A stretch of DNA of 64,000 nt, from IMG/VR virus record IMGVR_UViG_3300006749_000011, positions 21,818 to 85,817 of that record; one strand, 5' to 3'. Below the pieces are notes generated by a model. The model was not told where the DNA came from. It saw only the letters and a program-made list of their open reading frames with translations, and did no database searches. Both the position numbers and the translations under genes were made by a program. This DNA comes from a virus. The first letter of the stretch is position 1. Each line of letters starts with the position of its first letter. Shown in pieces: positions 1 through 64,000 of this stretch.

Positions 1-1
1 C

Positions 2-3000
2 CCAGACGAAGCTCAAAATATGATAGACGAAAAACAACAAGAAGTTGATAACTATACAGAAGAACTAAGACAAGAAGAAGAAAAGCGTGATGCCCTAGGC
101 CCCGATCCGGTTCTTGTAAATACACAATCAGAAGACCCAATGCAGACTTCTTATGGAGGAAGTACGTCTATATACAAATCAGGCACTGATGATAAATTAA
201 GACAAGCCCAGGATGACTTGGCAACCTTGGAACAAGAAAAAACGCATACTGAACGGAATATCAAAGCAAAAGAACAAACAATAGCAGACAACGAAGATGT
301 CGAAGGTTATACTTTTGGATTTGTTTCAGGCCAAGCCGGTACATCAACACAACAGCAACTAAAACAAATGAACTTTGATGGAAAAATGAGCCAAGTTGTA
401 CAAAAAATAGCAGGAGCTTATATTGAAGCTTTCATGAAAGTTGTAGATCCTAGTGATCTTTTAGGATACTTAGACAAGCTACCAGTATCTACAGTTGTAA
501 GAAATCTTTTAGCCATAATATTTCAAAGAGCGTATTGCCCAACACCTACTCTCAAAGCCTTTAGTGATATTGGTCAACTAATACCAAAGTTTAAAATTGA
601 CATATGTGATCCAACATTTGCAATAAAAATACCAAAGCTTCCAAGATTACCAAGACTTATACCAAACTTTAGAGAAGAACTGTTTAAGAGAGTAAAACAA
701 AAAATAATGGAATTAATAATGAAGCTCTTACTTAGCATAGTTATTAAAATTATTAAACTAATTGATGATGCTATTTGTAAAGGTTTGAATGCTTTGCTAG
801 AAGGTCAAAATGATTTCCTAAATTTTCTAGGAAACTCTCTATGTGATGATGATGATCCTTCAAAAAACAATAGAAACCCCCAACGCGCATTGGACGATGC
901 TCTAAGAAAAGCTGGCTTAGATCCAAATGATAGAACTGTTAATTGCTTATCAAATTCAGTTGCTTCAGTAATGACAAAAAGAGAAATGATGTCTGCGTGT
1001 ATAGGCACTTTGAATACACCTGGAGCTTATGATAGAGTTGCTAGATCAATACAAGTGAGCTGTCCGGACTTAGGAGATATGTTTCCAAATGGCGTGGCTG
1101 TAAAGTCTATATTCGATATATGTTCTGATTATATACCTTTAGACATAAAGTCAGCCATCGCAGATCAGTTATTTGATGAATCCTTGCAAGACACATTGGA
1201 AAGTCCAACTTGTGACTTGTTATGTTTATCTAATCAAGACTATAACAATTGGAATAAATATAGAGAGGGGCTATTAACTGGACAGGGCATGCCGTCTGAT
1301 CAAGCTCAAGAAGAAGTAGATAAAATGAATCAAAACACATCTGATGCTTTAAGAGATGCTTTAGATGATATAGAAAATGTTCAAGATAAAATAAGAGACG
1401 CTATAGCTGATCTTTACGGAGCAGGATCTGGTGGTCCAAAGCCGCCGGGTTGTGATCAAAATGGCCTAGCAGGTGGTGATGGTGATGATTCTAACTTGCC
1501 GGCTACTGCTTTTAATTCTAATAAATTGTCTGAGGATAAAAGTGATGATGAGATGTTTGTGCAAACAATCGAATCTTCATTTTATAGACAACTAACAGGT
1601 AAAAGAAAATCAATTTTAGGCTTTATATTATCTGATACAAATGGAAATGTATACAGGTATCACCAATTCATGTCAAATGCTTTTATATTCAAAGATATAG
1701 TGTACGACACACAAGAAGATGCTGATGCTGATGAATTTAGATTAGCTTTTGGCGTTGATCCGCAAGCGTTTTTTCCTAAAACTATAGGAGCTCATTGCAG
1801 AAACAGTCTGCTAGAGACCTTTGAGGGTGAAGATTTAGCTTATAAAAATGAAAATAATATAAATATTTTTACACCTGTTGAGTCAACTAAAAAAAGTGTT
1901 GACATATTTTCACAAAAAGACGCTAGTAAAAAAGCAGATTTGAAATTTGCTTACACAGAGGATGAAGAATACTATATTGAAACTGCTTTTATTAATTCTT
2001 ATAACAACGCTGATGGTGCTTCATACAAAGAAGAAGAAGACTTCGGCTTCACAGTTAGGTCAAGAAATACAGATGGTAACGATATAATGATTAATGAAAA
2101 ATTTAGAAATAGCTATTCGGGGAGCTATTTTCTTAACCTAGAGTCTGTAAACGAACCATTTAACAGAGCTGCTTTTAAACATCTATTTAGAACAAAGATG
2201 CCATTTCCTAAGGGATATGATTTAATTTATAATGAACTTCAAACAATGTTCTTTAAATATGCAACAACTGCAATATTAAGTAGAGACATAGATTTATCAA
2301 CAAATGAATTGCTACCAGATATTGATAGAGAAAAAGTTAAAAAGAAAAATGTTAGCGAGACATTAGAAGAGTTTGACACATTTTCGGAGCAAAGCTCAGC
2401 TGGGTTTGTATTTGGCCATAAGAGAAATAATATAACTGACGAAGATCTGATTTATTATAACCCAGATGGCAAAACTGAATATGACCACGAAGAAGATGAA
2501 GAAATTTTAGGTATTAGTGCAAATCCTGATAAGGTGATATTTTTAGATCCTGAAATATATGGTGGAAAATACACTAAACCAAAAATATACATAAGTCCCG
2601 AGCCTCAATCTGGTTGGAAAAAAGTTTTTGATGCCATGTCAAAGAGCAACAGAGTTTGTGATGAATATGTAGATATTGTATTTCCATTTAAAAAATATAG
2701 AGAGAGGTTGGACAAATTAAAAAATGTAATACCTTTTGATAAAAGACTATATGAAGATAGAAGTTGTTTTCCTGATGTACCTTTTGACACTATATTACCA
2801 CCTGAAACACACGCTCAAATAGATTTTATATGCAGGTCCTCTCTGTTAACCTACTCAATGTCAGAAATAGTAAAAACTTTACCTATTTTAACAAACTTGC
2901 ACTACAATAAAGTAAACTATACAAATGTTTTAGAAAGTATAATTTTTAAAAACATGAAAAGAGAGATGTTCAAAGTAATCGGCGCAGCTGCAACAAGAGA

Positions 3001-4633
3001 CAACAAGTATATCAGAAGACATAGGCATTGGCTAATCTTCTTAGAACAATGTGCGCAAATTTTTGAAAGAGAAGTGCAAATGAAAACAATAGAACCTACT
3101 GAAGAAGAAAAGAAAGTATTGGAAAAAATATTAATGATTAAAAAATATTATCATGATCCAACATTCGATGACATCTCAAAACTAAGAAAACCTGAAAACT
3201 TACAAGTTTCTTTAGGAGAAGAATACAGAAATTTTACCCTAGATGAGGAAACTATCAAAGATGAATTTTTTAGATTGGCTATTGGGTATGATGAAAATCA
3301 AGAACTATGTTACAAAGCATCAGGTTCTCAAACTAAAGACATTCAAAAGCCAAAAAGAATTAGAATAAATAAATTCAAGTTACAAACTAGACTTTTTGCT
3401 ATTAGAACAATTGAAAACGACATTTCAATTCTGGTTAAATCTTTACTAAATCAAGAAATAAAAAGATTTTTTGATGTTTTTAACAAACAACTAGAGCCTT
3501 CAATCTTTGATTTGTCTAAGTATATGTTATCAGAGAACAAGATGTTTGTTGGTTCTCAACTTAATATTGGAAAATATCAAGAGATAAAAAACCTTTCTAA
3601 TAATTTTTCTCATAACTATGGTGACATATCAGAAGTTGAGCCAAACTTAGAAGGTAACTTTATAGATAACCTAGAGCTAAATGATTCTCGGCTTGATGAT
3701 ATTAGAAAGCACGGTGGCTTTGCTTTGCAAAAATACATAAGAATAAATGAAAAAGAAATACCAATTGAACAAAAACCAGTGTCATTTACCGAGAGAACTG
3801 TTGTGGATAAAAATGTTACCACCTTGCAAAATGTAAAGAATATATTATCCAAAGAAGATATAGATAAAGAAAAAAACTTATCTGATTATTTTGGTAATCT
3901 TAGAGTAGAAAATGACGAATTAACAGGCGAATCACCATTACACATGGGAGTTCGAATTTTATATATATGTTCCGAAGGTTTGTTGAAAAAATTTCAAAAT
4001 ATAGAAGAGTTTGATAACTTTTTAGAATTACAGCCAACAATTAACAGAGAAAAAGCAATATATATGGGAAAAAGCGATCATGGTGATAATTTTTCTTTTC
4101 AATTCCCAGTAATAAGTTATGAAATACCGTTAAAAGACCAAAAAATTTCTGAATTTTTAGAAAAGTCAAGTCACTACGACATTGAGTGTTTAATTAAAAA
4201 TTTAACAAAACAAGAAGAATATAAAATCTTGTTTCACCATATATTCTCAGTTAAAGGTGTTTCCTCAGCCGTATTGGCTCAAACCCACTCAACGTTTATA
4301 AATTCAATTGGATACAACGATGGTTGGGCTTTGGACGGAATAGGTATAGGAAGAGATCCTGAAAATAGAATTTCAGACTATGAAACTATACTGAAGGGTA
4401 CAAAAAAACTTTTAAGAAGCAATTTGTCAACACTTGTTAAACTGAGAGATGAAGACTTAGAAAAAGATAGTAGAAAAGATGCTTCTATGAGTCTGTTAGG
4501 TTTTTTAAAAGACCTGGTTCCAAAATACGATTTCAAAGCAGAACTAAAGTGGCCATATTTTAGAAGAATAGTAACTGAACTTGATGATTGCGACGAAAGA
4601 CTACTAGATCAGTTTTTTCCTGATGAAGAATAA
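2..4633 (+). CDS. Very large virion/baseplate-associated protein, 5' partial
   Basis: The frame is open from the window edge. Pro-Asp-Glu-Ala-Gln-Asn precedes the first Met at base 20 without a stop, so the true start probably lies upstream and the protein exceeds 1537 residues. Counting from that Met, residues 1-100 are charged and Glu/Gln/Lys-rich, likely helical. Residues about 205-260 hold a Pro-Arg-Leu repeat followed by a long Leu/Ile/Lys helix. A short Asp run lies near residue 275, and the rest is mixed and soluble-looking. I recognise no catalytic motif. It stands directly upstream of gp25 and gp6 homologues, so a baseplate or tail role is inferred from position only. The coding sense is clear; the function is unknown. 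Confidence 0.8.
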   Translation, partial: PDEAQNMIDEKQQEVDNYTEELRQEEEKRDALGPDPVLVNTQSEDPMQTSYGGSTSIYKSGTDDKLRQAQDDLATLEQEKTHTERNIKAKEQTIADNEDVEGYTFGFVSGQAGTSTQQQLKQMNFDGKMSQVVQKIAGAYIEAFMKVVDPSDLLGYLDKLPVSTVVRNLLAIIFQRAYCPTPTLKAFSDIGQLIPKFKIDICDPTFAIKIPKLPRLPRLIPNFREELFKRVKQKIMELIMKLLLSIVIKIIKLIDDAICKGLNALLEGQNDFLNFLGNSLCDDDDPSKNNRNPQRALDDALRKAGLDPNDRTVNCLSNSVASVMTKREMMSACIGTLNTPGAYDRVARSIQVSCPDLGDMFPNGVAVKSIFDICSDYIPLDIKSAIADQLFDESLQDTLESPTCDLLCLSNQDYNNWNKYREGLLTGQGMPSDQAQEEVDKMNQNTSDALRDALDDIENVQDKIRDAIADLYGAGSGGPKPPGCDQNGLAGGDGDDSNLPATAFNSNKLSEDKSDDEMFVQTIESSFYRQLTGKRKSILGFILSDTNGNVYRYHQFMSNAFIFKDIVYDTQEDADADEFRLAFGVDPQAFFPKTIGAHCRNSLLETFEGEDLAYKNENNINIFTPVESTKKSVDIFSQKDASKKADLKFAYTEDEEYYIETAFINSYNNADGASYKEEEDFGFTVRSRNTDGNDIMINEKFRNSYSGSYFLNLESVNEPFNRAAFKHLFRTKMPFPKGYDLIYNELQTMFFKYATTAILSRDIDLSTNELLPDIDREKVKKKNVSETLEEFDTFSEQSSAGFVFGHKRNNITDEDLIYYNPDGKTEYDHEEDEEILGISANPDKVIFLDPEIYGGKYTKPKIYISPEPQSGWKKVFDAMSKSNRVCDEYVDIVFPFKKYRERLDKLKNVIPFDKRLYEDRSCFPDVPFDTILPPETHAQIDFICRSSLLTYSMSEIVKTLPILTNLHYNKVNYTNVLESIIFKNMKREMFKVIGAAATRDNKYIRRHRHWLIFLEQCAQIFEREVQMKTIEPTEEEKKVLEKILMIKKYYHDPTFDDISKLRKPENLQVSLGEEYRNFTLDEETIKDEFFRLAIGYDENQELCYKASGSQTKDIQKPKRIRINKFKLQTRLFAIRTIENDISILVKSLLNQEIKRFFDVFNKQLEPSIFDLSKYMLSENKMFVGSQLNIGKYQEIKNLSNNFSHNYGDISEVEPNLEGNFIDNLELNDSRLDDIRKHGGFALQKYIRINEKEIPIEQKPVSFTERTVVDKNVTTLQNVKNILSKEDIDKEKNLSDYFGNLRVENDELTGESPLHMGVRILYICSEGLLKKFQNIEEFDNFLELQPTINREKAIYMGKSDHGDNFSFQFPVISYEIPLKDQKISEFLEKSSHYDIECLIKNLTKQEEYKILFHHIFSVKGVSSAVLAQTHSTFINSIGYNDGWALDGIGIGRDPENRISDYETILKGTKKLLRSNLSTLVKLRDEDLEKDSRKDASMSLLGFLKDLVPKYDFKAELKWPYFRRIVTELDDCDERLLDQFFPDEE

Positions 4634-4664
4634 TATTTCGTAATATTTATATTGAGGTACAGAT

Positions 4665-5063
4665 ATGATTTTAACACCAGACTTTCCACTTTCTTTTTCA
4701 AATAAAGGTGGATATGAAAAAATTAGAACTAGAAAAAAATTAGCAAAATTTCATTTAACCAATTTACTTTTAACAAATCCGGGTGAAAAAATAAGCATAC
4801 CAGAATATGGTGTTGGTTTGAGAAAGTATTTATTCGAAAATATGTCTGATCAAGTTTTTCAAGAAATTTCTTCTAATATAAGAAGACAAGTCCAAAACTA
4901 TTTATCTTATATAAATTTGCAAAACGTATCTGTAGTACCAAACGAAGAGAACTCCATAAAGATTTCACTATCATACAATTTAGCTGGTACAAATTTAACA
5001 GACCAACTAAACATAGAAATTAACAATTCTTCCAGTTCTTTGGGACTTGGTTCTAGCTATTGA
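4665..5063 (+). CDS. 25: Baseplate wedge protein gp25-like
   Basis: This is a 132-residue protein of the GPW/gp25 family, a lysozyme-fold wedge subunit that helps join the baseplate to the sheath in contractile tails. The recognisable core is the central L-L-L-T-N-P-G-E with downstream P-E-Y-G-V-G-L-R-K-Y-L-F-E, the family's typical 'tNPGErv..peFGvgLr..LFe' pattern. Length matches T4 gp25 (132 residues). A GAGG ribosome-binding site lies about 8 bases before the ATG. The gene sits just upstream of the gp6 homologue, an order shared by many contractile-tail phages. I see no lysozyme catalytic residues, as expected for a structural role. Confidence 0.9.
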   Translation: MILTPDFPLSFSNKGGYEKIRTRKKLAKFHLTNLLLTNPGEKISIPEYGVGLRKYLFENMSDQVFQEISSNIRRQVQNYLSYINLQNVSVVPNEENSIKISLSYNLAGTNLTDQLNIEINNSSSSLGLGSSY

Positions 5064-5072
5064 GGATAACAT

Positions 5073-6863
5073 ATGAAAAATAAAAAACCACTTATAAGAT
5101 ACACAGACAGAGATTTTGATTCAATCAAGAAGTCTCTAATAGAGCATGCAAAAAGGTTTTACCCTGATCAATATAATGATTTCAACGATTCTTCTTTTGG
5201 TTCAATGGTTTTTGATGCTGTGGCCTATGTTGGAGACATTATGTCTTTCTATTTAGATTTTCAAGTTAATGAAAGCTTTTTAGAAACAGCATTACAATAC
5301 AATAACGTTAGAAAAATAGCAGAACAAATGGGCTATAAATACTATGGTCGACCATCCTCTTACGGTACTGCAACATTTTATATATCTGTTCCATCTAATA
5401 TACTTGGTTCGGGCCCTAATACGGAATACATACCTGTTCTTAAAAAGGGTAGTCAATTTTCTGCTGGTAGTGCAAATTTCATATTACTAGAAGATGTTGA
5501 TTTTAATAAAAATAACATAGAACAAGTAGCTTCTAAGTTTGATGACACAACAGGAAAACCATCCGAATATGCATTTAGATCTTATGGCAGAGTTAAATCA
5601 GGAGCTAGATTTACTAAACAAATTCCAATCGGTGAGCCTAGAAAGTTTTTAAAAGTTAGGGTTGGCCCATCTATAATTAACGAAATAGAAACAGTTTATG
5701 ATACAAATGGAAATAGATTTTATGAAGTCAACTACCTAACAGAAGATACAGTTTATTTAGAAACCACCAACCCTAGAGCTCAACAAGATGGCGTACCATC
5801 AATTATAAAACCAAAAGTTGTTGCTAGAAGGTTTACTATGGAACAAGATAGTTCCGGAACTTATCTTCAATTTGGATATGGGTCTGATGACGAAACTGTC
5901 ATAAAAGACGTAACAGATCCGTCCACAGTGGTATTAAAAAAAGCAGGTAAAGGGTACATAACAGATGATGAGTTTGACCCAAATGAGCTATTAAATACAG
6001 ATAAATTTGGCGTTACTCCATCTAATACCACATTAACAATAACATATGGCGCCAACACTCAATTAAATGTAAGTGTTGGTATCGGTGAAATTAACACAGT
6101 TACAGACAATATTATGGAGTTTCCAAACACAAATGACTCTAGTACTGTCTCATTTGGTTTAGTTAAGTCTTCATTAGAAGTCTCAAATGATGAAATCATA
6201 ACAGCCAACACAGCTGCGCCAACAACAGAAGAATTAAAATACAGAGCATATGCTTGTAGAGCAGCACAAAACAGAGTTGTTACTAGAAATGATTACGAAG
6301 CATATTGTTACAAAATGCCTCCAAGTCTAGGTTCCATTAAGAGGGTTTCTATACATAATGACCCATCTGGTACAAATAGAAGAATAGCAATGTATGTTAT
6401 TTCTGAAGATGATAGTGGATTCTTAACAGACACAAATATGAGTATTAAAAGTAATTTAAAAACATGGCTACAGAAAAGCAAAATGATTAATGATGGTATT
6501 GATATTATTGATGCACATGTTATAAATATTGGTTTTTCGTACGAAGCTGTTGTAGACCCAAATTTAAATTCACTGACTGTCTTGGCTGATGTTGATGTAA
6601 GATTAAGAAACTTGTTTACTGAAAAAATGTATATTGCTGAGCCTCTTTATATAAACCAAATTTACAACACAATTAACAAAACAAGAGGCGTAGTAGATAC
6701 TGTTAAGGTGACCTTGGAAGTTAAAAAAGGAGCAGGATATTCTTCTATGCCAATTGATATAAGTGATATAACCTCGCCTGATGGCTCTTATATTAAAACA
6801 CCAAAAAACTGTATTTTAGAATTAAAATATTTAGATAGAGACATCAAAGGAGCCTCAGTATAA
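5073..6863 (+). CDS. 6: Baseplate wedge protein gp6-like (J family)
   Basis: This 596-residue protein resembles the T4 gp6/phage P2 gpJ baseplate wedge family. The N-terminus carries the typical Y-T-D-R-D-F-D-S-I-K-K-S-L-I-E-H-A, then a conserved D-S-S-F-G-S-M-V-F-D-A-V-A-Y-V-G-D segment and Y-N-N-V-R-K-I-A-E-Q-M-G-Y. In the T4 baseplate gp6 dimers form the inner ring. The C-terminal half has the beta-rich region with A-A-Q-N-R-V-V-T-R-N-D-Y-E-A-Y typical of the family. It lies 10 bases after gp25 and its TAA overlaps the next ATG by one base, so it is translated in one operon with its neighbours. Confidence 0.9.
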   Translation: MKNKKPLIRYTDRDFDSIKKSLIEHAKRFYPDQYNDFNDSSFGSMVFDAVAYVGDIMSFYLDFQVNESFLETALQYNNVRKIAEQMGYKYYGRPSSYGTATFYISVPSNILGSGPNTEYIPVLKKGSQFSAGSANFILLEDVDFNKNNIEQVASKFDDTTGKPSEYAFRSYGRVKSGARFTKQIPIGEPRKFLKVRVGPSIINEIETVYDTNGNRFYEVNYLTEDTVYLETTNPRAQQDGVPSIIKPKVVARRFTMEQDSSGTYLQFGYGSDDETVIKDVTDPSTVVLKKAGKGYITDDEFDPNELLNTDKFGVTPSNTTLTITYGANTQLNVSVGIGEINTVTDNIMEFPNTNDSSTVSFGLVKSSLEVSNDEIITANTAAPTTEELKYRAYACRAAQNRVVTRNDYEAYCYKMPPSLGSIKRVSIHNDPSGTNRRIAMYVISEDDSGFLTDTNMSIKSNLKTWLQKSKMINDGIDIIDAHVINIGFSYEAVVDPNLNSLTVLADVDVRLRNLFTEKMYIAEPLYINQIYNTINKTRGVVDTVKVTLEVKKGAGYSSMPIDISDITSPDGSYIKTPKNCILELKYLDRDIKGASV

Positions 6864-8305
6864 TGGCAATACATAGAATAACAGCAAGTGCTGACAACAC
6901 AATCACAAACGCTTTTGGAGCCAACTTGACAACTAGAGGAACGGGCTCTAATATGGGTGCTTCTGATATTTTGGAAGTGTTTACCATATATGGACAGAAA
7001 ACAACCAACTCATCAGAGATTGCAAGAACACTAATACAGTTTCCTTTAGATACTATAACTACGAAAAGAAACAACAATACCTTACCAGAAAGTGGTAGTG
7101 TTAATTGGATTTTAAAACTATATAACGCTAAGCATGTCGAATCAGTTCCGACAAGTTTTGATTTTTTTGTTTTACCTATATCAAAGCAATGGGAAGAAGG
7201 TGTTGGCTTAGATATGGAAGACTATTCTGATTTAACTTTTGACAGCACAGGTTCTAATTGGCTACAAGCCATACACTCTGCTTCTCATGATGCTGATGGT
7301 AAATGGACAACAGCAGGTGGAGACTATCTATATAATCAAGGGGTAACTGCGTCTTTTAAGTCTGGCTTAGAAGATTTAGAAGTTGATGTAAGTAATATAG
7401 TTGAGGATTGGGTAAAAGGAGCATCTGGTGGCGAATATAACAACTATGGATTTGGAATTTTTCTATCTTCCTCGCAAGAATCAGCACAAAAATCATATTA
7501 TACAAAAAAATTCTTTGCAAGAGGTACTGAATTTTATTATAAAAGACCTGTACTAGAAGCAAGATGGAACAGCTCAGATAAAGATAATAGAGGCAACTTT
7601 TTCTTAAGCTCATCGTTAGCCACAGGTGAACAAAATTTAAACAAACTGTACCTTTATAATAAACCACGAGGGGTGTTAACTAACATACCTGGATTGCAAA
7701 ATTCACAAATAAGCGCCTCTTTGTGTTCAAGTATAGGTGGTTCTTTTCTTGGTACTTTTACTGGTGGACAAGAACTTCCATCAATTGGCATTTACACAGC
7801 ATCTGTTTTTATAGCAGGAACTTATGACACTTTATATGATGTTTGGCATAACGGAGCTGGTGTTCAATATCACACAGGAACTATATCTCCTAAATCTTTA
7901 TCAGCAAACGTTAATAGTGAAGATACAAAATATGTTTTATCATTAACTAATAATAATCATGAGTATCATGTAAACCAAACAGCAAGGTTTAAATTATACA
8001 GTAGGTTAAAAAACTGGTCTCCAAATCTTTTTACAGTTGCGCAATCAAAACCAGAAAATATAATAATTGAAGATGCTTTGTATAAGGTGCTCAGAATATC
8101 CGATGATTTAACAGTTATTGATTATGGTTCTGGTTCAACAAGTCACACCCAATTGTCATATAATGTATCAGGAAATTATTTTGATTTGGACATGTCTTTA
8201 TTTGAACCAAACTATCAATATGGTATCAAGTTTTCTTTTTACAACACATACTTATCTTCATATGTGGAACAGCCTTATATATTTAAATTTAGAGTGGTGG
8301 ATTAA
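6863..8305 (+). CDS. Tail/baseplate structural protein with DNRLRE-like beta-sandwich
   Basis: This 480-residue protein has an N-terminal half resembling DNRLRE/carbohydrate-binding modules found in surface and tail proteins. It shows M-A-I-H-R-I-T-A-S-A-D-N-T-I-T-N-A-F, then a segment with alternating beta strands ending in V-E-D-W-V-K-G and Y-G-F-G-I-F-L-S-S. That assignment rests on pattern recall only. The C-terminal part is a second beta-rich region finishing in Y-I-F-K-F-R-V-V-D. The start overlaps the gp6 stop by one base (TAATG), and the stop overlaps the next start the same way. It is probably a tail or fibre-attachment component; no enzymatic motif is visible. Confidence 0.65.
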   Translation: MAIHRITASADNTITNAFGANLTTRGTGSNMGASDILEVFTIYGQKTTNSSEIARTLIQFPLDTITTKRNNNTLPESGSVNWILKLYNAKHVESVPTSFDFFVLPISKQWEEGVGLDMEDYSDLTFDSTGSNWLQAIHSASHDADGKWTTAGGDYLYNQGVTASFKSGLEDLEVDVSNIVEDWVKGASGGEYNNYGFGIFLSSSQESAQKSYYTKKFFARGTEFYYKRPVLEARWNSSDKDNRGNFFLSSSLATGEQNLNKLYLYNKPRGVLTNIPGLQNSQISASLCSSIGGSFLGTFTGGQELPSIGIYTASVFIAGTYDTLYDVWHNGAGVQYHTGTISPKSLSANVNSEDTKYVLSLTNNNHEYHVNQTARFKLYSRLKNWSPNLFTVAQSKPENIIIEDALYKVLRISDDLTVIDYGSGSTSHTQLSYNVSGNYFDLDMSLFEPNYQYGIKFSFYNTYLSSYVEQPYIFKFRVVD

Positions 8306-11300
8306 TGTCAATTAAGAACTTATTTAATAATGATAAAAAAAGCAAAATCATTTCTGCCAATACAGTCCAATCAGCTTCGGTTGAAGTTGAGGGCGTAGAA
8401 TTTGTAAAAACCAAAACTAAAGAAAAAAACAAGTTTGTTCCTCCCTTAGACTTTTCGACTGCTTCAAATTTTGCTAAATTTGGTTCCGCAAAGCTTTACT
8501 ATGAGTATGGCTTTAAAAGAATATATCAACAATATCCTTATGATGGCACATTAGCAGAAAAACAAGCATTTGAATACAGTGGTAGTTATCTAGATACTTA
8601 CATATTTGATAATCTTTATCCTCGAACCAATGGATACGTCAATTTTAATATTCTAACAGATGGTAAGATAACTGGTGGCTCTGTTAGTAATGGTTATTAT
8701 CAAAGTGCTAACAATAAAGAGTATATTCAAATTCTTGGAGGTCCACATACTGCATCAGGTGGTATGACTGGTCTTAAATATCATGACACTTTTGATGAGT
8801 CTACTCTTTACGACCCAACAAACAAAAGAGAAAACAACTTAAAAGTGGATTTGTTGACTGGTAATACGATTGAGTTTTGGTTAAAGAAAACAGGATATGA
8901 TGTCTCTTTAGGACACAGAGAAGTTCTTTTTGACCTAACAGATCAAGAAAACAAAAGTTTACAATTATTTTTATCTGCTTCTGGGCATGACCACGCAGGT
9001 AGAAACGCTTTAAACATAAGATTCAAAGGAGTTGGGCCCCTAGCTATAGATGCTCCTTTAACTTTAGATTCTTATACAACAAACTCTGTAGGCGACGGGA
9101 ATTGGCATCACTATGCGGTCACTTTGAAAAGTAACTCTACTGACAAAGTAACAACCAAATTATTTATAGACTCTGTCTTGCATAAAGAACAAGAAATAGC
9201 GTTTCCTGCTTCTGTATGGACTGAAATTGATTCAAACACATATGGTTTGTTGGCAACAATAGGAGCAGGAAGTGGTCACTATATTCCAACAGGGAAAGGA
9301 GACGGACAGCTTTTTTCAGCCTCTGTAGATGAGTTTAGGTTTTGGAAATCAGAAAGAAATGGTAAACAAATAGGTCAAAACTGGTTTACTCCAATTGGTG
9401 GAGGTACGGATGACAGTTTAGACAACATTAACTTAGGTGTATACTTTAAATTTAACGAAGGTATAACCCTAACATCTTCCACAGATTCTACAATATTAGA
9501 CTACTCTGGTCGTTTATCTAATGGAACGTTTGTGGGATATCACGCAGATACAAGAGAAACAGGTTCTGCTATAGTAGAATCGGGAGTAGTCACATCAGAA
9601 TTTAAAGATCCTATTATATATTCTTATCACCCAGATGTTGTGTCAAAACAAGCTGAGCTAACCACAACAGGCTCTTTACAAGACTATGAGAATACTTCAT
9701 TGTTTTATCACTTGATGCCATCTTGGATTATCGAGGAAGACAAAGAAAATGGAAATTCTAATTTAGAATATTTATCACAGATAATAGCTAGTTATTTTGA
9801 TACTTTAAACGCTCAAATTTCCTATTCTAATAGGTTTAAAGACAAAAGGTACTATGGTCCTACCGTAAACAAAGATAGGCTCACTGATGAGACATCTGTG
9901 ACGTTTTCTGGTTCAATGAAACCAATGCCGTTTACAAATAAATTGTTAAGAGAACAAGGTTTTGTTTTACCTGAATTGTTTGTTGATGCTGACATTATTC
10001 AAGAGTTTAGAAAATATGACCAAAATCAAATTTACGAAAGAGATTTATCAGAGGTAAGAAATTTAATATATCAAAATCTCTACAACAACTTAACAAACAT
10101 ATATAAATCAAAAGGTACTGAAAAATCATTTAGAAACTATCTCAAATGTTTTGGTTTAAATAGTGACTTGATTAAATTGAACTTATATGCCGATGGAGCA
10201 ACGTACACTCTAAAAGACAATTATGAATTAAAAGCATTAGATACAAGAGTTTTAAACTTTGATCATGAAAACAATCATTCCGCAAACGTCTACATGAATA
10301 CAGGCTCTGGTGATTTTGCCTACATCAAAGGAAATGTAAACACAGATACTATGCACAGTGCTTTTAGTATCGAATCGGAAGTGATAATTCCTCAAAAACT
10401 TAAAGAAGACCATCCATCTTATACAAATAAATCATTTACCACATCCAGTATATTCGGTTTTCACCAAATAGATACAACTTCCGCCCCTTTTAATGATTAT
10501 TACGGTGGTGCTCAACTAGATGCTCCAAATAAAAATATAAAAATTCTTTTAGCATCTACAACTAATCGTGACGAAAGTAAGTTTGTAATATCTGGTTCTG
10601 ATAATTTATACTTAACCTCTTCAATAATAAAAAACGCCTATAGCAATTCAAAGTGGAACTTAGCTTTAAGAGTCAACAATTCTAAGTATCCTTATTCTCA
10701 ACTGAATGGTACAGGAACACCAACTGTAGATGTTAGTTTCTATGGAATAGAGTTGGTGAATGGAGAGATTAATAATTATGTAAATTTAACAGCTTCAAAT
10801 ATTACTGATGGTAGACAATACCTAACATCAAGCAAGAAGGTTTTTGTCGGAGCAGAAAAAGAAAACTTTTCTGGTAGTATTATAAACCATTCTGACATTA
10901 AGATTGGAGATGTTAAGTATTGGCAATCTTACATCACAAATGAAGACTTGAAGCAACATGCACTGGATTTAGACAATTCAGGGTTTTTAAACCCTTATAG
11001 ATCAGATAATATATTTACACTAGATAACCAGCATGTGCCAAAAATAGATACTTTGGCGTTCCACTGGAATTTTAATCAGAACACAACAACAGATACAAAT
11101 GCAGAAATGGAAGTGTTAGATATATCTTCTGGGTCTGCTAGCTTAATTAATAGATATAACTGGCTTAGTAACATAACAAAAAGAAAATATCACGGACTAG
11201 CTCATGGGTTTCCAGCTTCCTCTACCAATGTAATTGAAAAAACATACATCAGTACAGCTAAGAAAAAATCACCAAGCTCAGTCTACACTTCTGATATGGT

Positions 11301-14300
11301 AAAGATAGTAGACAATGAAAAGAAAAACTTTTTTCAAGATGATGATGTGTCTGACAATTTTTTCTCTTTTGAAAAGTCTATGCAAGCTGTTATAACTGAT
11401 GATATATTAAATATTTTTGCATCTATAAAAGATTTTAATAATTTAATTGGGAACCCAATCAACAAGTATAGACCAAACTACAAAGAAATGCAAGCTTTAA
11501 GGTCTTTGTATTTTGAGCATATTGAAAATGAACCTGATCAAGAAAGGTTTTTTGAATTTTATAAGTGGATTGATTCTTCTGTTTCGTTCGGAATAAATCA
11601 ATTATTACCAGCTTCCTCTAGATTCTCAGAAGGAATAAAAAACACTATTGAAAGTCACGTCCTAGAGAGAAACAAATATCAACATAAGTTTCCACTAGTC
11701 TCGCAAAAAACCTCTACTGAAGGTGTTATCAAATCTGTTAATGAACTTAAGTATAACTGGAAGCATGGTCATTCACCATTACAGACTAAAGCCACTGCCA
11801 CAATTGTTGTCTCTAATGCTGGTGGTGTATTTAATGGAGATACATTTGTTTTAATAGACCCATCAGGGATTAGCACAACCTATACTGTAAATGGTGGTGT
11901 TGCACAAGCATCTGGTGGTGGTTCTGGTGGTTCTGCAACTGTTGGTTTTGCTGGTGTTGGTGGAGGAGTATCTGGAAAAATAGCAGCTGCATCTGCAATC
12001 GCTATAGCAATCAACGCCACAACAGATGCTAATTATACGGCTATCTCTAATGGTGTTGATACTGTAACTATTACACAGGGAGTATTTGGCAATACAGGAA
12101 ACAGAACAAATACTGATTCAATCTCAGGAGTAACTGTTTCTAACTTCACCGGTGGCAATAGCAAACATAATGAAAACTGTCTCTGGGATAGAAAACGAAG
12201 AGAAAGAGAAACAACAACAGCAGAAACTATTAGAAAAGCTATAAACACTACAAGTAAAGTAGAGAATAAGATACTTGCCGAGGTAGATGGTACTAGATAT
12301 TTTTTAGAAGATGATTTAGAAAAAACAACAGCCAGAGTCCATCAAATAGAATTGATCAAAAGAAATACAATTCATGGTGGAATAAATTATAGAAACAACA
12401 AAAATAGAGATTATTATTTAGAAAAAACCCACATTCACGGAAATATAAACTCAGAAGGTGTACCCGAAAATGTTTTGGTAGTTGGTGTAGGAGAAGGTCA
12501 AGGTTTAGATACCAATGTTTCTTGCCAAAGTGAAGTTGATTCTCGAAAAAAATACCACTGGGATTTCACAGCAATTGTCGGTATGTTTTCAACTACAACT
12601 GGAGATCATCCTTTAGATGATTTATACTCTAGTAAAAGCTTAATCAAAGGACACTATGCTTTTCCGTTTAACTTTATATCGGGAAACATTAGCTCAGGGT
12701 ACAACAGAGAAGTAAGTAGTAGTTACAGAGGTGATGTAATCTTAACCAACATTCACTCTGATACCACTTATCGCTCAAATGATGTACCTATGCAAGGTCC
12801 ATTTACTGAAAGACATGTTGGTGGATTACAGTCAAGACACCAACCAATTAACAGTTATAACTCTTCTAAAAATTCTATTAATAAAATAGATGATGCTTTA
12901 TTAAGAGCTGAATCATTTTTAATATTAATTGGTGAGCATCCTGATGAGTCGATAACAGACGGTGCTTTAGGTATAACTGGTCCTGACTATGGAGGCCCTT
13001 ATCCTGCTAAAAACCAACCTTTTGGAATAAGATATAGAAATCAAAGAGCTAAGCGACCATTAAATGTAAGAAACATTCAACATAACACTTCTTCCAATAT
13101 TGCTGGTAATTATAATAAAAATTATGAATTTTTTAGTTCTGTTGGAAGAAAAGAAAACAATTTTAGATTTAGATCAATTGAAGACCAAGTTGATTTTGTA
13201 GAGCCAACTTTAAAAGCGGCATTGCCTCATACTAACGTGAACGCTTCTTTAGTTGCACAGAAAACAGGCGGAGATGGAAATGTGTTGTCCAGTAATTCAA
13301 ACCGGTTTAATGACAACGTAAAGTCTCACTTAACACCAGAATTATCAACAGTCGAAGACAACAAGCCAACAAAATCAATAATAACACAAAAGTTCTCAGC
13401 TCCTGGTGGGTTTGAAACAATGTCCAGAGTTTTTCTGGATGCTATAGATGGCGAGAGAAGTGTCTACAATGCTTTACCGTTTAGAAATTTGTCTGTAAGG
13501 TCGAGTGGTAGTGGAGAGTTTGTAGAAAATACAAGTCGTTCTTGGCTACCAAGCGATGACCACGACAGTACAGATCTTGCAATTTGGCTATCGCAAGACT
13601 CTGGTTTGGTCGAAAACTCAGGAAGAGTTGACACTTGGACAGATAGACAAAATGGTGTTGTATTTCGAATGCAAGCTGGTAACCACAATACATATAATAC
13701 AGGCACAAACTCTCCCTCAATAGTATCAGCAGGATCGTATAATTTTATACGTTTTGATGCGTCAAACCATGAATTTCTAGCTGCAACCTTTGACAATTCT
13801 TTAATGAACCTCTATAATTCAGACTACTCTATTGTGGTTGTGTATAAAGCTTCTACATCAAATTCTCCACCAAGTGTTGGAGATCTTCAGCAACAAGGCT
13901 CCAATATACGTAGAGGTCCTCTCTTAAACATTGGAGAAGACTTAGAACTATCTTTAATGGAGGATACACTTGGTAGTGGCTTTGACAACGCAATTATAAT
14001 CGAAAACGAAACAAGTGCTACCTCATATCTTCAAAGTATAACGAAGGGAAGTGAATTTCAAGTTGTAATTTATGTATATAAAGATGGAGGCGGAAGTAAT
14101 TATGGATTCTTTGCTGATGGAAAAACATCAACAGTTTTGGAAGCTAGAGGCTTGTCCAACGACAATCCACAAACCCTAGTGCCTATGAGTCTTTTATCTT
14201 CTGATTCTAATGGAAGTACACCTAATATGAGAATAGGTAGAGATCCTGATTACGCATATGGCAATCAAACTCAACAATTTGATTATGCATTTGGAGAGTT

Positions 14301-14862
14301 TGATTTAGTCGAAGTGATGCTCTTTAAAAAAGCTTTAGAAACAGATGAAAGGGAAAAGATAGAAGGTTACGTATCACACAAATATAGCATCGAATCTAAC
14401 TTAGTTAGTGGCCACACCTATGAATCAAGTCCTCCACCCGGAATCGTTAGTACAGGCATAAACACTCCAAGAGTAAACTCTCACAACAACAGAAGAGAAG
14501 GTCTAAGAACTCTCTTAACAAGACCTATGGGTAGGTTTGGAATTGACTCTCAATACGGAACAGTTACCGCTGAAACATACACAACAGAGGCAAGCTTCCA
14601 GAAACAACACAGAAACAACAGATACAGTGTGTCTTCTTCAACAGAAGGTTACAATCCAATAAGTGATAATGCTTTTGTATCCACACAAATACCAGCAACT
14701 GATTTACAATATTCTTGGACGGCTAAGTTAGCCAAAAACGAATATAGTATGACCGGAGGTCTCCATAACACCTTTAGATATGGAAATAAAACAGGTAAAG
14801 TGATAATTAATAATCAGGTAGAAAATATAATTAATTACCCAATATCATCATCTTTTGATTAA
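8305..14862 (+). CDS. Giant tail protein with two LamG-like domains and an inserted repeat-type domain
   Basis: This is a 2185-residue virion protein. Residues about 183-355 form a LamG/concanavalin A-like lectin domain, with I-E-F-W-L-K-K, N-W-H-H-Y-A-V-T-L, L-F-I-D-S and V-D-E-F-R-F-W-K. A second, more diverged LamG-like domain lies at about 1752-2032, with A-I-W-L-S-Q-D, V-D-T-W-T-D-R and V-E-V-M-L-F-K-K-A-L. Between them, at about 1160-1287, is a Gly/Ala/Val/Thr-rich beta domain ending in F-T-G-G, a module I have seen in other marine phage tail proteins. Middle regions are unassigned. Lectin-like domains suggest host-surface glycan binding. The gene overlaps its upstream neighbour by one base. 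Confidence 0.8.
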   Translation: MSIKNLFNNDKKSKIISANTVQSASVEVEGVEFVKTKTKEKNKFVPPLDFSTASNFAKFGSAKLYYEYGFKRIYQQYPYDGTLAEKQAFEYSGSYLDTYIFDNLYPRTNGYVNFNILTDGKITGGSVSNGYYQSANNKEYIQILGGPHTASGGMTGLKYHDTFDESTLYDPTNKRENNLKVDLLTGNTIEFWLKKTGYDVSLGHREVLFDLTDQENKSLQLFLSASGHDHAGRNALNIRFKGVGPLAIDAPLTLDSYTTNSVGDGNWHHYAVTLKSNSTDKVTTKLFIDSVLHKEQEIAFPASVWTEIDSNTYGLLATIGAGSGHYIPTGKGDGQLFSASVDEFRFWKSERNGKQIGQNWFTPIGGGTDDSLDNINLGVYFKFNEGITLTSSTDSTILDYSGRLSNGTFVGYHADTRETGSAIVESGVVTSEFKDPIIYSYHPDVVSKQAELTTTGSLQDYENTSLFYHLMPSWIIEEDKENGNSNLEYLSQIIASYFDTLNAQISYSNRFKDKRYYGPTVNKDRLTDETSVTFSGSMKPMPFTNKLLREQGFVLPELFVDADIIQEFRKYDQNQIYERDLSEVRNLIYQNLYNNLTNIYKSKGTEKSFRNYLKCFGLNSDLIKLNLYADGATYTLKDNYELKALDTRVLNFDHENNHSANVYMNTGSGDFAYIKGNVNTDTMHSAFSIESEVIIPQKLKEDHPSYTNKSFTTSSIFGFHQIDTTSAPFNDYYGGAQLDAPNKNIKILLASTTNRDESKFVISGSDNLYLTSSIIKNAYSNSKWNLALRVNNSKYPYSQLNGTGTPTVDVSFYGIELVNGEINNYVNLTASNITDGRQYLTSSKKVFVGAEKENFSGSIINHSDIKIGDVKYWQSYITNEDLKQHALDLDNSGFLNPYRSDNIFTLDNQHVPKIDTLAFHWNFNQNTTTDTNAEMEVLDISSGSASLINRYNWLSNITKRKYHGLAHGFPASSTNVIEKTYISTAKKKSPSSVYTSDMVKIVDNEKKNFFQDDDVSDNFFSFEKSMQAVITDDILNIFASIKDFNNLIGNPINKYRPNYKEMQALRSLYFEHIENEPDQERFFEFYKWIDSSVSFGINQLLPASSRFSEGIKNTIESHVLERNKYQHKFPLVSQKTSTEGVIKSVNELKYNWKHGHSPLQTKATATIVVSNAGGVFNGDTFVLIDPSGISTTYTVNGGVAQASGGGSGGSATVGFAGVGGGVSGKIAAASAIAIAINATTDANYTAISNGVDTVTITQGVFGNTGNRTNTDSISGVTVSNFTGGNSKHNENCLWDRKRRERETTTAETIRKAINTTSKVENKILAEVDGTRYFLEDDLEKTTARVHQIELIKRNTIHGGINYRNNKNRDYYLEKTHIHGNINSEGVPENVLVVGVGEGQGLDTNVSCQSEVDSRKKYHWDFTAIVGMFSTTTGDHPLDDLYSSKSLIKGHYAFPFNFISGNISSGYNREVSSSYRGDVILTNIHSDTTYRSNDVPMQGPFTERHVGGLQSRHQPINSYNSSKNSINKIDDALLRAESFLILIGEHPDESITDGALGITGPDYGGPYPAKNQPFGIRYRNQRAKRPLNVRNIQHNTSSNIAGNYNKNYEFFSSVGRKENNFRFRSIEDQVDFVEPTLKAALPHTNVNASLVAQKTGGDGNVLSSNSNRFNDNVKSHLTPELSTVEDNKPTKSIITQKFSAPGGFETMSRVFLDAIDGERSVYNALPFRNLSVRSSGSGEFVENTSRSWLPSDDHDSTDLAIWLSQDSGLVENSGRVDTWTDRQNGVVFRMQAGNHNTYNTGTNSPSIVSAGSYNFIRFDASNHEFLAATFDNSLMNLYNSDYSIVVVYKASTSNSPPSVGDLQQQGSNIRRGPLLNIGEDLELSLMEDTLGSGFDNAIIIENETSATSYLQSITKGSEFQVVIYVYKDGGGSNYGFFADGKTSTVLEARGLSNDNPQTLVPMSLLSSDSNGSTPNMRIGRDPDYAYGNQTQQFDYAFGEFDLVEVMLFKKALETDEREKIEGYVSHKYSIESNLVSGHTYESSPPPGIVSTGINTPRVNSHNNRREGLRTLLTRPMGRFGIDSQYGTVTAETYTTEASFQKQHRNNRYSVSSSTEGYNPISDNAFVSTQIPATDLQYSWTAKLAKNEYSMTGGLHNTFRYGNKTGKVIINNQVENIINYPISSSFD

Positions 14863-14879
14863 AATAATAAGGAAACATA

Positions 14880-17800
14880 ATGCCAACAGAAGCAATACAC
14901 ATCAATACAAACCTTGAACTTATTGATCCAATTGAAACCGATGAAGGTTCTTTTGGTGAATATAGTAATACTTTTGGTTTAGCGAATTACAAAGTACTTG
15001 TCGCACCAGCGCTTGCGGGATACATTGTAGCAAAACCAGTTCGAGAAAATAATGCAGATTTTGTAAGACTACCACTTCTTAATATAAAAAGAAATGGCCC
15101 TTATGGTTATCCTTCGTGGAAGCAAATACGAGCCGGAGAAAACAATATATCTAGAACACATAGAAAGAACAACATTTTGACTTTTGTTAATCATCCCGTA
15201 GAAAAAATTATAATTCAAAATGGCAAAAGACATGTTGTATCTCATCGAGACGACACAATTCAAGTTTATGACGAACCAGCTGTTGTTGCGAAACACAAGC
15301 CTTTAGAAATAATGTTATCAAGACCTCTGAGAGAAGGAGGGTCTCCATTTCCATTTTTAATTAAAGTTGATTACAACAATGGCTTAAACATGATGACAAA
15401 CAAAGAAGTCAATGCTTATGCAAAAGCAATTACAAAAGAACCAGAGTCTTACAATAGCATCAAGAATATGTATCTAGATGGAGGTCTTCAAGACCCATCT
15501 TCACCAATTAGTGGATTTCACTATTTAAAATTTAATCAAACAGTATTTCCAGTAGAAAAAAGAACTTTTAAAGCAGAAAACAGGATCAGAGTGAGCATTC
15601 CAACAGGAGAATTTTGGAAAGACAGAAGGTATGAGAGATCGGCAAATACTGACAAAGAAGCAGTAACAGCTGATGGTTTTTGGTACAATGGTGAAAGAAC
15701 AACTCGTAAAGTAAACAGTTCTGCTTGGCCATTGGATGTATCACAGACCTGGGCAACTAGAACCACAGCGCCTTTACTTGATAGCCAGCCATCTTTTTTC
15801 ACTCAATCAAATTCCACAGGTATTGGTGGAGTTAACACTAGAGTTGATTTTGGTATTTTACAAAATAACTATAACATGATTGTTTCCGGAGGATTACAGA
15901 TATCAGGACCATCAGACAATCTAGATGCATTAAATATAGCATATGGTGGCGCAACAAGAGCAGCACCACTATACAGTAGAAAACACACAAGATTAGAGAG
16001 GCTTTCTGTTGTAGCACCCTCTGGTAGACGAGATTTAATTCCTGCTAATGACTTAGAGGCTGATGAAAGATATGCGGGAGAAGCCGCTTGGGATGCCCCT
16101 GCACAAGCTGGTAGGGGCCCTTTTGATGATAATGTAGAAGTTTTTACTCAACACACAAAAACAAAATATAAAAACTATGGTGTTGTTCCTGAATACAAAA
16201 TCAATTCTCATATAGATTTTTATCTAGAAAATGGAATAAAAGCTCAAAACTTAGATTTATTTGAATTACCAGAAGGTGGACCTGGTGGACAAGAAACAGA
16301 TGTTTCCTCTGAAGAGAATTTTTATAAAATATATTCCACATCCGATTTTTTAGAAAATTTTAATATAATAACAGAAGAACATAAAGGTTTTGCTGAACCT
16401 TCATCTATTAAATTAACCTGTAATGCAGTTTTAAAACTAATGCCTTACGACGGTTTTTACCCAGCTCAAAGATCAGTAGATCTAGCTCAGACCTTTTATG
16501 ATTCTTATAAAGATAATATTAAATACCTTCAGATCAGTTCTACAGATGATAAAAGACTAAAGGACCCATTTGGAACTAGTTTGTACGGATATGATTATAC
16601 AAAACCTTTTTTACAACCATTATTCTCACCAGGTGTTTTTTTTAATACAATAAAATCTGGCATAGCAGTAGACCATGCTATTCATAATTCCAACCTACTT
16701 CAAATCCCAGCTGGAGACTCGAATGCTGCTGCCAGAAACCCAATATACAACGTAGGCACTGGTACAAAGCAAAATGCTTTTGTTTATAACTTCGCAGGTA
16801 CAGTTACAGGCTCTCGCAATCAAGATTTGGATAGAATACCTTTTGAAGCTTTAGTTGAACCAGAAGAGTTTTTAAAAAATAAACTTATATATCAACAAGA
16901 ACCAAATCTTAGCGCTTCTATTGATATATTAAACGATGCATCACTAAGTACGACTGAGAAAGAGCAATCTGCTAAACCTATAATTTGGGACGGTCAGGGA
17001 AAAATTAATTATAAAAAAATGATCAATAATTTTTTAGCTGAAACACCAGAATTTTTTCTAGAAAACAAAAACTTCACAACTTACAAGTCGCTTAGACAGG
17101 ATGATCCAAGCTTTGGTAACTTAAAAAGAAACGTCAAATATGCAATGAGAGTTGCAATAGCAAAATCTACTTTTGGTGGAAAATTCAAAATATCGGGCTC
17201 GTCTGACGATCAAGAGCCACATGAAGTTCCTAGTATGACTTCGTTTTTAACTGGTGCATACACAAATGACCCAACAGATGACAATGAATCAAAGATTATG
17301 GAAAATATAACTATGTACTCTAGACCATCAGCTTTCGGCCCTGACTTTCTTATGGCAGACATTAAGGACGATTGCACTACTGGTCATTATCAAGTCCACA
17401 CTCCACCGTATTATGACGGAGCAGCTTGGACACACATTGAATTTACACCAACTGAAACAAAAAAATATACTAGTAAAGAAATATTAGAGGGAAGTAGTAT
17501 GTCTCACTATAGATATTCTTATATAATGCTTACCTCAAGTCTCGCTCAGGGTCATATCTATGGTATGGGTAAAACATTTCTTGAAGGTGTAACAACTTCA
17601 ATAAACTTAGTTGCTATGCAAAATGATGCTAGCTTAAACATATTTAATATAGAGAGTAAAAACGAAGGAACAGTTCTTTTTATTTCTTCAAGCCAAGGAG
17701 ACAGTATTGAACAATCTGATTCCAGATTAACTATACAAACAAAATTTGAAACGCCAATACTAAACTTTAATAAATCCCATTTACTTACAATCCCTCAAAA

Positions 17801-18737
17801 AGGTTCCGGTTCGGTTCCGCGTGGGATGTGGCATCAATTTGGTTCTATACCAAAAAAAGACGAACTAATATCCCTAGAGATATCCGACATACCGTCTGAG
17901 TGGTATGATCAAGCAGCAGGAGCAAAGGGTGGTGGTACTAGTGCCGAGTCTCTCGCAGACGCTCTTGGCTTTGAAAAAAGTCGAAGAAGGCTTGGAGAGT
18001 TAGCAAAAAGCAAAAAAATAAAAGAAGCTGTTGTTGCTGTTCCTTTTTATGACCAAGGAGCAGAAAGAAAGTTTTTTAGAATACCAAGAACAGACATAGA
18101 TAATGCGATAGGAAATAACGAACAACAAAAACTAGTTGGCTCTACTGTGCTCGATATGGTGAACAAGATGAAACAGTACAACTTTCCTCCATCAATGGAT
18201 TTTCTAACGTATAACAATGTAGATCCTTTTGCAATGTATATATTTGAATTTGAGCATGTTTTATCTAGACAAGATTTGTCATATATTTGGCAAAATTTAC
18301 TACCAGATATTGGCATGCAACACAAAGAGGCGTCTGCTACTATTACACACGAACTACTAGCTCATGAGCTTTTAGGTGGTGGTTCTAAAGTTGTTAACAC
18401 CGGTGGAGGAAAAGTACTAGACATATCTGCTAAAGGAAAAGACTTTAATCCTGAGATACGTTGGATGGTTTTTAAAGTAAAATTTAAAGCTAAGCACGAT
18501 TACTACGAAAAAATAATAGGTAAAAGGTCTAAGCTTGACGTAACAACGGCTAACATAAATTACAATTGGCCTTATGATTTCTTTTCTCTTGTAGAACTAG
18601 TTAAATTAGACGCATCTGTCGAGTTATCTCAAATTGAACAAGATGAGAAAACTGGTGTAAGAAAACTTAAACCCGTAAACTCTCCAAACCCGATGCCTGT
18701 TACAAGAAACTTTAGAAATGGAATTAAGAAAAAATGA
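14880..18737 (+). CDS. Large virion protein, unknown function
   Basis: This 1285-residue protein is preceded by AAGGA 9 bases before the ATG. It is soluble, rich in Asn, Tyr, Lys and Ser, and has no transmembrane segment or catalytic motif that I recognise. A short Gly-rich segment (A-G-A-K-G-G-G-T-S-A-E-S) lies near residue 1020, and H-E-L-L-A-H-E-L-L-G-G-G near residue 1155 is tempting as a metal site but lacks other protease signs. Its TGA overlaps the next ATG (ATGA), indicating translational coupling. It sits among baseplate/tail genes and is presumed structural by context. Confidence 0.7.
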   Translation: MPTEAIHINTNLELIDPIETDEGSFGEYSNTFGLANYKVLVAPALAGYIVAKPVRENNADFVRLPLLNIKRNGPYGYPSWKQIRAGENNISRTHRKNNILTFVNHPVEKIIIQNGKRHVVSHRDDTIQVYDEPAVVAKHKPLEIMLSRPLREGGSPFPFLIKVDYNNGLNMMTNKEVNAYAKAITKEPESYNSIKNMYLDGGLQDPSSPISGFHYLKFNQTVFPVEKRTFKAENRIRVSIPTGEFWKDRRYERSANTDKEAVTADGFWYNGERTTRKVNSSAWPLDVSQTWATRTTAPLLDSQPSFFTQSNSTGIGGVNTRVDFGILQNNYNMIVSGGLQISGPSDNLDALNIAYGGATRAAPLYSRKHTRLERLSVVAPSGRRDLIPANDLEADERYAGEAAWDAPAQAGRGPFDDNVEVFTQHTKTKYKNYGVVPEYKINSHIDFYLENGIKAQNLDLFELPEGGPGGQETDVSSEENFYKIYSTSDFLENFNIITEEHKGFAEPSSIKLTCNAVLKLMPYDGFYPAQRSVDLAQTFYDSYKDNIKYLQISSTDDKRLKDPFGTSLYGYDYTKPFLQPLFSPGVFFNTIKSGIAVDHAIHNSNLLQIPAGDSNAAARNPIYNVGTGTKQNAFVYNFAGTVTGSRNQDLDRIPFEALVEPEEFLKNKLIYQQEPNLSASIDILNDASLSTTEKEQSAKPIIWDGQGKINYKKMINNFLAETPEFFLENKNFTTYKSLRQDDPSFGNLKRNVKYAMRVAIAKSTFGGKFKISGSSDDQEPHEVPSMTSFLTGAYTNDPTDDNESKIMENITMYSRPSAFGPDFLMADIKDDCTTGHYQVHTPPYYDGAAWTHIEFTPTETKKYTSKEILEGSSMSHYRYSYIMLTSSLAQGHIYGMGKTFLEGVTTSINLVAMQNDASLNIFNIESKNEGTVLFISSSQGDSIEQSDSRLTIQTKFETPILNFNKSHLLTIPQKGSGSVPRGMWHQFGSIPKKDELISLEISDIPSEWYDQAAGAKGGGTSAESLADALGFEKSRRRLGELAKSKKIKEAVVAVPFYDQGAERKFFRIPRTDIDNAIGNNEQQKLVGSTVLDMVNKMKQYNFPPSMDFLTYNNVDPFAMYIFEFEHVLSRQDLSYIWQNLLPDIGMQHKEASATITHELLAHELLGGGSKVVNTGGGKVLDISAKGKDFNPEIRWMVFKVKFKAKHDYYEKIIGKRSKLDVTTANINYNWPYDFFSLVELVKLDASVELSQIEQDEKTGVRKLKPVNSPNPMPVTRNFRNGIKKK

Positions 18738-19762
18738 GTTTTTTCAATAAAAAAGAAGATGTCCTCCACATAGAATTAACGCCATACGGAAGGCACTTGC
18801 TTTCTCTTGGAAAACTAATGCCGGACCATTATCGCTTTTTTGATGATGATATAATGTACAATTCAAATCACATACCAGCTGGTGGCTTCAGTGAAAACCA
18901 GAATGATGCACATGGTAGGATATTAAATGATACTCCTAAAATAAAACCAAATGGTAATTTTAAAGGTGTAGAAAGTGATATAAATAAATTAAATAGTGAT
19001 GAAATTGAAGGCTATGAAGTAGGCAAGGACCTTAGAAATTATAGAAAAGAAAATAATGAAATACATATAAATAAATTACCCTATTCTATGGGAAGTATCA
19101 AATACGACCAAATACAGACCCCTGCCTTGAAAATTGATATGTTTAACGGTGAAATTTCAGATTCAACTGATAAGTTTTTAACAGGCTCTAACAACCATGT
19201 CATCAACATACCACAAATAGAAATTGATGTTGAATGGAATTACTCTGTTGTAGAAACTCAAAATGCCTCTTTAGTGTCCAATATTAACAATATAAAGTCC
19301 GTTTACAAGACAGAAGAGGTAGGAGGGCAAGTTGTAAAAATAATGCCTGAAATACCCATTATTAGAACTAAAATGGAAGGCGCCTTTGACGTAAAAGATA
19401 GCTTCTATATAACTGCGTATATGTGTGAAGAACTTGACGGTGAAATTGTATATAATAAATTAAAAAGAACACCGGTTGGCAATTACATAAAAGATGATAT
19501 GTTGGTTCTTAATGAAATGGAGTTAAACAACGATTTTTTATCAGATGGAGATATAAATCCGGATTATTTAGAACACTACCTTAGTATTGTCACAGATCGT
19601 TTAATACCAAACGAAGATTTGTGTGCTACGGTTGGAGAACTTGAGGTAAAAAATATATACTTAGATGAAAAGCTTGATTGCGAAGACTACCAAGGTGATG
19701 ACCTCACACTTAATCCATACGCCTCTAGAGTAACTTTAGATGACCTTAAGGGAGAGTGCTAA
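18734..19762 (+). CDS. Tail structural protein, distant paralogue of the 24936-25886 product
   Basis: This is a 342-residue protein. Its first 45 residues share a pattern with the product starting at 24936: a D-V-x-x-x-x-L-T-x-x-G-R-x-x-L-x-x-G core followed by a short aromatic strand and D-D-[DE]-I-x-Y. The remaining region is acidic and not recognised, with many Asn, Asp and Glu residues and a short Cys-containing tail. The start overlaps the previous stop (ATGA), and the stop TAA overlaps the next ATG. Structural role is inferred from the tail operon context. Confidence 0.65.
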   Translation: MSFFNKKEDVLHIELTPYGRHLLSLGKLMPDHYRFFDDDIMYNSNHIPAGGFSENQNDAHGRILNDTPKIKPNGNFKGVESDINKLNSDEIEGYEVGKDLRNYRKENNEIHINKLPYSMGSIKYDQIQTPALKIDMFNGEISDSTDKFLTGSNNHVINIPQIEIDVEWNYSVVETQNASLVSNINNIKSVYKTEEVGGQVVKIMPEIPIIRTKMEGAFDVKDSFYITAYMCEELDGEIVYNKLKRTPVGNYIKDDMLVLNEMELNNDFLSDGDINPDYLEHYLSIVTDRLIPNEDLCATVGELEVKNIYLDEKLDCEDYQGDDLTLNPYASRVTLDDLKGEC

Positions 19763-22554
19763 TGATAGATAAAATTGGTTTTGAAGTATTACCAAATGTA
19801 TATTTTAGAGACATCTTTGTTACAAAAGTTGTTACTCATAGTGATAATGTAAATAAAAGAATTTTCAAAAGATTAGAATTTAAAGTAAAACTTATTTGTT
19901 ACGACGACATAGTAACCAAAACTTGGTCGAAAAATGATTCAACGATAATGCCATTAATGCAAATTAAACTAAATGTCCTTTTTGGCGATGATATACAAGA
20001 AGAATATGTTATTCCTATATCTGCTAATAAAGAGATAGAGCATCAGTTTATGCTATCAGAATCAACAATGAAATTGTATAGCAACTATAGAAAAGAAGAT
20101 AACATATTATTAGAATGTTGTGTTTTTTTAGATAGTAATAAACTAAAATCATATTATGCTATTGATATAAACGAGGAAATAAGAGGACCAAAAAGCTCAG
20201 AAATAATAATCAATGGCAAAGAACATAAACATGTAACACCTCAAAAAACATATATTTATGTTTATGAAGACGGTAGACCTGTGTATGGTCCGTATCATCA
20301 ACATATAGCACCTCCAGAAGTAACTCAGGAAGTTGTGATGCAAGGTTCGTTTCATAGGAACAAAGCGCATAAAAAGATTTTTAGAAAAGAAATAGCAAGT
20401 GCACAAAAAATATCATATAATGTAAAGCATGAACCAATTTTTAATATTAACTTGAATGACCCTAAGCCAATAGGAAACCTTCCCTATGATTTTAATTTTA
20501 AAGGGGATAATATCCCCTTGTTATCAGAAGAGATATTAAACAGATTAAAGCCTACCTTAATAAGCAACTTTTCTCAAAATGACAAAAAATCAAAATTTAA
20601 TATATCTTTTTCTAAAAACATCATGGGTCTTCAAAACAAGAATTGCAAAACCTTATACAAGACAAACCCAGAGTTGTTTCTATCTTTACAAAATAAAATT
20701 AGTGTAAAAAGTATGACTGTTTTAAGAGCAGAGATAAACTCTCAAGTCATAAGAAACAGATGTAATGTTATAATAGGAGAAACCGAACAGGAACTTAAAT
20801 ATGAAAAAGTTTCTTATATTGTTTTTAAAGATAACAACGTTGATGAAACAATAACTTTTAGAACCAACGATGGCCGCCTTAGATACATCGATAAGAAATC
20901 AATTAAAAAATTAGAAGATAACAATTATAAAACAAACGATTTCACAACAAGAGGCTTGAGAGACTCTAAAGTGATTTGTTCTGTAAAAAAATCATCCGTG
21001 CAAATGGAGGATGTGGAGACTTTAGATTTTGTAGACAACTCCCTAGATGAAACAAGTAATACTAAATACAAATATTCAATTGAATATGAAGTAGAAACAA
21101 AACTTGATAGTATTATAGCAGAAACTGTTAACAATTTAAGAAAGCAAGTTTCTGAAATTAATGGTATATTAAGAAGAGTCGAAAGAAAAAAACATTTTAA
21201 TTTTAGAACTAATCGGTTTACAAAATCTTTTATGATTGAACTACACAGTTATTATGACATGGTGCTTTTTGAAGAGAACGGATTATTAAACCTAATACAG
21301 AACAACTCTACAAACAATGTTAAAGCTTATTGGATTCAAGCGCCTTTTTTATTATCAAAAGTCACAGAGTTCTCTAGAGGCAAAGGTGACCAAATATATA
21401 AGGATGTCTACAACTTGTTATCCCCAATGACTACATCTCCGATAAAAATTAGAAAAGCTGTCACCATAATGAATAAGGAAATTAAATATATAGAAGACAA
21501 ATACAATCTACCAAGTAATAAAAAAACCAGTAAGGTAGTGAAAAAGAATCAAAGTAAACCAAAAAACAAGTTTACTATAAGACACAGTTCAAACAAAATT
21601 ATAAAAAATAAAAAAATGTTAAACAAAACTTCTTTTATAAAAAACATAAAAAATGGAAAACTAAAGAAATCAGAATTAATCAAAAGAGGCAATGTTGAGG
21701 TTAATAAGTTTTTTAACACTCAACCTGTGACCTCAAATTTAAAATTTGAGTCTCTAGATAATGATGAAAAGATAGCCTTATCTGATATCACTGAAAATTT
21801 GACTTACTTCACTCCTCAATCTATAAAAATAGGTTCTCAAGAAAAAGACCTGTCGGGTAACAATATTGATAAATTTAATCTGGATTTTTTTGATAAGATT
21901 GTTGATGCAAAAATAAAAAATTCTTTACAGTTTTCAACTCCAAAAACTAATGTAGCAAATCTAATTTCATTACAAGTGGTTGATGACCCTAACGTAAAAG
22001 ATTATTTAGGTGATGATACTCTATTTGTAAGTGAAAACTTACAAGCAACCGAGCAGTTTAAAAGACTTAAAGCTTTTAACAATAGTTTTGCAAAAAATTT
22101 GTCTATTAATAAAAAGAACAAGTTAAACACCGCAAAGTTTGATCCTGATTCTAATAAGTTTTCTTTAAAAAAATATAACAAAGTAGATAAAAAATCAAAA
22201 CTAAAAAATCTTCCGCTTTCCATAAAGTCTATATTACTTGGAAATAACGAAACTATTACAAAATTTCCAATAAGAAATGGTCTGTTTGACCCTTTAAAAA
22301 GCCCAGAAACCAGTGAAGCCACAAAACAAAACTTTACTAGAATAAAAAAACTTGAATATTTAAGCGGCTATAGTTTTAAAGGTGGCTTTCCTATACTTAA
22401 TAAACCAAAGTGGGTCAAGTTTGATAAAAGCTCAATAAATTATTCTAAAAAAATACTATGTAGAATGATTGATTATGAAGACGAAGATTTTGATATAACA
22501 GTTGATAACAACGAAATACCATCTGTTGATGATGTGTTTACACTAGAGGATTGA
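19762..22554 (+). CDS. Large tail-region protein, unknown function
   Basis: The chosen start is the ATG at 19762, which overlaps the previous stop (TAATG); a GTG six bases upstream is less likely. The 930-residue product begins M-I-D-K-I-G-F-E-V. It contains a Tyr/Pro/His-rich loop near residue 170 (Y-V-Y-E-D-G-R-P-V-Y-G-P-Y-H-Q-H), then M-Q-G-S-F-H. A long Lys/Asn-rich, probably extended region covers about 590-860. No enzyme motif is seen. The same Tyr-Gly-Pro-His pattern makes me suspect a fibre or baseplate-spike component, but this is not established. Confidence 0.65.
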   Translation: MIDKIGFEVLPNVYFRDIFVTKVVTHSDNVNKRIFKRLEFKVKLICYDDIVTKTWSKNDSTIMPLMQIKLNVLFGDDIQEEYVIPISANKEIEHQFMLSESTMKLYSNYRKEDNILLECCVFLDSNKLKSYYAIDINEEIRGPKSSEIIINGKEHKHVTPQKTYIYVYEDGRPVYGPYHQHIAPPEVTQEVVMQGSFHRNKAHKKIFRKEIASAQKISYNVKHEPIFNINLNDPKPIGNLPYDFNFKGDNIPLLSEEILNRLKPTLISNFSQNDKKSKFNISFSKNIMGLQNKNCKTLYKTNPELFLSLQNKISVKSMTVLRAEINSQVIRNRCNVIIGETEQELKYEKVSYIVFKDNNVDETITFRTNDGRLRYIDKKSIKKLEDNNYKTNDFTTRGLRDSKVICSVKKSSVQMEDVETLDFVDNSLDETSNTKYKYSIEYEVETKLDSIIAETVNNLRKQVSEINGILRRVERKKHFNFRTNRFTKSFMIELHSYYDMVLFEENGLLNLIQNNSTNNVKAYWIQAPFLLSKVTEFSRGKGDQIYKDVYNLLSPMTTSPIKIRKAVTIMNKEIKYIEDKYNLPSNKKTSKVVKKNQSKPKNKFTIRHSSNKIIKNKKMLNKTSFIKNIKNGKLKKSELIKRGNVEVNKFFNTQPVTSNLKFESLDNDEKIALSDITENLTYFTPQSIKIGSQEKDLSGNNIDKFNLDFFDKIVDAKIKNSLQFSTPKTNVANLISLQVVDDPNVKDYLGDDTLFVSENLQATEQFKRLKAFNNSFAKNLSINKKNKLNTAKFDPDSNKFSLKKYNKVDKKSKLKNLPLSIKSILLGNNETITKFPIRNGLFDPLKSPETSEATKQNFTRIKKLEYLSGYSFKGGFPILNKPKWVKFDKSSINYSKKILCRMIDYEDEDFDITVDNNEIPSVDDVFTLED

Positions 22555-22558
22555 ATAA

Positions 22559-22834
22559 ATGCCAACCGAAGCAGAGTTATTAGAAGATTACACAATAGAA
22601 TTAAAAAATTTAATTAATGCAAACATAGATGCAGCTAGCACAAACCCTTTAGTTGAACAAGAACCTAACTTTGCTGGGGATTTTATTAAACAAAATTCAC
22701 CAGTAAAAGATATTTATGAATATGAAGATATACTAAACGAGAATTTAAATGAAGTTAATACAACAGAAACACAACCTACTGATTCCAGAAACACTACAGA
22801 GCCCAACAACTCTGGACAGTCTTCTAGCTACTAG
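22559..22834 (+). CDS. Small acidic tail-region protein, possible upstream half of the next gene
   Basis: This 91-residue acidic protein starts four bases after the previous stop. It has a helical N-terminal half (E-A-E-L-L-E-D-Y-T-I-E-L-K-N-L-I) and a Thr/Asn/Ser/Glu linker-like C-terminus ending in S-G-Q-S-S-S-Y. Its last 86 bases overlap the next reading frame, which is +1 relative to it. A linker-like end running straight into a larger ORF is unusual for an independent protein. Either these are two overlapping genes or a +1 frameshift joins them. No function is recognised. Confidence 0.55.
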   Translation: MPTEAELLEDYTIELKNLINANIDAASTNPLVEQEPNFAGDFIKQNSPVKDIYEYEDILNENLNEVNTTETQPTDSRNTTEPNNSGQSSSY

Positions 22835-24902
22835 TTATAACTCAAGTGGTGATTTGGTCGAAAGTGATCAGGATTTCAGCTATTCAATCCCTGAAGCATT
22901 TATTACTGATACTGATAATGATTTATCCGAAATTATCACCATTTTGTCTCCAAGGAACTCAGAAATAAACGATAACTTATCAAACACAGGTGATTCATTT
23001 GTATACAGCTTATTAGCTAACAAACCAGCAACTTTTTCGTTACATTCAATTTACAATTATGAATTTTTTACTTATGAACAGTTAACAAAAAACTTAGACA
23101 GCTTATTATTGCCAAGCTACAATCTGTTTAGACATGACGTTAACACAGATATAAATACAGTTAAATCTTACGGAGGCAAATACAATCCCAATGATGTAGC
23201 ATCGAAAGTTTTAATTAAGAATATTAACGACAACACTATAAATCACTACTATACTTTTTTTGATAAAGCCAACCAAAAGCTTGGAAACGAGGTAAAAGAT
23301 TACGATGATAACTATTACAAGTGGCTTACTGATACAGAAATGAGAAACCCTTCTTTACCAAACGACTATCACTTAAAAACAAAAAATATTTTTATGGAAT
23401 CTACCAGCAACAAAGATACTGCATATATACCTTTTTATAATTTAATAAAAATTAATAAAATGCAAAAATCTGATGAATATTCTTTGATAGACATATTGAA
23501 AGATTTAGATATATTTTTCAACATCATGGTTCACACAAAAAGAGAACAACCAGAAGTATCTAGACACAAACAAGGTGCAAGGAACATTTCTATAAAAAAA
23601 TGGGATTTAAACCTTGAACAATTAAACGATGGTGTACAAGAACTAGATGATGAGACATTTTTAAAAAACAAAAGTATTAAAAACAACAAAACACTAAGCA
23701 CTTCGCGCCCAATAGAAAAATTAAAAAACTATTTTGATGATAGATTAAAAAAGTTTATTTTATATAAAAAATTACAACAAGTCAAAAAAGAAAATGTTCT
23801 AAACTTTGTGGACATGATTATAAACAAAAAACCTATAAACAAAGTTTTTATAGGTTTCAAAATAGAGAAAAAACTTTCTTTAGGCGGAACAACTACACAG
23901 ACCTTTTACATTCAAAGTAATGATGTACAATTAATAGATACACAAATACAATATGACAGAACATATTATTATAAAATTTCAGAACTTTTTTTGTCATATG
24001 AAAACGAATATAGCTATTCAACCAGTGAAGAAATAGTCCTTAGTTATGATGATTTTGATTACCAAAATAAAATTGAACTTTTGTTTTCATCAAACGTAAA
24101 TATGAAAATTATAGAAATACCAACAGGGATGCTTGAAAGAAGGGTCCTTGCTCCTCCACTATTTAAACCAGATATTAGAGTTTATACCAACACACAAGTA
24201 GACCATAAAGTAAAATTTTTAGTTAGCGATAGATTTGGTAACTCAACAACAAGAGAAGATTTTTATACTGTTTTAAACGAATCAGACAGAGAATACAGAG
24301 AAAGACTTAAATTAGCTGGTATAGTAAACTCTTCAAATCGATCTTATTTCTCATACAGAAGCAGGACAGGTACTTTTAGAGTGTATAAATTAGAAAAGAA
24401 GCCTACAAAATATGAAGATTTTGCTGATTCTTTCTTGGGAGTAATTGGAGATACAAGCAATCTTGACGGAGTGCCATCAGCATTGTTCACTGATCACATA
24501 AAGTACGAACAAAAATATTATTATCTATTTGTACCAATAAGTAGGCAAGGACAAGGAGGTAACCCTTCTTTTGTTCAAGAAGTTCAGTTGTTAAAAGATG
24601 CTGATGAAAATATATTAAGATACAGTTCTTATGAATTATCAGAACCTGAAGAAGACTATATCAACGAAACATCTTATAGAAAATTTATTCAAGTTGTACC
24701 TAATTATAATCAGACAATACCAAAAAGTAATTTAGACATGGTACAAATAAGCGAAACTAATGAAAATCCAAAATTACTTGGACCTGATGAAAATAGCTTA
24801 TGGGATTTAAGAGGAAACAAGTTTATAAAACTTAGAGTAGAATCAAAATCAACAGGAAAGAAATTTGATTTGAACTTAAGATTTAAATTAAAAAAACCAT
24901 AG
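22749..24902 (+). CDS. Tail-region structural protein, unknown function
   Basis: This 717-residue protein begins at an ATG immediately after an in-frame TAA, with only a weak GAG upstream and an 86-base overlap with the preceding small gene. The N-terminal 110 residues are acidic. The middle is Lys/Asp/Tyr-rich. The C-terminal half contains short beta-strand-like units (Y-Y-Y-K-I-S-E-L-F, Y-Y-Y-L-F-V-P-I) reminiscent of fibronectin III-like structural modules, and it ends L-N-L-R-F-K-L-K-K-P. No catalytic motif is seen. Position places it in the tail/baseplate operon. Confidence 0.7.
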   Translation: MKLIQQKHNLLIPETLQSPTTLDSLLATSYNSSGDLVESDQDFSYSIPEAFITDTDNDLSEIITILSPRNSEINDNLSNTGDSFVYSLLANKPATFSLHSIYNYEFFTYEQLTKNLDSLLLPSYNLFRHDVNTDINTVKSYGGKYNPNDVASKVLIKNINDNTINHYYTFFDKANQKLGNEVKDYDDNYYKWLTDTEMRNPSLPNDYHLKTKNIFMESTSNKDTAYIPFYNLIKINKMQKSDEYSLIDILKDLDIFFNIMVHTKREQPEVSRHKQGARNISIKKWDLNLEQLNDGVQELDDETFLKNKSIKNNKTLSTSRPIEKLKNYFDDRLKKFILYKKLQQVKKENVLNFVDMIINKKPINKVFIGFKIEKKLSLGGTTTQTFYIQSNDVQLIDTQIQYDRTYYYKISELFLSYENEYSYSTSEEIVLSYDDFDYQNKIELLFSSNVNMKIIEIPTGMLERRVLAPPLFKPDIRVYTNTQVDHKVKFLVSDRFGNSTTREDFYTVLNESDREYRERLKLAGIVNSSNRSYFSYRSRTGTFRVYKLEKKPTKYEDFADSFLGVIGDTSNLDGVPSALFTDHIKYEQKYYYLFVPISRQGQGGNPSFVQEVQLLKDADENILRYSSYELSEPEEDYINETSYRKFIQVVPNYNQTIPKSNLDMVQISETNENPKLLGPDENSLWDLRGNKFIKLRVESKSTGKKFDLNLRFKLKKP

Positions 24903-24935
24903 TTTGAGATAATTATAGAGAATAGGAGAATATAA

Positions 24936-25886
24936 ATGGCATTTCAAGACAACAGTGGAGACATAATCTTTGACGTAGTTCTTACCGATGAAGGTAGAAA
25001 ACGCTTAGCAAAAGGTGATGGTAGTTTTAACATAGCACAGTTTGCCCTCGGAGACGATGAGATAAATTATGCCTTGTATGATAAAACAACCACAACAGCA
25101 ACACAAGATTTATCTATTTTGCAAACACCTGTGTTTGAAGCTTTCACTAACAATATGTCTTCTATTAAGACAAAACTTATGACAATACCAAGAAACGATT
25201 TGTTGTACCTTTCTGTTTTAAAATTAAATGAATTACCAAGAGGCGCAGCCATGCACTCTAATGGCGCATTTGTTGTAGCTGTTGACGGAACAACAGAAAA
25301 CAATAACGAAGCAGAAACACCCACAACAGCAATTGGTATAGCCAGCGATAAAAAAATAAACGAAGGTATAATTTTTGGTAAGACAATCAAAGAACAGTCA
25401 ACCTATATCAGAATCGATTCTGGTTTAGATACCACCGAAATACCACCAGACGGCACATATATTTCAGATTTGCAAGAAACTGGTTTTATAATTGAAATTG
25501 ATAATAGGTTAGGAAACATATGTTCTAAAGATGGTTCAATAATTAAAACACCAGATTTTATTGATGATGATAATGTCGCAAGTTATTCATTCCAAGCAGG
25601 AACTGCTGGAGACCCTCAGTTTGTTCAGTTTAATACCAGCACTGTGAATGGTGGAACAGAAACTATTGCCGGTCCTCGTGGCATCATGATTGAATTTAAA
25701 ATTAAATCATCTATTGATTTAGAAAAAAGCTCACACTTGTTTACTTTGTTGGGAACAGATAGCACTATGACTAAAGCTGCAACTGGTCAACAAGCAATTA
25801 AACAAATAGACTCTGTTGTTAGAGTTATAGGTGAAAGCACAGGCTACGCTGTAAGCGTTCCTGTTAGATTTGTTAAAGTAGTATAA
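24936..25886 (+). CDS. Tail structural protein with L-T-D-E-G-R motif
   Basis: This 316-residue protein is preceded by AGGAG at good spacing. The N-terminus reads D-I-I-F-D-V-V-L-T-D-E-G-R-K-R-L-A-K-G, followed by F-A-L-G-D-D-E-I-N-Y. I associate this signature with conserved structural proteins of T4-like marine phages, and the product starting at 18734 carries a diverged copy. The C-terminal half is beta-rich (G-T-A-G-D-P-Q-F-V-Q-F) and ends V-S-V-P-V-R-F-V-K-V-V. It heads a three-gene set with the paralogous pair downstream. Confidence 0.7.
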   Translation: MAFQDNSGDIIFDVVLTDEGRKRLAKGDGSFNIAQFALGDDEINYALYDKTTTTATQDLSILQTPVFEAFTNNMSSIKTKLMTIPRNDLLYLSVLKLNELPRGAAMHSNGAFVVAVDGTTENNNEAETPTTAIGIASDKKINEGIIFGKTIKEQSTYIRIDSGLDTTEIPPDGTYISDLQETGFIIEIDNRLGNICSKDGSIIKTPDFIDDDNVASYSFQAGTAGDPQFVQFNTSTVNGGTETIAGPRGIMIEFKIKSSIDLEKSSHLFTLLGTDSTMTKAATGQQAIKQIDSVVRVIGESTGYAVSVPVRFVKVV

Positions 25887-25899
25887 AAAAGGATATAAA

Positions 25900-27048
25900 A
25901 TGGCTAATACGTTTAAAAATATAGAACCAAATGATGTAATATCAACAAGAACTCTTCTTCATGAAGCAATTCCATTAACAGGAACAATTGTTAGTGGAAC
26001 TTACGGAACAACTAATAAAATACTTGGTGATGAAGAGAATGTAAAAAACTTTTCACACGGAATGTTCCAGTCTGTTTATGATTACCCGTTTCTCAGTTCT
26101 TCAGCAAATCATATTTTTGATATAACTGTGGGATATGCTAATAGTTCTACTCTAAGTTCATCTGCAAACGCTCAAAATGCTAAGAAAATTAATTTATATA
26201 ATCAAATGGCACAAGTTTGTATGGGTTATGACAAAACAGGTTCTATACAATTGTTTGATGAAGATGGAGATTTAGCGTCTGGTACAAAAATGAAAGAGTG
26301 TATGTTTTTTAACTTTTCAAGACTTCTTGTCAAAGATGAGATTAAAAAAGGCTCTTTTCAATTAGAGTTAGGAATCCACCCGAGTTTTGAACAAGCAGGT
26401 GCTACTACAATGAACAATAGAATTAAAATAACTGATTCCAGTGGCTCTAATGGATACAAGACTAATTCACCTGTTGGCGAATATGGTGTTCTTTTTGCTA
26501 CTAGTAGTACAACCACCCCAGCAAATACTCTTCAAGCTGGTGTCACATCTACAGGTGTTGGTCAACCTGCTGTTGGTTTAATATTTTATCAAGCAGGAAT
26601 CGCAGTAATTTCGGGATCAGTATTCAGCAAAGCTAATGCTGGAGGAATACTTAATAATTCTGCCACTGGAATAGATACAGTAAAACTTTCAACTAATAGT
26701 GGTAACACTGGTTTTGGCTTTGTGACAGGTTCTCAAATTTCATCTTCCGCCGATGCAATAAGAAACAGAATTTATAATATTCAATTCAATAATACAACGG
26801 AATTAAATTCAACAATATATTTCTGTCGTGTAAATCACAATGAGTACAACTATTCTGGTAATCCAACTTATCTTTCAAGTTCAAAGATTGTTGTAAAAGA
26901 CAACATTGGAGACCAACCAATATCTTATATTACCTCTGTTGGGCTTTATAGCGCAGATGGTGCTCTTATGGCTGTTGGTAAATTATCAGAACCTCTTCGT
27001 AAAGACCCATCAATTGAATATACTTTACGAGCTAGACTAGACTACTAA
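25900..27048 (+). CDS. Tail structural protein, first of a paralogous pair
   Basis: This 382-residue protein begins 13 bases after the previous gene with an AAAGGA ribosome-binding site. Its N-terminus (F-K-N-I-E-P-N-D-V-I-S-T-R-T) and its C-terminus (Y-I-T-S-V-G-L-Y-S-A-D-G-A-L-M-A-V-G-K) align with the next gene's product. The pair therefore arose by duplication. The middle is Ser/Thr/Gly/Asn-rich and beta-like, with V-C-M-G-Y-D and F-N-F-S-R-L-L-V-K-D. No enzyme motif is seen. It is a likely tail, baseplate or fibre-network component. Confidence 0.7.
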   Translation: MANTFKNIEPNDVISTRTLLHEAIPLTGTIVSGTYGTTNKILGDEENVKNFSHGMFQSVYDYPFLSSSANHIFDITVGYANSSTLSSSANAQNAKKINLYNQMAQVCMGYDKTGSIQLFDEDGDLASGTKMKECMFFNFSRLLVKDEIKKGSFQLELGIHPSFEQAGATTMNNRIKITDSSGSNGYKTNSPVGEYGVLFATSSTTTPANTLQAGVTSTGVGQPAVGLIFYQAGIAVISGSVFSKANAGGILNNSATGIDTVKLSTNSGNTGFGFVTGSQISSSADAIRNRIYNIQFNNTTELNSTIYFCRVNHNEYNYSGNPTYLSSSKIVVKDNIGDQPISYITSVGLYSADGALMAVGKLSEPLRKDPSIEYTLRARLDY

Positions 27049-27049
27049 A

Positions 27050-28282
27050 ATGAATTATGAAAAGTTTAAACCAGATGACATCATTATCAATAGAATAAAA
27101 GCTCATCCAAAACAAAGCTTTTTCATATACGATCAAGAAGTCTACATAAACACAAGAAATAATCTTGTTGGAGCATATGCAAACGAGTTTTCTGTTGCAA
27201 CAGGTTCTGTAAGTTTGTATGAATTAAACATAGACAGAGCGCCTGTGGTAGATGGCAAACAACAATCTTTTATAGAACCATCAGTTGTTGGATACAAAAC
27301 TGTTCTAGCTGATAAGAAACAGTTTAATACCATGTTGGGCAAAGCACACTCAGATTCTCTCTACAGCCCAGCTTCCTCCGGTGAGTACAGGATGAGTGCT
27401 TCTATAACAAGAATATACTCTGAGCCTACATCTGTTAAATATTTAGGTGTTGAACAAAATAAAAATACCCATATACTAGCTTTACAAAATTCTGCTGATA
27501 CTTATACAACATTAAGCAAGCACTATAACTTTACATCCTCGAACTATTTGTCTCGAGACCTTACTGAAGCAACTGTGAACATTATCGACATACCTACAAT
27601 ATTTTATGAATCATCACTTAAAAAAGGTTCTGTAAATTTAAAGTTTTATTTAACAGGATCGTTAATCGGAGAATGTGCTGATACAAAAAGAAACGGTGAG
27701 TTGATAGAAACCACAGGCTCTAATGCCGGACAGTGCGTTGGTATTGTTATGTATAATGAAGGTGTTATTGTTTTAACTAGTTCTAATGCCATAGACTCAA
27801 CAGGTGGTTCTTGGGTTAATTTTAATGGAACTGCTGGTACTGAACAAGCATCTTGGCTTTACTATGCAGCTGGTGCAAATGACGGAATAACTCACGACAC
27901 CGCAGGAGCAGATCAAATTGCTAATGCTAGTTTTAATTTAGAGTTTGAGGGTACTTCTTATACTAATACAATGACATTGTTTTGCCATGCGGATAAAGGT
28001 AAACTTAACTATTCCAATAATCCAACGTTCCTAGAGAGTGGTTCATTTTGTTCTACTTTTAACACTTCATCCTATTCTTACTCTGAGCCGGCCATAAGTA
28101 TTAAAAATGTTGTATCATCTTCTTATTCTGGACATAATGAAAACTTTGAAAGAACAACTTATATATCCAAAGTTGGTATTTACGATGAAGAAGGACACTT
28201 AGTCATGATTGCATCTTTAGCAAAACCGATAAGAAAGAAAGAGAACGACGAGTATACATTTAAATTAACTTACGATATTTAA
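27050..28282 (+). CDS. Tail structural protein, second of a paralogous pair
   Basis: This 410-residue protein starts one base after the preceding stop. It matches the upstream paralogue at both ends: F-K-P-D-D-I-I-I-N-R at the start, and Y-I-S-K-V-G-I-Y-D-E-E-G-H-L-V-M-I-A-S followed by L-A-K-P-I-R-K at the end. The central part has a paralogous I-I-D-I-P-T-I-F-Y-E-S-S-L-K-K-G-S-V segment aligning with the partner's V-K-D-E-I-K-K-G-S-F. It is the last gene of the tail block; a sigma-70 promoter for the DNA-metabolism block follows within 10 bases. Confidence 0.7.
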   Translation: MNYEKFKPDDIIINRIKAHPKQSFFIYDQEVYINTRNNLVGAYANEFSVATGSVSLYELNIDRAPVVDGKQQSFIEPSVVGYKTVLADKKQFNTMLGKAHSDSLYSPASSGEYRMSASITRIYSEPTSVKYLGVEQNKNTHILALQNSADTYTTLSKHYNFTSSNYLSRDLTEATVNIIDIPTIFYESSLKKGSVNLKFYLTGSLIGECADTKRNGELIETTGSNAGQCVGIVMYNEGVIVLTSSNAIDSTGGSWVNFNGTAGTEQASWLYYAAGANDGITHDTAGADQIANASFNLEFEGTSYTNTMTLFCHADKGKLNYSNNPTFLESGSFCSTFNTSSYSYSEPAISIKNVVSSSYSGHNENFERTTYISKVGIYDEEGHLVMIASLAKPIRKKENDEYTFKLTYDI

Positions 28283-28291
28283 AAAAAATAC

Positions 28292-28320
28292 TTGACAAAC
28301 CAAAATTTATATGTTATAAT
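28292..28320 (+). promoter_or_regulatory. Sigma-70-type promoter for the resolvase gene
   Basis: A perfect TTGACA (28292-28297) and a perfect TATAAT (28315-28320) are separated by exactly 17 bases. The -10 ends 8 bases before the ATG of the RuvC-like gene, so the transcript would have almost no leader. This separates the tail operon from the DNA-metabolism genes and suggests early or middle transcription by host RNA polymerase. Confidence 0.85.
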
Positions 28321-28328
28321 AGATTATT

Positions 28329-28853
28329 ATGATTATTTTAGGACTAGATATAAGTTCAAGCAGAATAGGTTATTGCTTGATAAACGAAAACGAAGACCTG
28401 CTTCTTGTTGATGAGATAAAACTAAAACCATCTCAATCTCTCGAAGAACGTGCTGATATCTTCAAAAAAGAAATGGAATGTATTATAAGGTCTTTACAAC
28501 AACAGGAGGTAGATTATGTTTTTATTGAACAACCATTCGTGGCATTCTCGGGAGGCAAGACAACAGCAGCGACAATGGCCAAGTTACAACGTTTTAATGG
28601 TATGTGTAGCTATGTGGTGCACGATTTATTTGGCGGCCCTGCAACTCTCCTTCAGGCGAACAAAGCTCGGGGTCTCGTTGATCTCAAAATCAAAAGGGGT
28701 GATAACACGAAGCTCAAGGTTATTGAGTGGGTTAGTGATAAATATCCAAAAGAATTCATAGTTGAGTACACAAGACACGGCAATCCAAAACCCGGAACCG
28801 ATGATAAAGCCGATGCAATTGTTATAGCAAATGCTGGGTTAAAAACTATTTAG
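28329..28853 (+). CDS. RuvC-like Holliday-junction resolvase (RNase H fold)
   Basis: This 174-residue protein has the RuvC/YqgF nuclease arrangement: D7 in L-G-L-D-I-S-S-S-R-I-G-Y, a Glu in V-F-I-E-Q-P-F, and the C-terminal D-D-K-A-D-A at residues 158-163 supplying the last acidic residues. It would resolve branched DNA before packaging or during recombination, the job done in T4 by the unrelated endonuclease VII. It has its own strong promoter with a near-leaderless start. The last codons and stop overlap an AACTATTTA element that precedes the next gene. Confidence 0.85.
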   Translation: MIILGLDISSSRIGYCLINENEDLLLVDEIKLKPSQSLEERADIFKKEMECIIRSLQQQEVDYVFIEQPFVAFSGGKTTAATMAKLQRFNGMCSYVVHDLFGGPATLLQANKARGLVDLKIKRGDNTKLKVIEWVSDKYPKEFIVEYTRHGNPKPGTDDKADAIVIANAGLKTI

Positions 28854-28864
28854 ACATAAAGAGG
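28841..28864 (+). repeat. 24-base direct repeat, copy 1
   Basis: A 24-base stretch beginning AAAAACTATTTAGACATAAA and ending GAGG recurs exactly at 29386-29409. Both copies lie directly before a gene whose product starts with the M-x-L-I-M-E-x-W tag, and both include the AACTATTTA element and the start of the ribosome-binding site. Confidence 0.9.
28844..28852 (+). promoter_or_regulatory. AACTATTTA element (candidate late promoter) before 28872
   Basis: Exact AACTATTTA ends 19 bases before the ATG at 28872 and overlaps the stop codon of the resolvase gene. Eight further copies of this element, one lacking the leading AA, occur before gene starts in this window, mostly at 17-19 bases. A promoter or leader role is inferred. 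Confidence 0.45.
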
Positions 28865-28871
28865 AATTATT

Positions 28872-29339
28872 ATGTCAAACGATATGAAACTTATAATGGA
28901 ATCTTGGAGAACAAACCAACTTTTGTTAGAATCAGGCCAAAAAAATGTTATAAACTTTGCAAAAAACATTGCATCCAATAAAGTATCAGATGAAAAAATC
29001 GAACAGGTTTTTGATAAATTAGAGAAGAATGAAGACTTTTTAAAACTTGTAGATATCTTTAAAAAATTAGAAGAAGAACCTATTGAAGAAGGAGCTTTGC
29101 TTGACGCTGAAGCAACAGTGTCGATTAAAGGAATGCAACTTATGGATTACATAAAAAGACAACCCGGCGGGAATGCTCTATTAAAAGCATCAGGCCCAAT
29201 TATGGCTATGGCTTATATATATACCAAAATAAAAATGGGTCGAGGAGATCTTGACCCTACAGATCTACAATCCGCAGCCGAAATAGCCACAAAAGGAACT
29301 AGTGCAGATCTTGTAGATATCGCCACTGGTGGTGGATAA
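28872..29339 (+). CDS. Small protein with M-K-L-I-M-E-S-W N-terminal tag, unknown function
   Basis: This is a 155-residue protein. Residues 5-12 are M-K-L-I-M-E-S-W, shared with the next gene (M-Q-L-I-M-E-N-W), so the ATG at residue 5 might be the real start. L18-L19-E20 before Ser matches a T4 gp21-type (L/I)-x-E cleavage site. The middle is charged and helical, and the C-terminal part has a hydrophobic Ala/Met/Ile helix (G-P-I-M-A-M-A-Y-I-Y). No known domain is recognised. The tag suggests a virion-packaged internal protein, by inference. Confidence 0.65.
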   Translation: MSNDMKLIMESWRTNQLLLESGQKNVINFAKNIASNKVSDEKIEQVFDKLEKNEDFLKLVDIFKKLEEEPIEEGALLDAEATVSIKGMQLMDYIKRQPGGNALLKASGPIMAMAYIYTKIKMGRGDLDPTDLQSAAEIATKGTSADLVDIATGGG

Positions 29340-29357
29340 AAAAAATAAAAAAATAAT

Positions 29358-29389
29358 TTGACAAATTTTCAAAACGTGTTATACTAAAA
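29358..29389 (+). promoter_or_regulatory. Sigma-70-type promoter, duplicated element copy 1
   Basis: TTGACA (29358-29363) and TATACT (29380-29385) are spaced by 16 bases, upstream of the HAD gene. The whole 32-base segment is repeated identically at 30139-30170 before the primase gene. Its downstream end runs into the 24-base repeat shared with the 28872 gene. Confidence 0.8.
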
Positions 29390-29409
29390 ACTATTTAGAC
29401 ATAAAGAGG
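29386..29409 (+). repeat. 24-base direct repeat, copy 2, with AACTATTTA element at 29389-29397
   Basis: This is an exact copy of 28841-28864. The AACTATTTA element inside it ends 19 bases before the ATG at 29417. Here the element follows a sigma-70 -10 box directly, so the sigma-70 start site would fall within it. Confidence 0.9.
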
Positions 29410-29416
29410 TACCTTT

Positions 29417-30142
29417 ATGCAATTGATTATGGAAAACTGGAAACAATTTATAAAAGAAAATGTTGGCTCAAAGTTCAAAATTTTTTTAGATATGGACGGA
29501 GTTCTAGTAGCATTTACCAAAGGTCATGCAGAAGCCATCATAGCATCTATTCAAAAAGACCCAGAGACAATCAAATCTAAAAGTTCAAAAAAAATATTAA
29601 AAAAAATTAACGCCTATCAAGGAGAAGATCGAGAAGAGATTACCATAGACTTTTTAAATAATTTATTAGTTAAAAGAGACAACAAACTTGAAATGACAAA
29701 GTGGGAAAAACTAATAAAAAGTTTTCAATTTAAACCAATAACCAACAACATGGACTATTGGGTTAATTTAGAAAAGGCTGAAGGTTGTGATGAACTAGTT
29801 AAAGGTTGCCGCGATCTTGTTGGCTATGAAAATGTTTACATTTTATCTGCTCCAATAAACAACGACGAAGGCTCTTATCAAGGAAAAATGGAATGGTTAA
29901 AAAACTCTGGTCTTGGCTTTGATGAGGAGCACATTATTTTAAATTCAGAAAAACAAGAAGTGACTGATCGGTTTCCAAACGCTACATGTATTTTAGTAGA
30001 TGATAGAGAAAAATATTTAAATAAATTTGCAGATGAAGATTTGGAAAATCCTGGAATTGGAGTGTTACATTCGCCAAAAGCATCATTAAATGGAGCTAGC
30101 AACTCTTTAAACAAACTTAAAGAAATTATAAAAACTTCTTGA
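29417..30142 (+). CDS. HAD-family phosphatase (5'-nucleotidase-like) with N-terminal tag
   Basis: This is a 241-residue protein. After the tag M-Q-L-I-M-E-N-W comes I12-K13-E14, a potential prohead-protease site. The HAD motif I follows directly: F-L-D-M-D-G-V-L with D25 as nucleophile and D27 as acid/base. Motif II is in Y-I-L-S-A-P, and motif IV is in I-L-V-D-D-R-E-K-Y. The layout resembles 5'(3')-deoxyribonucleotidases (NT5C-like), which act on nucleoside monophosphates, though polynucleotide 3'-phosphatase activity is also possible. It has a dedicated sigma-70 promoter. The enzyme domain starts immediately after the presumptive cleavage site. Confidence 0.75.
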   Translation: MQLIMENWKQFIKENVGSKFKIFLDMDGVLVAFTKGHAEAIIASIQKDPETIKSKSSKKILKKINAYQGEDREEITIDFLNNLLVKRDNKLEMTKWEKLIKSFQFKPITNNMDYWVNLEKAEGCDELVKGCRDLVGYENVYILSAPINNDEGSYQGKMEWLKNSGLGFDEEHIILNSEKQEVTDRFPNATCILVDDREKYLNKFADEDLENPGIGVLHSPKASLNGASNSLNKLKEIIKTS

Positions 30143-30170
30143 CAAATTTTCAAAACGTGTTATACTAAAA
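30139..30170 (+). promoter_or_regulatory. Sigma-70-type promoter, duplicated element copy 2, for primase
   Basis: TTGACA (30139-30144) and TATACT (30161-30166), spacing 16, are identical over 32 bases to 29358-29389. The -35 overlaps the stop of the HAD gene. CGGAGG follows at about 30174-30179 as the ribosome-binding site of the primase gene. Confidence 0.8.
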
Positions 30171-30184
30171 TCACGGAGGAAATT

Positions 30185-31120
30185 ATGGAGGAAAAAAGAA
30201 AGATGTTAACCGACATGCTCGGTTCATATCATCGTAAGGGTAATGAACATTTGTATCACTGTCCTTATTGTAAACACCACAAAAAGAAAATGTCTGTAAA
30301 CTTTGCAAATGGATTCTTTAAATGTTGGGTTTGCGATATTCGTGGAAAGAACATTTACAGGATTGTAAGAAAATTTGGCAATTACCAACAGAGGCAACGT
30401 TGGTTAGAGCTTGATGGTAGACTTGATCTCAAAGACTTTGATAAAATATATAAAGAAATAAACGAAATCGAAGAAGAGCCAACCTGCGACCTGCCAAAAG
30501 AAATAATTTCTCTTTGTAATAAAAGACTTCCACGCTCATCTCGTAAAGCAATTGATTATCTTCACAATAGAGGTATTGACGATTACCAAATAAAACTATG
30601 GAAAATTGGATATTGTACCGAGGGTAGATACGGAGGTAGAATCATTATCCCATCTTTCAATTCTAACGGAGATCCAAACTTCTTTATTGCTCGTTCTTAT
30701 GTCGGACACAGAATGAAGTACCTCAATCCAAGAACCACAAAAGACATTATATTTAATGAATTAATGATTGACTGGGATGAGCCTGTTACAATTGTTGAGG
30801 GAGCCTTTGATGCTATCGTCGCAGGAACACAAGGCATTCCAATTCTTGGTTCAACTCTTAGACCACAGTCTCGTTTGTTTCAAGCTCTTGCGATAAACGA
30901 CACACCAGTCTACATTGGTCTTGACCAAGATGCGGAGAAGAAAGCATCGTGGATGATTAAGAAAATGATTGAATACGACATGGAGGTCTACAAGATAGAC
31001 ACTTCTGCCGTTGAAGATGTCGGTTCTATGACTCCTCGACAATTCGAGAACGCAAAAGATAGGGCTCAACCTATAGACCCCGACTATTTCTTTTTTGATA
31101 AATTACTAAACGCTATCTAA
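30185..31120 (+). CDS. DNA primase, DnaG/gp61 type
   Basis: This 311-residue primase has an N-terminal zinc finger using C26-x2-C29, His31/32, and C47-x2-C50, then a central region, then a TOPRIM domain. The TOPRIM Glu is in T-I-V-E-G-A-F-D-A (about residue 206) and the D-x-D is in Y-I-G-L-D-Q-D-A-E-K (about 246-250). It would synthesise RNA primers for lagging-strand replication. Length is similar to T4 gp61 (342 residues). It has its own promoter and a strong GGAGG. No helicase partner is visible in this window. Confidence 0.88.
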   Translation: MEEKRKMLTDMLGSYHRKGNEHLYHCPYCKHHKKKMSVNFANGFFKCWVCDIRGKNIYRIVRKFGNYQQRQRWLELDGRLDLKDFDKIYKEINEIEEEPTCDLPKEIISLCNKRLPRSSRKAIDYLHNRGIDDYQIKLWKIGYCTEGRYGGRIIIPSFNSNGDPNFFIARSYVGHRMKYLNPRTTKDIIFNELMIDWDEPVTIVEGAFDAIVAGTQGIPILGSTLRPQSRLFQALAINDTPVYIGLDQDAEKKASWMIKKMIEYDMEVYKIDTSAVEDVGSMTPRQFENAKDRAQPIDPDYFFFDKLLNAI

Positions 31121-31133
31121 CCATGGAGGATAT

Positions 31134-34100
31134 ATGATAAAAATAGCACACTTTGCGGATACACATATTCGTAATCTTAAATTTCATGACGAATACAGGT
31201 TTGTATTCAATCAGATATACAAAAAACTACAAAGCCAAAAGCCGGACTACATTGTTCATTGTGGTGACTTGGCTCATACAAAGACACAGTTGTCACCAGA
31301 GTATTTTGCTCTGGCCTCTGAGTTTTTAAAGAATTTGGCAGACATAGCACCGACCTACATCATTCTTGGGAACCATGACGGTAATCTAAAGAACTCTGAT
31401 AGGGAAGATGCTGTATCGCCTATTGTAAATGCACTAAACCACCCACAGCTCCACTTGTTGAAGAACTCTGGTCGTGTTTCTCCACAAGACGGTTTATGGT
31501 TCAATGTTCTTTCTATTTTTGATAGAGGTGCTTGGATGCGACCAAAAACCGGAGATATAAATATTGCTCTTTATCATGGTGCTGTTATGGGCTCTAGAAC
31601 AGGTTCCGGCTGGGCTATGGAACACGGAGATGATGATATTAGTATCTTCAAAGGTCATGATTATGTTATGCTTGGAGACATACACAAACCACAGATTTTA
31701 GATACTGAGGGCCGCGTTCAGTATGCTGGTTCTACAATACAACAAAACTTTTCAGAGGACGGAAGAAAAGGATACAAACTTTGGACAATTAGATCAAAAG
31801 ATGATTTTGATGCTCAACATGTTATCTTTTCAAATCCCCGACCATTTGTTACTATTAATCTAGATGACAAGGGCAAGATACCTCAACACTATCACATTCC
31901 ACATGGGTGTCGTCTTAGACTAATCTCAACTGTAAACATGGATAGCTCATCCATCCGCAAAATTACCGATTTAGCGCGTTCTAAGTACAATCCGGTGTCT
32001 TTATCCTTTTTAAACAAAGGGACGTCTAATTTCACATCCTCAGACGGTCAAGAACACAAAATGGAGAATATGCGAGATGTCTCCGTTCAAGAGAGGTATA
32101 TTCGAGAATATCTAAAAGATTATGAACTAGAAGAGGACTTGATGAGTCAAGTGCTAGATCTAAACACTAAGTATAATAAAGAGGTCGAGAAAATTGAAGA
32201 GGTACGAAGAAACGTCAAATGGAATATTAAAGAGATGGAGTTCTCAAATCTCTTTAACTATGGACAAGGTAATACTTTGGACTTTGCAAATCTCTCTGGA
32301 ACTGTTGGCATTTTTGGCAAGAACTACAGTGGGAAGTCTTCTGTTATTGATTCTGCTCTTTATGGCATTTATGGCGGAACCAGCAAAGCCGAGAAGAAGA
32401 ACGTTCACCTCGTCAATCAAAACAAAACTAAAGCCTCTATCAAGATGGTGGTCGAAGCAGATGGTCAAGAGTACCAAATTACTCGTAATCTTAATAAATC
32501 TTATAAAACCCAACGAGGAAAGTCCATCCCTGTGGCCTCTGGTGATCTTGACTTCCATAATCTCACTACCGATAGTTCTTGCAACGGTGATTCTGTAAAA
32601 GATACTGAGGCTAACATAAGAAAGATTTTTGGTAATATTGAAGACTTCATGATTACTTCCATGGCATCACAGTTGGACTCTCTTGCATTTATCAAAGAAG
32701 GGTCTACAAAGCGTAAGAATAAATTGGCCAAGTTTCTTGACCTTGACATCTTTGAACAAAAGCTAAGCTTTGCAAAGAAAGACTCTTCTGAGATATCCGC
32801 ACTAATAAAGCGTCTTAAAAATAAAAAAATTACAGAACTGTTAGTAGCCAAGCAAGAAGAGATAGAAGAAATCAATGATGATATAGACCACCAAACAGAT
32901 TTGTGCAAAAAATACAACACACGTTACGAAGAACTACTTGAAGATTTTTTAAAGATAGAAGAAGAGATTAGTTCTATTCCACAAAATATCATTGATATTG
33001 ATGAACTAGAAGATGAAATAGATCGTCTTGATTTAGAAATTCACAAAGCTGGTGTAAAAGTATCTGAAAACAAACAGCAGATAAAACAAAACCAACTTGC
33101 TATTCAACAAGCAGATGATATTGTAGACTCTATAAACAAACATAGGCTTACGAAAATTTTAGAGCAGTGTAGTGAGTTCGAAGAAGCTCTAAAGTCCTCA
33201 GAACAAGAACTTAAGAAGCTTAAAACAACAGAAAAACAATCTATTAAAAAAATCAATATGCTTCATGACCATAAGTACGATCCTGATTGTGAGTATTGCT
33301 CTAACAACAAATTTGTCAAAGATGCTACAAAAGCCAAAGATTATCTCCCAACTCTTGAAGAAGAGATTGAGGAAGTAGAAAAAATAATTGATGGTTGGAA
33401 ATTGAGTATCTTTGGCCTCGATAAAGAATCAGCTAAGAAAGAATTGCAAACTTTGGATAACAGTATAACTAAAAGAGACAAGTTTATGGCTACAAACAAG
33501 AATTTAGAAATAACAAACGAATCTCTTGTTTCTAGAATTTCTTTGATGGGTAACCAAAAATCATCTTTGGAACAAGAGCGAGATGAATATAATGCTAACC
33601 GCCAAGCGATTGAAAATCTTTCCTCCTTGGTAAAATCTAAAAACGCAGTTAAGATAAAAATGTCTGAGTCCAAAGAAAGAAAAGAAAAATGTGACAAAAA
33701 GATTCAAGATTATCTTGTTGAACTTGGAGCTGTCAAAAGTACCATCAAGCGCCTTCATGTCGAAAAGCGAGAGCAAGATGAGCTGGAAGAGTCGTTTATT
33801 GCCTATGAGTTGTTTATGCGCTGTATGCATCCCAACGGAATTGCCTATGAGATAATTAAACAGAAATTGTCGCTTATTAACGAGGAAATACAAAAGTGTC
33901 TTGCAAATATTGTCGACTTTGAAGTTATGTTCGAAGAAGATGGTCGAAACCTTGACATAAATATCAAGCATCCAAAGTATGACTCCCGTCCTATCTCCAT
34001 GGGCTCTGGTGCTGAGAAGACAATTGCTGCCATGGCTATACGCCTCGCTCTGATTGAAATAACGAACTTACCCAAGTCTACTTTGTTTATTATGGACGAA

Positions 34101-34274
34101 CCAGCAACGGCTCTTGACCAAGAACACATGGAAGGCTTTGTTCGTTTAATCGATATGATAAAGGATAAGTTCAAAACGGTGTTATTGATTTCTCACTTAG
34201 ATGTTTTAAAAGATTGTGTTGATAAGACGATAGACATACAAAAAGTCGGTGGTTATGCTAAAGTAAACTGTTAA
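31134..34274 (+). CDS. Fused Mre11-Rad50 (SbcD-SbcC, T4 gp47-gp46) recombination nuclease
   Basis: This is a 1046-residue single polypeptide. Residues 1-340 are the Mre11/SbcD metallophosphoesterase, with D9-T-H11, G44-D45, G79-N-H-D82 and G181-D-I-H184. From about 370 the Rad50/SbcC ATPase begins, with Walker A G-x-x-G-K-N-Y-S-G-K-S-S at 392-403. Long coiled coils flank a zinc hook C719-E-Y-C722. The C-terminal lobe has a signature-like M-G-S-G-A-E-K (about 955), Walker B L-F-I-M-D-E-P-A-T-A-L-D (about 985-996) and a switch His in L-I-S-H-L-D. In T4 these are separate genes that process DNA ends for recombination-dependent replication. A terminator follows. Confidence 0.92.
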   Translation: MIKIAHFADTHIRNLKFHDEYRFVFNQIYKKLQSQKPDYIVHCGDLAHTKTQLSPEYFALASEFLKNLADIAPTYIILGNHDGNLKNSDREDAVSPIVNALNHPQLHLLKNSGRVSPQDGLWFNVLSIFDRGAWMRPKTGDINIALYHGAVMGSRTGSGWAMEHGDDDISIFKGHDYVMLGDIHKPQILDTEGRVQYAGSTIQQNFSEDGRKGYKLWTIRSKDDFDAQHVIFSNPRPFVTINLDDKGKIPQHYHIPHGCRLRLISTVNMDSSSIRKITDLARSKYNPVSLSFLNKGTSNFTSSDGQEHKMENMRDVSVQERYIREYLKDYELEEDLMSQVLDLNTKYNKEVEKIEEVRRNVKWNIKEMEFSNLFNYGQGNTLDFANLSGTVGIFGKNYSGKSSVIDSALYGIYGGTSKAEKKNVHLVNQNKTKASIKMVVEADGQEYQITRNLNKSYKTQRGKSIPVASGDLDFHNLTTDSSCNGDSVKDTEANIRKIFGNIEDFMITSMASQLDSLAFIKEGSTKRKNKLAKFLDLDIFEQKLSFAKKDSSEISALIKRLKNKKITELLVAKQEEIEEINDDIDHQTDLCKKYNTRYEELLEDFLKIEEEISSIPQNIIDIDELEDEIDRLDLEIHKAGVKVSENKQQIKQNQLAIQQADDIVDSINKHRLTKILEQCSEFEEALKSSEQELKKLKTTEKQSIKKINMLHDHKYDPDCEYCSNNKFVKDATKAKDYLPTLEEEIEEVEKIIDGWKLSIFGLDKESAKKELQTLDNSITKRDKFMATNKNLEITNESLVSRISLMGNQKSSLEQERDEYNANRQAIENLSSLVKSKNAVKIKMSESKERKEKCDKKIQDYLVELGAVKSTIKRLHVEKREQDELEESFIAYELFMRCMHPNGIAYEIIKQKLSLINEEIQKCLANIVDFEVMFEEDGRNLDINIKHPKYDSRPISMGSGAEKTIAAMAIRLALIEITNLPKSTLFIMDEPATALDQEHMEGFVRLIDMIKDKFKTVLLISHLDVLKDCVDKTIDIQKVGGYAKVNC

Positions 34275-34284
34275 ATCTATTTCC

Positions 34285-34327
34285 AAAGCCTATTTAGTGT
34301 AAAAGCTATCTAGGCTTTTTCTTTTGG
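34285..34327 (+). terminator. Intrinsic terminator after mre11-rad50
   Basis: AAAGCCTA (34285-34292) pairs perfectly with TAGGCTTT (34311-34318), an 8-pair stem with an 18-base loop, followed by a T-rich run. It separates replication/recombination genes from the small membrane-protein block. A CTATTTA inside the 5' arm is explained by this stem. Confidence 0.7.
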
Positions 34328-34336
34328 AGATTAAAG

Positions 34337-34609
34337 ATGAAACTCACAGAAAAACAAATCAAAAAGATTATCAAAGAAGAACTCAATAAAATTCTTAAAG
34401 AAAGTATGAGCCCTGATCACCCTGACTATGATCATGTTGCTGGTATTATTATGAGAACTTTTCAAAACATGATGCACCTTGCTCCATTGGTAAAACAAGG
34501 CATGGGGCATATGTTCGAAAATGACATTTATCATCATGTTGCTGAGGAAGCTCCTGAGCATGCAGAGTATATAACCCAAAGAGTAATGCAAATGCTTAAG
34601 GAAGTGTAA
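34337..34609 (+). CDS. Small protein with KITN-type N-terminal tag
   Basis: This 90-residue protein begins M-K-L-T-E-K-Q-I-K-K-I-I-K-E-E-L, the tag shared with five other strongly matching genes here, then L20-K21-E22 before Ser, fitting the prohead-protease rule. The remaining 68 residues are His/Met/Asp-rich (D-H-P-D-Y-D-H-V-A-G, M-G-H-M-F) and helical; the clustered His could bind metal. No family is recognised. Its TAA overlaps the next ATG. It is likely an internal head protein if the tag works as inferred. Confidence 0.65.
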   Translation: MKLTEKQIKKIIKEELNKILKESMSPDHPDYDHVAGIIMRTFQNMMHLAPLVKQGMGHMFENDIYHHVAEEAPEHAEYITQRVMQMLKEV

Positions 34610-34884
34610 TGACTAGAGAAGAATTTTTAAAAGCAGGAGAAAAAATGGAACAAGAAAGAAAAGAAAGTCTGAAACAACAACTATACCTTGACAATAAACA
34701 AAAAGGTATCCTTGATGCTCTACAAGAGAAAGCAATCTCTCGTAAGCTGCTTGTGTTTGTATCAGCAACAGCTTTGTTATGGAACGCACAACTAGACCCT
34801 GAAACTTGGGGAATGATTGCTATGATGTATATTGGTGGACAAACCGCCGTTGACTTTGCCAAAATGTGGCGACACGGTGGTTAG
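34609..34884 (+). CDS. Small membrane protein, holin-like
   Basis: This 91-residue protein has a charged coiled N-terminal half, then hydrophobic segments K-L-L-V-F-V-S-A-T-A-L-L and W-G-M-I-A-M-M-Y-I-G-G-Q-T-A-V-D. They give one or two membrane spans, ending in W-R-H-G-G. The Y-I-G-G-Q-T-A-V-D sequence resembles small holin or holin-like phage proteins I have seen, but a lysis role is unproven. It is followed by two more small membrane/coiled-coil genes, a layout common in lysis cassettes. No endolysin is visible nearby. Confidence 0.6.
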   Translation: MTREEFLKAGEKMEQERKESLKQQLYLDNKQKGILDALQEKAISRKLLVFVSATALLWNAQLDPETWGMIAMMYIGGQTAVDFAKMWRHGG

Positions 34885-34886
34885 TC

Positions 34887-35222
34887 ATGATCTGGTTGTA
34901 CAAAGCAAAGAATTGGATTGTAGCTCATAAGAACTGGTTGGTTCTTATGGGTTTGTTCGTTTTATCTTATGCTCTTGGCAAGAAAGCAAACAAGAACTAT
35001 CTTGAAATGGCTAACTTAGCTAAAAAACAATACAAGAAAGATAACGAAGAACTTGAGCATTTACAAAAAGCAAAACAAGCTAGAGATAAGAAAGCAAAAC
35101 AAAAAGCAAAAGCTGTAAAGGTTGCTCTTGAATCTGAGAAAGAAAAAAGATTAAAAGAATTAGAAACACAAAAAGCTGATCCTGATGATGTCTTTAAAAA
35201 CTTAGGAATAAAAAAGAAATGA
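34887..35222 (+). CDS. Membrane-anchored coiled-coil protein, inner-spanin-like
   Basis: The start is the ATG at 34887, two bases after the upstream stop, rather than an in-frame codon 21 bases earlier. The 111-residue product has an N-terminal membrane anchor (N-W-L-V-L-M-G-L-F-V-L-S-Y-A-L-G) and a long Lys/Glu/Ala coiled coil, matching the topology of an inner-membrane spanin (Rz-like). Topology alone is weak evidence. Its TGA overlaps the next ATG. Confidence 0.55.
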   Translation: MIWLYKAKNWIVAHKNWLVLMGLFVLSYALGKKANKNYLEMANLAKKQYKKDNEELEHLQKAKQARDKKAKQKAKAVKVALESEKEKRLKELETQKADPDDVFKNLGIKKK

Positions 35223-35608
35223 TTTTCTTACTATCTTTAGCATTTGCAGACGCACCCGAATACACCTACCTTGAAACAGGGGAACCAGCTCCGTTTGCTG
35301 GTCGTTTGTTTAACGACGAAGCGTCACAATTGATAGCTAACCAAGTCCAAGATGCAACAGATAAGTGTCTTATTGAACTGGACTATCAAGTCGGAATGGC
35401 TCTTGCAAAGAAAAACGAAGAAATTCAAGAGATAAGATCAAAGCATATCTACCAAAAGAAAGCCCTAGCATCTAAGATTGAATCCCAACAGAAGCGGATA
35501 GAAGACTTGGAGAAATTAAAAACACCATCAAAGAAGGAGCTTTGGTTCTCTTTGGGACTAATTAGTGGTGTAGCAATCACTATAGCTATAGCAAACGCGG
35601 TGAACTAA
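35219..35608 (+). CDS. Exported coiled-coil protein with C-terminal membrane span
   Basis: This 129-residue protein has a short hydrophobic start (M-I-F-L-L-S-L-A-F-A-D-A) that looks like a signal peptide. A coiled coil follows at about residues 60-105, then a C-terminal transmembrane helix (L-G-L-I-S-G-V-A-I-T-I-A-I-A). A conserved-looking L-E-T-G-E-P-A-P-F-x-G-R-L-F precedes the coil. It would sit in the periplasm anchored to the inner membrane. With the two upstream genes it may form a lysis or envelope module, but this is inference. Confidence 0.6.
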   Translation: MIFLLSLAFADAPEYTYLETGEPAPFAGRLFNDEASQLIANQVQDATDKCLIELDYQVGMALAKKNEEIQEIRSKHIYQKKALASKIESQQKRIEDLEKLKTPSKKELWFSLGLISGVAITIAIANAVN

Positions 35609-35610
35609 AA

Positions 35611-36027
35611 ATGTTAATAAAAATTATTAAAAAAGTAAAGGACTTGGTATGCCCACCAGCAACTCAGGACCTAGCTCTTAACACAAAGAACCGAGATGCA
35701 ACAATAAAAAAATATAATTACGGTCCTCTAAATGTTGACGAACCAGCAGATTACTGGAAAAAAATAGCTAAGTATTGGAAAACAACTGAAAAAGCAGCTA
35801 TGAAATCTGTGTGTTATAATTGCGTTGCCTTCGACATCTCTCCTCGTATGAAAGATTGTTTACCTGGAGATACTTTTGATGATGACGGTATTTTAGGATA
35901 CTGTTGGATGCACCATTTTAAATGTCATTCTGCTCGTGCCTGTCACACTTGGGCTAAAGGCGGACCAATAAAAAACAATAAAGAATCAGCAGAGTGGCAA
36001 AAGAAAAACTCTGGTGGTATGAAATGA
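35611..36027 (+). CDS. Cysteine-rich protein, possible metal or iron-sulfur binding
   Basis: This is a 138-residue protein. The C-terminal half has a dense Cys/His pattern: C-Y-N-C-V-A-F-D-I, then M-K-D-C-L, then G-Y-C-W-M-H-H-F-K-C-H-S-A-R-A-C-H-T-W. That is enough for a structural zinc or an iron-sulfur cluster; the C-x2-C...C...C arrangement loosely recalls high-potential iron-sulfur proteins. The N-terminus has a short hydrophobic basic helix. The stop overlaps the exonuclease start (ATGA). Function is unknown. Confidence 0.6.
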   Translation: MLIKIIKKVKDLVCPPATQDLALNTKNRDATIKKYNYGPLNVDEPADYWKKIAKYWKTTEKAAMKSVCYNCVAFDISPRMKDCLPGDTFDDDGILGYCWMHHFKCHSARACHTWAKGGPIKNNKESAEWQKKNSGGMK

Positions 36028-37082
36028 AAATAACAAAACAAGATATAAAAAGAATGATAAAAGAAGAACTCCGAAGATTTCTTGATGAAGACTTATCATT
36101 ATTAAGAGACATGACGCCCGGCGATGTTCTCGAGTACATGAGACGAGAATTGAACGGAAAGACTTGGTTTTTTTGGGATTTAGAAACAATTGGTTTTGAT
36201 GGACAGATTACACAATATGGAGCTATAGCTTATAAGATTGATGATATTGATGGTCCGATTCCAACTAAGCCATTGGCCAGATTTGATGTAAATGTTGCTT
36301 TAAATGAAGAAACACTTGAAAGACATATTCTAGAACAGGACACAATAAACAAAGCAGATAAAGTTTTTAGTGATTTTGAAAAAACCCGTGAGCGCACAAG
36401 AGAAATAGATTTTTTATTGAAATTACAAGATAAACGAAAAGAAGGAGTACCTTTCACTGTGGCTGATATGATTGGCTACACAAATTATGTAACAAGACCC
36501 GACGACAGAACTGAGGTTGAAGCTATGGAAGAATTTCTAGCATGGGTTAAAGCTTTAGGTCCAAATGTTGTTTCTGTTGGTCATAATATAAAGTCTTTTG
36601 ACAGAAATAAAATTATAAAAGAAGGGCAAAAACTTGGAATTGATACCAAGGCTTTTGAACAAATAGATATCTTCGACACAGTAAACTTCCAAAGACAAGT
36701 GCTAAAGCAAATAGCACAGTATCAAATGGAACAAGGAGATCCGAGAATGACTCGTTTCTTTGACGGAAAAGAAAAAGAAATAAAAGGCGAAGTAAAAACC
36801 ATAATGTCTTTCAATGGAAAACTTCAAAGAATGATGGATATATATGGACCAGGACCAGATTACATTCAATTGCACACGGCAATTGACGACACAAGGCAAC
36901 TAATTACTGCTTTTTTTAATATGTATACTGAAGTGAAAGACCTTATTATGACTAACGAAAAAATAAGAAACCTATCATCAGCTATAAATGTACCAAGAGC
37001 ACAAAAAGAACTAGGTACGAAAGATACAAAAGACCCATTAGATATCAGTAAAGCACTTAAACGAACAAAGAGGGGATTATGA
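36024..37082 (+). CDS. DEDDh 3'-5' exonuclease (DnaQ-like) with KITN-type tag
   Basis: The start at 36024 gives the tag M-K-I-T-K-Q-D-I-K-R-M-I-K-E-E-L and L20-D21-E22, while an upstream in-frame Met would mask it. The 352-residue protein has DEDDh exonuclease motifs: Exo I F-F-W-D52-L-E54-T, Exo II V-G-H187-N-x4-F-D193, and Exo III H284-T-A-I-D-D289. Length and the insertion between Exo I and II fit a stand-alone phage exonuclease rather than a polymerase proofreading domain. It could degrade DNA or RNA ends. If the tag directs packaging, the enzyme would be injected. It overlaps both neighbours by ATGA. Confidence 0.85.
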   Translation: MKITKQDIKRMIKEELRRFLDEDLSLLRDMTPGDVLEYMRRELNGKTWFFWDLETIGFDGQITQYGAIAYKIDDIDGPIPTKPLARFDVNVALNEETLERHILEQDTINKADKVFSDFEKTRERTREIDFLLKLQDKRKEGVPFTVADMIGYTNYVTRPDDRTEVEAMEEFLAWVKALGPNVVSVGHNIKSFDRNKIIKEGQKLGIDTKAFEQIDIFDTVNFQRQVLKQIAQYQMEQGDPRMTRFFDGKEKEIKGEVKTIMSFNGKLQRMMDIYGPGPDYIQLHTAIDDTRQLITAFFNMYTEVKDLIMTNEKIRNLSSAINVPRAQKELGTKDTKDPLDISKALKRTKRGL

Positions 37083-37453
37083 AAAAGAATGATCCAAACT
37101 ATATTGTAAAAGTGGAAAAAGCAATTGCAGAAAAATACGGTGAAGAAGCAATTGATAATCCAAAGCGACACTGGACTGATGAAAAAGAGAAAGAATATGT
37201 AAAGCAACTAAAAGACCTTTACACAACATCAAACGAAAAAGACAACTTCCAAGTTGAAGTTGGTGGCGTTTTTATTGCAGAGAAACTAATTACGAAAGAA
37301 TCTAAACGTTCTTGTCCTGTTTGTAATACTTATTCATTTAAATCAAGAGACGATGTCTATATGGCAAAATTTGATTGTTGTGAAAAATGTTATATTCAAT
37401 GGATTGAAGGGCGCGAAGAACGATGGCTTAAAGGATGGAGACCAAATGAGTAA
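37079..37453 (+). CDS. Small zinc-ribbon protein
   Basis: This is a 124-residue protein. The N-terminal part is charged and helical, and the C-terminal part holds C-P-V-C and, about 25 residues on, C-C-E-K-C, a two-knuckle zinc ribbon, followed by W-I-E-G-R-E-E-R-W. The start overlaps the exonuclease stop, and the end overlaps the next start by 8 bases. A nucleic-acid or protein-binding role is plausible but not shown. Confidence 0.6.
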   Translation: MKKNDPNYIVKVEKAIAEKYGEEAIDNPKRHWTDEKEKEYVKQLKDLYTTSNEKDNFQVEVGGVFIAEKLITKESKRSCPVCNTYSFKSRDDVYMAKFDCCEKCYIQWIEGREERWLKGWRPNE

Positions 37454-38000
37454 CACAACATTAGAAATTATACAAGGACTAGCACAAGCAGCAGCAAACG
37501 TTTATGACGGAGCCCATGACGAAAGATTTTCCTATGATGGTGAATCAAGAACAATGGGTCTAAAACGAGAAGAAGGCTGTCCAATAATGGACAGCAGAGT
37601 TATAGACGGATTTAAAGTTCGTTTTTATGGAGACTCAATGATTCTTTCATATCAATCAGATATCTTATTGAAAGAAGTTTATACAGGTAGGTTTGAACAA
37701 GACATAGAATCTATGCTAAATGACATTAAAAAGTTTTTAGAAAAAGAATATAGAGCCGTAACAGGTAAATCTGTCTCTCTCACTTCTAAAGGTGAGCCAA
37801 ATATTCTTGTTCAATCAACATCAAGGGTTCGTTCTTTTGTTGAGGCTAACCAACATTTTAAAATTGGTGGAATAGAATCTATGCCGATTCTTGAACCCTC
37901 AATTGACACTACAAGAGATGTAACAAGAAAGTTTCTAGAACAATTTTCAGACAAGCGACCACCAAACGATAAACGTAAAAAAGGAGCAAGTTCAAAATGA
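37446..38000 (+). CDS. Conserved hypothetical phage protein
   Basis: The start is taken at 37446 (M-S-N-T-T-L-E-I-I-Q-G-L), overlapping the zinc-ribbon stop by 8 bases; earlier in-frame codons lie inside that gene. The 184-residue protein has A-A-A-N-V-Y-D-G-A-H-D-E-R-F and L-K-R-E-E-G-C-P-I-M-D-S-R-V-I-D-G-F, a pattern I recall from many aquatic phage genomes without an assigned function. The C-terminus is basic (D-K-R-P-P-N-D-K-R-K-K). It is coupled by ATGA to the next gene and is probably a head- or packaging-associated protein by context. Confidence 0.65.
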   Translation: MSNTTLEIIQGLAQAAANVYDGAHDERFSYDGESRTMGLKREEGCPIMDSRVIDGFKVRFYGDSMILSYQSDILLKEVYTGRFEQDIESMLNDIKKFLEKEYRAVTGKSVSLTSKGEPNILVQSTSRVRSFVEANQHFKIGGIESMPILEPSIDTTRDVTRKFLEQFSDKRPPNDKRKKGASSK

Positions 38001-38743
38001 AAATTTCCAATGAGCAATTAAAGCAAGTTATTCGTGAAGAATTAAACAAAGTTCTTAATGAAAATATAACTGAAAATGGCACTTATCCTATAATAAATTG
38101 GCAATTAATAGAAGAGCACGAAGATACAGATACTCCTTTTGAAATTAATGATGAAGTTGTTGAGATGTTTGCTGGAGATGACGACACATGGATTCGAAAC
38201 ATCTTAGGTGATGAACGTGCCGATAAAATAAGAAAAATGTTTGAAGGAGAAACAGTAGCAGAGTTTTTTGGTAACCCTGCTAATGGGCCAGCAGTTAACC
38301 AATTCTTTTCATTAGTAGAGACCTTAACAGACGTAGAAATAAAATATCCTGTTGGTATGTTGATTCTTGGTGGTGACACACATATTCGTGGATACAAATT
38401 TACCTTTGTTCCTGGTATTGGGTTTTCCTTTGTAGGCGAAAGCGAAAATTTGATAAGCGCAGTTGAAGCAGAGGGAACTGATGGTAAGGTTTACTTTGAA
38501 CCGGGCTACACATCAACTGATAGTTTGTTTGGTAACATGGAATATGTTTTACAAAGATATGGTGTTTTAGAACTTGAAAAAGCAATAAGAATGCATGGTC
38601 GACGTTCCAGGTATAGCGGAACCTCAGTTGATGCTGTTAATTTAGATTTTAACAAACTTATAGAACTTTTAAATAATGGAACATTAGCGGCTAAATGGAG
38701 CCATAGATATTACGGTTACATTATAACAACTCCCTATGAGTAA
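37997..38743 (+). CDS. KITN-tagged protein of unknown function
   Basis: This 248-residue protein starts M-K-I-S-N-E-Q-L-K-Q-V-I-R-E-E-L with L20-N21-E22 before Asn, so it has both the tag and the putative protease site. The remainder is acidic in the first half (D-E-V-V-E-M-F-A-G-D-D-D) and mixed in the second, with L-I-L-G-G-D-T-H-I-R-G-Y and a basic M-H-G-R-R-S-R-Y near the end. No known fold is recognised. It lies directly before the terminase gene with a one-base TAATG overlap. Confidence 0.65.
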   Translation: MKISNEQLKQVIREELNKVLNENITENGTYPIINWQLIEEHEDTDTPFEINDEVVEMFAGDDDTWIRNILGDERADKIRKMFEGETVAEFFGNPANGPAVNQFFSLVETLTDVEIKYPVGMLILGGDTHIRGYKFTFVPGIGFSFVGESENLISAVEAEGTDGKVYFEPGYTSTDSLFGNMEYVLQRYGVLELEKAIRMHGRRSRYSGTSVDAVNLDFNKLIELLNNGTLAAKWSHRYYGYIITTPYE

Positions 38744-40329
38744 TGACTTTAAAACTATCAAAACAAGAAATAATAAAAGAAATCCTTAAATGCGGCAAAG
38801 ATCCTCTTTATTTTATAAATAATTATTGTAGGATCTCTCACCCTCTTAAAGGTTTAATTCCTTTTAACACTTATCCATACCAAGATGATTTGGTCAAGGA
38901 CTTCAACGATTATCGCTTCACAGTTATCCTTAAAGCAAGACAGTTAGGAATCTCCACGATATCAGCTGCTTATGCTGTTTGGTTTATGTTGTTTCACAAA
39001 GAAAAGAATATCTTGGTCATGGCGACCAAGTTCGGAACAGCAGCCAACTTGGTAAAGAAAGTAAAAATGGTAATGAAAAACTTGCCAAAGTGGATGCAAG
39101 TAGCAAGTATTACAATTGACAACAGAACCTCGTTTGAACTATCAAATGGGTCATCAATCAAGGCAGTCGGAACATCAGCAGACGCTGGTCGTTCAGAGGC
39201 GCTATCTTTATTAATTATAGATGAGGCAGCACACGTTGACGGCCTTGATGACCTATGGGCAGGTCTTTACCCTACTCTATCAACAGGGGGTCGCTGTATT
39301 GCTTTATCAACGCCTATGGGCGTTGGAAACTGGTTTCATAGAACTTACATAGACGCAGAGAATGGAGACAATGAATTTCATCCTGTATCTTTGCCTTGGG
39401 ATGTTCATCCTGAGCGTGATGAAAATTGGTTTGTTAAAGAAACCAAAAACATGTCAAGAAGACAAATAGCTCAAGAGCTTGAGTGCAACTTTAATACGTC
39501 CGGTGAAACCGTCATACATCCTGATGATATTCATTGGATTTACGAAATCCAACAAGAACCAGAGTACAAAACAGGCTGGGATAGAAATATGTGGATATGG
39601 GAAAAGTATCAAGAAGGTGTTCCTTATCTTATGGTTGCTGATGTTGCCAGAGGCGATGGAGCAGACTCTTCCGTATTTCATGTACTAAGAACAGATACTA
39701 TGGATGTAGTCGCAGAATATCAAGGTAAGCCAACTATGGATCATTTTGCAAAAATTTTATTTGATGCAGGAAAAGAATATAACAATTGTCTTATGGTAAT
39801 TGAAAACGTTGGTATAGGAATAGCAGCATGTGAAAAAGTAAGAGACCTTGGGTATCCTAATCTTTATTATTCAATTAAATCAACTCATCAATATGTTGAC
39901 TCTCTAGAAGGTGAATATAACGATAGAGCTGTTATTGGCTTTACTACTTCGATGAAAACAAGACCACTAATAGTAGCTAAGTTAGAAGAATACATAAGAA
40001 ACAAATTGGTTAAACCAAAATCTTCTCGTTTGTTTCATGAGTTTAAAACATTCATATGGAACAATGGTAAGCCACAAGCTATGAGATCGTATCACGATGA
40101 TTTAATTATGGCTCTTGCAATTGCTTGTTGGGTTCGAGACACAGCTCTAGAAGTTTCGGAAAAAGATAAGTTATATCAAGAAGCAATGATAAATTCTATT
40201 AAATCATCACAGACCACAATGAATACAGCTATCAAAGGAATGCGAGGCTTTGGTAGTACCAAAACACAAGAATCGTTAGAAGACTTTCAAAAGACCTATA
40301 AAGATTTTGCATGGATTTTTAAAGGTTAG
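38743..40329 (+). CDS. 17: Large terminase subunit, gp17-like
   Basis: This 528-residue packaging ATPase-nuclease has Walker A in K64-A-R-Q-L-G-I-S-T72, Walker B L-L-I-I-D-E-A-A at 156-163, and coupling motif A-L-S-T-P-M-G at 187-193. The C-terminal RNase H-like nuclease has A-D-V-A-R-G-D-G-A-D near 300, V-I-E-N-V-G-I-G near 353, and H-D-D-L-I-M-A-L-A-I near 455. It pumps DNA into the prohead through the portal and cuts the concatemer. T4 gp17 is 610 residues, so this version is compact. No small terminase was recognised upstream. Confidence 0.93.
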   Translation: MTLKLSKQEIIKEILKCGKDPLYFINNYCRISHPLKGLIPFNTYPYQDDLVKDFNDYRFTVILKARQLGISTISAAYAVWFMLFHKEKNILVMATKFGTAANLVKKVKMVMKNLPKWMQVASITIDNRTSFELSNGSSIKAVGTSADAGRSEALSLLIIDEAAHVDGLDDLWAGLYPTLSTGGRCIALSTPMGVGNWFHRTYIDAENGDNEFHPVSLPWDVHPERDENWFVKETKNMSRRQIAQELECNFNTSGETVIHPDDIHWIYEIQQEPEYKTGWDRNMWIWEKYQEGVPYLMVADVARGDGADSSVFHVLRTDTMDVVAEYQGKPTMDHFAKILFDAGKEYNNCLMVIENVGIGIAACEKVRDLGYPNLYYSIKSTHQYVDSLEGEYNDRAVIGFTTSMKTRPLIVAKLEEYIRNKLVKPKSSRLFHEFKTFIWNNGKPQAMRSYHDDLIMALAIACWVRDTALEVSEKDKLYQEAMINSIKSSQTTMNTAIKGMRGFGSTKTQESLEDFQKTYKDFAWIFKG

Positions 40330-40330
40330 C

Positions 40331-40359
40331 TTGACAAACAGCTAGCTTTATGCTATAAT
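40331..40359 (+). promoter_or_regulatory. Sigma-70-type promoter before portal gene
   Basis: Perfect TTGACA (40331-40336) and perfect TATAAT (40354-40359) are spaced by 17 bases, directly after the terminase stop. The AACTATTTA element at 40362-40370 follows at once, so the portal gene may be read both early and late. Confidence 0.85.
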
Positions 40360-40361
40360 AG

Positions 40362-40370
40362 AACTATTTA
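40362..40370 (+). promoter_or_regulatory. AACTATTTA element before portal gene
   Basis: Exact AACTATTTA ends 18 bases before the portal ATG (40389), with AAAAGGA between as ribosome-binding site. It lies just downstream of a sigma-70 -10 box. Confidence 0.45.
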
Positions 40371-40388
40371 CTACGAAAAGGATGAGCT

Positions 40389-42305
40389 ATGCCAAAATAT
40401 AAAAAGTCGCCTTACAATCCACAGTCGGATTTATTCAAGGCTTTAACAAAATTGTTGTCCGGCCCAATAACACAAAGAAGAACACAAACTGGTCGAATGC
40501 TGCGGAGAAGACAGCTAGATAACTATGCAACAAAATTTAAATCAGCATCTGGTGCACAGTTTAAAAAATGGGAATATAATCCCATAAACAACGTTACCCT
40601 TAACATGATATCAAATAGAAACAGAGCTGAGCGTTATGTTGATTTTGATGAAATGGAATACATGCCTGAGATAGCATCATCATTGGATATTTATGCTGAT
40701 GAGATGACAACTCATACTGCGCTTCGCCCAATGCTTAATATTAAATGTGCGAATGAAGAGATTAAACACATCCTCCATAACTTATATCATAATGTTTTGA
40801 ATATTGAACACAATCTTTTTGGTTGGGCAAGAACAATGTGTAAGTACGGTGATTTCTTTCTATATCTTGATATTGATGAAGATTTAGGAATTCGATCCGC
40901 TATTGGTTTACCGACAAGAGAGATTGAGCGTCTTGAGGGAGAGGACCAAAGTAATCCAAATTACGTTCAATACCAATGGAACACAGCAGGACTAACTCTG
41001 GAAAATTGGCAAGTTGCTCATTTCAGAATCCTTGGTAATGACAAACACTCTCCTTATGGAACATCTGTTCTCGAAGCTTGTAGGCGTATCCACCGTCAGC
41101 TTATACTATTAGAAGATGCCATGATGGCTTATCGTATTGTTCGTGCTCCTGAGCGTCGTTTGTTTAAGATTGACGTTGGTGGTATTCCACCGCAAGAAGT
41201 TGAACAGTACATGCAAAAAGTCATGACTCAGTTAAAACGACACTCTGTTGTTGACCCAACCACTGGTCGTGTTGATTTACGCTACAACCCCTTGTCAATC
41301 GAAGAAGACTATTATATACCAATTCGTGGAGGCCAATCAGCTACTGACATCTCAAGTTTACCAGGTGCTTCTTACAATGGTGGTATCGATGATGTTAAAT
41401 ACCTTAGAGATAAGTTGTTTGCTGCTCTCAAAATACCACAGTCTTACTTGACAATGGGTGAGGGCGCATCAGAAGATAAAACTACCCTTGCACAAAAGGA
41501 CATTCGCTTTGCAAGAACAATTCAAAGACTTCAACGTGTAGCAATAGCAGAACTCGAAAAGATTGGAATTATTCACCTTTACACGCTTGGTTATAGAAAC
41601 GATGATCTATTAACTTTCAAGCTACAGCTAAACAATCCGTCCAAAATTGCTGAATTACAAGAGCTCGAGCATTGGGACAAAAAGTTTCAAGTTGCTGCGA
41701 ACGCAACAGAAGGATACTTCTCAAAGCGCTGGATAGCAGAAAACATGTTTGGGCTATCTGAAGATGAATTTCTTAGAAACCAAAGAGAAATGTTTTTTGA
41801 CAAGAAGTACATGGCCAAACTTGAAGCGGCTGCTGCTGGTGGAGAAGGTGGAGAAGAACCTGGAGGAGGCGGTGGGCTTGCTGGTGGGCTTGGAGATCTT
41901 GGCGGAGCAGGTGGAGACTTAGAAGGTGACCTTGGTGGTGACCTTGGCGGTGGAGACACCGGTGGAGGTGATGTCGGCGGCGACGAAGGGGGTGACACTG
42001 ATCTGCTCGCCGAACCCTCTGCAAAACGTGATGAGCCACCACCAATTAGAGGAAACTATAAACGTCACCAGTCTTCTTATGACAAAGGCGGCATGAAAAA
42101 ATCAATGCTCGGAGCAACAGGTATAGAAGCTGCTCATTCAACTGGTCGTAACATATATAAAGGATACGTTGGGAACGAATATTCTCTCTCAAATGTATCC
42201 GGCGGCTATTTAGAAGAAGAACAAAAACTAGAAACAGTATCTCGAGAAGTTGAGATGCTTATCGAATCATTAAACACAAAGGAGAAACAAAATGAAGATA
42301 ACTAA
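40389..42305 (+). CDS. 20: Portal protein, gp20-like, with Gly-rich C-terminal insert
   Basis: This 638-residue portal protein forms the dodecameric DNA gate at one head vertex. T4 gp20-type segments include Y-V-D-F-D-E-M-E-Y-M-P-E-I-A-S-S-L-D-I-Y, a clip/stem region with A-P-E-R-R-L-F-K-I-D-V-G, and L-K-I-P-Q-S-Y-L before the wing. T4 gp20 is 524 residues; the excess lies in a C-terminal Gly/Asp repeat tract at about 478-540 (G-G-D-L-G-G-D-L-G-G-G-D type repeats), then a basic tail. The tract is probably a flexible linker. The last 14 bases overlap the next tagged gene. Confidence 0.92.
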   Translation: MPKYKKSPYNPQSDLFKALTKLLSGPITQRRTQTGRMLRRRQLDNYATKFKSASGAQFKKWEYNPINNVTLNMISNRNRAERYVDFDEMEYMPEIASSLDIYADEMTTHTALRPMLNIKCANEEIKHILHNLYHNVLNIEHNLFGWARTMCKYGDFFLYLDIDEDLGIRSAIGLPTREIERLEGEDQSNPNYVQYQWNTAGLTLENWQVAHFRILGNDKHSPYGTSVLEACRRIHRQLILLEDAMMAYRIVRAPERRLFKIDVGGIPPQEVEQYMQKVMTQLKRHSVVDPTTGRVDLRYNPLSIEEDYYIPIRGGQSATDISSLPGASYNGGIDDVKYLRDKLFAALKIPQSYLTMGEGASEDKTTLAQKDIRFARTIQRLQRVAIAELEKIGIIHLYTLGYRNDDLLTFKLQLNNPSKIAELQELEHWDKKFQVAANATEGYFSKRWIAENMFGLSEDEFLRNQREMFFDKKYMAKLEAAAAGGEGGEEPGGGGGLAGGLGDLGGAGGDLEGDLGGDLGGGDTGGGDVGGDEGGDTDLLAEPSAKRDEPPPIRGNYKRHQSSYDKGGMKKSMLGATGIEAAHSTGRNIYKGYVGNEYSLSNVSGGYLEEEQKLETVSREVEMLIESLNTKEKQNEDN

Positions 42306-42612
42306 TAAACAACTAAAACAAATAATCAAGGAAGAACTTGCAGAGGCTATGGGAATGGACTATGCTTCTGATGAGAACATGTCAAGACGAGAAGAATTGG
42401 GACACATTGCCAGTATGCCAACAGAACAACTTATCCAAGCACTAGATGCTATTAAAGCAGATACTCTAGAGATGGGACAAGTTATCGAAATGCTTGATTC
42501 AAATACTGATGGAGAGAAGATAAAAGCAATTGCTATGCATATTTTAAAATTTGATCCTCAAGACAACCAAGCTCAAGGTGTGATGGGCACTCGTGTTCCT
42601 ACCGGATTATAA
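42292..42612 (+). CDS. Small KITN-tagged protein in the head operon
   Basis: This 106-residue protein begins M-K-I-T-N-K-Q-L-K-Q-I-I-K-E-E-L. Instead of L20-x-E22 it has L16-A-E18, still matching (L/I)-x-E. The rest is acidic and helical (M-P-T-E-Q-L-I-Q-A-L-D-A-I-K-A-D). It lies between portal and protease, where T4 keeps the small prohead core genes 67 and 68, so a core or internal head role is plausible. It starts inside the portal gene's end. Confidence 0.65.
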   Translation: MKITNKQLKQIIKEELAEAMGMDYASDENMSRREELGHIASMPTEQLIQALDAIKADTLEMGQVIEMLDSNTDGEKIKAIAMHILKFDPQDNQAQGVMGTRVPTGL

Positions 42613-42630
42613 TTTAATAAGGAGAAAATT

Positions 42631-43434
42631 ATGAAACATAATAAGAAAAGAAATACCGCTTTTCTTTACGAGTGCTTAATCAAAGAAATGACAAAGGCAG
42701 TTGTAAGAGGAGAGCTTCAAAAGAAACAACAAATCGTTGAGACCCTAAAGGGATACTTCTCAAAAGGAACTCCTCTGTATGATGACCTTCAATTATACAA
42801 ACAATTAATGGAAACCAAGAATTTAAAAGAATCTCTTGGGATTCGTTTTATGGAAGAAGTAAAAAAAGATTGGGAGAATTTAGACAGAAAAGAAATTTTC
42901 AACCAACAAACCCAATTGATAAAAGAATTTAACAACAGCTTACCAGAAGCATTTGGTAATTTTATTCCCAATTATAAATCAATTGCAACAGTTGGCCAGT
43001 ATTTCAATTCTGGAGGCCTTAAAGCAAAGACCCGTCTATTGATAGAGGAAAGACTTAAAACGCTTGTTATTTCGCATTCTGAGGCGGTTAAAGAGCAAAA
43101 ATTAAAAACGGTAGATAGTCTTACTTACAATACATTCGTTAATAAGTTCAACGACACATATAAAGAAAATCTTTTAAAAGAACAAAGAGAATTATTGACA
43201 AACTATATTACATCATTCTCAGATAACGGATTAGGGCTTAAAGTGTTTATGAACGAAGAGCTTGGAAGACTAAAAGAACAATGTGAAAACTTAAACAAAG
43301 ATAAATGGCCTGACAAAATAAGGCTAATTAAACAGAAGCTTGAAGGCTTTAAAAAGAAACCTTTAACAGAAGAAGTTGTCAAAGATGTCTTTCACATCCA
43401 ACAGCTACTATCGGAGATTAAACAAAATGTATAA
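42631..43434 (+). CDS. Helical head-operon protein, unknown function
   Basis: This 267-residue protein has a strong AAGGAG ribosome-binding site. It is Lys/Glu/Leu/Asn-rich and predicted almost entirely helical, beginning K-H-N-K-K-R-N-T-A-F-L-Y-E-C-L-I-K-E-M-T-K-A. The lack of enzyme motifs and the place between portal and prohead protease suggest a prohead core or packaging-linked structural protein, but no homology to T4 gp67/gp68 is visible. It overlaps the next start by 8 bases. Confidence 0.65.
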   Translation: MKHNKKRNTAFLYECLIKEMTKAVVRGELQKKQQIVETLKGYFSKGTPLYDDLQLYKQLMETKNLKESLGIRFMEEVKKDWENLDRKEIFNQQTQLIKEFNNSLPEAFGNFIPNYKSIATVGQYFNSGGLKAKTRLLIEERLKTLVISHSEAVKEQKLKTVDSLTYNTFVNKFNDTYKENLLKEQRELLTNYITSFSDNGLGLKVFMNEELGRLKEQCENLNKDKWPDKIRLIKQKLEGFKKKPLTEEVVKDVFHIQQLLSEIKQNV

Positions 43435-44110
43435 ACCACCACAAGACATTATAACAGAACTATTAAAAGAAGACATTGGAGTTGACATCAATAGACCACC
43501 TATAACAGTTAACTTAAAACAAAGAATGTCAAATAGAAAAATTGGTGTGAATGTTGATGAGCCAACTTCTATCAACTACAAACCACAAATTAGTGTTGAT
43601 GTTGTTAACCCTAATGAAAGAAAGCATGAATTTTCTCTCAATATGAGAGAAGCGCTCAATGGTGATCTGATGTTTATGGATCACAAAGATATAGACATAA
43701 TACTTATGAAAGAAAAAAAGAAAATTGTTGCATTTCCGAAAGATTTGATGTCTGAAATTGTATATGGTGCCGAGTCTAGATTAATGGAGCATTTAAGAAA
43801 AAAAGGTGTTGTCCAGTTTGATTCTATTCAAGGCGGAAACGTCTATGGTTCTCTTGAAGGTAAAATACTTGAATCAAATGAAACAGATGAAATAGCAATA
43901 ACAGTCTTTGAATTAAGTGAATGGATTAAGTCTGAAGTTGGACCTTCTGCTCGTAAAGAAAAATATACACAACAAATCAAAAACAGAGAATTGTACCCCA
44001 ACGAAGAAGAAGCAACAGAACTAGGAGAAGTTCCCCATGCTGAGGAAAAGGGTTCAATAAAGCAACATAATTTATTTGCACCATACTTATACGGCAGATA
44101 TACTTATTAG
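43427..44110 (+). CDS. Head-operon protein, unknown function
   Basis: The start at 43427 (M-Y-K-P-P-Q-D) has a GGAG 11 bases upstream and overlaps the previous stop by 8 bases; an in-frame codon 51 bases earlier lacks a site and lies inside the previous gene. The 227-residue product has repeats of short beta-like phrases such as V-D-I-N-R-P-P-I-T-V-N, V-N-V-D-E-P-T-S-I-N and V-D-V-V-N-P-N-E-R. It then has a helical middle and an acidic C-terminus ending L-Y-G-R-Y-T-Y. Family unknown. Confidence 0.65.
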   Translation: MYKPPQDIITELLKEDIGVDINRPPITVNLKQRMSNRKIGVNVDEPTSINYKPQISVDVVNPNERKHEFSLNMREALNGDLMFMDHKDIDIILMKEKKKIVAFPKDLMSEIVYGAESRLMEHLRKKGVVQFDSIQGGNVYGSLEGKILESNETDEIAITVFELSEWIKSEVGPSARKEKYTQQIKNRELYPNEEEATELGEVPHAEEKGSIKQHNLFAPYLYGRYTY

Positions 44111-44120
44111 GAGAAATTAG

Positions 44121-45362
44121 ATGAAAATCAGAATAATAAAAAACAAAAAACAACTTAATGAAGAGTTTTATTTTGAACAAGGCTTTGACCAAGAACAGAG
44201 ACCTCCGGCAAACCCCTTATCGTTAAAATTGGTTAAGCTTATTATTAGCAAATTACCAGGTGCAAAAAAATTTAGTATGCGTACTCACAAAATGCGACCA
44301 CTACAAGCATCAGGAGCAGAAGGGGTTGTTGTCGGTATAGATGACAAAAGAGTAATAAAACTTTTTCATGATGTTAGCAACGCTGCAAAAAACCTGCACT
44401 TGGTTTCTCAAGATATTCCTGAAACCGCTCAAGTTTACTCTATGGGAAAAATTATTCTTAATGATCCTGTGGTTTATTATAAATTTGGGTCTTCTCATAA
44501 TGCGAGAACTCTCGCTAATCCAACAAAAGAATTATACTTTATAGTCATGCAGAGAGTTGTTCCGGATAGTTATATATATCGATATGTCGATGAAGTTTGG
44601 AAAAAACTAAATATGGTTTTCCAAACAACCTCAGATGCTTTTGTAAAGATGTTTTCCACAGGTGACCCTTTCATCAAACGAAGAATAAATAAAATTTATG
44701 AAAAAATAATGGCAGACCCAGAATTTTACAATGTTCCAGAGAAATTGCAGAATAATTATAAACAAGGAAAGGTTGACACTTTCGACATTCTTATAAAAAG
44801 TAAGAAAGATCTGGCAAGATTCAACACAGCTCTTGGGGTTTATAAAAAGAAAGAAAGAAAAGCAAGAAAACAAAAAGGTTTAAAAGGAGCAGAAGCTCAA
44901 TTATATTTGTTATATGATGTTAAAGGTTATCCAGTTAGTTTAAAAAATCTTATTCTGAATAAAATAGGAGCTAAAGAAGACATACCTTTTATCGATTCTA
45001 TTTGGTCTACACTCATGCAGTCTCCTGAGATGAAAAAAACAGCAAAGAAACAACACCCTTTAAACAAAAACAAAGGAGCCACTTTAGCAGATGATTTACA
45101 AGAAATTACAAATTTAATAAAGGCTATAAGAGTTGACAAAGGTTTAGCTTGGAACGATATTCACCAAGAACAGTTTGGTAGAAATGAAAGGGGAGACCTA
45201 ATAGGTCTAGACTTGGGAATCAAAGGAACAGCAAAAGAACTAGCAGCCGCTCCGGGTAAATTTGAAGCTGCAAACATTATAAGAGTTGCCACAAACTTTG
45301 ACCAACAAGGTCAACCCACAATGACTTTAGCAGAATCTAAAAAAAAAAGTATAAAACGCTAA
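44121..45362 (+). CDS. Protein-kinase-fold protein, probably extended by -1 frameshift into a HAD domain
   Basis: This 413-residue protein starts M-K-I-R-I-I-K-N-K-K-Q-L-N-E-E-F, with L12-N-E14 as a possible protease site. Kinase-fold signs are a Gly-containing loop then V-I-K80-L-F (ATP-binding Lys), a catalytic-loop-like W-N-D346-I-H-Q-E-Q-F-G-R-N355, and a DFG-like G-L-D364-L-G366. The Glu of helix C and the peptide-binding lobe are unclear, so it may be an atypical or inactive kinase. Ten consecutive A at 45339-45348, eight codons before the stop, lead in the -1 frame into a HAD domain without its own start codon. Confidence 0.75.
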   Translation: MKIRIIKNKKQLNEEFYFEQGFDQEQRPPANPLSLKLVKLIISKLPGAKKFSMRTHKMRPLQASGAEGVVVGIDDKRVIKLFHDVSNAAKNLHLVSQDIPETAQVYSMGKIILNDPVVYYKFGSSHNARTLANPTKELYFIVMQRVVPDSYIYRYVDEVWKKLNMVFQTTSDAFVKMFSTGDPFIKRRINKIYEKIMADPEFYNVPEKLQNNYKQGKVDTFDILIKSKKDLARFNTALGVYKKKERKARKQKGLKGAEAQLYLLYDVKGYPVSLKNLILNKIGAKEDIPFIDSIWSTLMQSPEMKKTAKKQHPLNKNKGATLADDLQEITNLIKAIRVDKGLAWNDIHQEQFGRNERGDLIGLDLGIKGTAKELAAAPGKFEAANIIRVATNFDQQGQPTMTLAESKKKSIKR

Positions 45363-45859
45363 ACGTTTTTGATTTTGATAGAACCCTGTTTTGGACCATC
45401 GAGAAAGAAGAGGGATCAAAAAAATGGGAAAATATATATGGAAAACCATACCCTCACAAAGGGTGGTTCGGAAGAGCTGAGAGTCTAGATGTGAAGTTGA
45501 ACATTCCAATCAACAAGACAATGAAAAAAATTTATGATACTTTAAGGTCTGATCCTGATGGGCTTTGTGTTTTAAATTCAAATCGATATATCGGACTTGA
45601 AAAAACAATTAAAAGTTTTTTGACATATCATGGTTTCAAAATGGACGCGGTTTTGTTAAAGACTGGAAAAGACAACAAAGGACACAACTTGCAGGAATTT
45701 TGGAATGATTACCCAGAGGTTACTATTATAAACTGCTTTGATGATAAGGATGCGTCTCTAAATCACTACAAGAAATTAGAAGATAGGTATTCTATTTATA
45801 GAGAAGATTTGACTTTTAATATCTACAAAGTCACAAAAAACGGAATAACAAAAGTTTAA
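45341..45859 (+). CDS. HAD phosphatase domain (Swiss-Army-Knife RNA-repair type), reached by -1 frameshift
   Basis: The frame opens after a TAA at 45338-45340 and has no ATG, GTG or TTG before the catalytic motif I, N-V-F-D-F-D-R-T-L at 45362-45388. The first possible start, GTG at 45491, would remove the nucleophile, so translation most likely arrives by -1 slippage on the A10 run, giving a kinase-HAD fusion. Motif II is L-N-S-N-R and motif IV is F-D-D-K-D-A-S. The F-D-F-D-R-T-L-F-W and downstream G-W-F-G-R-A-E-S-L-D phrases recall the HAD_SAK family linked to RNA repair. About 170 residues. A homopolymer sequencing error is the main alternative. Confidence 0.72.
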   Translation, partial: KKKYKTLNVFDFDRTLFWTIEKEEGSKKWENIYGKPYPHKGWFGRAESLDVKLNIPINKTMKKIYDTLRSDPDGLCVLNSNRYIGLEKTIKSFLTYHGFKMDAVLLKTGKDNKGHNLQEFWNDYPEVTIINCFDDKDASLNHYKKLEDRYSIYREDLTFNIYKVTKNGITKV

Positions 45860-45869
45860 TAGGAGAAAA

Positions 45870-46184
45870 ATGCTTAACTTTATACTTGCCGCTTATGGCT
45901 TAACATTTATCCTTGTATATGGAAAGATATTCGAATCTCTCCGACCAAACAAAGACCCAAACAAAATGTGGACACTTTTGTTCTATTGTCCTTTGTGTAT
46001 GGGGTTTTGGGTTGGAGCATTTTTATTTTGCATTAACAATCAAACAGAACTATTTACATTTGATTATACAATCGCCAATTTCTTTATTTGCGGTTGGATT
46101 TCTGCTGGAACATCTTATCTGATTTCTATGTTGGTTGATGATTTTGGCTTTCGCATTTCAAAAATTGGAGATAAAGATGAATAA
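45870..46184 (+). CDS. Small integral membrane protein
   Basis: This 104-residue protein has three hydrophobic spans: an N-terminal A-A-Y-G-L-T-F-I-L-V-Y-G, a central F-Y-C-P-L-C-M-G-F-W-V-G-A-F-L-F-C, and a C-terminal F-I-C-G-W-I-S-A-G. The C-P-L-C-x-G-F-W-V-G signature resembles the DUF1360 family of small membrane proteins of unknown function. A TAGGAG ribosome-binding site is present. It interrupts the run of nucleic-acid enzymes, so it may act at the host membrane, but nothing more can be said. Confidence 0.65.
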   Translation: MLNFILAAYGLTFILVYGKIFESLRPNKDPNKMWTLLFYCPLCMGFWVGAFLFCINNQTELFTFDYTIANFFICGWISAGTSYLISMLVDDFGFRISKIGDKDE

Positions 46185-46230
46185 AAAATGGATGTTACAA
46201 CCGGTTCGTCGTTGCTGTTCAGGCAGCTGA
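46177..46230 (+). CDS. Possible 17-residue leader peptide
   Basis: ATG at 46177 overlaps the end of the membrane-protein gene and has GGAG six bases upstream. It encodes M-N-K-K-W-M-L-Q-P-V-R-R-C-C-S-G-S and stops at 46230, inside a run of short hairpins just before the 2H phosphoesterase gene. It is short and unconfirmed. It could be a translational-coupling or attenuation leader, or chance. Confidence 0.25.
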   Translation: MNKKWMLQPVRRCCSGS

Positions 46231-46260
46231 CTCAAGCGGGTTGCGCCCGCATTATTTATT
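46208..46260 (+). terminator. Tandem hairpins, possible attenuator/terminator
   Basis: GCTG-TTCAGG-CAGC (46214-46227, with flanking GTC/GAC) is followed by GCGGG-TTGCG-CCCGC (46236-46250) and ATTATTTATT. It is locally GC-rich against an AT-rich background. The tail is not a pure T run, so termination would be partial. The two stems are clear in sequence; the function is inferred. Confidence 0.4.
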
Positions 46261-46272
46261 ATGGAGAAAAAA

Positions 46273-46773
46273 ATGAAAATTACAAACCAACAATTAAGAA
46301 GAATAATTAAAGAAGAACTTGATACTGTTTTAAGTGAAGGAAAAGTTTCTTATTCCGGAGTTGTTCTTGATCCTCAAAGCGTAGAGGCTTTAAAACAAGC
46401 CGCACAACAAATGGGTGTGCCTGAAGGTTTTGTTCACGAAACAAAAGCTGGTAATCCTTTGCCTCATCACATGACAATTGTACCTTTCTCACCTATTGTT
46501 CATCCAAAAGGTAAACATGACTTTAGTGCTGATTATCCTGTTGGTGAACAAGTTTCACTACAAGTAACTCACATTGGATTTGATGATAAAGCTATGGCTG
46601 CTAAGGTCGAACCACCAGCTCCAATTTCTAAGAAAGTAAAGTTTCCACATATTACAATAGCTATTCCTGAGGGTGGAAAACCTTTTAATTCAAATAAAAT
46701 TCCACAGGAAAACTTTCAACCTTTGCTACAACCACTAACTGTAACAGGTGTGGTAGAAGAGGTAGAATCATGA
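46273..46773 (+). CDS. 2H phosphoesterase with KITN-type tag
   Basis: The start is taken at 46273: the upstream in-frame ATG at 46261 overlaps the GGAG that serves this start. The 166-residue protein begins with the tag M-K-I-T-N-Q-Q-L-R-R-I-I-K-E-E-L and L20-S21-E22 before Gly. The two 2H motifs are H66-M-T68 and H126-I-T128, about 60 residues apart, as in LigT/2'-5' RNA ligase-like and anti-CBASS Acb1-type phosphodiesterases. It would open 2',3'-cyclic or 2'-5' phosphodiester bonds. Candidate roles are RNA end healing or destruction of cyclic-nucleotide defence signals. The stop overlaps the next ATG. Confidence 0.8.
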   Translation: MKITNQQLRRIIKEELDTVLSEGKVSYSGVVLDPQSVEALKQAAQQMGVPEGFVHETKAGNPLPHHMTIVPFSPIVHPKGKHDFSADYPVGEQVSLQVTHIGFDDKAMAAKVEPPAPISKKVKFPHITIAIPEGGKPFNSNKIPQENFQPLLQPLTVTGVVEEVES

Positions 46774-47489
46774 AAATAACTAATGGACAATTGAGAAAAA
46801 TAATCAAAGAAGAGTTGTCTTATGTTTTAAGAGAAAACATGGGTTTAAAAATGTTTGTCCTTGTCGGTCCACCATCTGTTGGTAAATCAACTTGGATTAA
46901 CAGCACATTTGGTGAAAATAGACCCTATGTTATCAATCGTGATGATATAGTTGAAAATGTAGCTTCTGAGTATGGTTGGACTTATGACGATATGTTTGCA
47001 ACACCACCAGAGGACGCACAAATTGGCAGTGTAGATCAAAAATATGGAGAAGTTCAAGAATCACCAAACTGGATGACTTGGGCAAAATCTGTTTTTTCTA
47101 CTGTAATGGAAGCAAATGGTAAGGTCCACAGCTTATTTGCACAAAGAGTATCAGGTGCTGTGGGTAGTGGTCAAGATATTGTCGTCGATATGACAAATAT
47201 GAATGCAAGAGCAAGATCTGGTGCACTAAAAGCAATTGAAGGTGCTGAAGATCAATATGAAAAAATTGCAGTTGTGTTTGAATCTAAAGGTGCTGAGGAA
47301 TTTATCAAAGCTGTTGCTCAAAAAAGAGCCGAAGCAGCTGCGAGAATGGGTAAATCTAAAACAATTCCTCCCGCTGTATTTGACAGAATGTTTGCATCGT
47401 TTGAAGATGTAAGTATGGATGAAGGGTTTGACAAAATAGTAAGTGTAGACAATAGACAATTACTACAAAAACTAGCTAGTGAGATGTAA
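46770..47489 (+). CDS. P-loop kinase, polynucleotide-kinase-like, with KITN-type tag
   Basis: This 239-residue protein has the tag M-K-I-T-N-G-Q-L-R-K-I-I-K-E-E-L and L20-R21-E22 before Asn. The kinase follows at once: Walker A G33-P-P-S-V-G-K-S40-T, then I-N-R-D-D-I-V, then V-V-D-M-T-N-M-N-A-R-A-R. The lid region runs R-A-E-A-A-A-R-M-G-K-S-K-T-I-P, ending E-G-F-D-K-I-V. That layout matches T4 polynucleotide-kinase-type proteins, which phosphorylate 5'-OH RNA or DNA ends. Unlike T4 Pnkp no phosphatase domain is fused; a HAD domain lies two genes upstream. It overlaps the 2H gene by ATGA. Confidence 0.82.
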   Translation: MKITNGQLRKIIKEELSYVLRENMGLKMFVLVGPPSVGKSTWINSTFGENRPYVINRDDIVENVASEYGWTYDDMFATPPEDAQIGSVDQKYGEVQESPNWMTWAKSVFSTVMEANGKVHSLFAQRVSGAVGSGQDIVVDMTNMNARARSGALKAIEGAEDQYEKIAVVFESKGAEEFIKAVAQKRAEAAARMGKSKTIPPAVFDRMFASFEDVSMDEGFDKIVSVDNRQLLQKLASEM

Positions 47490-47493
47490 AACA

Positions 47494-48123
47494 ATGACCA
47501 AACAACTATTAACAGAATTTTTTGAATTATGTCCTGATGGAACTTGCATTGATCGTTTAAGTGAATCTCAAAAACGTGAAGTAATTAAAGAGGGAGCCGT
47601 TTATCTTGTTGGTCGCATTCAAACTGCTGATAAAAAGAATGGCAATGGGCGCGTTTATCCGATGAAAGTTCTTAAAAAAGAAGTAGACAATTATAAAAAA
47701 ATTGTTGCTGATGGAAGAGCCACAGGTGAATTAGATCATCCTGATGATTCTGTGATTAATTTAAAGAATGTTTCGCACATGATCACAGAATGTTGGTGGG
47801 AAGGTAAAGATGTTATGGGTAAAATCAAAGTTCTTGATACCCCTTCTGGTCGTATTCTTAAAGATCTAATTAATGCAGGTGTTAAACTTGGAATTTCTTC
47901 TCGTGGTCTTGGTTCTGTAAAAGAATCAATGGGCGATACTGTTGTTGAGGAAGACTTTCAATTAATTTGTTTTGATATTGTGGCTGAGCCTTCAACACCA
48001 AATGCTTACGTTTATCCAAAAAATAACCACTCAGGAATAAACAGAGGCGCAATGAAATTTAAAATTGCCGAGGGTAAAGAAAACAATATTGATCAACTAT
48101 TTAATAAGATCTTGAGGGACTAA
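47494..48123 (+). CDS. 21: Prohead core protease, gp21-like
   Basis: The start is the ATG at 47494 (M-T-K-Q-L-L-T-E); an in-frame GTG 15 bases earlier lies in the previous gene. The 209-residue serine protease of the gp21/herpes assemblin-like fold carries His82 in G-E-L-D-H-P and Ser135/136 in I-S-S-R-G-L-G-S, both diagnostic, plus W-W-E-G-K-D-V-M-G and A-E-P-S-T-P-N-A-Y-V as in T4 gp21. It cleaves scaffold, major capsid and internal proteins after (L/I)-x-E during head maturation. Its own N-terminus has L-T-E8, a possible self-cleavage site. It is coupled by TAATG to the next gene. Confidence 0.93.
   Translation: MTKQLLTEFFELCPDGTCIDRLSESQKREVIKEGAVYLVGRIQTADKKNGNGRVYPMKVLKKEVDNYKKIVADGRATGELDHPDDSVINLKNVSHMITECWWEGKDVMGKIKVLDTPSGRILKDLINAGVKLGISSRGLGSVKESMGDTVVEEDFQLICFDIVAEPSTPNAYVYPKNNHSGINRGAMKFKIAEGKENNIDQLFNKILRD
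48095..48103 (+). promoter_or_regulatory. AACTATTTA element before 48123
   Basis: Exact AACTATTTA lies inside the 3' end of the protease gene and ends 19 bases before the ATG at 48123, the same spacing as at 28872, 29417 and 48766. The position in coding sequence makes it less certain, but the spacing is suggestive. Confidence 0.35.
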
Positions 48124-48542
48124 TGAATAAACAAGAACTAAAGAAAATTTTGAAACCATTAATAAAAGAGTGCATTAAAGAAGTTATATTCGAAGATGGC
48201 ACTCTTTCATCAATTATAAGCGAAGTTGTTAAAGGTGTTGGAGAACCTATTATTGAAACTAAACAAAGGTTCCCAAAAAAACAACAACCTCAATACGAAA
48301 CAAATGAACAAGCAAAAACAAGATTGAAAAAACAAAGAAATAAAATGATGGAAGCAATCGGTAAAGATGCTTACAACGGTGTTAATCTTTTTGAGGGAAC
48401 AACACCGGCACCCGCTCCGCAAGAAAATGGTCGAGGTGCTTTATCTGATGTTGACCCAAGCGACCCAGGAGTTGACATCTCTTCATTTATGGGCAAGTCT
48501 TCATTAATATGGGAAAAAATGGCAGGTAAAAATGGCAAATAA
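48123..48542 (+). CDS. Small head-operon protein with variant N-terminal tag
   Basis: This 139-residue protein begins M-N-K-Q-E-L-K-K-I-L-K-P-L-I-K-E-C-I-K-E, a diverged version of the KITN tag, followed by I22-F-E24 before Asp, another candidate prohead-protease site. A Lys/Gln-rich middle (K-Q-R-F-P-K-K-Q-Q-P) and an acidic Pro-rich region (A-P-A-P-Q-E-N-G) lead to I-S-S-F-M-G-K-S-S-L-I-W-E. It is directly downstream of the protease and overlaps the bS21 gene by 11 bases. Function unknown. Confidence 0.65.
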   Translation: MNKQELKKILKPLIKECIKEVIFEDGTLSSIISEVVKGVGEPIIETKQRFPKKQQPQYETNEQAKTRLKKQRNKMMEAIGKDAYNGVNLFEGTTPAPAPQENGRGALSDVDPSDPGVDISSFMGKSSLIWEKMAGKNGK

Positions 48543-48738
48543 TTACACTTATAGAGTGAGAAAGAAAGACAATATAGACAGAGTTGTTAAGCGTTTTATC
48601 AAAAAATGTAAAAAACTTGGAATTATTGACGAAATAAAAGATCGTCAACATTATACAAAACCCTCTGAAAAGCGGAGAAGAGCAAAGGAAAGGGCAATTC
48701 GACGTAGGATAAAAGAAGAGAGAAAACGTAGAAAATAA
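48532..48738 (+). CDS. rpsU: Ribosomal protein bS21 homologue
   Basis: This is a 68-residue basic protein. V-R-K-K-D-N-I-D-R-V-V-K-R-F, then K-K-C-K-K-L-G-I-I-D-E-I, then Y-T-K-P-S-E-K-R-R-R-A-K and a long Arg/Lys tail reproduce bacterial bS21 along its full length. bS21 binds the 30S platform near the anti-Shine-Dalgarno helix and aids initiation. Phage-encoded bS21 is known from marine viruses such as a Pelagibacter myophage. It would probably bias host ribosomes toward phage mRNAs. The start lies within the preceding gene (11-base overlap). Confidence 0.92.
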   Translation: MANNYTYRVRKKDNIDRVVKRFIKKCKKLGIIDEIKDRQHYTKPSEKRRRAKERAIRRRIKEERKRRK

Positions 48739-48746
48739 ACTATTTA
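48738..48746 (+). promoter_or_regulatory. AACTATTTA element before 48766
   Basis: Exact AACTATTTA overlaps the bS21 stop codon and ends 19 bases before the ATG at 48766. No sigma-70 boxes are seen upstream. It precedes the tail-fibre-like block. Confidence 0.5.
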
Positions 48747-48765
48747 AATTAGTTTTGGAGTTAAT

Positions 48766-49125
48766 ATGGCAAATAATATATATGGAGTTGGTTTACACAA
48801 TGTTGGTTCATACCAAGTTGCTGGTAAACCTTATTTATCCGCTTCTCTTATTGAAGAAGAAGAGAAGGAGTTTGAGTTCCCTACTGTTACAAAAAAAATT
48901 ACATTAGAGAATACAGGCTCTAATGCTGCTTATTTTTATTTTGTTAGTTCGCCTAGCTTAAAAGCTAAGTTTGAATTACCAGCAGCAAAAAAAGTAGAAT
49001 TAGATGTAAAGTGTGCATCTATATATGTATCAGGCTCAACGCAAACCGGTGTTCAAATGTTTTGTGAATTAACTAATATTCCAAGTATAAGGATGTATTC
49101 TTTAACTGGATTGGATGGTGTATAA
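48766..49125 (+). CDS. Small virion protein, first of a tandem triplicate
   Basis: This 119-residue protein starts N-N-I-Y-G-V-G-L-H-N-V-G-S-Y-Q-V-A-G-K-P-Y. The two following genes share the N-V-G-S-Y-Q-V-[SA]-G-[KR] opening, the E-F-P-x-[VI]-T centre, the K-C/S-K-E-[VL]-[FY]-[VL]-S-A/G strand and the T-G-x-x-x end. It is a compact beta protein, probably a head or tail surface component. TAATG overlap couples it to the next copy. Confidence 0.7.
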   Translation: MANNIYGVGLHNVGSYQVAGKPYLSASLIEEEEKEFEFPTVTKKITLENTGSNAAYFYFVSSPSLKAKFELPAAKKVELDVKCASIYVSGSTQTGVQMFCELTNIPSIRMYSLTGLDGV

Positions 49126-49490
49126 TGGCGAGTAATATTTATAGTGTTGGAATTAATAATGTAGGCTCTTATCAAGTTTCTGGTAGACCTTTTTGTGCTA
49201 CTGGTTCTTTGTTAGAGGGAACAGAGAGTATTGATTTTCCAATGATAACAAAAGAAATTTTAGTTTTAAACTTATCAGGCTCTAATGATTTAGATGTGTA
49301 TTTTCACACAGGTAGTATGGACTCAAATAAGTATACAATCTCTGGTGGAGAACAGTACACGTTTTCTGTTAAGTGTAAGGAAGTTTTTCTAAGTGCTTCA
49401 TCTGGTACCGACTATTCTTTATATGCATCATTAACTCAAATAACCTCTAGTCATATGTTTCACATGACAGGTAGCGGTGTTACGGAGTAA
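49125..49490 (+). CDS. Small virion protein, second of a tandem triplicate
   Basis: This 121-residue protein starts S-N-I-Y-S-V-G-I-N-N-V-G-S-Y-Q-V-S-G-R-P-F and ends M-F-H-M-T-G-S-G-V-T-E, aligning end to end with the 119-residue neighbour upstream and with both ends of the longer third copy. All-beta composition with Ser/Thr/Gly loops is expected for a decoration or fibre-base protein. It starts on the last base of the previous stop. Confidence 0.7.
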   Translation: MASNIYSVGINNVGSYQVSGRPFCATGSLLEGTESIDFPMITKEILVLNLSGSNDLDVYFHTGSMDSNKYTISGGEQYTFSVKCKEVFLSASSGTDYSLYASLTQITSSHMFHMTGSGVTE

Positions 49491-49492
49491 TA

Positions 49493-50593
49493 ATGAGTGA
49501 TAAATTTAGATATACAGCAGGATTAAACAATGTAGGGTCTTACCAAGTTTCTGGTAAAACCTTCATAACTGCATCTACTGTTAATGACGGTGAAGAAGAC
49601 CAGATTGAATTTCCTGATGTGACGAATAACATCAAGGTTAAATTAGACTCTGCTGGTGGTGTTATAAAGAAAACATATGCTATTAATGGACAATTTCAAT
49701 TAAGAGATAACAGTCTCACTTCACCTAATAATTATCAAAATATAACCTTTGTTATGTGGTTAAAAGTTAATAAGATTGCACCCAATGCAGAATATATGAC
49801 AACAACTCCAATTAGATTACTTTTTAAACCAAATAACAACAGAATTACTCTCAGATGTAAAGATGCTGATGATGCTTTTCCAAATGTCTCCTTTCAAGAT
49901 ATTGATGTTAGTAACGTTCATCATTATGTTCTAACACTAGATCATGACGTAGAAGCAAAGCTTTATGTAGATGGAGTGCTCAAAGCGACAATAGATTTAT
50001 CATCTGTCAATAGTGTAACAACTGCTGCCTCTGTCTTTTCATTAGGTTCTGCTGGTAATGATACTGGATTAGAAATAACTGAAGCTGCAATTTTTGATAC
50101 TACTTTTAACCCAACACAAGTTCAGGAAGCATATAATTCAGGAAATTATTTTGATTTAACAAACCACTCTCAAAACGCTTCTTTATCTCACTATTGGTTA
50201 TTTGGAGATAGTGATGGTGATACTTTTGACAATAACCCTAGTGGCCTAGGTACAAATATACAAGCTACTGTTGTTGATACAATAGGTAGTGATGACCTCA
50301 TTGCTTTGTCCCAAGACGGTGATGATGAGATTGCTGAAGGAACACACACATTTGGCGGTGGTGGAGGAGAATTAAGAATCCATTACAGGTCAAAAGACTA
50401 CAACAATGTAATATCACAAAAACATTATTGGACACTTGACTCTCAATATGAGTCAATAAAAATGAATGTAAAATCAAAAGAATTATATCTTTCAGCAGAT
50501 GGAGGAAATTGTGATTATTCAATATCTGCGGAACTAACAAACATACCAACTTCAAGTATGTTTCAACATACAGGATCAGGGGTTGATGAATAA
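49493..50593 (+). CDS. Third copy of the triplicate, with LamG-like domain inserted
   Basis: This 366-residue protein starts T-A-G-L-N-N-V-G-S-Y-Q-V-S-G-K and ends M-F-Q-H-T-G-S-G-V-D-E like its neighbours, but about 240 residues are inserted after roughly residue 47. The insert is a LamG/concanavalin A-like lectin domain: I-T-F-V-M-W-L-K-V-N, H-H-Y-V-L-T-L-D, L-Y-V-D-G-V-L, and I-F-D-T-T-F. It ends in a G-G-G-G-E hinge before the parent fold resumes. The insertion would add glycan binding to a repeated virion subunit. TAATG overlap to the next gene. Confidence 0.78.
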   Translation: MSDKFRYTAGLNNVGSYQVSGKTFITASTVNDGEEDQIEFPDVTNNIKVKLDSAGGVIKKTYAINGQFQLRDNSLTSPNNYQNITFVMWLKVNKIAPNAEYMTTTPIRLLFKPNNNRITLRCKDADDAFPNVSFQDIDVSNVHHYVLTLDHDVEAKLYVDGVLKATIDLSSVNSVTTAASVFSLGSAGNDTGLEITEAAIFDTTFNPTQVQEAYNSGNYFDLTNHSQNASLSHYWLFGDSDGDTFDNNPSGLGTNIQATVVDTIGSDDLIALSQDGDDEIAEGTHTFGGGGGELRIHYRSKDYNNVISQKHYWTLDSQYESIKMNVKSKELYLSADGGNCDYSISAELTNIPTSSMFQHTGSGVDE

Positions 50594-53500
50594 TGAGCAA
50601 GTTTGGATGGGCACATGTTGAAGGAACGCATGCCAAGGGTGTATCAGGTTCTGTTCAATACAAAGATGGTGAGTTACAGACTTTAACAGGTTCTGAAAGA
50701 TTTGTTTTTAGAGAAGAAGCGGGTCTTTTTGTAACTGGTAATGTGGCCATCTCAGGTACCCTTATAGCTAATGAGTATAGGATAAATGTTGTTGAAGAAA
50801 CAGTAACAAACTTGTTTTCTGAAGGTTCTACAAAATTTGGCAATACAGCAGATGACACACACCAGTTTACAGGTTCTGTATTTTTTGGCAATTCTACTCT
50901 TAATTTATCGTCATCTGGTGTATCTAATCTAATTTATTCAATGAGTACAGATACCTATAACCTTATTCCAGCTGCTAGTAGAGGAGATGTTACAGTTGAT
51001 AATGGTAAGTACTACCTATCTTCTAGTAACGCAGCTCAAAGAGGTCTTTTGAATTTAACTGTTGGTAACAATACTATTGCAGGACTTGCTAGTCTTGATA
51101 GGATTGTTAATCCTGCTTTAATTGTTTCAGGTGCCTCTGTGTTTAACGACCCATTGGCAATTAAGGGTGGTATTTATGGTGCCTCACCTGTTAATATCTA
51201 TGCTCCTCTTTTATTTAGGCGTGATGACTTAGGTGATACTGAAGTTCCTGATGAAGAAATGAAAATTGAAAAAGGTAAATTTGTTGGTAACCTTATCCTT
51301 TCTTCTTCAAATGATGACCATGGGTTATTTATTCAAGGTGCTGGTAGAATTGTAATGAACTCTTTGCAAAATATTAGTGGTACTAATGCTTCTGATGCCG
51401 AACCTGCTCCTGAAATTCTTATGGTTAATAATACACCCGGTCAATTTTCCAAACCAATATTAGATATGAGAAATTTGAACGATGTAAATGTCGATGAACA
51501 TCAATTCTTTTTAACCAGAAGGCATGGTGATTCAAGATTTCACGCAGGTGAAATGAGATTTAGATTAGAACTACCCGTTTTGACTGGTTCCAACTCAGCA
51601 TCAGCTTCGAACTATGAAACTGTTAATTACGATATTTCTAGAGTTTTAATCCAATCAGATCCAAGAAGAAACTCTCATTTATTTTTTATTCAAACTTTAG
51701 AGGCAAACATAGACCCTGAGTATGAAGACCTAGATGCTAACAATTCTTCTGATAGAGACATTTCGGGTAGTGCAAAACCAATTATTCATCCTGATAGTTC
51801 TCTTTATACTGCTTCCACAGACAACTATAGTGGTAACTTATTTAATGTTTTTTCAGCTGGTTCTTTTGCATCACCAGGCCAAGGTAACATCTATGGTGTC
51901 AAAAGAGGAATAACGGTTTTTGGCAATATTCTACCAACCACTCACAGCCTAGATACTTCAGGTTTAACTAAAGTTCAAATTTCTGCTTCGGAATGTACAA
52001 TTGGTCACCCAGTTGCTAGATGGGGTGATTTTTATATTCATGATGACAGATATATAAGATGGGGACAAACAGCAGGATTAACAGCAAAAGTTGCACCATC
52101 ATTTAAAAATTATTATAAATCTAATCCTTTAACAGCTTCTGCTAGAAATGATTCTGGTTCTGTAATGCTTGGATACAATGCTACATCTACTTTCCTAGAG
52201 CTAACTGGTGGAGCGATGTTTTTTGACGATGGCTTAAATGTTACTGCGTCTGGTTACGTAAATTTTGGAACAACAAAAGGCACTGGTGGGTATGGTTTGA
52301 GAGATAACTCTGGTACACTTCAATTTAAAAACTCTGGAGGTGATTGGGCTGATCTTGGTTCTGGTGGTGGAAGTGGAGAAATAGGAGATGCTGAGGATGG
52401 AGACTATGACGACGGATTGTTTACAGATTTTGAAACATCAACACCTATAGGAACACCGATTGATAGATTTAATGAAGTGTTAAAAATTCTTGCGCCATCT
52501 CCTGCTCCTGCTCTGAGTAGAATTAATTATGGTGATGTTCCTAACGGGGCCTCTGCTAAATTATCATTTGACTCTACAAATACTATAACTAACTACACAG
52601 CTTCATCAACAGCTGCGGGTTTTTCTGCTGTTACTAGAAATAATATATATCAAGCTGCCACTAGTGGTAATAATTTTAGACTTGGTGTGTATGATGGCTC
52701 ACAAGAAATAACAGGTACTTTAAACTTTACCACAGGGCCATCTATTACTAATGGATATGTTGCTTTTGCTTCGGGAGCATTTGGAAATGCTGAGACAGGT
52801 TCTTTAAAACTAGAATTGAATGGTACAGTTATACACGAAGTTGTTTTGACAGGCGCAGTAGGTGCTGGTAATCCTGCAACAGGGTCAGCTACTTCTTTAA
52901 CTAATGGCTCAGGTTTTACACACTTATCTGTGACAGCTTCTTCTTTTGATGGCAACAATTCAGAATGGCATATATTTAAACATAGAACAGCCAAGTACAA
53001 AATAGAAGCAAATGATCAAAAAATAGGCTGGAATTATTTAAGGGTTATACATACAATTGCATCTACAAATAATGCGACTAACTATGTTGAATGGATAAAC
53101 GATCCTGATGGACCTTTGGCAGCACTCTCTGTCTCTTTGCCAAGAATAGATGAAGTAAATCTTGTTGGATCAAAATACCTATCAGGTGTTCAATATAACA
53201 CAGACTTAACTGCTAAGTACAAAGCAGATATAAACAATATGTATAAAAATGTTTATCCGTCCACAGCTGATACGATAACTTTTAATGAAACAAATTGTGA
53301 TAATATCACAGCACAATCAGTACCAGCTATCTCTACCAATGAAAATCAAATAGTGCCTATCACTGGTGCTGTTAATAATAATCAAAATCTGCTGCTAGAT
53401 GGAACAATAACTGTGTCTTTAGACGCCACACATCCATTAAAATCTAATCTTTCGAGCACGGGCTCAGCCTCTATTACTGGTATGTTAATTGATAATGACT

Positions 53501-55908
53501 CAAGCAGTCCTAATTCAAATCATTTGGAAACCTTTATTGATGAGGATTTTAGAATTGCTTCTGCTTCTTACACCTCTCAAGCTAATCTAACTGGTAGTGC
53601 TTGGAATTCACAAACTCATATGACAGGGTCGAATGTTGATGGTCACCAAGATGGTCTTATATTTTTTAACAGAAGAGTGTATAGTCCTAAGTTTGATGAC
53701 ATGCCCGGAGCTAGTAATGATTATGGTAATTTTACCAGTCTAGCTAACGTTAGTGCAGGACAACCAGATTATTCTGATGTTTCAGGTTTAAGAACATTTT
53801 ATAGAAAAATTCAAAATACCGGCTCAGCAGCTAGAGATATAAAAATTGTTATGGAAAAAAATAAAAGTAACTCTAGAGGACAATCGCCTGATCCAAATGA
53901 TATAAACATGTTTGTTAAAATTCCTGGAAAAACTGGTTGGATGACAGCAGGTAACCATGGAACCTTCACGTATGGTAGCGTTTTAGATGGGCACCATGCT
54001 TTAATAAATGGAGCTGATAACAATTCTAATATTAATTCAGCGCAAGCTGTTACTTCTTCTATGTGTTTAACATTTGGCACTGCTAGTGTAGCTACAGGTG
54101 ATTTTATATTATTTAAATTGGTTGCTAATAGTACATGGGATGGCTATATGACTAACCTTATGTTCCAAGTTGGAGCAACAAACGCATCAGCGCCAACAGA
54201 ATCTGATGCACTCGACAATATTGATTTAGATGATACAGCAGGTGAAACTGCCAAGCTGTCTTTTGGAACATCAAATGTTTTAGGTGGCTATACAAGTGTT
54301 GCAGGTGGAAAAGGTTCCATGGGTGCTGTAAACTCTAATGGAGTTTATACTGACAACAATAGTACAAATCGTGGAGTATTTAAAACAATTGAGGTTATGG
54401 GTGGTACTTTAAATGAAGATGTTAGTGCTAGTGGAACAAACTTTACTGCTAATTCATTTAAAAATGCCTATACTGGTTCTCTTTTACTAATCGTTAATGA
54501 CACAACAGCTAGTACTCTTAGTTTAGCAAATCTTGATGCAAACAATAATCTATCTTCAGACACAGGGTTTAGTGTTGGAACTGTTGGTTTCTCAACTACA
54601 ACTGATGGTATACCTGATTACACCAAGACATATAGGACAGGGACATATAGCATTGGAACCGGTCAGCAAAGATCTGGTTGGAATTATGCTAGAGTATTAC
54701 ATAGAATCGGAGGAACAGACACAGTTACTAATTATGTACAATGGGTAGTTGATACATCTGGTTCCTCTGATGATACTAGTATTACCGGAACTGAGTTGTC
54801 AAACTTTGGACATACTAGTATATACTACCAATCAGGAATTGGATATTTTGCGGCCAACCCAACAGGTAGCTACACTTGCCTAGGGTCTAATTTTTACAAA
54901 AATGTATATCAAAATGGAACAGCTATAACTTTTCCAACCACGACTGGCTGTACTGTTTCTAATATACGTATTGCTGGGACTGGTGTAACAACATTTAATT
55001 CTGCTGTTTCTTCTGCTGATATGCCGGCACTAAACAACAGTGCTAATTGTGAAAGCACTACTATAGAATTAACTGGTACTATAACGTACAATAGTTCTTC
55101 AACTTCATTAAGTGGAGGCCTAGGTTTATTCGACCCACCAGCCTCTATTACCACAAGAACTCAAATAAATCACCCTTTAAAATCTAATAGACAAGGTTCG
55201 TTAGAAACAAAAAATTATTTTTTAAGACACAGTGGTACTATTGGGAGCACGAACTTGAATACTTTAGAACATTTTGGTTTAGAGACCTATAGAGTTGTAT
55301 CTGGTAATTATGCTTCACAAGCTGACGCTACCGGCTCTTCAAATGCTTGGAGTTCATCCACTCAAATGAATAATGGCGGTACACACGATGATGGTATGGT
55401 AACAATTAATGGTTATTTAATTTCTCCAAAGCAAATAGGAAACTCTGGAGACACTAGAAACACAACCTTTCAAGCACCAGATGGCAATCCAAACTATTCT
55501 TCTCTTACTAATGCCACTAGAACGTATTACAGATATTTTAAGAACAACTCAGGTGGTAGTTCTACTTCTATTGACATTACTCTACACGGTTCTGGTTCTT
55601 TAGTTAAAAAATCTTTAAATCTTGCTGATAATAATGGTTATTTTTATTTAGAAGCAAAAATTCCGGGTACAACAGCATGGCTAGATGTTGGAAAATCTTT
55701 AGGATCTGCTAATCCTCTAGTTGATGGCTCAGGTGCAGGTACTGGTTTTGCTGCTGGTAATCCACCAAAAGATATTGCAACTGGTGGTACAACTATAGGT
55801 TGTAACTTTAATGGATTGGGTCTGGCCTCAAATGATAATGTTTTATTAAAGATATCTGCTCATAAAGACTGGGTTGGTTATATTAACAGAATAACAATAG
55901 GGTATTAG
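50593..55908 (+). CDS. Large tail-fibre-like protein with internal duplication
   Basis: This 1771-residue protein opens S-K-F-G-W-A-H-V-E-G-T-H-A-K-G-V-S-G-S-V and is rich in Gly, Ser, Thr and Asn. Residues about 625-1195 and 1198-1771 are two diverged copies of one module. They share the A-K-L-S-F strand, the G-W-N-Y-x-R-V-[IL]-H-x-I phrase followed by T-N-Y-V-[EQ]-W, Y-K-N-V-Y, and a final D-W-V-G-Y/T-W-D-G-Y strand. The N-terminal 600 residues are fibre shaft-like with an F-G-T-T-K-G-T-G-G-Y-G-L-R-D-N-S-G turn. Host-recognition role is inferred. Confidence 0.78.
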   Translation: MSKFGWAHVEGTHAKGVSGSVQYKDGELQTLTGSERFVFREEAGLFVTGNVAISGTLIANEYRINVVEETVTNLFSEGSTKFGNTADDTHQFTGSVFFGNSTLNLSSSGVSNLIYSMSTDTYNLIPAASRGDVTVDNGKYYLSSSNAAQRGLLNLTVGNNTIAGLASLDRIVNPALIVSGASVFNDPLAIKGGIYGASPVNIYAPLLFRRDDLGDTEVPDEEMKIEKGKFVGNLILSSSNDDHGLFIQGAGRIVMNSLQNISGTNASDAEPAPEILMVNNTPGQFSKPILDMRNLNDVNVDEHQFFLTRRHGDSRFHAGEMRFRLELPVLTGSNSASASNYETVNYDISRVLIQSDPRRNSHLFFIQTLEANIDPEYEDLDANNSSDRDISGSAKPIIHPDSSLYTASTDNYSGNLFNVFSAGSFASPGQGNIYGVKRGITVFGNILPTTHSLDTSGLTKVQISASECTIGHPVARWGDFYIHDDRYIRWGQTAGLTAKVAPSFKNYYKSNPLTASARNDSGSVMLGYNATSTFLELTGGAMFFDDGLNVTASGYVNFGTTKGTGGYGLRDNSGTLQFKNSGGDWADLGSGGGSGEIGDAEDGDYDDGLFTDFETSTPIGTPIDRFNEVLKILAPSPAPALSRINYGDVPNGASAKLSFDSTNTITNYTASSTAAGFSAVTRNNIYQAATSGNNFRLGVYDGSQEITGTLNFTTGPSITNGYVAFASGAFGNAETGSLKLELNGTVIHEVVLTGAVGAGNPATGSATSLTNGSGFTHLSVTASSFDGNNSEWHIFKHRTAKYKIEANDQKIGWNYLRVIHTIASTNNATNYVEWINDPDGPLAALSVSLPRIDEVNLVGSKYLSGVQYNTDLTAKYKADINNMYKNVYPSTADTITFNETNCDNITAQSVPAISTNENQIVPITGAVNNNQNLLLDGTITVSLDATHPLKSNLSSTGSASITGMLIDNDSSSPNSNHLETFIDEDFRIASASYTSQANLTGSAWNSQTHMTGSNVDGHQDGLIFFNRRVYSPKFDDMPGASNDYGNFTSLANVSAGQPDYSDVSGLRTFYRKIQNTGSAARDIKIVMEKNKSNSRGQSPDPNDINMFVKIPGKTGWMTAGNHGTFTYGSVLDGHHALINGADNNSNINSAQAVTSSMCLTFGTASVATGDFILFKLVANSTWDGYMTNLMFQVGATNASAPTESDALDNIDLDDTAGETAKLSFGTSNVLGGYTSVAGGKGSMGAVNSNGVYTDNNSTNRGVFKTIEVMGGTLNEDVSASGTNFTANSFKNAYTGSLLLIVNDTTASTLSLANLDANNNLSSDTGFSVGTVGFSTTTDGIPDYTKTYRTGTYSIGTGQQRSGWNYARVLHRIGGTDTVTNYVQWVVDTSGSSDDTSITGTELSNFGHTSIYYQSGIGYFAANPTGSYTCLGSNFYKNVYQNGTAITFPTTTGCTVSNIRIAGTGVTTFNSAVSSADMPALNNSANCESTTIELTGTITYNSSSTSLSGGLGLFDPPASITTRTQINHPLKSNRQGSLETKNYFLRHSGTIGSTNLNTLEHFGLETYRVVSGNYASQADATGSSNAWSSSTQMNNGGTHDDGMVTINGYLISPKQIGNSGDTRNTTFQAPDGNPNYSSLTNATRTYYRYFKNNSGGSSTSIDITLHGSGSLVKKSLNLADNNGYFYLEAKIPGTTAWLDVGKSLGSANPLVDGSGAGTGFAAGNPPKDIATGGTTIGCNFNGLGLASNDNVLLKISAHKDWVGYINRITIGY

Positions 55909-55916
55909 GAGAAAAA

Positions 55917-56960
55917 ATGGCATCACCAGGTACAGGATCAACAAACCAATCTTTAACTTTTGCAGCCTCAAAAAGGGTGTACGGTAAGGCACATACTTCT
56001 AATAAAAGAGAAATATATGATGAATCTATACCATCAAATGTTCAATTAAAGACTAGTTTTATTTTTGGTGAATCTATACCCGAATCACCTATAACATCTT
56101 CAAAAACTGATGATGATACTTTTCAAAATGCAGAATTATATAATAGATTTAGTGCATCAGTTGGTAGTCCTGAAACAGTAGAATTTGTTGAATTTTACAT
56201 TCAAAATATAAACTTTACGGACTATGATGCAAACGATGGTTCATTCGGTGATGTTGGGTTTGGTGGTGGAGACGAAGCAACTGTTTCTGGTTTTCATGGG
56301 TACCAATTGGTATTGACTAGTAGTTATGAAACACTATCATCTGGAAGTTATAATGGCACTGCTCCTTTTGTTAATAATCAAATAGTTCATCAATCAAATG
56401 GTGCTTTACAATTAGTTGGTCCACTGTTTGGCTCACAGACAGCAAATCAGTATGAGCTGGAGCTTTATACTGCCAATCCTAGTAATGGTGGTCTTAAAAT
56501 AGCAAAAACAAGTCCAGCTGAAATACTCATTGACTACTTTAATGGTACACTCTTTATTCAAGATTTTATTTCTAGTGAAATTCCAACTTATGCTAGAGGT
56601 TTTATATATATTGGTAAGTTTGCCGATGAAGTTATCACCGAAGCCTCCTCATCAGGAGGTGGAGATATATCTTATGGCAGAACAGCTGTTACTTCAACAA
56701 TAACTGCTTCAACATCAGCAAAGATACTAGGTGTTTCTGCTTCTGCTGCACTAGATATAAGACTACCAGCAGCATCTGGGTTCTCAGCAGGTCAGTACTT
56801 TACTGTTAAAGATGAAGCTGGGAACGCAAACACAAATAACATAACTATAAAAACAACCGGTGCAGATGAAATAGATGGTGAAACGTCGATTATACTAGAA
56901 TCGCCCTACGCCGCAGTAAACATTTACTCAGATGGTTCTTCAAAATTCTTTATTTATTAG
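55917..56960 (+). CDS. Tail-fibre-like protein
   Basis: This 347-residue protein is preceded by TAGGAG. The N-terminal 220 residues are beta-rich and Gly/Ser/Asn-rich with no match I know. A short Ser-Gly hinge (A-S-S-S-G-G-G-D) then leads to a C-terminal domain ending D-E-I-D-G-E-T-S-I-I-L-E-S-P-Y-A-A-V. The same C-terminal domain closes the next fibre-like protein. It is probably a fibre tip or trimerisation module. A hairpin terminator follows at 56995. Confidence 0.7.
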   Translation: MASPGTGSTNQSLTFAASKRVYGKAHTSNKREIYDESIPSNVQLKTSFIFGESIPESPITSSKTDDDTFQNAELYNRFSASVGSPETVEFVEFYIQNINFTDYDANDGSFGDVGFGGGDEATVSGFHGYQLVLTSSYETLSSGSYNGTAPFVNNQIVHQSNGALQLVGPLFGSQTANQYELELYTANPSNGGLKIAKTSPAEILIDYFNGTLFIQDFISSEIPTYARGFIYIGKFADEVITEASSSGGGDISYGRTAVTSTITASTSAKILGVSASAALDIRLPAASGFSAGQYFTVKDEAGNANTNNITIKTTGADEIDGETSIILESPYAAVNIYSDGSSKFFIY

Positions 56961-56994
56961 GTCGATAGAAAATCTAGATTCTATTTAATTCTCG

Positions 56995-57017
56995 AGACAC
57001 CTAATGTGTCTTGTTTT
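56995..57017 (+). terminator. Hairpin terminator after 55917-56960
   Basis: AGACAC (56995-57000), loop CTAAT, GTGTCT (57006-57011), then TGTTTT. The stem is short but perfect and the tail is T-rich. It lies between two fibre-like genes. Confidence 0.55.
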
Positions 57018-57047
57018 ATGTACATATTATTCATGGAGGATTAAAAT

Positions 57048-58691
57048 ATGGCTTATAAATTTCAAAGAGGAGCTGCTACTTTAAGCGGTTCTATTAAAGC
57101 TGAAGATGGTCTTGACGCCAATTCAGCAGGTTTTGCTGGTGCCGGTGCGATTGCAGGTGCTAGTTCTATTGATGGTACTGGTGATCTTACAATGGGCACT
57201 ATTACTATGTCAGGTTTTACTGTTGATGCAGATGGTGACATGACCTGTAAATCAATTGTTATTCCTGATGACGCAACTATTGGTGCTGTTGGTGATACTG
57301 ACATGATTACTTTAGATGCCGGTGCAGATGTTACTTTTGCTAATGATCTTAATGTTGTCGTTAGTAAAGCTGGTGGTCTTAATTTAGCTGATGGTGCTGT
57401 AACTTCAACTGCTGCTGAGCTTAACTTGCTTGATGGTGCTGTATCTGCAAACAATTCTAATGGTGTAAGAGCTGCTATTCTAGACGCATCTAACAATCTT
57501 ACTATCGCTGGTAACTTAACTGTTAGTGGAACAACCACAACAGTTGACACAACTAACTTATTAGTCAAAGACAAACTTATTACTATTAACGACGGTGGCT
57601 CAGCTGCATCTGCTGGTGGTGCTGGTATTGAATTTGAAGAAGATGGTTCGGCCACAGGTTTTATCAAAACTTCTTCTGATAGAGCTGAGTTTGAATTACA
57701 AGCTCCTGCAAACAACAACACTTTAACCATCGACATGGACGCTGCTGGTGAAATCGAATTTGGTGCTGCTAAAAAACTTACTGTTGCTGGTAACTTCAAC
57801 ATTGATGCTGACATCAGTTCAACTGCTGCTGAAATCAACTTGGTTGATGGTTCTTCTGCTGGAACTATTGTTAACAGTAAAGCTGTTATTTATGGTTCAA
57901 GTGGTGAAGTAAATGCTACAACACTTCAAATTGGTGGAACTTCTATTAATGCTACTGCTGCTGAAATTAATTTGATTGATGGTGGTACTGCTAGAACAAC
58001 AAATATTCCTGCTGATGGTGATGGTTTTTTGCATAACAATAATGGCACTATGGAAATGACTACTGTTGACAAAATGGCAGAGTATGTGTTTTCAAAAGTT
58101 ACAGGTGGAGATGCTACTATTGCTTCTAACGGTTCTTTAACTCTTGCGGCTGATTCTGTCGAATCAGCAATGATTAATGACAATGCTATTTCTGGACAAG
58201 TCGAGTTGGCTTCAAGTAGTGATTTGGATGATGCTGATGATTTAATGATTCATGATTCTAATGCTACTGCAAATGCTAGAATCAAGAGAGTTGGTCTTGA
58301 CACTCTTAAGACTTTCTTCCAAACTGGTGTAACTGCTGATACTGCTGGTGGTTTTTCCTACAGCACTTTTGACGTAACATCTTCAGCTATTGCTAATGCA
58401 GCTGGGTCTCCAGGTTTTTTTGTTGCTTCTGGTTCCAACGCTGCTAGTCCTTTGTCAGCTTCTGTTAGTACTACTCTTCACTTATCTGGTGGAAATGCTT
58501 TAGGAGATAATGAATGGGCTAATGGTATGATTGTTTACTTAAAAGCACCTTCAAATGCTTCTAGCTTCAATTTAACTATCGTAGCTTCTGGTTCTGAAAG
58601 AATCGACGGTGAACAACAAATTGTATTAGAATCTGATAATGCTGCTGTTACTCTTTTAAGATGTCACAATAGTAGATGGTCTATCGTATAA
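57048..58691 (+). CDS. Tail-fibre-like protein with T-A-A-E-[LI]-N-L repeats
   Basis: This 547-residue protein is preceded by TGGAGG. The N-terminus M-A-Y-K-F-Q-R-G-A-A resembles that of the next fibre gene (M-S-Y-K-F-S-K-G-S-Q). Three copies of S-T-A-A-E-L-N-L-L-D-G-like phrases (about residues 118, 259, 302) mark the shaft. They are a phrase common in marine phage fibres. The C-terminus (E-R-I-D-G-E-Q-Q-I-V-L-E-S-D-N-A-A-V) matches the upstream fibre protein. It is extremely Ala/Gly/Asp-rich. Receptor-binding role is inferred. Confidence 0.75.
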   Translation: MAYKFQRGAATLSGSIKAEDGLDANSAGFAGAGAIAGASSIDGTGDLTMGTITMSGFTVDADGDMTCKSIVIPDDATIGAVGDTDMITLDAGADVTFANDLNVVVSKAGGLNLADGAVTSTAAELNLLDGAVSANNSNGVRAAILDASNNLTIAGNLTVSGTTTTVDTTNLLVKDKLITINDGGSAASAGGAGIEFEEDGSATGFIKTSSDRAEFELQAPANNNTLTIDMDAAGEIEFGAAKKLTVAGNFNIDADISSTAAEINLVDGSSAGTIVNSKAVIYGSSGEVNATTLQIGGTSINATAAEINLIDGGTARTTNIPADGDGFLHNNNGTMEMTTVDKMAEYVFSKVTGGDATIASNGSLTLAADSVESAMINDNAISGQVELASSSDLDDADDLMIHDSNATANARIKRVGLDTLKTFFQTGVTADTAGGFSYSTFDVTSSAIANAAGSPGFFVASGSNAASPLSASVSTTLHLSGGNALGDNEWANGMIVYLKAPSNASSFNLTIVASGSERIDGEQQIVLESDNAAVTLLRCHNSRWSIV

Positions 58692-58727
58692 TTTATTAAT
58701 AAGATTATTATCTTTGCTCTTAAAAGA

Positions 58728-58753
58728 AGACCGGACTTTTGTTCGGTCTTTTT
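58728..58753 (+). terminator. Intrinsic terminator after 57048-58691
   Basis: A nine-pair stem, AGACCGGAC (58728-58736) with GTTCGGTCT (58741-58749, one G-T pair), has a TTTT loop and ends in a T run. It is the clearest terminator of the window. A CTATTTA element follows immediately. Confidence 0.88.
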
Positions 58754-58760
58754 CTATTTA
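58754..58760 (+). promoter_or_regulatory. CTATTTA element before 58778
   Basis: TTCTATTTATT sits directly after the terminator and ends 17 bases before the ATG at 58778. It shares the CTATTTA core but lacks the leading AA. Promoter role is inferred. Confidence 0.45.
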
Positions 58761-58777
58761 TTGAAAAGGAGAACATT

Positions 58778-59851
58778 ATGTCATATAAATTTTCAAAAGG
58801 ATCTCAAATTATCGGAGACCTAAAAGCAGCCGATGATACACAAAGAGACACTAAGATAGATTTCGGAGAGGACTATATTGGTTTAGAAACCAGCGGCTCA
58901 GTAAGGATGGTCATATCTGGTTCTGATGGTAAAGTTGGTATAGGAACTGCTACACCAGATTACACACTTGATGTGGCTGGTGACATTGGAGTTAATCAAT
59001 ATATCTATCACAACGGTGATGCTAACACATGGATAAATTTTACTGATAATAGAATAAGACTTAATGCAGGTGGTAACAATTTCATAGATTGTGAAGATCC
59101 CGGTAGTGCTCCTCATAAAGTTAGAATTAATAATGGTGGTAATAATATTGACTTTGTTATCAAAGATAATAGCGGTAATGTATATTTTACAGCTGATGCC
59201 TCTACTTCTAAGATAGGTATAGGCACGGACACACCCTCTCATAAACTTGATGTTGACGGAGATATAAGAGTGAGAGGAAATGATATAAGAGATAATTCAG
59301 GAAACCCTGCTATTACCTTTGATGGTTCGGCTAACACATCAATAGTTAATGACTTAACAGTTGGTGGAAATGTTTTCGATGCTAACAACAAAAGTGTTAT
59401 AAAACTTATAGACCATGGTGCTTGTGTAATTGACGAATCTAACTCTAATGAAAGATTTTTACCAGATGATATTTTCCATGACTACAATGGTTCTAACCTG
59501 TACACTACGAATGCTCCACCGTTTAGTGGAAGTGTTGATAAGTTAGTAGTTAGAGGTGTTAATAATTCTGATTTATCACTTTTGGGTAATCTAACAGCAA
59601 AAGTTAGAATTGCAGGAGAAGGCACAGATGGATATGACGTAGACACTGATAACCACTGTTCGAACATAGAAAGTGTTACAATAAACAGCTCAGACCTTGG
59701 ACCAAACAAAAACTGTGTTTTTAATTTTACTGGTTCTAATTTTACGCCACAAGACATATATGCTATTACCTTAACCCCAACCAACAATTGGAACAACGGT
59801 GGAGATAAGTATATAAACTTTACGATAGTGACCTCTTATATTATTGATTAA
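58778..59851 (+). CDS. Tail-fibre-like protein
   Basis: The start is at 58778 behind AAGGAG; an in-frame ATG at 58739 falls in the terminator stem and is rejected. The 357-residue protein has N-terminal M-S-Y-K-F-S-K-G-S-Q-I-I-G-D-L-K, then two G-I-G-T-x-T-P-x-x-x-L-D-V-x-G-D-I motifs. These are typical of shaft repeats before fibre-tip or intramolecular-chaperone domains. The C-terminal third is a separate beta domain ending I-N-F-T-I-V-T-S-Y. It shares the N-terminal attachment sequence with the previous fibre gene, so the two may compete for one docking site. Confidence 0.75.
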   Translation: MSYKFSKGSQIIGDLKAADDTQRDTKIDFGEDYIGLETSGSVRMVISGSDGKVGIGTATPDYTLDVAGDIGVNQYIYHNGDANTWINFTDNRIRLNAGGNNFIDCEDPGSAPHKVRINNGGNNIDFVIKDNSGNVYFTADASTSKIGIGTDTPSHKLDVDGDIRVRGNDIRDNSGNPAITFDGSANTSIVNDLTVGGNVFDANNKSVIKLIDHGACVIDESNSNERFLPDDIFHDYNGSNLYTTNAPPFSGSVDKLVVRGVNNSDLSLLGNLTAKVRIAGEGTDGYDVDTDNHCSNIESVTINSSDLGPNKNCVFNFTGSNFTPQDIYAITLTPTNNWNNGGDKYINFTIVTSYIID

Positions 59852-59869
59852 GTCTTTTCTTTATTGTTA

Positions 59870-59878
59870 AACTATTTA
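59870..59878 (+). promoter_or_regulatory. AACTATTTA element before scaffold gene
   Basis: Exact AACTATTTA (AAACTATTTATT) lies in the intergenic region 36 bases before the scaffold ATG at 59915. No sigma-70 boxes are seen. Confidence 0.45.
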
Positions 59879-59914
59879 TTGTGATAAACGTTTATTTAAA
59901 AAAGGAGAGTATAG

Positions 59915-60955
59915 ATGTCATCTATGTTGGAACAAGCAATTGTTGATGCAAAGGCTCTAAAAGAAGCTGCATTAAAAAATGCCGAACAGGCAGTAATTGA
60001 TAAATATTCATCTGAGATCAAAGCTGCTGTTGAGTCGTTATTGGAAAATGATGATTCTGGTAAAGAAGTTCTTGAAGAAGAAGTAAGAGCCCCATTAGCC
60101 GCAGGACCAGAAGAGAATGAACAGCAAGATGTTGATGTTGTTTTAGATTATGAATTCAATCCTGATGACTTTGACATTACTTTAAGTGCAGCAAAGACAA
60201 AAGAGGATAAGGAACAAGATGCACAAAATGCATCAATAGAGGAGCCTGCTGTACCTCCTGCGCCTGCGGGAGAAGAAACTGGTGGTGATGCACTGGGTGG
60301 CCTTGAAGGCCTCTTAGAAGAGGGAATAGAAGAAGAAGACGATGATGATTTATTAAGTGAAATTCTTGCGCTTCTTGATGAGGAAGAAGATGAAAAGATT
60401 TTAGATGAATCTCTTGTTGTTGATGTTGATGAAGTTAAGCATGGTCATGTTGTAACAGACAATGGAGCAAGAAAATATGATGCCGAGTTAGCAATGGCAA
60501 AACAAGAATCTTCAGCATATAAAGAAGAAGCTGAAGAGTTAGAAAAACAGGTTGGAGAATTGAATAATTCCATCCTCATGTATCAGAACAAGCAAGACAA
60601 ATTAAGAACTGTTCTTGATGACATGAAAGGTAAGTTAGAAGAAATGGTTATACAAAATGCTAGATTAATTTATAGCAATAAAGTTTTACGCGATGCCTCC
60701 TTGAATGAGCGACAAAAATCAAAAATTGTTGAAGCCATCGCTAAGGCAGAGACTTTGAAAGAAGCAAAAACTCTTTATCAAACTCTTAAAGAAACTACAG
60801 TGGGAACACCTAAACAGCGTGGACCAAAATCACTTAGTGAGTCGGTACAGAGAAAGCAAGTTCTTTCCGCACATCTGCCGCGTCGCAAGCAAGAAAATAT
60901 AGTTCAGGAGCAATCTTTTGCTTCGAGAATGAAAAAACTTGCTGGCATAGACTAA
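59915..60955 (+). CDS. 22: Prohead core scaffold protein, gp22-like
   Basis: This 346-residue, strongly acidic protein has Glu/Asp runs in residues 50-165 and a coiled coil at about 190-250 (E-A-E-E-L-E-K-Q-V-G-E-L-N). It sits directly before the capsid gene, as T4 gene 22 does. The end S-F-A-S-R-M-K-K-L-A-G resembles the T4 scaffold C-terminus. Many (L/I)-x-E phrases (L-L-E near 44; L-L-D-E and I-L-D-E near 150) would be cut by the gp21-like protease to empty the head. Strong AAGGAG ribosome-binding site. Confidence 0.85.
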   Translation: MSSMLEQAIVDAKALKEAALKNAEQAVIDKYSSEIKAAVESLLENDDSGKEVLEEEVRAPLAAGPEENEQQDVDVVLDYEFNPDDFDITLSAAKTKEDKEQDAQNASIEEPAVPPAPAGEETGGDALGGLEGLLEEGIEEEDDDDLLSEILALLDEEEDEKILDESLVVDVDEVKHGHVVTDNGARKYDAELAMAKQESSAYKEEAEELEKQVGELNNSILMYQNKQDKLRTVLDDMKGKLEEMVIQNARLIYSNKVLRDASLNERQKSKIVEAIAKAETLKEAKTLYQTLKETTVGTPKQRGPKSLSESVQRKQVLSAHLPRRKQENIVQEQSFASRMKKLAGID

Positions 60956-60978
60956 TTTTATATAAAGGAGAAAATGAT

Positions 60979-62901
60979 ATGTCTATAATTCAAAAATTAT
61001 CAGAAGGCATCGTAAATCGTGATTTGAAAAAGGAAGGTCAAGCTCTACTCACTAAGTGGGAAGCTACCGGACTTCTTGAGGGTATTGATACCCAACAAGG
61101 CAAGCACAATATGGCGCGTCTTCTAGAAAATCAAGCGAAGGAACTTCTTCGCGAATCTAACGCAATGTCAAACGGACAGGTTGAAGGTTTTGCAACTGTT
61201 GCATTCCCAATCGTTCGTCGCGTTTTTGCAGGTTTGATTGCTAACGATTTGGTATCGGTTCAACCGATGTCTCTTCCTAGTGGTCTTATCTTCTTCCTTG
61301 ACTTTGTTTACTCACCAAGAATTGGTGATAACAACGTTACTGATGCTGGTAGTGCTCAAAATGGTCGTATGGGTAACCGTGCTTCAAAATCAATTTATGG
61401 TACAAACCAAGTCGGTTCAGAAGTAATCAATGGTGTTGATCTTGTCAACAATACCAACAAATCCGGATTTAGTGGTCCTGGTCGTGATGGTATGGTTGGT
61501 TATGGCTATGCTAACGCAACAGCTTCTAGTGATCAGGTTAGTGCTGGTGCAGCTAATATGAAAGTACAAACTTTCTTGTTGGATGGTGCCGTATCTGAAA
61601 CTCGTAAAAAATTAATTAAGTACGATCCTGATCTTTTGGCTCAAACAGACAGCTCGAGAGGTGTTATTGTTTTAGATATTGCTAAAAGTGCAATTACTTC
61701 TTCTCTCGGACCAGCTGATTTTGATAACTTAGCTGCTTTTGAGCTACAAGGCCTTATAGCAGATGGAACTAACGCCAATAATCTTCTTGCAACGTTAGCC
61801 GCTAACAGCTCTGGAATCACTTCTGGTTCTGCTACATCAACCGGTTTGATTGCAGATCACAGTATTGCTCAAGTTAGACGCTTGTCAAGTGTTGTTAAGG
61901 ATGCTGCTGATTCTTATACTTTAACAGCTGGGTCTGGTGACTCTGTTCGTTTTGTAATCTCTGCTGGTAGTTCTGTTGTTACAGCTGCTTCGGCTGCTGC
62001 TCATGGTTCTGATGACTTGGAAGCTGCTGCTATTATCTTCCCAGTTAGAGATCAGTTTGGTGTAAACTCTGGTGCTACTTTAGGTGTTATTGATGACTTC
62101 AACTTCCCATTTGAAGGAAACGGCGACATGCCAGAAATCGACATCAAAGTTGATTCAATCGCGATCACAGCTCAAACCAAAAAGCTTAAAGCTAAGTGGA
62201 CACCTGAGTTGGGACAAGACTTGAATGCTTATCACAACCTTGATGCCGAGGTAGAACTTACATCGATTCTTTCTGAGCAAATTGCTTTGGAAATTGACCG
62301 TGAGTTACTTGCTGATCTTGTAAATGGTGCAACTGCTGCAACATATTACTGGTCTCGTGCTCCTGGGCTTTTTGTAAATCGCCAAACTGGTGCTGAGCTT
62401 GGTGCTTCTTCTGCTGCTCCTGACTTTACAGGAACTGTTTCAGAATGGTATGAAACTCTTATTGAAACCATTAATGACGTTTCTGCACAAATCCACTTGA
62501 AGACACTTCGTGGTGGAGCTAACTATGTAGTTTGTTCTCCTGAAGTTGCTAATATTTTAGAATTTACTTCTGGATATCGTGCAAACGTTACGGCTGATGC
62601 TGACAAGGGAACCATTGGTGCCGTTAAGGTTGGTTCTCTTTCTCGTAAGTTTGACATCATCGTTGATCCTTACTTCCCAAGAAATGCTATTCTTGTTGGA
62701 CGTAAAGGCGGTTCTTTCTTAGAATCAGGATACGTTTATGCTCCTTACGTTCCACTACAAACAACACCTACAATCTTCGGTGTTGAGGACTTTGTGCCAC
62801 GTAAAGGCGTAATGACTCGATACGGTAAGAAGATGGTTCGTCCTGATATGTACGGTCTTGTAATTGTTCGTGGTCTTACAGGTGAAGAAGGTTCTTCCTA
62901 A
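60979..62901 (+). CDS. 23: Major capsid protein, gp23-like
   Basis: This is a 640-residue HK97-fold capsid protein of the T4 gp23 type. Residues 1-59 look like the cleaved delta propeptide (L-L-T-K-W-E-A-T-G-L-L-E-G, L-L-E-N-Q-A-K-E). L57-R-E59 before Ser is the expected gp21 cleavage site, and T4 gp23 is cut after L-T-E65. Then come V-A-F-P-I-V-R-R-V-F and V-Q-P-M-S-L-P-S-G, which match V-R-R and V-Q-P-M-x-x-P-T-G of T4. The C-terminus has V-E-D-F-V-P-R-K-G and R-Y-G-K-K-M. It forms the head hexamers. GGAG site and a terminator downstream. Confidence 0.94.
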   Translation: MSIIQKLSEGIVNRDLKKEGQALLTKWEATGLLEGIDTQQGKHNMARLLENQAKELLRESNAMSNGQVEGFATVAFPIVRRVFAGLIANDLVSVQPMSLPSGLIFFLDFVYSPRIGDNNVTDAGSAQNGRMGNRASKSIYGTNQVGSEVINGVDLVNNTNKSGFSGPGRDGMVGYGYANATASSDQVSAGAANMKVQTFLLDGAVSETRKKLIKYDPDLLAQTDSSRGVIVLDIAKSAITSSLGPADFDNLAAFELQGLIADGTNANNLLATLAANSSGITSGSATSTGLIADHSIAQVRRLSSVVKDAADSYTLTAGSGDSVRFVISAGSSVVTAASAAAHGSDDLEAAAIIFPVRDQFGVNSGATLGVIDDFNFPFEGNGDMPEIDIKVDSIAITAQTKKLKAKWTPELGQDLNAYHNLDAEVELTSILSEQIALEIDRELLADLVNGATAATYYWSRAPGLFVNRQTGAELGASSAAPDFTGTVSEWYETLIETINDVSAQIHLKTLRGGANYVVCSPEVANILEFTSGYRANVTADADKGTIGAVKVGSLSRKFDIIVDPYFPRNAILVGRKGGSFLESGYVYAPYVPLQTTPTIFGVEDFVPRKGVMTRYGKKMVRPDMYGLVIVRGLTGEEGSS

Positions 62902-62932
62902 TCTTTGATTAGTTGAATTTATTCATCATGAG

Positions 62933-62968
62933 AGCCCCTTGGATTTTCCTTGGGGCTTTTCTATTTTT
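62933..62968 (+). terminator. Intrinsic terminator after capsid gene
   Basis: AGCCCC (62933-62938) pairs with GGGGCT (62952-62957); GG/CC inside pairs across a symmetric TT/TT mismatch, with an ATTTT loop. TTTTCTATTTTT follows. Terminating after the highly expressed capsid gene is expected. Confidence 0.85.
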
Positions 62969-62971
62969 GAA

Positions 62972-62980
62972 AACTATTTA
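62972..62980 (+). promoter_or_regulatory. AACTATTTA element upstream of structured leader
   Basis: Exact AACTATTTA lies just after the capsid terminator and 12 bases before the three-way-junction RNA. If it is a late promoter, transcription would start at about the base of that structure and the leader would begin with it. Confidence 0.5.
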
Positions 62981-62992
62981 TTACGACTTGAA

Positions 62993-63064
62993 TTCTGGTC
63001 TCCTTTGAGCGAGGCCCCTGCTCACTGTCTCTACCGGAATGGGGCTGGTAGAAACTGACCAGAA
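62993..63064 (+). ncRNA. Candidate structured leader RNA: three-way junction with kissing loops
   Basis: P1 is TTCTGGTC (62993-63000) with GACCAGAA (63057-63064), eight pairs. P2 is TGAGC (63006-63010) with GCTCA (63020-63024) and a 9-base loop. P3 is TCTACC (63030-63035) with GGTAGA (63047-63052) and an 11-base loop. Loop bases GGCCCC (63013-63018) can pair with GGGGCT (63041-63046), six pairs including one G-U. All of this is read directly from the sequence. It lies between the capsid terminator and the next gene's ribosome-binding site, so a cis-regulatory or stability role is inferred. I recognise no known riboswitch or ribozyme. Confidence 0.6.
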
Positions 63065-63098
63065 AACAGGTCCATAATTTTAATAAGGAGAATATATT

Positions 63099-63677
63099 AT
63101 GGGAAATAGAAGAATTGGTCGTAAAAGACTTAAGGCTCTCTCGTCAAGAGGTGTCACTGATACAATTACAGCAGGAGCAAGCTCTGCAACTGTAACACGT
63201 CAAACAACTATGAGAATTGGTAACAAAATCATTACTGAAATTAGTGTTGATTTGGCTTCTAACACTAATGCTAGCAACACCAGCGCCGATACAATAATTG
63301 GTAAATCTGGTGCTACTGAGAATTGCTTTATTGCAGAAATCTCTCAGTCTATTCATGGACTTATAACTTATGCTGAACTGGCTTGTTTAGAAGTTCCAGG
63401 TACTGGAGTAGTTGACATTAATGTAGTACTCGGCTCCGCTAGTGATGACAATCAAGCTGCGGCTGTGTCTGGTACTGTAACTCTTATTGATAGTAATGCT
63501 GATCTCACTAAGGGATCTCGTGTTGGTGCAGCAGTAACTGAAGTAGATTATGACTCTGAAACTAAAAAGTATCTCTATCTTACTAGTGGTAAGTCTGGAA
63601 CTACTGGTACATACACGACTGGTAAGTTGCTCATCACTCTAGAAGGTATTGCAACAGATGCAGTACCAGATGCATAA
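63099..63677 (+). CDS. Small virion protein downstream of capsid
   Basis: This 192-residue protein begins M-G-N-R-R-I-G-R-K-R-L-K-A-L-S-S-R-G, a basic N-terminus, followed by an all-beta Thr/Ala/Ser/Gly-rich body (T-A-G-A-S-S-A-T-V-T, F-I-A-E-I-S-Q, A-E-L-A-C-L-E-V-P-G-T-G). I recall this type after the capsid gene of T4-like marine phages, without a proven function. A head decoration or structural role is likely. TAAGGAG site; 119-base leader with the AACTATTTA element and the structured RNA. Confidence 0.7.
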   Translation: MGNRRIGRKRLKALSSRGVTDTITAGASSATVTRQTTMRIGNKIITEISVDLASNTNASNTSADTIIGKSGATENCFIAEISQSIHGLITYAELACLEVPGTGVVDINVVLGSASDDNQAAAVSGTVTLIDSNADLTKGSRVGAAVTEVDYDSETKKYLYLTSGKSGTTGTYTTGKLLITLEGIATDAVPDA

Positions 63678-63691
63678 TAAGGAGAATTATC

Positions 63692-63865
63692 ATGAGTTTT
63701 AGTAATTATATTATATCACAAGCAGGTAAAAAAGCAGAAGAAGCTAAACGCAAAGCAGAGGCGGAAGCCGAAGCAAAGCGTAAAGCCGCTGAAGCTAAGA
63801 AAAAAGCTGCTGCAAAGAAAAAAGCCGAAGCTGCAAAGAAAAAAGCGGCTTCTTCAAAGGAGTAG
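63692..63865 (+). CDS. 57-residue Lys/Ala-rich mini-protein
   Basis: ATG at 63692 follows AAGGAG by 6 bases and the frame stops at TAG 63863-63865. After M-S-F-S-N-Y-I-I-S-Q-A-G, the product is an almost pure Lys/Ala/Glu sequence in short repeats (K-K-A-E-E-A-K-R-K-A, A-A-E-A-K-K-K-A-A). It should form one long positively charged helix, like histone H1 tails or TolA-type helices. It may bind DNA in the head or act as a spacer helix. The strong ribosome-binding site and tight spacing make it a real gene in my view. Confidence 0.75.
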   Translation: MSFSNYIISQAGKKAEEAKRKAEAEAEAKRKAAEAKKKAAAKKKAEAAKKKAASSKE

Positions 63866-63913
63866 ACTAGTTACCTTGTATAGTTAACGCACATGTGTTA
63901 GTCCTCCGCTCTT

Positions 63914-63949
63914 GCCCCTTGCTCTCCAATTGCTTGGGGCTTTTCTTTT
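63914..63949 (+). terminator. Intrinsic terminator after the Lys/Ala-rich gene
   Basis: GCCCC-TT-GC (63914-63922) pairs with GC-TT-GGGGC (63932-63940) across a symmetric TT/TT mismatch, followed by TTTTCTTTTG. It has the same stem architecture as the terminator behind the capsid gene. Confidence 0.82.
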
Positions 63950-63955
63950 GTCTAA

Positions 63956-63964
63956 AACTATTTA
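63956..63964 (+). promoter_or_regulatory. AACTATTTA element before 63982
   Basis: Exact AACTATTTA lies directly after a terminator and ends 17 bases before the ATG at 63982. Confidence 0.5.
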
Positions 63965-63981
63965 AAGGGAACGGAGGCTCT

Positions 63982-64000
63982 ATGTATGTCATTACCCACT
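63982..64000 (+). CDS. Start of a further gene, truncated by the window
   Basis: ATG at 63982 has ACGGAGG 7 bases upstream and an AACTATTTA element before it. Only M-Y-V-I-T-H is visible, so nothing can be said about its product. Confidence 0.5.

Follow-up and report, generated by a model that had tools for sequence, protein, structure and literature searches.

Judging from its genes, the region at window positions 44121-47489 of a T4-like phage genome probably encodes cargo of a T4-type capsid-targeting system, in the form of a set of RNA end-healing enzymes. The window analyzed here is a stretch of 64,000 nt (positions 21,818-85,817 of the IMG/VR record IMGVR_UViG_3300006749_000011); the full record, a T4-like phage known only from a metagenomic contig, is 85.8 kb long and 65% A+T. 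The gene set, the catalytic motifs, the modularity of the N-terminal tags, their [LI]xE ends and the fusions with CCA-adding enzymes in other viruses can be read directly from the sequence. The features of the locus are as follows:

44121-45362, + strand: kinase-like ORF, 413 aa, assigned by motifs, no family match
44121-44162, + strand: type C N-terminal tag of the kinase-like ORF, MKIRIIKNKKQLNE, short and unlike type A
45339-45348, + strand: A10 run where the kinase-like and HAD frames meet, a candidate for -1 slippage (0-frame AAA AAA AAA AGT)
45341-45859, + strand: HAD phosphatase domain, HAD_SAK type, in an open frame -1 to the kinase-like gene
45371-45385, + strand: HAD motif I, DFDRT (DxDxT), upstream of the annotated start
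46261-46773, + strand: predicted 2H phosphoesterase, two HxT motifs, tRNA_lig_CPD
46273-46338, + strand: type A tag of the 2H protein, MKITNQQLRRIIKEELDTVLSE, ending VLSE
46468-46476 and 46648-46656, + strand: 2H catalytic motifs HMT and HIT (residues 70-72 and 130-132)
46770-47489, + strand: polynucleotide-kinase-like (PNK) P-loop protein, AAA_33, PHROG polynucleotide kinase
46770-46835, + strand: type A tag of PNK, MKITNGQLRKIIKEELSYVLRE, ending VLRE
46866-46892, + strand: P-loop of PNK, GPPSVGKST
47479-48123, + strand: prohead protease, T4 gp21 family, Peptidase_S77 1.4e-32

Enzymes of the locus

The initial annotation had named a 2H phosphoesterase and a polynucleotide-kinase-like protein, and both assignments are borne out. 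The predicted 2H protein has two H-x-[ST] motifs in a duplicated beta-alpha fold and matches the Pfam family tRNA_lig_CPD at 5.9e-5, a value at the family cut-off. The best fold matches of its AF2 model (pLDDT 81) are CNPase, fungal RNA kinase/CPD and 2'-5' RNA ligase-like proteins. The two HxT motifs are shared with the CNPase/fungal tRNA ligase CPD branch, whereas sequence identity to it is only about 13%. In one homologue (L050=L079) the first motif reads HRMT; no member of the 2H family was confirmed in bacterial genomes. PNK matches AAA_33 (5.5e-13) and the PHROG polynucleotide kinase family (1e-10), and combines its P-loop with the equivalents of T4 Pnkp D35 and D85, the general base and part of the DxTN motif, respectively. 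At the position of Arg38, the acceptor-binding arginine of T4 Pnkp, it has Val (NRDDIV), as the family mostly has Val or Ala.

The kinase-fold protein of the initial annotation stands as an ORF with kinase-like motifs, while the fold itself is unsupported. The motifs VIKLF, VMQRV, NDIHQEQFG and LDLG are invariant or nearly so across three homologues, with the lysine of VIKLF, the NDIHQEQFG loop and LDLG conserved in the homologues (L053, 66% identity; L054, 41%). No match was obtained in Pfam, NCBIfam or PADLOC, PHROG matches were at chance level only, and a profile search of solved structures with the kinase-like domain found nothing; the assignment therefore holds at motif level only. An AF2 model built from three sequences gave no reliable fold (pLDDT 49). 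A fusion of PNK with the kinase-like domain, suggested by eye in L034:11946-13967, reached a probability of 1.6% in profile comparison and was not counted.

The HAD domain of the Swiss-Army-Knife type, as it had been described, is present by its motifs, with a score just under the cut-off of Pfam HAD_SAK_1 (PF10307; 24.7 against 25.6 bits); a HAD_SAK relative in L034 reaches 67.5 bits. Both the motif I DxDxT and a later acidic motif are found, both aspartates of DFD are invariant in the alignment, and the remaining HAD motifs retain their acidic/Ser positions. The GTG start at 45491 had to be rejected, as the catalytic DxDxT lies upstream of it. Open from 45341, the frame reads KKKYKTLNVFDFDRTLFW and has no ATG, GTG or TTG ahead of the DxDxT motif. 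The A10 run at its beginning is the longest A/T run in the record. Kinase-like and HAD domains form a single ORF in L054:5953-7599, and L053 has a kinase-like gene without HAD.

Fusions and cargo slots in related viruses

An RNA/tRNA end-processing role of the 2H, HAD and PNK families is supported because members of these families occur fused to one another and to CCA-adding enzymes, and because the 2H model has the CNPase/Trl1-CPD fold. 2H, CCA and HAD occur as fusions or neighbours in L051, L077 and L050, CCA-2H plus HAD in L070 and L048, 2H-CCA in L066-L069, 2H-HAD in L080, AAA_33 kinase-2H in L071 and L085, PNK-CCA in L012 and kinase-HAD in L054. Jumbo contigs with 2H/CCA/HAD also hold RlaP and RNA ligase. 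The E. coli multifunctional CCA protein consists of a CCA-adding domain and an HD phosphohydrolase. It joins 3'-phosphate removal to CCA addition, and L051 and L077 seem to do likewise with their 2H-CCA-HAD proteins; however, the hydrolase folds differ, and the window has no CCA domain.

The tagged enzymes themselves also occur together. A tagged 2H and a tagged PNK are adjacent in L013, and L034 carries a tagged 2H, a tagged PNK and HAD_SAK within about 10 kb. The module of the initial annotation is not supported as a fixed unit, since close relatives have at the same site 2H without PNK, PNK without 2H, or the kinase without HAD; the two slots flanking the protease are filled in relatives by 2H, PNK or kinase-HAD in exchange, and by unrelated cargo as well. 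Scattered and untagged genes in related phages had been named as evidence against a joint role. Scattering is seen in part, with the 2H genes of L063-L065 located before terminase, but no untagged copy turned up within this phage group; other viruses do have untagged versions, in some cases alongside a CCA enzyme.

The initial annotation recognised no RNA ligase, and the wider search agrees: none (Rnl2/PF09414, RtcB/PF01139, Rnl1/PF09511) was found in this record or in nine relatives, any of which may be incomplete, and the Rnl1/PF09511 control gave no match anywhere. A CCA-adding enzyme was likewise not found in this record or its tagged relatives, which may be incomplete too; it is present in L012, L048, L050, L051, L066-L070 and L077. 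With neither enzyme found in these records, phage genes do not complete the repair path. To our knowledge the CCA-adding enzyme is nearly universal. RNA repair in phages with enzymes of these classes has been described (PMC7824862). T4 Pnkp together with Rnl1/Rnl2, and the jumbo-phage sets of 2H, HAD-SAK, PNK, CCA and RlaP from that paper, share the enzyme classes and likely the chemistry with the genes here. In contrast to those sets, the enzymes here are capsid-tagged and lie in head-gene cargo slots, the record yielded neither a ligase nor RlaP nor a CCA enzyme, PNK has no phosphatase domain, and HAD is joined to a kinase-like domain.

Putative capsid tags and the prohead protease

The gp21-type protease gene adjoins the PNK gene, as had been noted, and presumably cuts the tags after [LI]xE. 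The earlier claim that at least two proteins of the locus carry a putative capsid tag holds, with type A on 2H and PNK and type C on the kinase-like protein. The type A pattern, MKIT..QL.xIIKEEL, recurs on four further proteins of the record and matched 0/150,000 shuffled N-termini, and at least six other proteins of the record bear type A or B tags. These and the capsid protein are:

28872-29339, + strand: type B-tagged protein, tag MKLIMESWRTNQLLLE
29417-30142, + strand: type B-tagged NT5C-like HAD nucleotidase, tag MQLIMENWKQFIKE
34337-34609, + strand: type A-tagged small protein
36024-37082, + strand: type A-tagged DEDD (RNase T-like) exonuclease
37997-38743, + strand: type A-tagged protein without predicted function
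42292-42612, + strand: type A-tagged small protein, weak Toprim similarity
60979-62901, + strand: major capsid protein, gp23 family, LLRE at the expected propeptide end

Capsid targeting of the kinase-like, 2H and PNK proteins is well supported as a prediction, because tags are swapped on the same bodies and mostly end in [LI]xE. At least two N-terminal tags of unrelated sequence occur on each of the three bodies. The PNK body has tag A in the window and L004-L006, tag B in L008-L011, L013, L014, L019, L022, L029, L034 and L037, and other N-termini too; the 2H body has tag A in the window, L041-L044, L063 and L064, and tag B in L065 and the distant L013 and L034; the kinase body has tag C in the window and L053 and tag B in L054. 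In an alignment of 41 tagged proteins the tag alone is conserved. [LI]xE stands at the tag end in 29 of 39 type A and 26 of 28 type B tags, against about 7% of body windows; in the window the ends read VLSE (2H), VLRE (PNK) and QLNE (kinase-like). The LLRE of the major capsid protein has its counterpart at the same position in two isolate phages, where the E is kept in the form [LIV]xE.

The capsid targeting sequence (CTS) of T4 and cleavage at L/I-X-E are established (PMC9026906). The tags resemble the CTS of IPI-IPIII and Alt, which are cut by gp21, in being short N-terminal peptides common to unrelated proteins, with an L/I-x-E end and an S77 protease of the gp21 type; type B, M(K)LLxENWRKFLxE, is similar to the start of T4 IPII/IPIII, MKTYQEFIAEA. 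The tags differ from the CTS in being longer, of different sequences (A, B and C) and swapped between bodies. The cargo differs as well, being RNA end-processing enzymes here and a restriction inhibitor or ADP-ribosyltransferase in T4. A tblastn search of isolate phages with a 45-aa concatemer of tags, a short query, gave no match, and a literature search for the tag strings and for packaged RNA repair found none. The nearest isolates by portal are Flavobacterium phage immuto and Microcystis phage Mel-JY01, with tag-like N-termini in immuto; a search for virion data on them came back empty.

Proposed mechanism, alternatives and significance

We tentatively hypothesize, as a serious possibility though short of probable, that the phage carries a virion-borne tRNA end-healing kit, in which interchangeable capsid-tagged 2H, HAD and 5' kinase would be injected with the DNA and damage would be treated before phage gene expression, the HAD being made by programmed slippage and the repair finished by host enzymes; tag exchange would carry the bodies from phage to phage. 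That the tagged enzymes are packaged, cleaved, injected and catalytically active is inferred, and so are the slippage and their substrate. In the main and probable reading, short N-terminal tags would direct unrelated enzymes to the core of the prohead. During maturation the gp21-type protease would cut the tag off after [LI]xE, and DNA ejection would also deliver the freed enzymes. The 2H protein would open 2',3'-cyclic phosphates, the HAD, produced as a kinase-like-HAD fusion by -1 slippage at A10, would then remove the phosphate left over, and the P-loop kinase would phosphorylate 5'-OH ends. The combined effect could be the mending of tRNAs, or of other RNAs, that host defence ribonucleases have cut; host enzymes would then do the sealing or add CCA.

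The step involving HAD has an alternative that is compatible with the other readings. The frame may be a dying remnant, an indel in the A run having split a fused gene so that the kinase-like part alone is made; we regard this as conceivable but on balance doubtful. Decay of a once-fused kinase-HAD gene would fit the codon differences of the HAD part from the near-identical independent contig L040, of which 2 are non-synonymous and 1 is synonymous (kinase 0 and 4); it would also fit that no stimulatory RNA structure or downstream hairpin was found at A10 (z -0.46 and -1.08); the missing start codon and the HAD-less L053 point the same way. Against this, the frame holds 165 stop-free codons despite the A+T content, its motif I and the other conserved HAD positions are intact, and the A10 run, itself a good slippage site, is identical in the two contigs.

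Other readings concern the cargo as a whole. The enzymes could be independent cargo, each with its own purpose, for instance DNA ends for PNK, nucleotide salvage for HAD and host proteins for the kinase, and brought together only by the cargo slots, as the exchange of single genes in the same slots and other cargo without an obvious RNA-repair role (metallopeptidase-like, pentapeptide repeat, NT5C-like) would allow; the pairwise and CCA fusions elsewhere and the clusters in L013 and L034 make this unlikely. It is quite improbable that the 2H protein, with HAD or the exonuclease, degrades cyclic oligonucleotide or cyclic ADP-ribose signals like Acb1, PNK and HAD being unrelated cargo. Acb1 (T4 57B) belongs to the same 2H superfamily, has the same HxT...HxT layout and is encoded in T4 next to the internal-protein gene ipI; early action of an injected enzyme would suit signal destruction, and the record has a tagged RNase T-like exonuclease. 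However, the Acb1-type option of the initial annotation is not supported, as no Acb1 structure is among the 50 fold matches listed for the 2H model, the best being 2',3'-cyclic-phosphate enzymes, and profile comparison with 57B gave no significant match (probability 3-10%). Fusions of 2H relatives to CCA-adding enzymes, HAD and P-loop kinases point to RNA ends. Tags could also be helical segments docking to a shared phage or host partner, with an incidental [LI]xE end; the tag is helical in the 2H model (residues 9-25) and the PNK homologues of L015-L017, L020 and L030 are untagged, but the CTS-like architecture, the location around the prohead protease, the strong [LI]xE enrichment and the use of several unrelated tag types for one task render this very improbable.

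The tRNA repair enzymes of T4 are made once infection has begun. If the tags work in the manner of the CTS, some phages arrive with RNA repair on board, and ribonuclease defences that fire at once would then face ready-made repair. The tags would offer a sequence handle for predicting injected proteins in uncultured T4-like phages, and the sequence after the tag would list candidate host-takeover and counter-defence proteins. With the 2H-CCA-HAD proteins of other viruses, tRNA 3'-end damage becomes a testable target of host immunity.

Putative capsid tags and interchangeable cargo

The phage is T4-like, encoding a gp20-type portal, a gp23-type capsid protein and an S77 prohead protease; its closest isolate, judged by the portal, is Flavobacterium phage immuto (43% identity). 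The virus record, of which the window forms bases 21818-85817, is 85,817 bases long, and no tRNA genes were found in the window or the other stretches scanned. The record also encodes ribosomal protein S21 (2.3e-14; scan of 54 proteins) and, in its upstream part (L002), a PhoH-like ATPase (1135-2472; PIN and PhoH matches) and a RuBisCO large-chain-like protein (13372-14562; Pfam RuBisCO_large, 7.4e-32) among sugar-nucleotide and glycosyltransferase genes. Further L-numbers denote stretches of other viral records. The genes considered here are:

44121-45362, kinase-like ORF
45341-45859, HAD frame
46261-46773, 2H protein
46770-47489, polynucleotide-kinase-like P-loop protein (PNK)
47479-48123, prohead protease

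All four proteins that the initial annotation placed next to the protease are confirmed, apart from the HAD start. HxT occurs twice in the 2H protein, for which Pfam gives a borderline match to the fungal tRNA ligase phosphodiesterase domain. The P-loop protein matches AAA_33 and the PHROG polynucleotide kinase. The PNK lacks an equivalent of T4 Arg38, so its acceptor may differ from that of the T4 enzyme.

Three N-terminal tags were distinguished: A (MKITxxQLKxIIKEELxxVLxE), B (M(K)LLxENWRKFLxE) and C (MKIRIIKxxxLNE). The record's six A-tagged proteins have nothing obvious in common except the tag, and across 41 aligned tagged proteins the consensus is essentially confined to it. One and the same body can bear different tags. 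On the PNK body, tag A is found in L004-L006 as well as the window, and tag B in many others; the 2H body of the window bears A and that of L065 bears B, and the kinase body of the window bears C and that of L054 bears B. The motif [LI]xE closes 29 of the 39 tags of type A and 26 of the 28 of type B; in body windows of equal length its frequency is about 7%. T4 gp21 cleaves after L/I-X-E, and T4 internal proteins bear such targeting peptides (PMC9026906). The N-terminus of T4 IPII/IPIII reads MKTYQEFIAEA. Where its propeptide is expected to end, the window's capsid protein has LLRE, and the proteins of two isolates show IVSE and LISE at the aligned position. The swapping of tags between bodies and the enrichment of [LI]xE at tag ends give strong sequence support to the capsid tagging first proposed, and we regard the tags, with good confidence, as putative capsid targeting sequences. 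A tag-like C-terminus (SLKESIRRTVRKELW; QESLKKIRKII) occurs on PNK homologues in L015, L016, L017, L020, L030 and L029, the N-terminus being untagged in L015 and tagged in L029; this is perhaps C-terminal targeting, as in T4 Alt.

Between the 43376 gene and the protease lie two cargo slots, with a small conserved gene (45870-46184) separating them.

Contents of the two slots
Window: kinase-HAD; 2H and PNK
L004: empty; PNK
L053: kinase and metallopeptidase-like protein; PNK
L041: metallopeptidase-like protein; 2H
L043 and L044: other tagged proteins; 2H

Tagged 2H and PNK adjoin in L013 as in the window, and in L034 a stretch of about 10 kb holds 2H, PNK and HAD_SAK. The fixed module initially envisaged is not upheld, since slot contents differ between relatives and a tagged 2H lies upstream of terminase in L063-L065.

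Other tagged proteins were also encountered. Type C-tagged cargo with a HELEH motif (L053:7257-8480, L041:8462-9607) had no Pfam match above cut-off and is possibly an injected metallopeptidase. The window also encodes a DEDD exonuclease (36024-37082; RNase T superfamily) that bears tag A, is likewise tagged in L004 and L045, and may serve to trim either RNA ends or small signals. L065:5516-6382 encodes a type A-tagged pentapeptide-repeat protein (Pfam 1.1e-50), a class whose members can act as DNA mimics. An NT5C-like HAD nucleotidase has a tag-like N-terminus in the window (29417-30142) and in immuto (L086:4857-5456).

The kinase-HAD junction

The HAD gene is present, and its annotated GTG start at 45491 fails because the catalytic motif lies upstream of it. 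Open from 45341 onwards, the frame includes NVFDFDRTLFW, with no ATG, GTG or TTG between 45341 and the catalytic motif. The kinase-like ORF ends AAA AAA AAA AGT ATA AAA CGC TAA, and a -1 shift within the run of ten A, the longest A/T run of the record, would join it to the HAD frame. In L054 a kinase-like protein (41% identity) continues into a HAD domain as a single ORF, the domain's first words being SVKTLNVFDFDKTLFF versus KYKTLNVFDFDRTLFW in the window. L040, an independent contig that aligns without gaps at 99.7% identity across 6.9 kb, has exactly the same run. Programmed slippage making a kinase-HAD product is plausible on this evidence. Alternatively, the HAD frame may be the decay of a once-fused gene, a reading that keeps an appreciable if rather low probability because no stimulatory structure for frameshifting was found at the run and the HAD part lacks clear purifying selection against L040. 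L053 has the kinase and no HAD.

Proposed RNA end repair and role of the cargo

Relatives of the window's 2H, HAD and PNK were surveyed in other viral contigs. 2H, CCA-adding enzyme and HAD form a single polypeptide in L051 and L077 and adjacent genes in L050; CCA is fused to 2H with HAD nearby in L070 and L048, and 2H adjoins CCA in L066-L069. Other fusions join 2H to HAD (L080), a P-loop kinase to 2H (L071, L085) and a PNK of the window's family (65% identity) to a CCA enzyme (L012). Jumbo-sized contigs with 2H/CCA/HAD genes also encode RNA ligase and RlaP. RNA end repair by these enzyme families has been proposed for jumbo phages (PMC7824862). Such fusions and neighbourhoods tie the families to RNA end repair and lend strong sequence support to the RNA end healing initially suggested; the substrate is most likely tRNA. 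The 2H-CCA gene of L075 and L084 (6992-9756) is interrupted by an inserted ORF of 331 aa, which resembles a mobile intron or endonuclease.

The alternative that 2H is of the CBASS-countering Acb1 type is not favoured. A good AF2 model (pLDDT 81) matches CNPase catalytic domains, fungal RNA kinase/CPD and a 2'-5' RNA ligase-like protein, with no Acb1 structure among the 50 fold matches listed, and the profile match to the T4 Acb1 protein 57B is weak.

Most likely, the enzymes would enter the cell together with the phage DNA and heal RNA ends generated by host ribonucleases: 2H would open the cyclic phosphate, HAD clear the remaining phosphate and PNK phosphorylate the 5' end. The host CCA-adding enzyme could complete 3'-end repair, and internal breaks would need a ligase supplied either by the host or by a missing stretch of the phage genome. 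Neither an RNA ligase, as initially noted, nor a CCA enzyme turned up in searches of this record and nine related ones, all possibly incomplete. Among the papers searched, none was found to describe T4-type capsid cargo combined with phage RNA repair; the present finding would join the two, each known separately.
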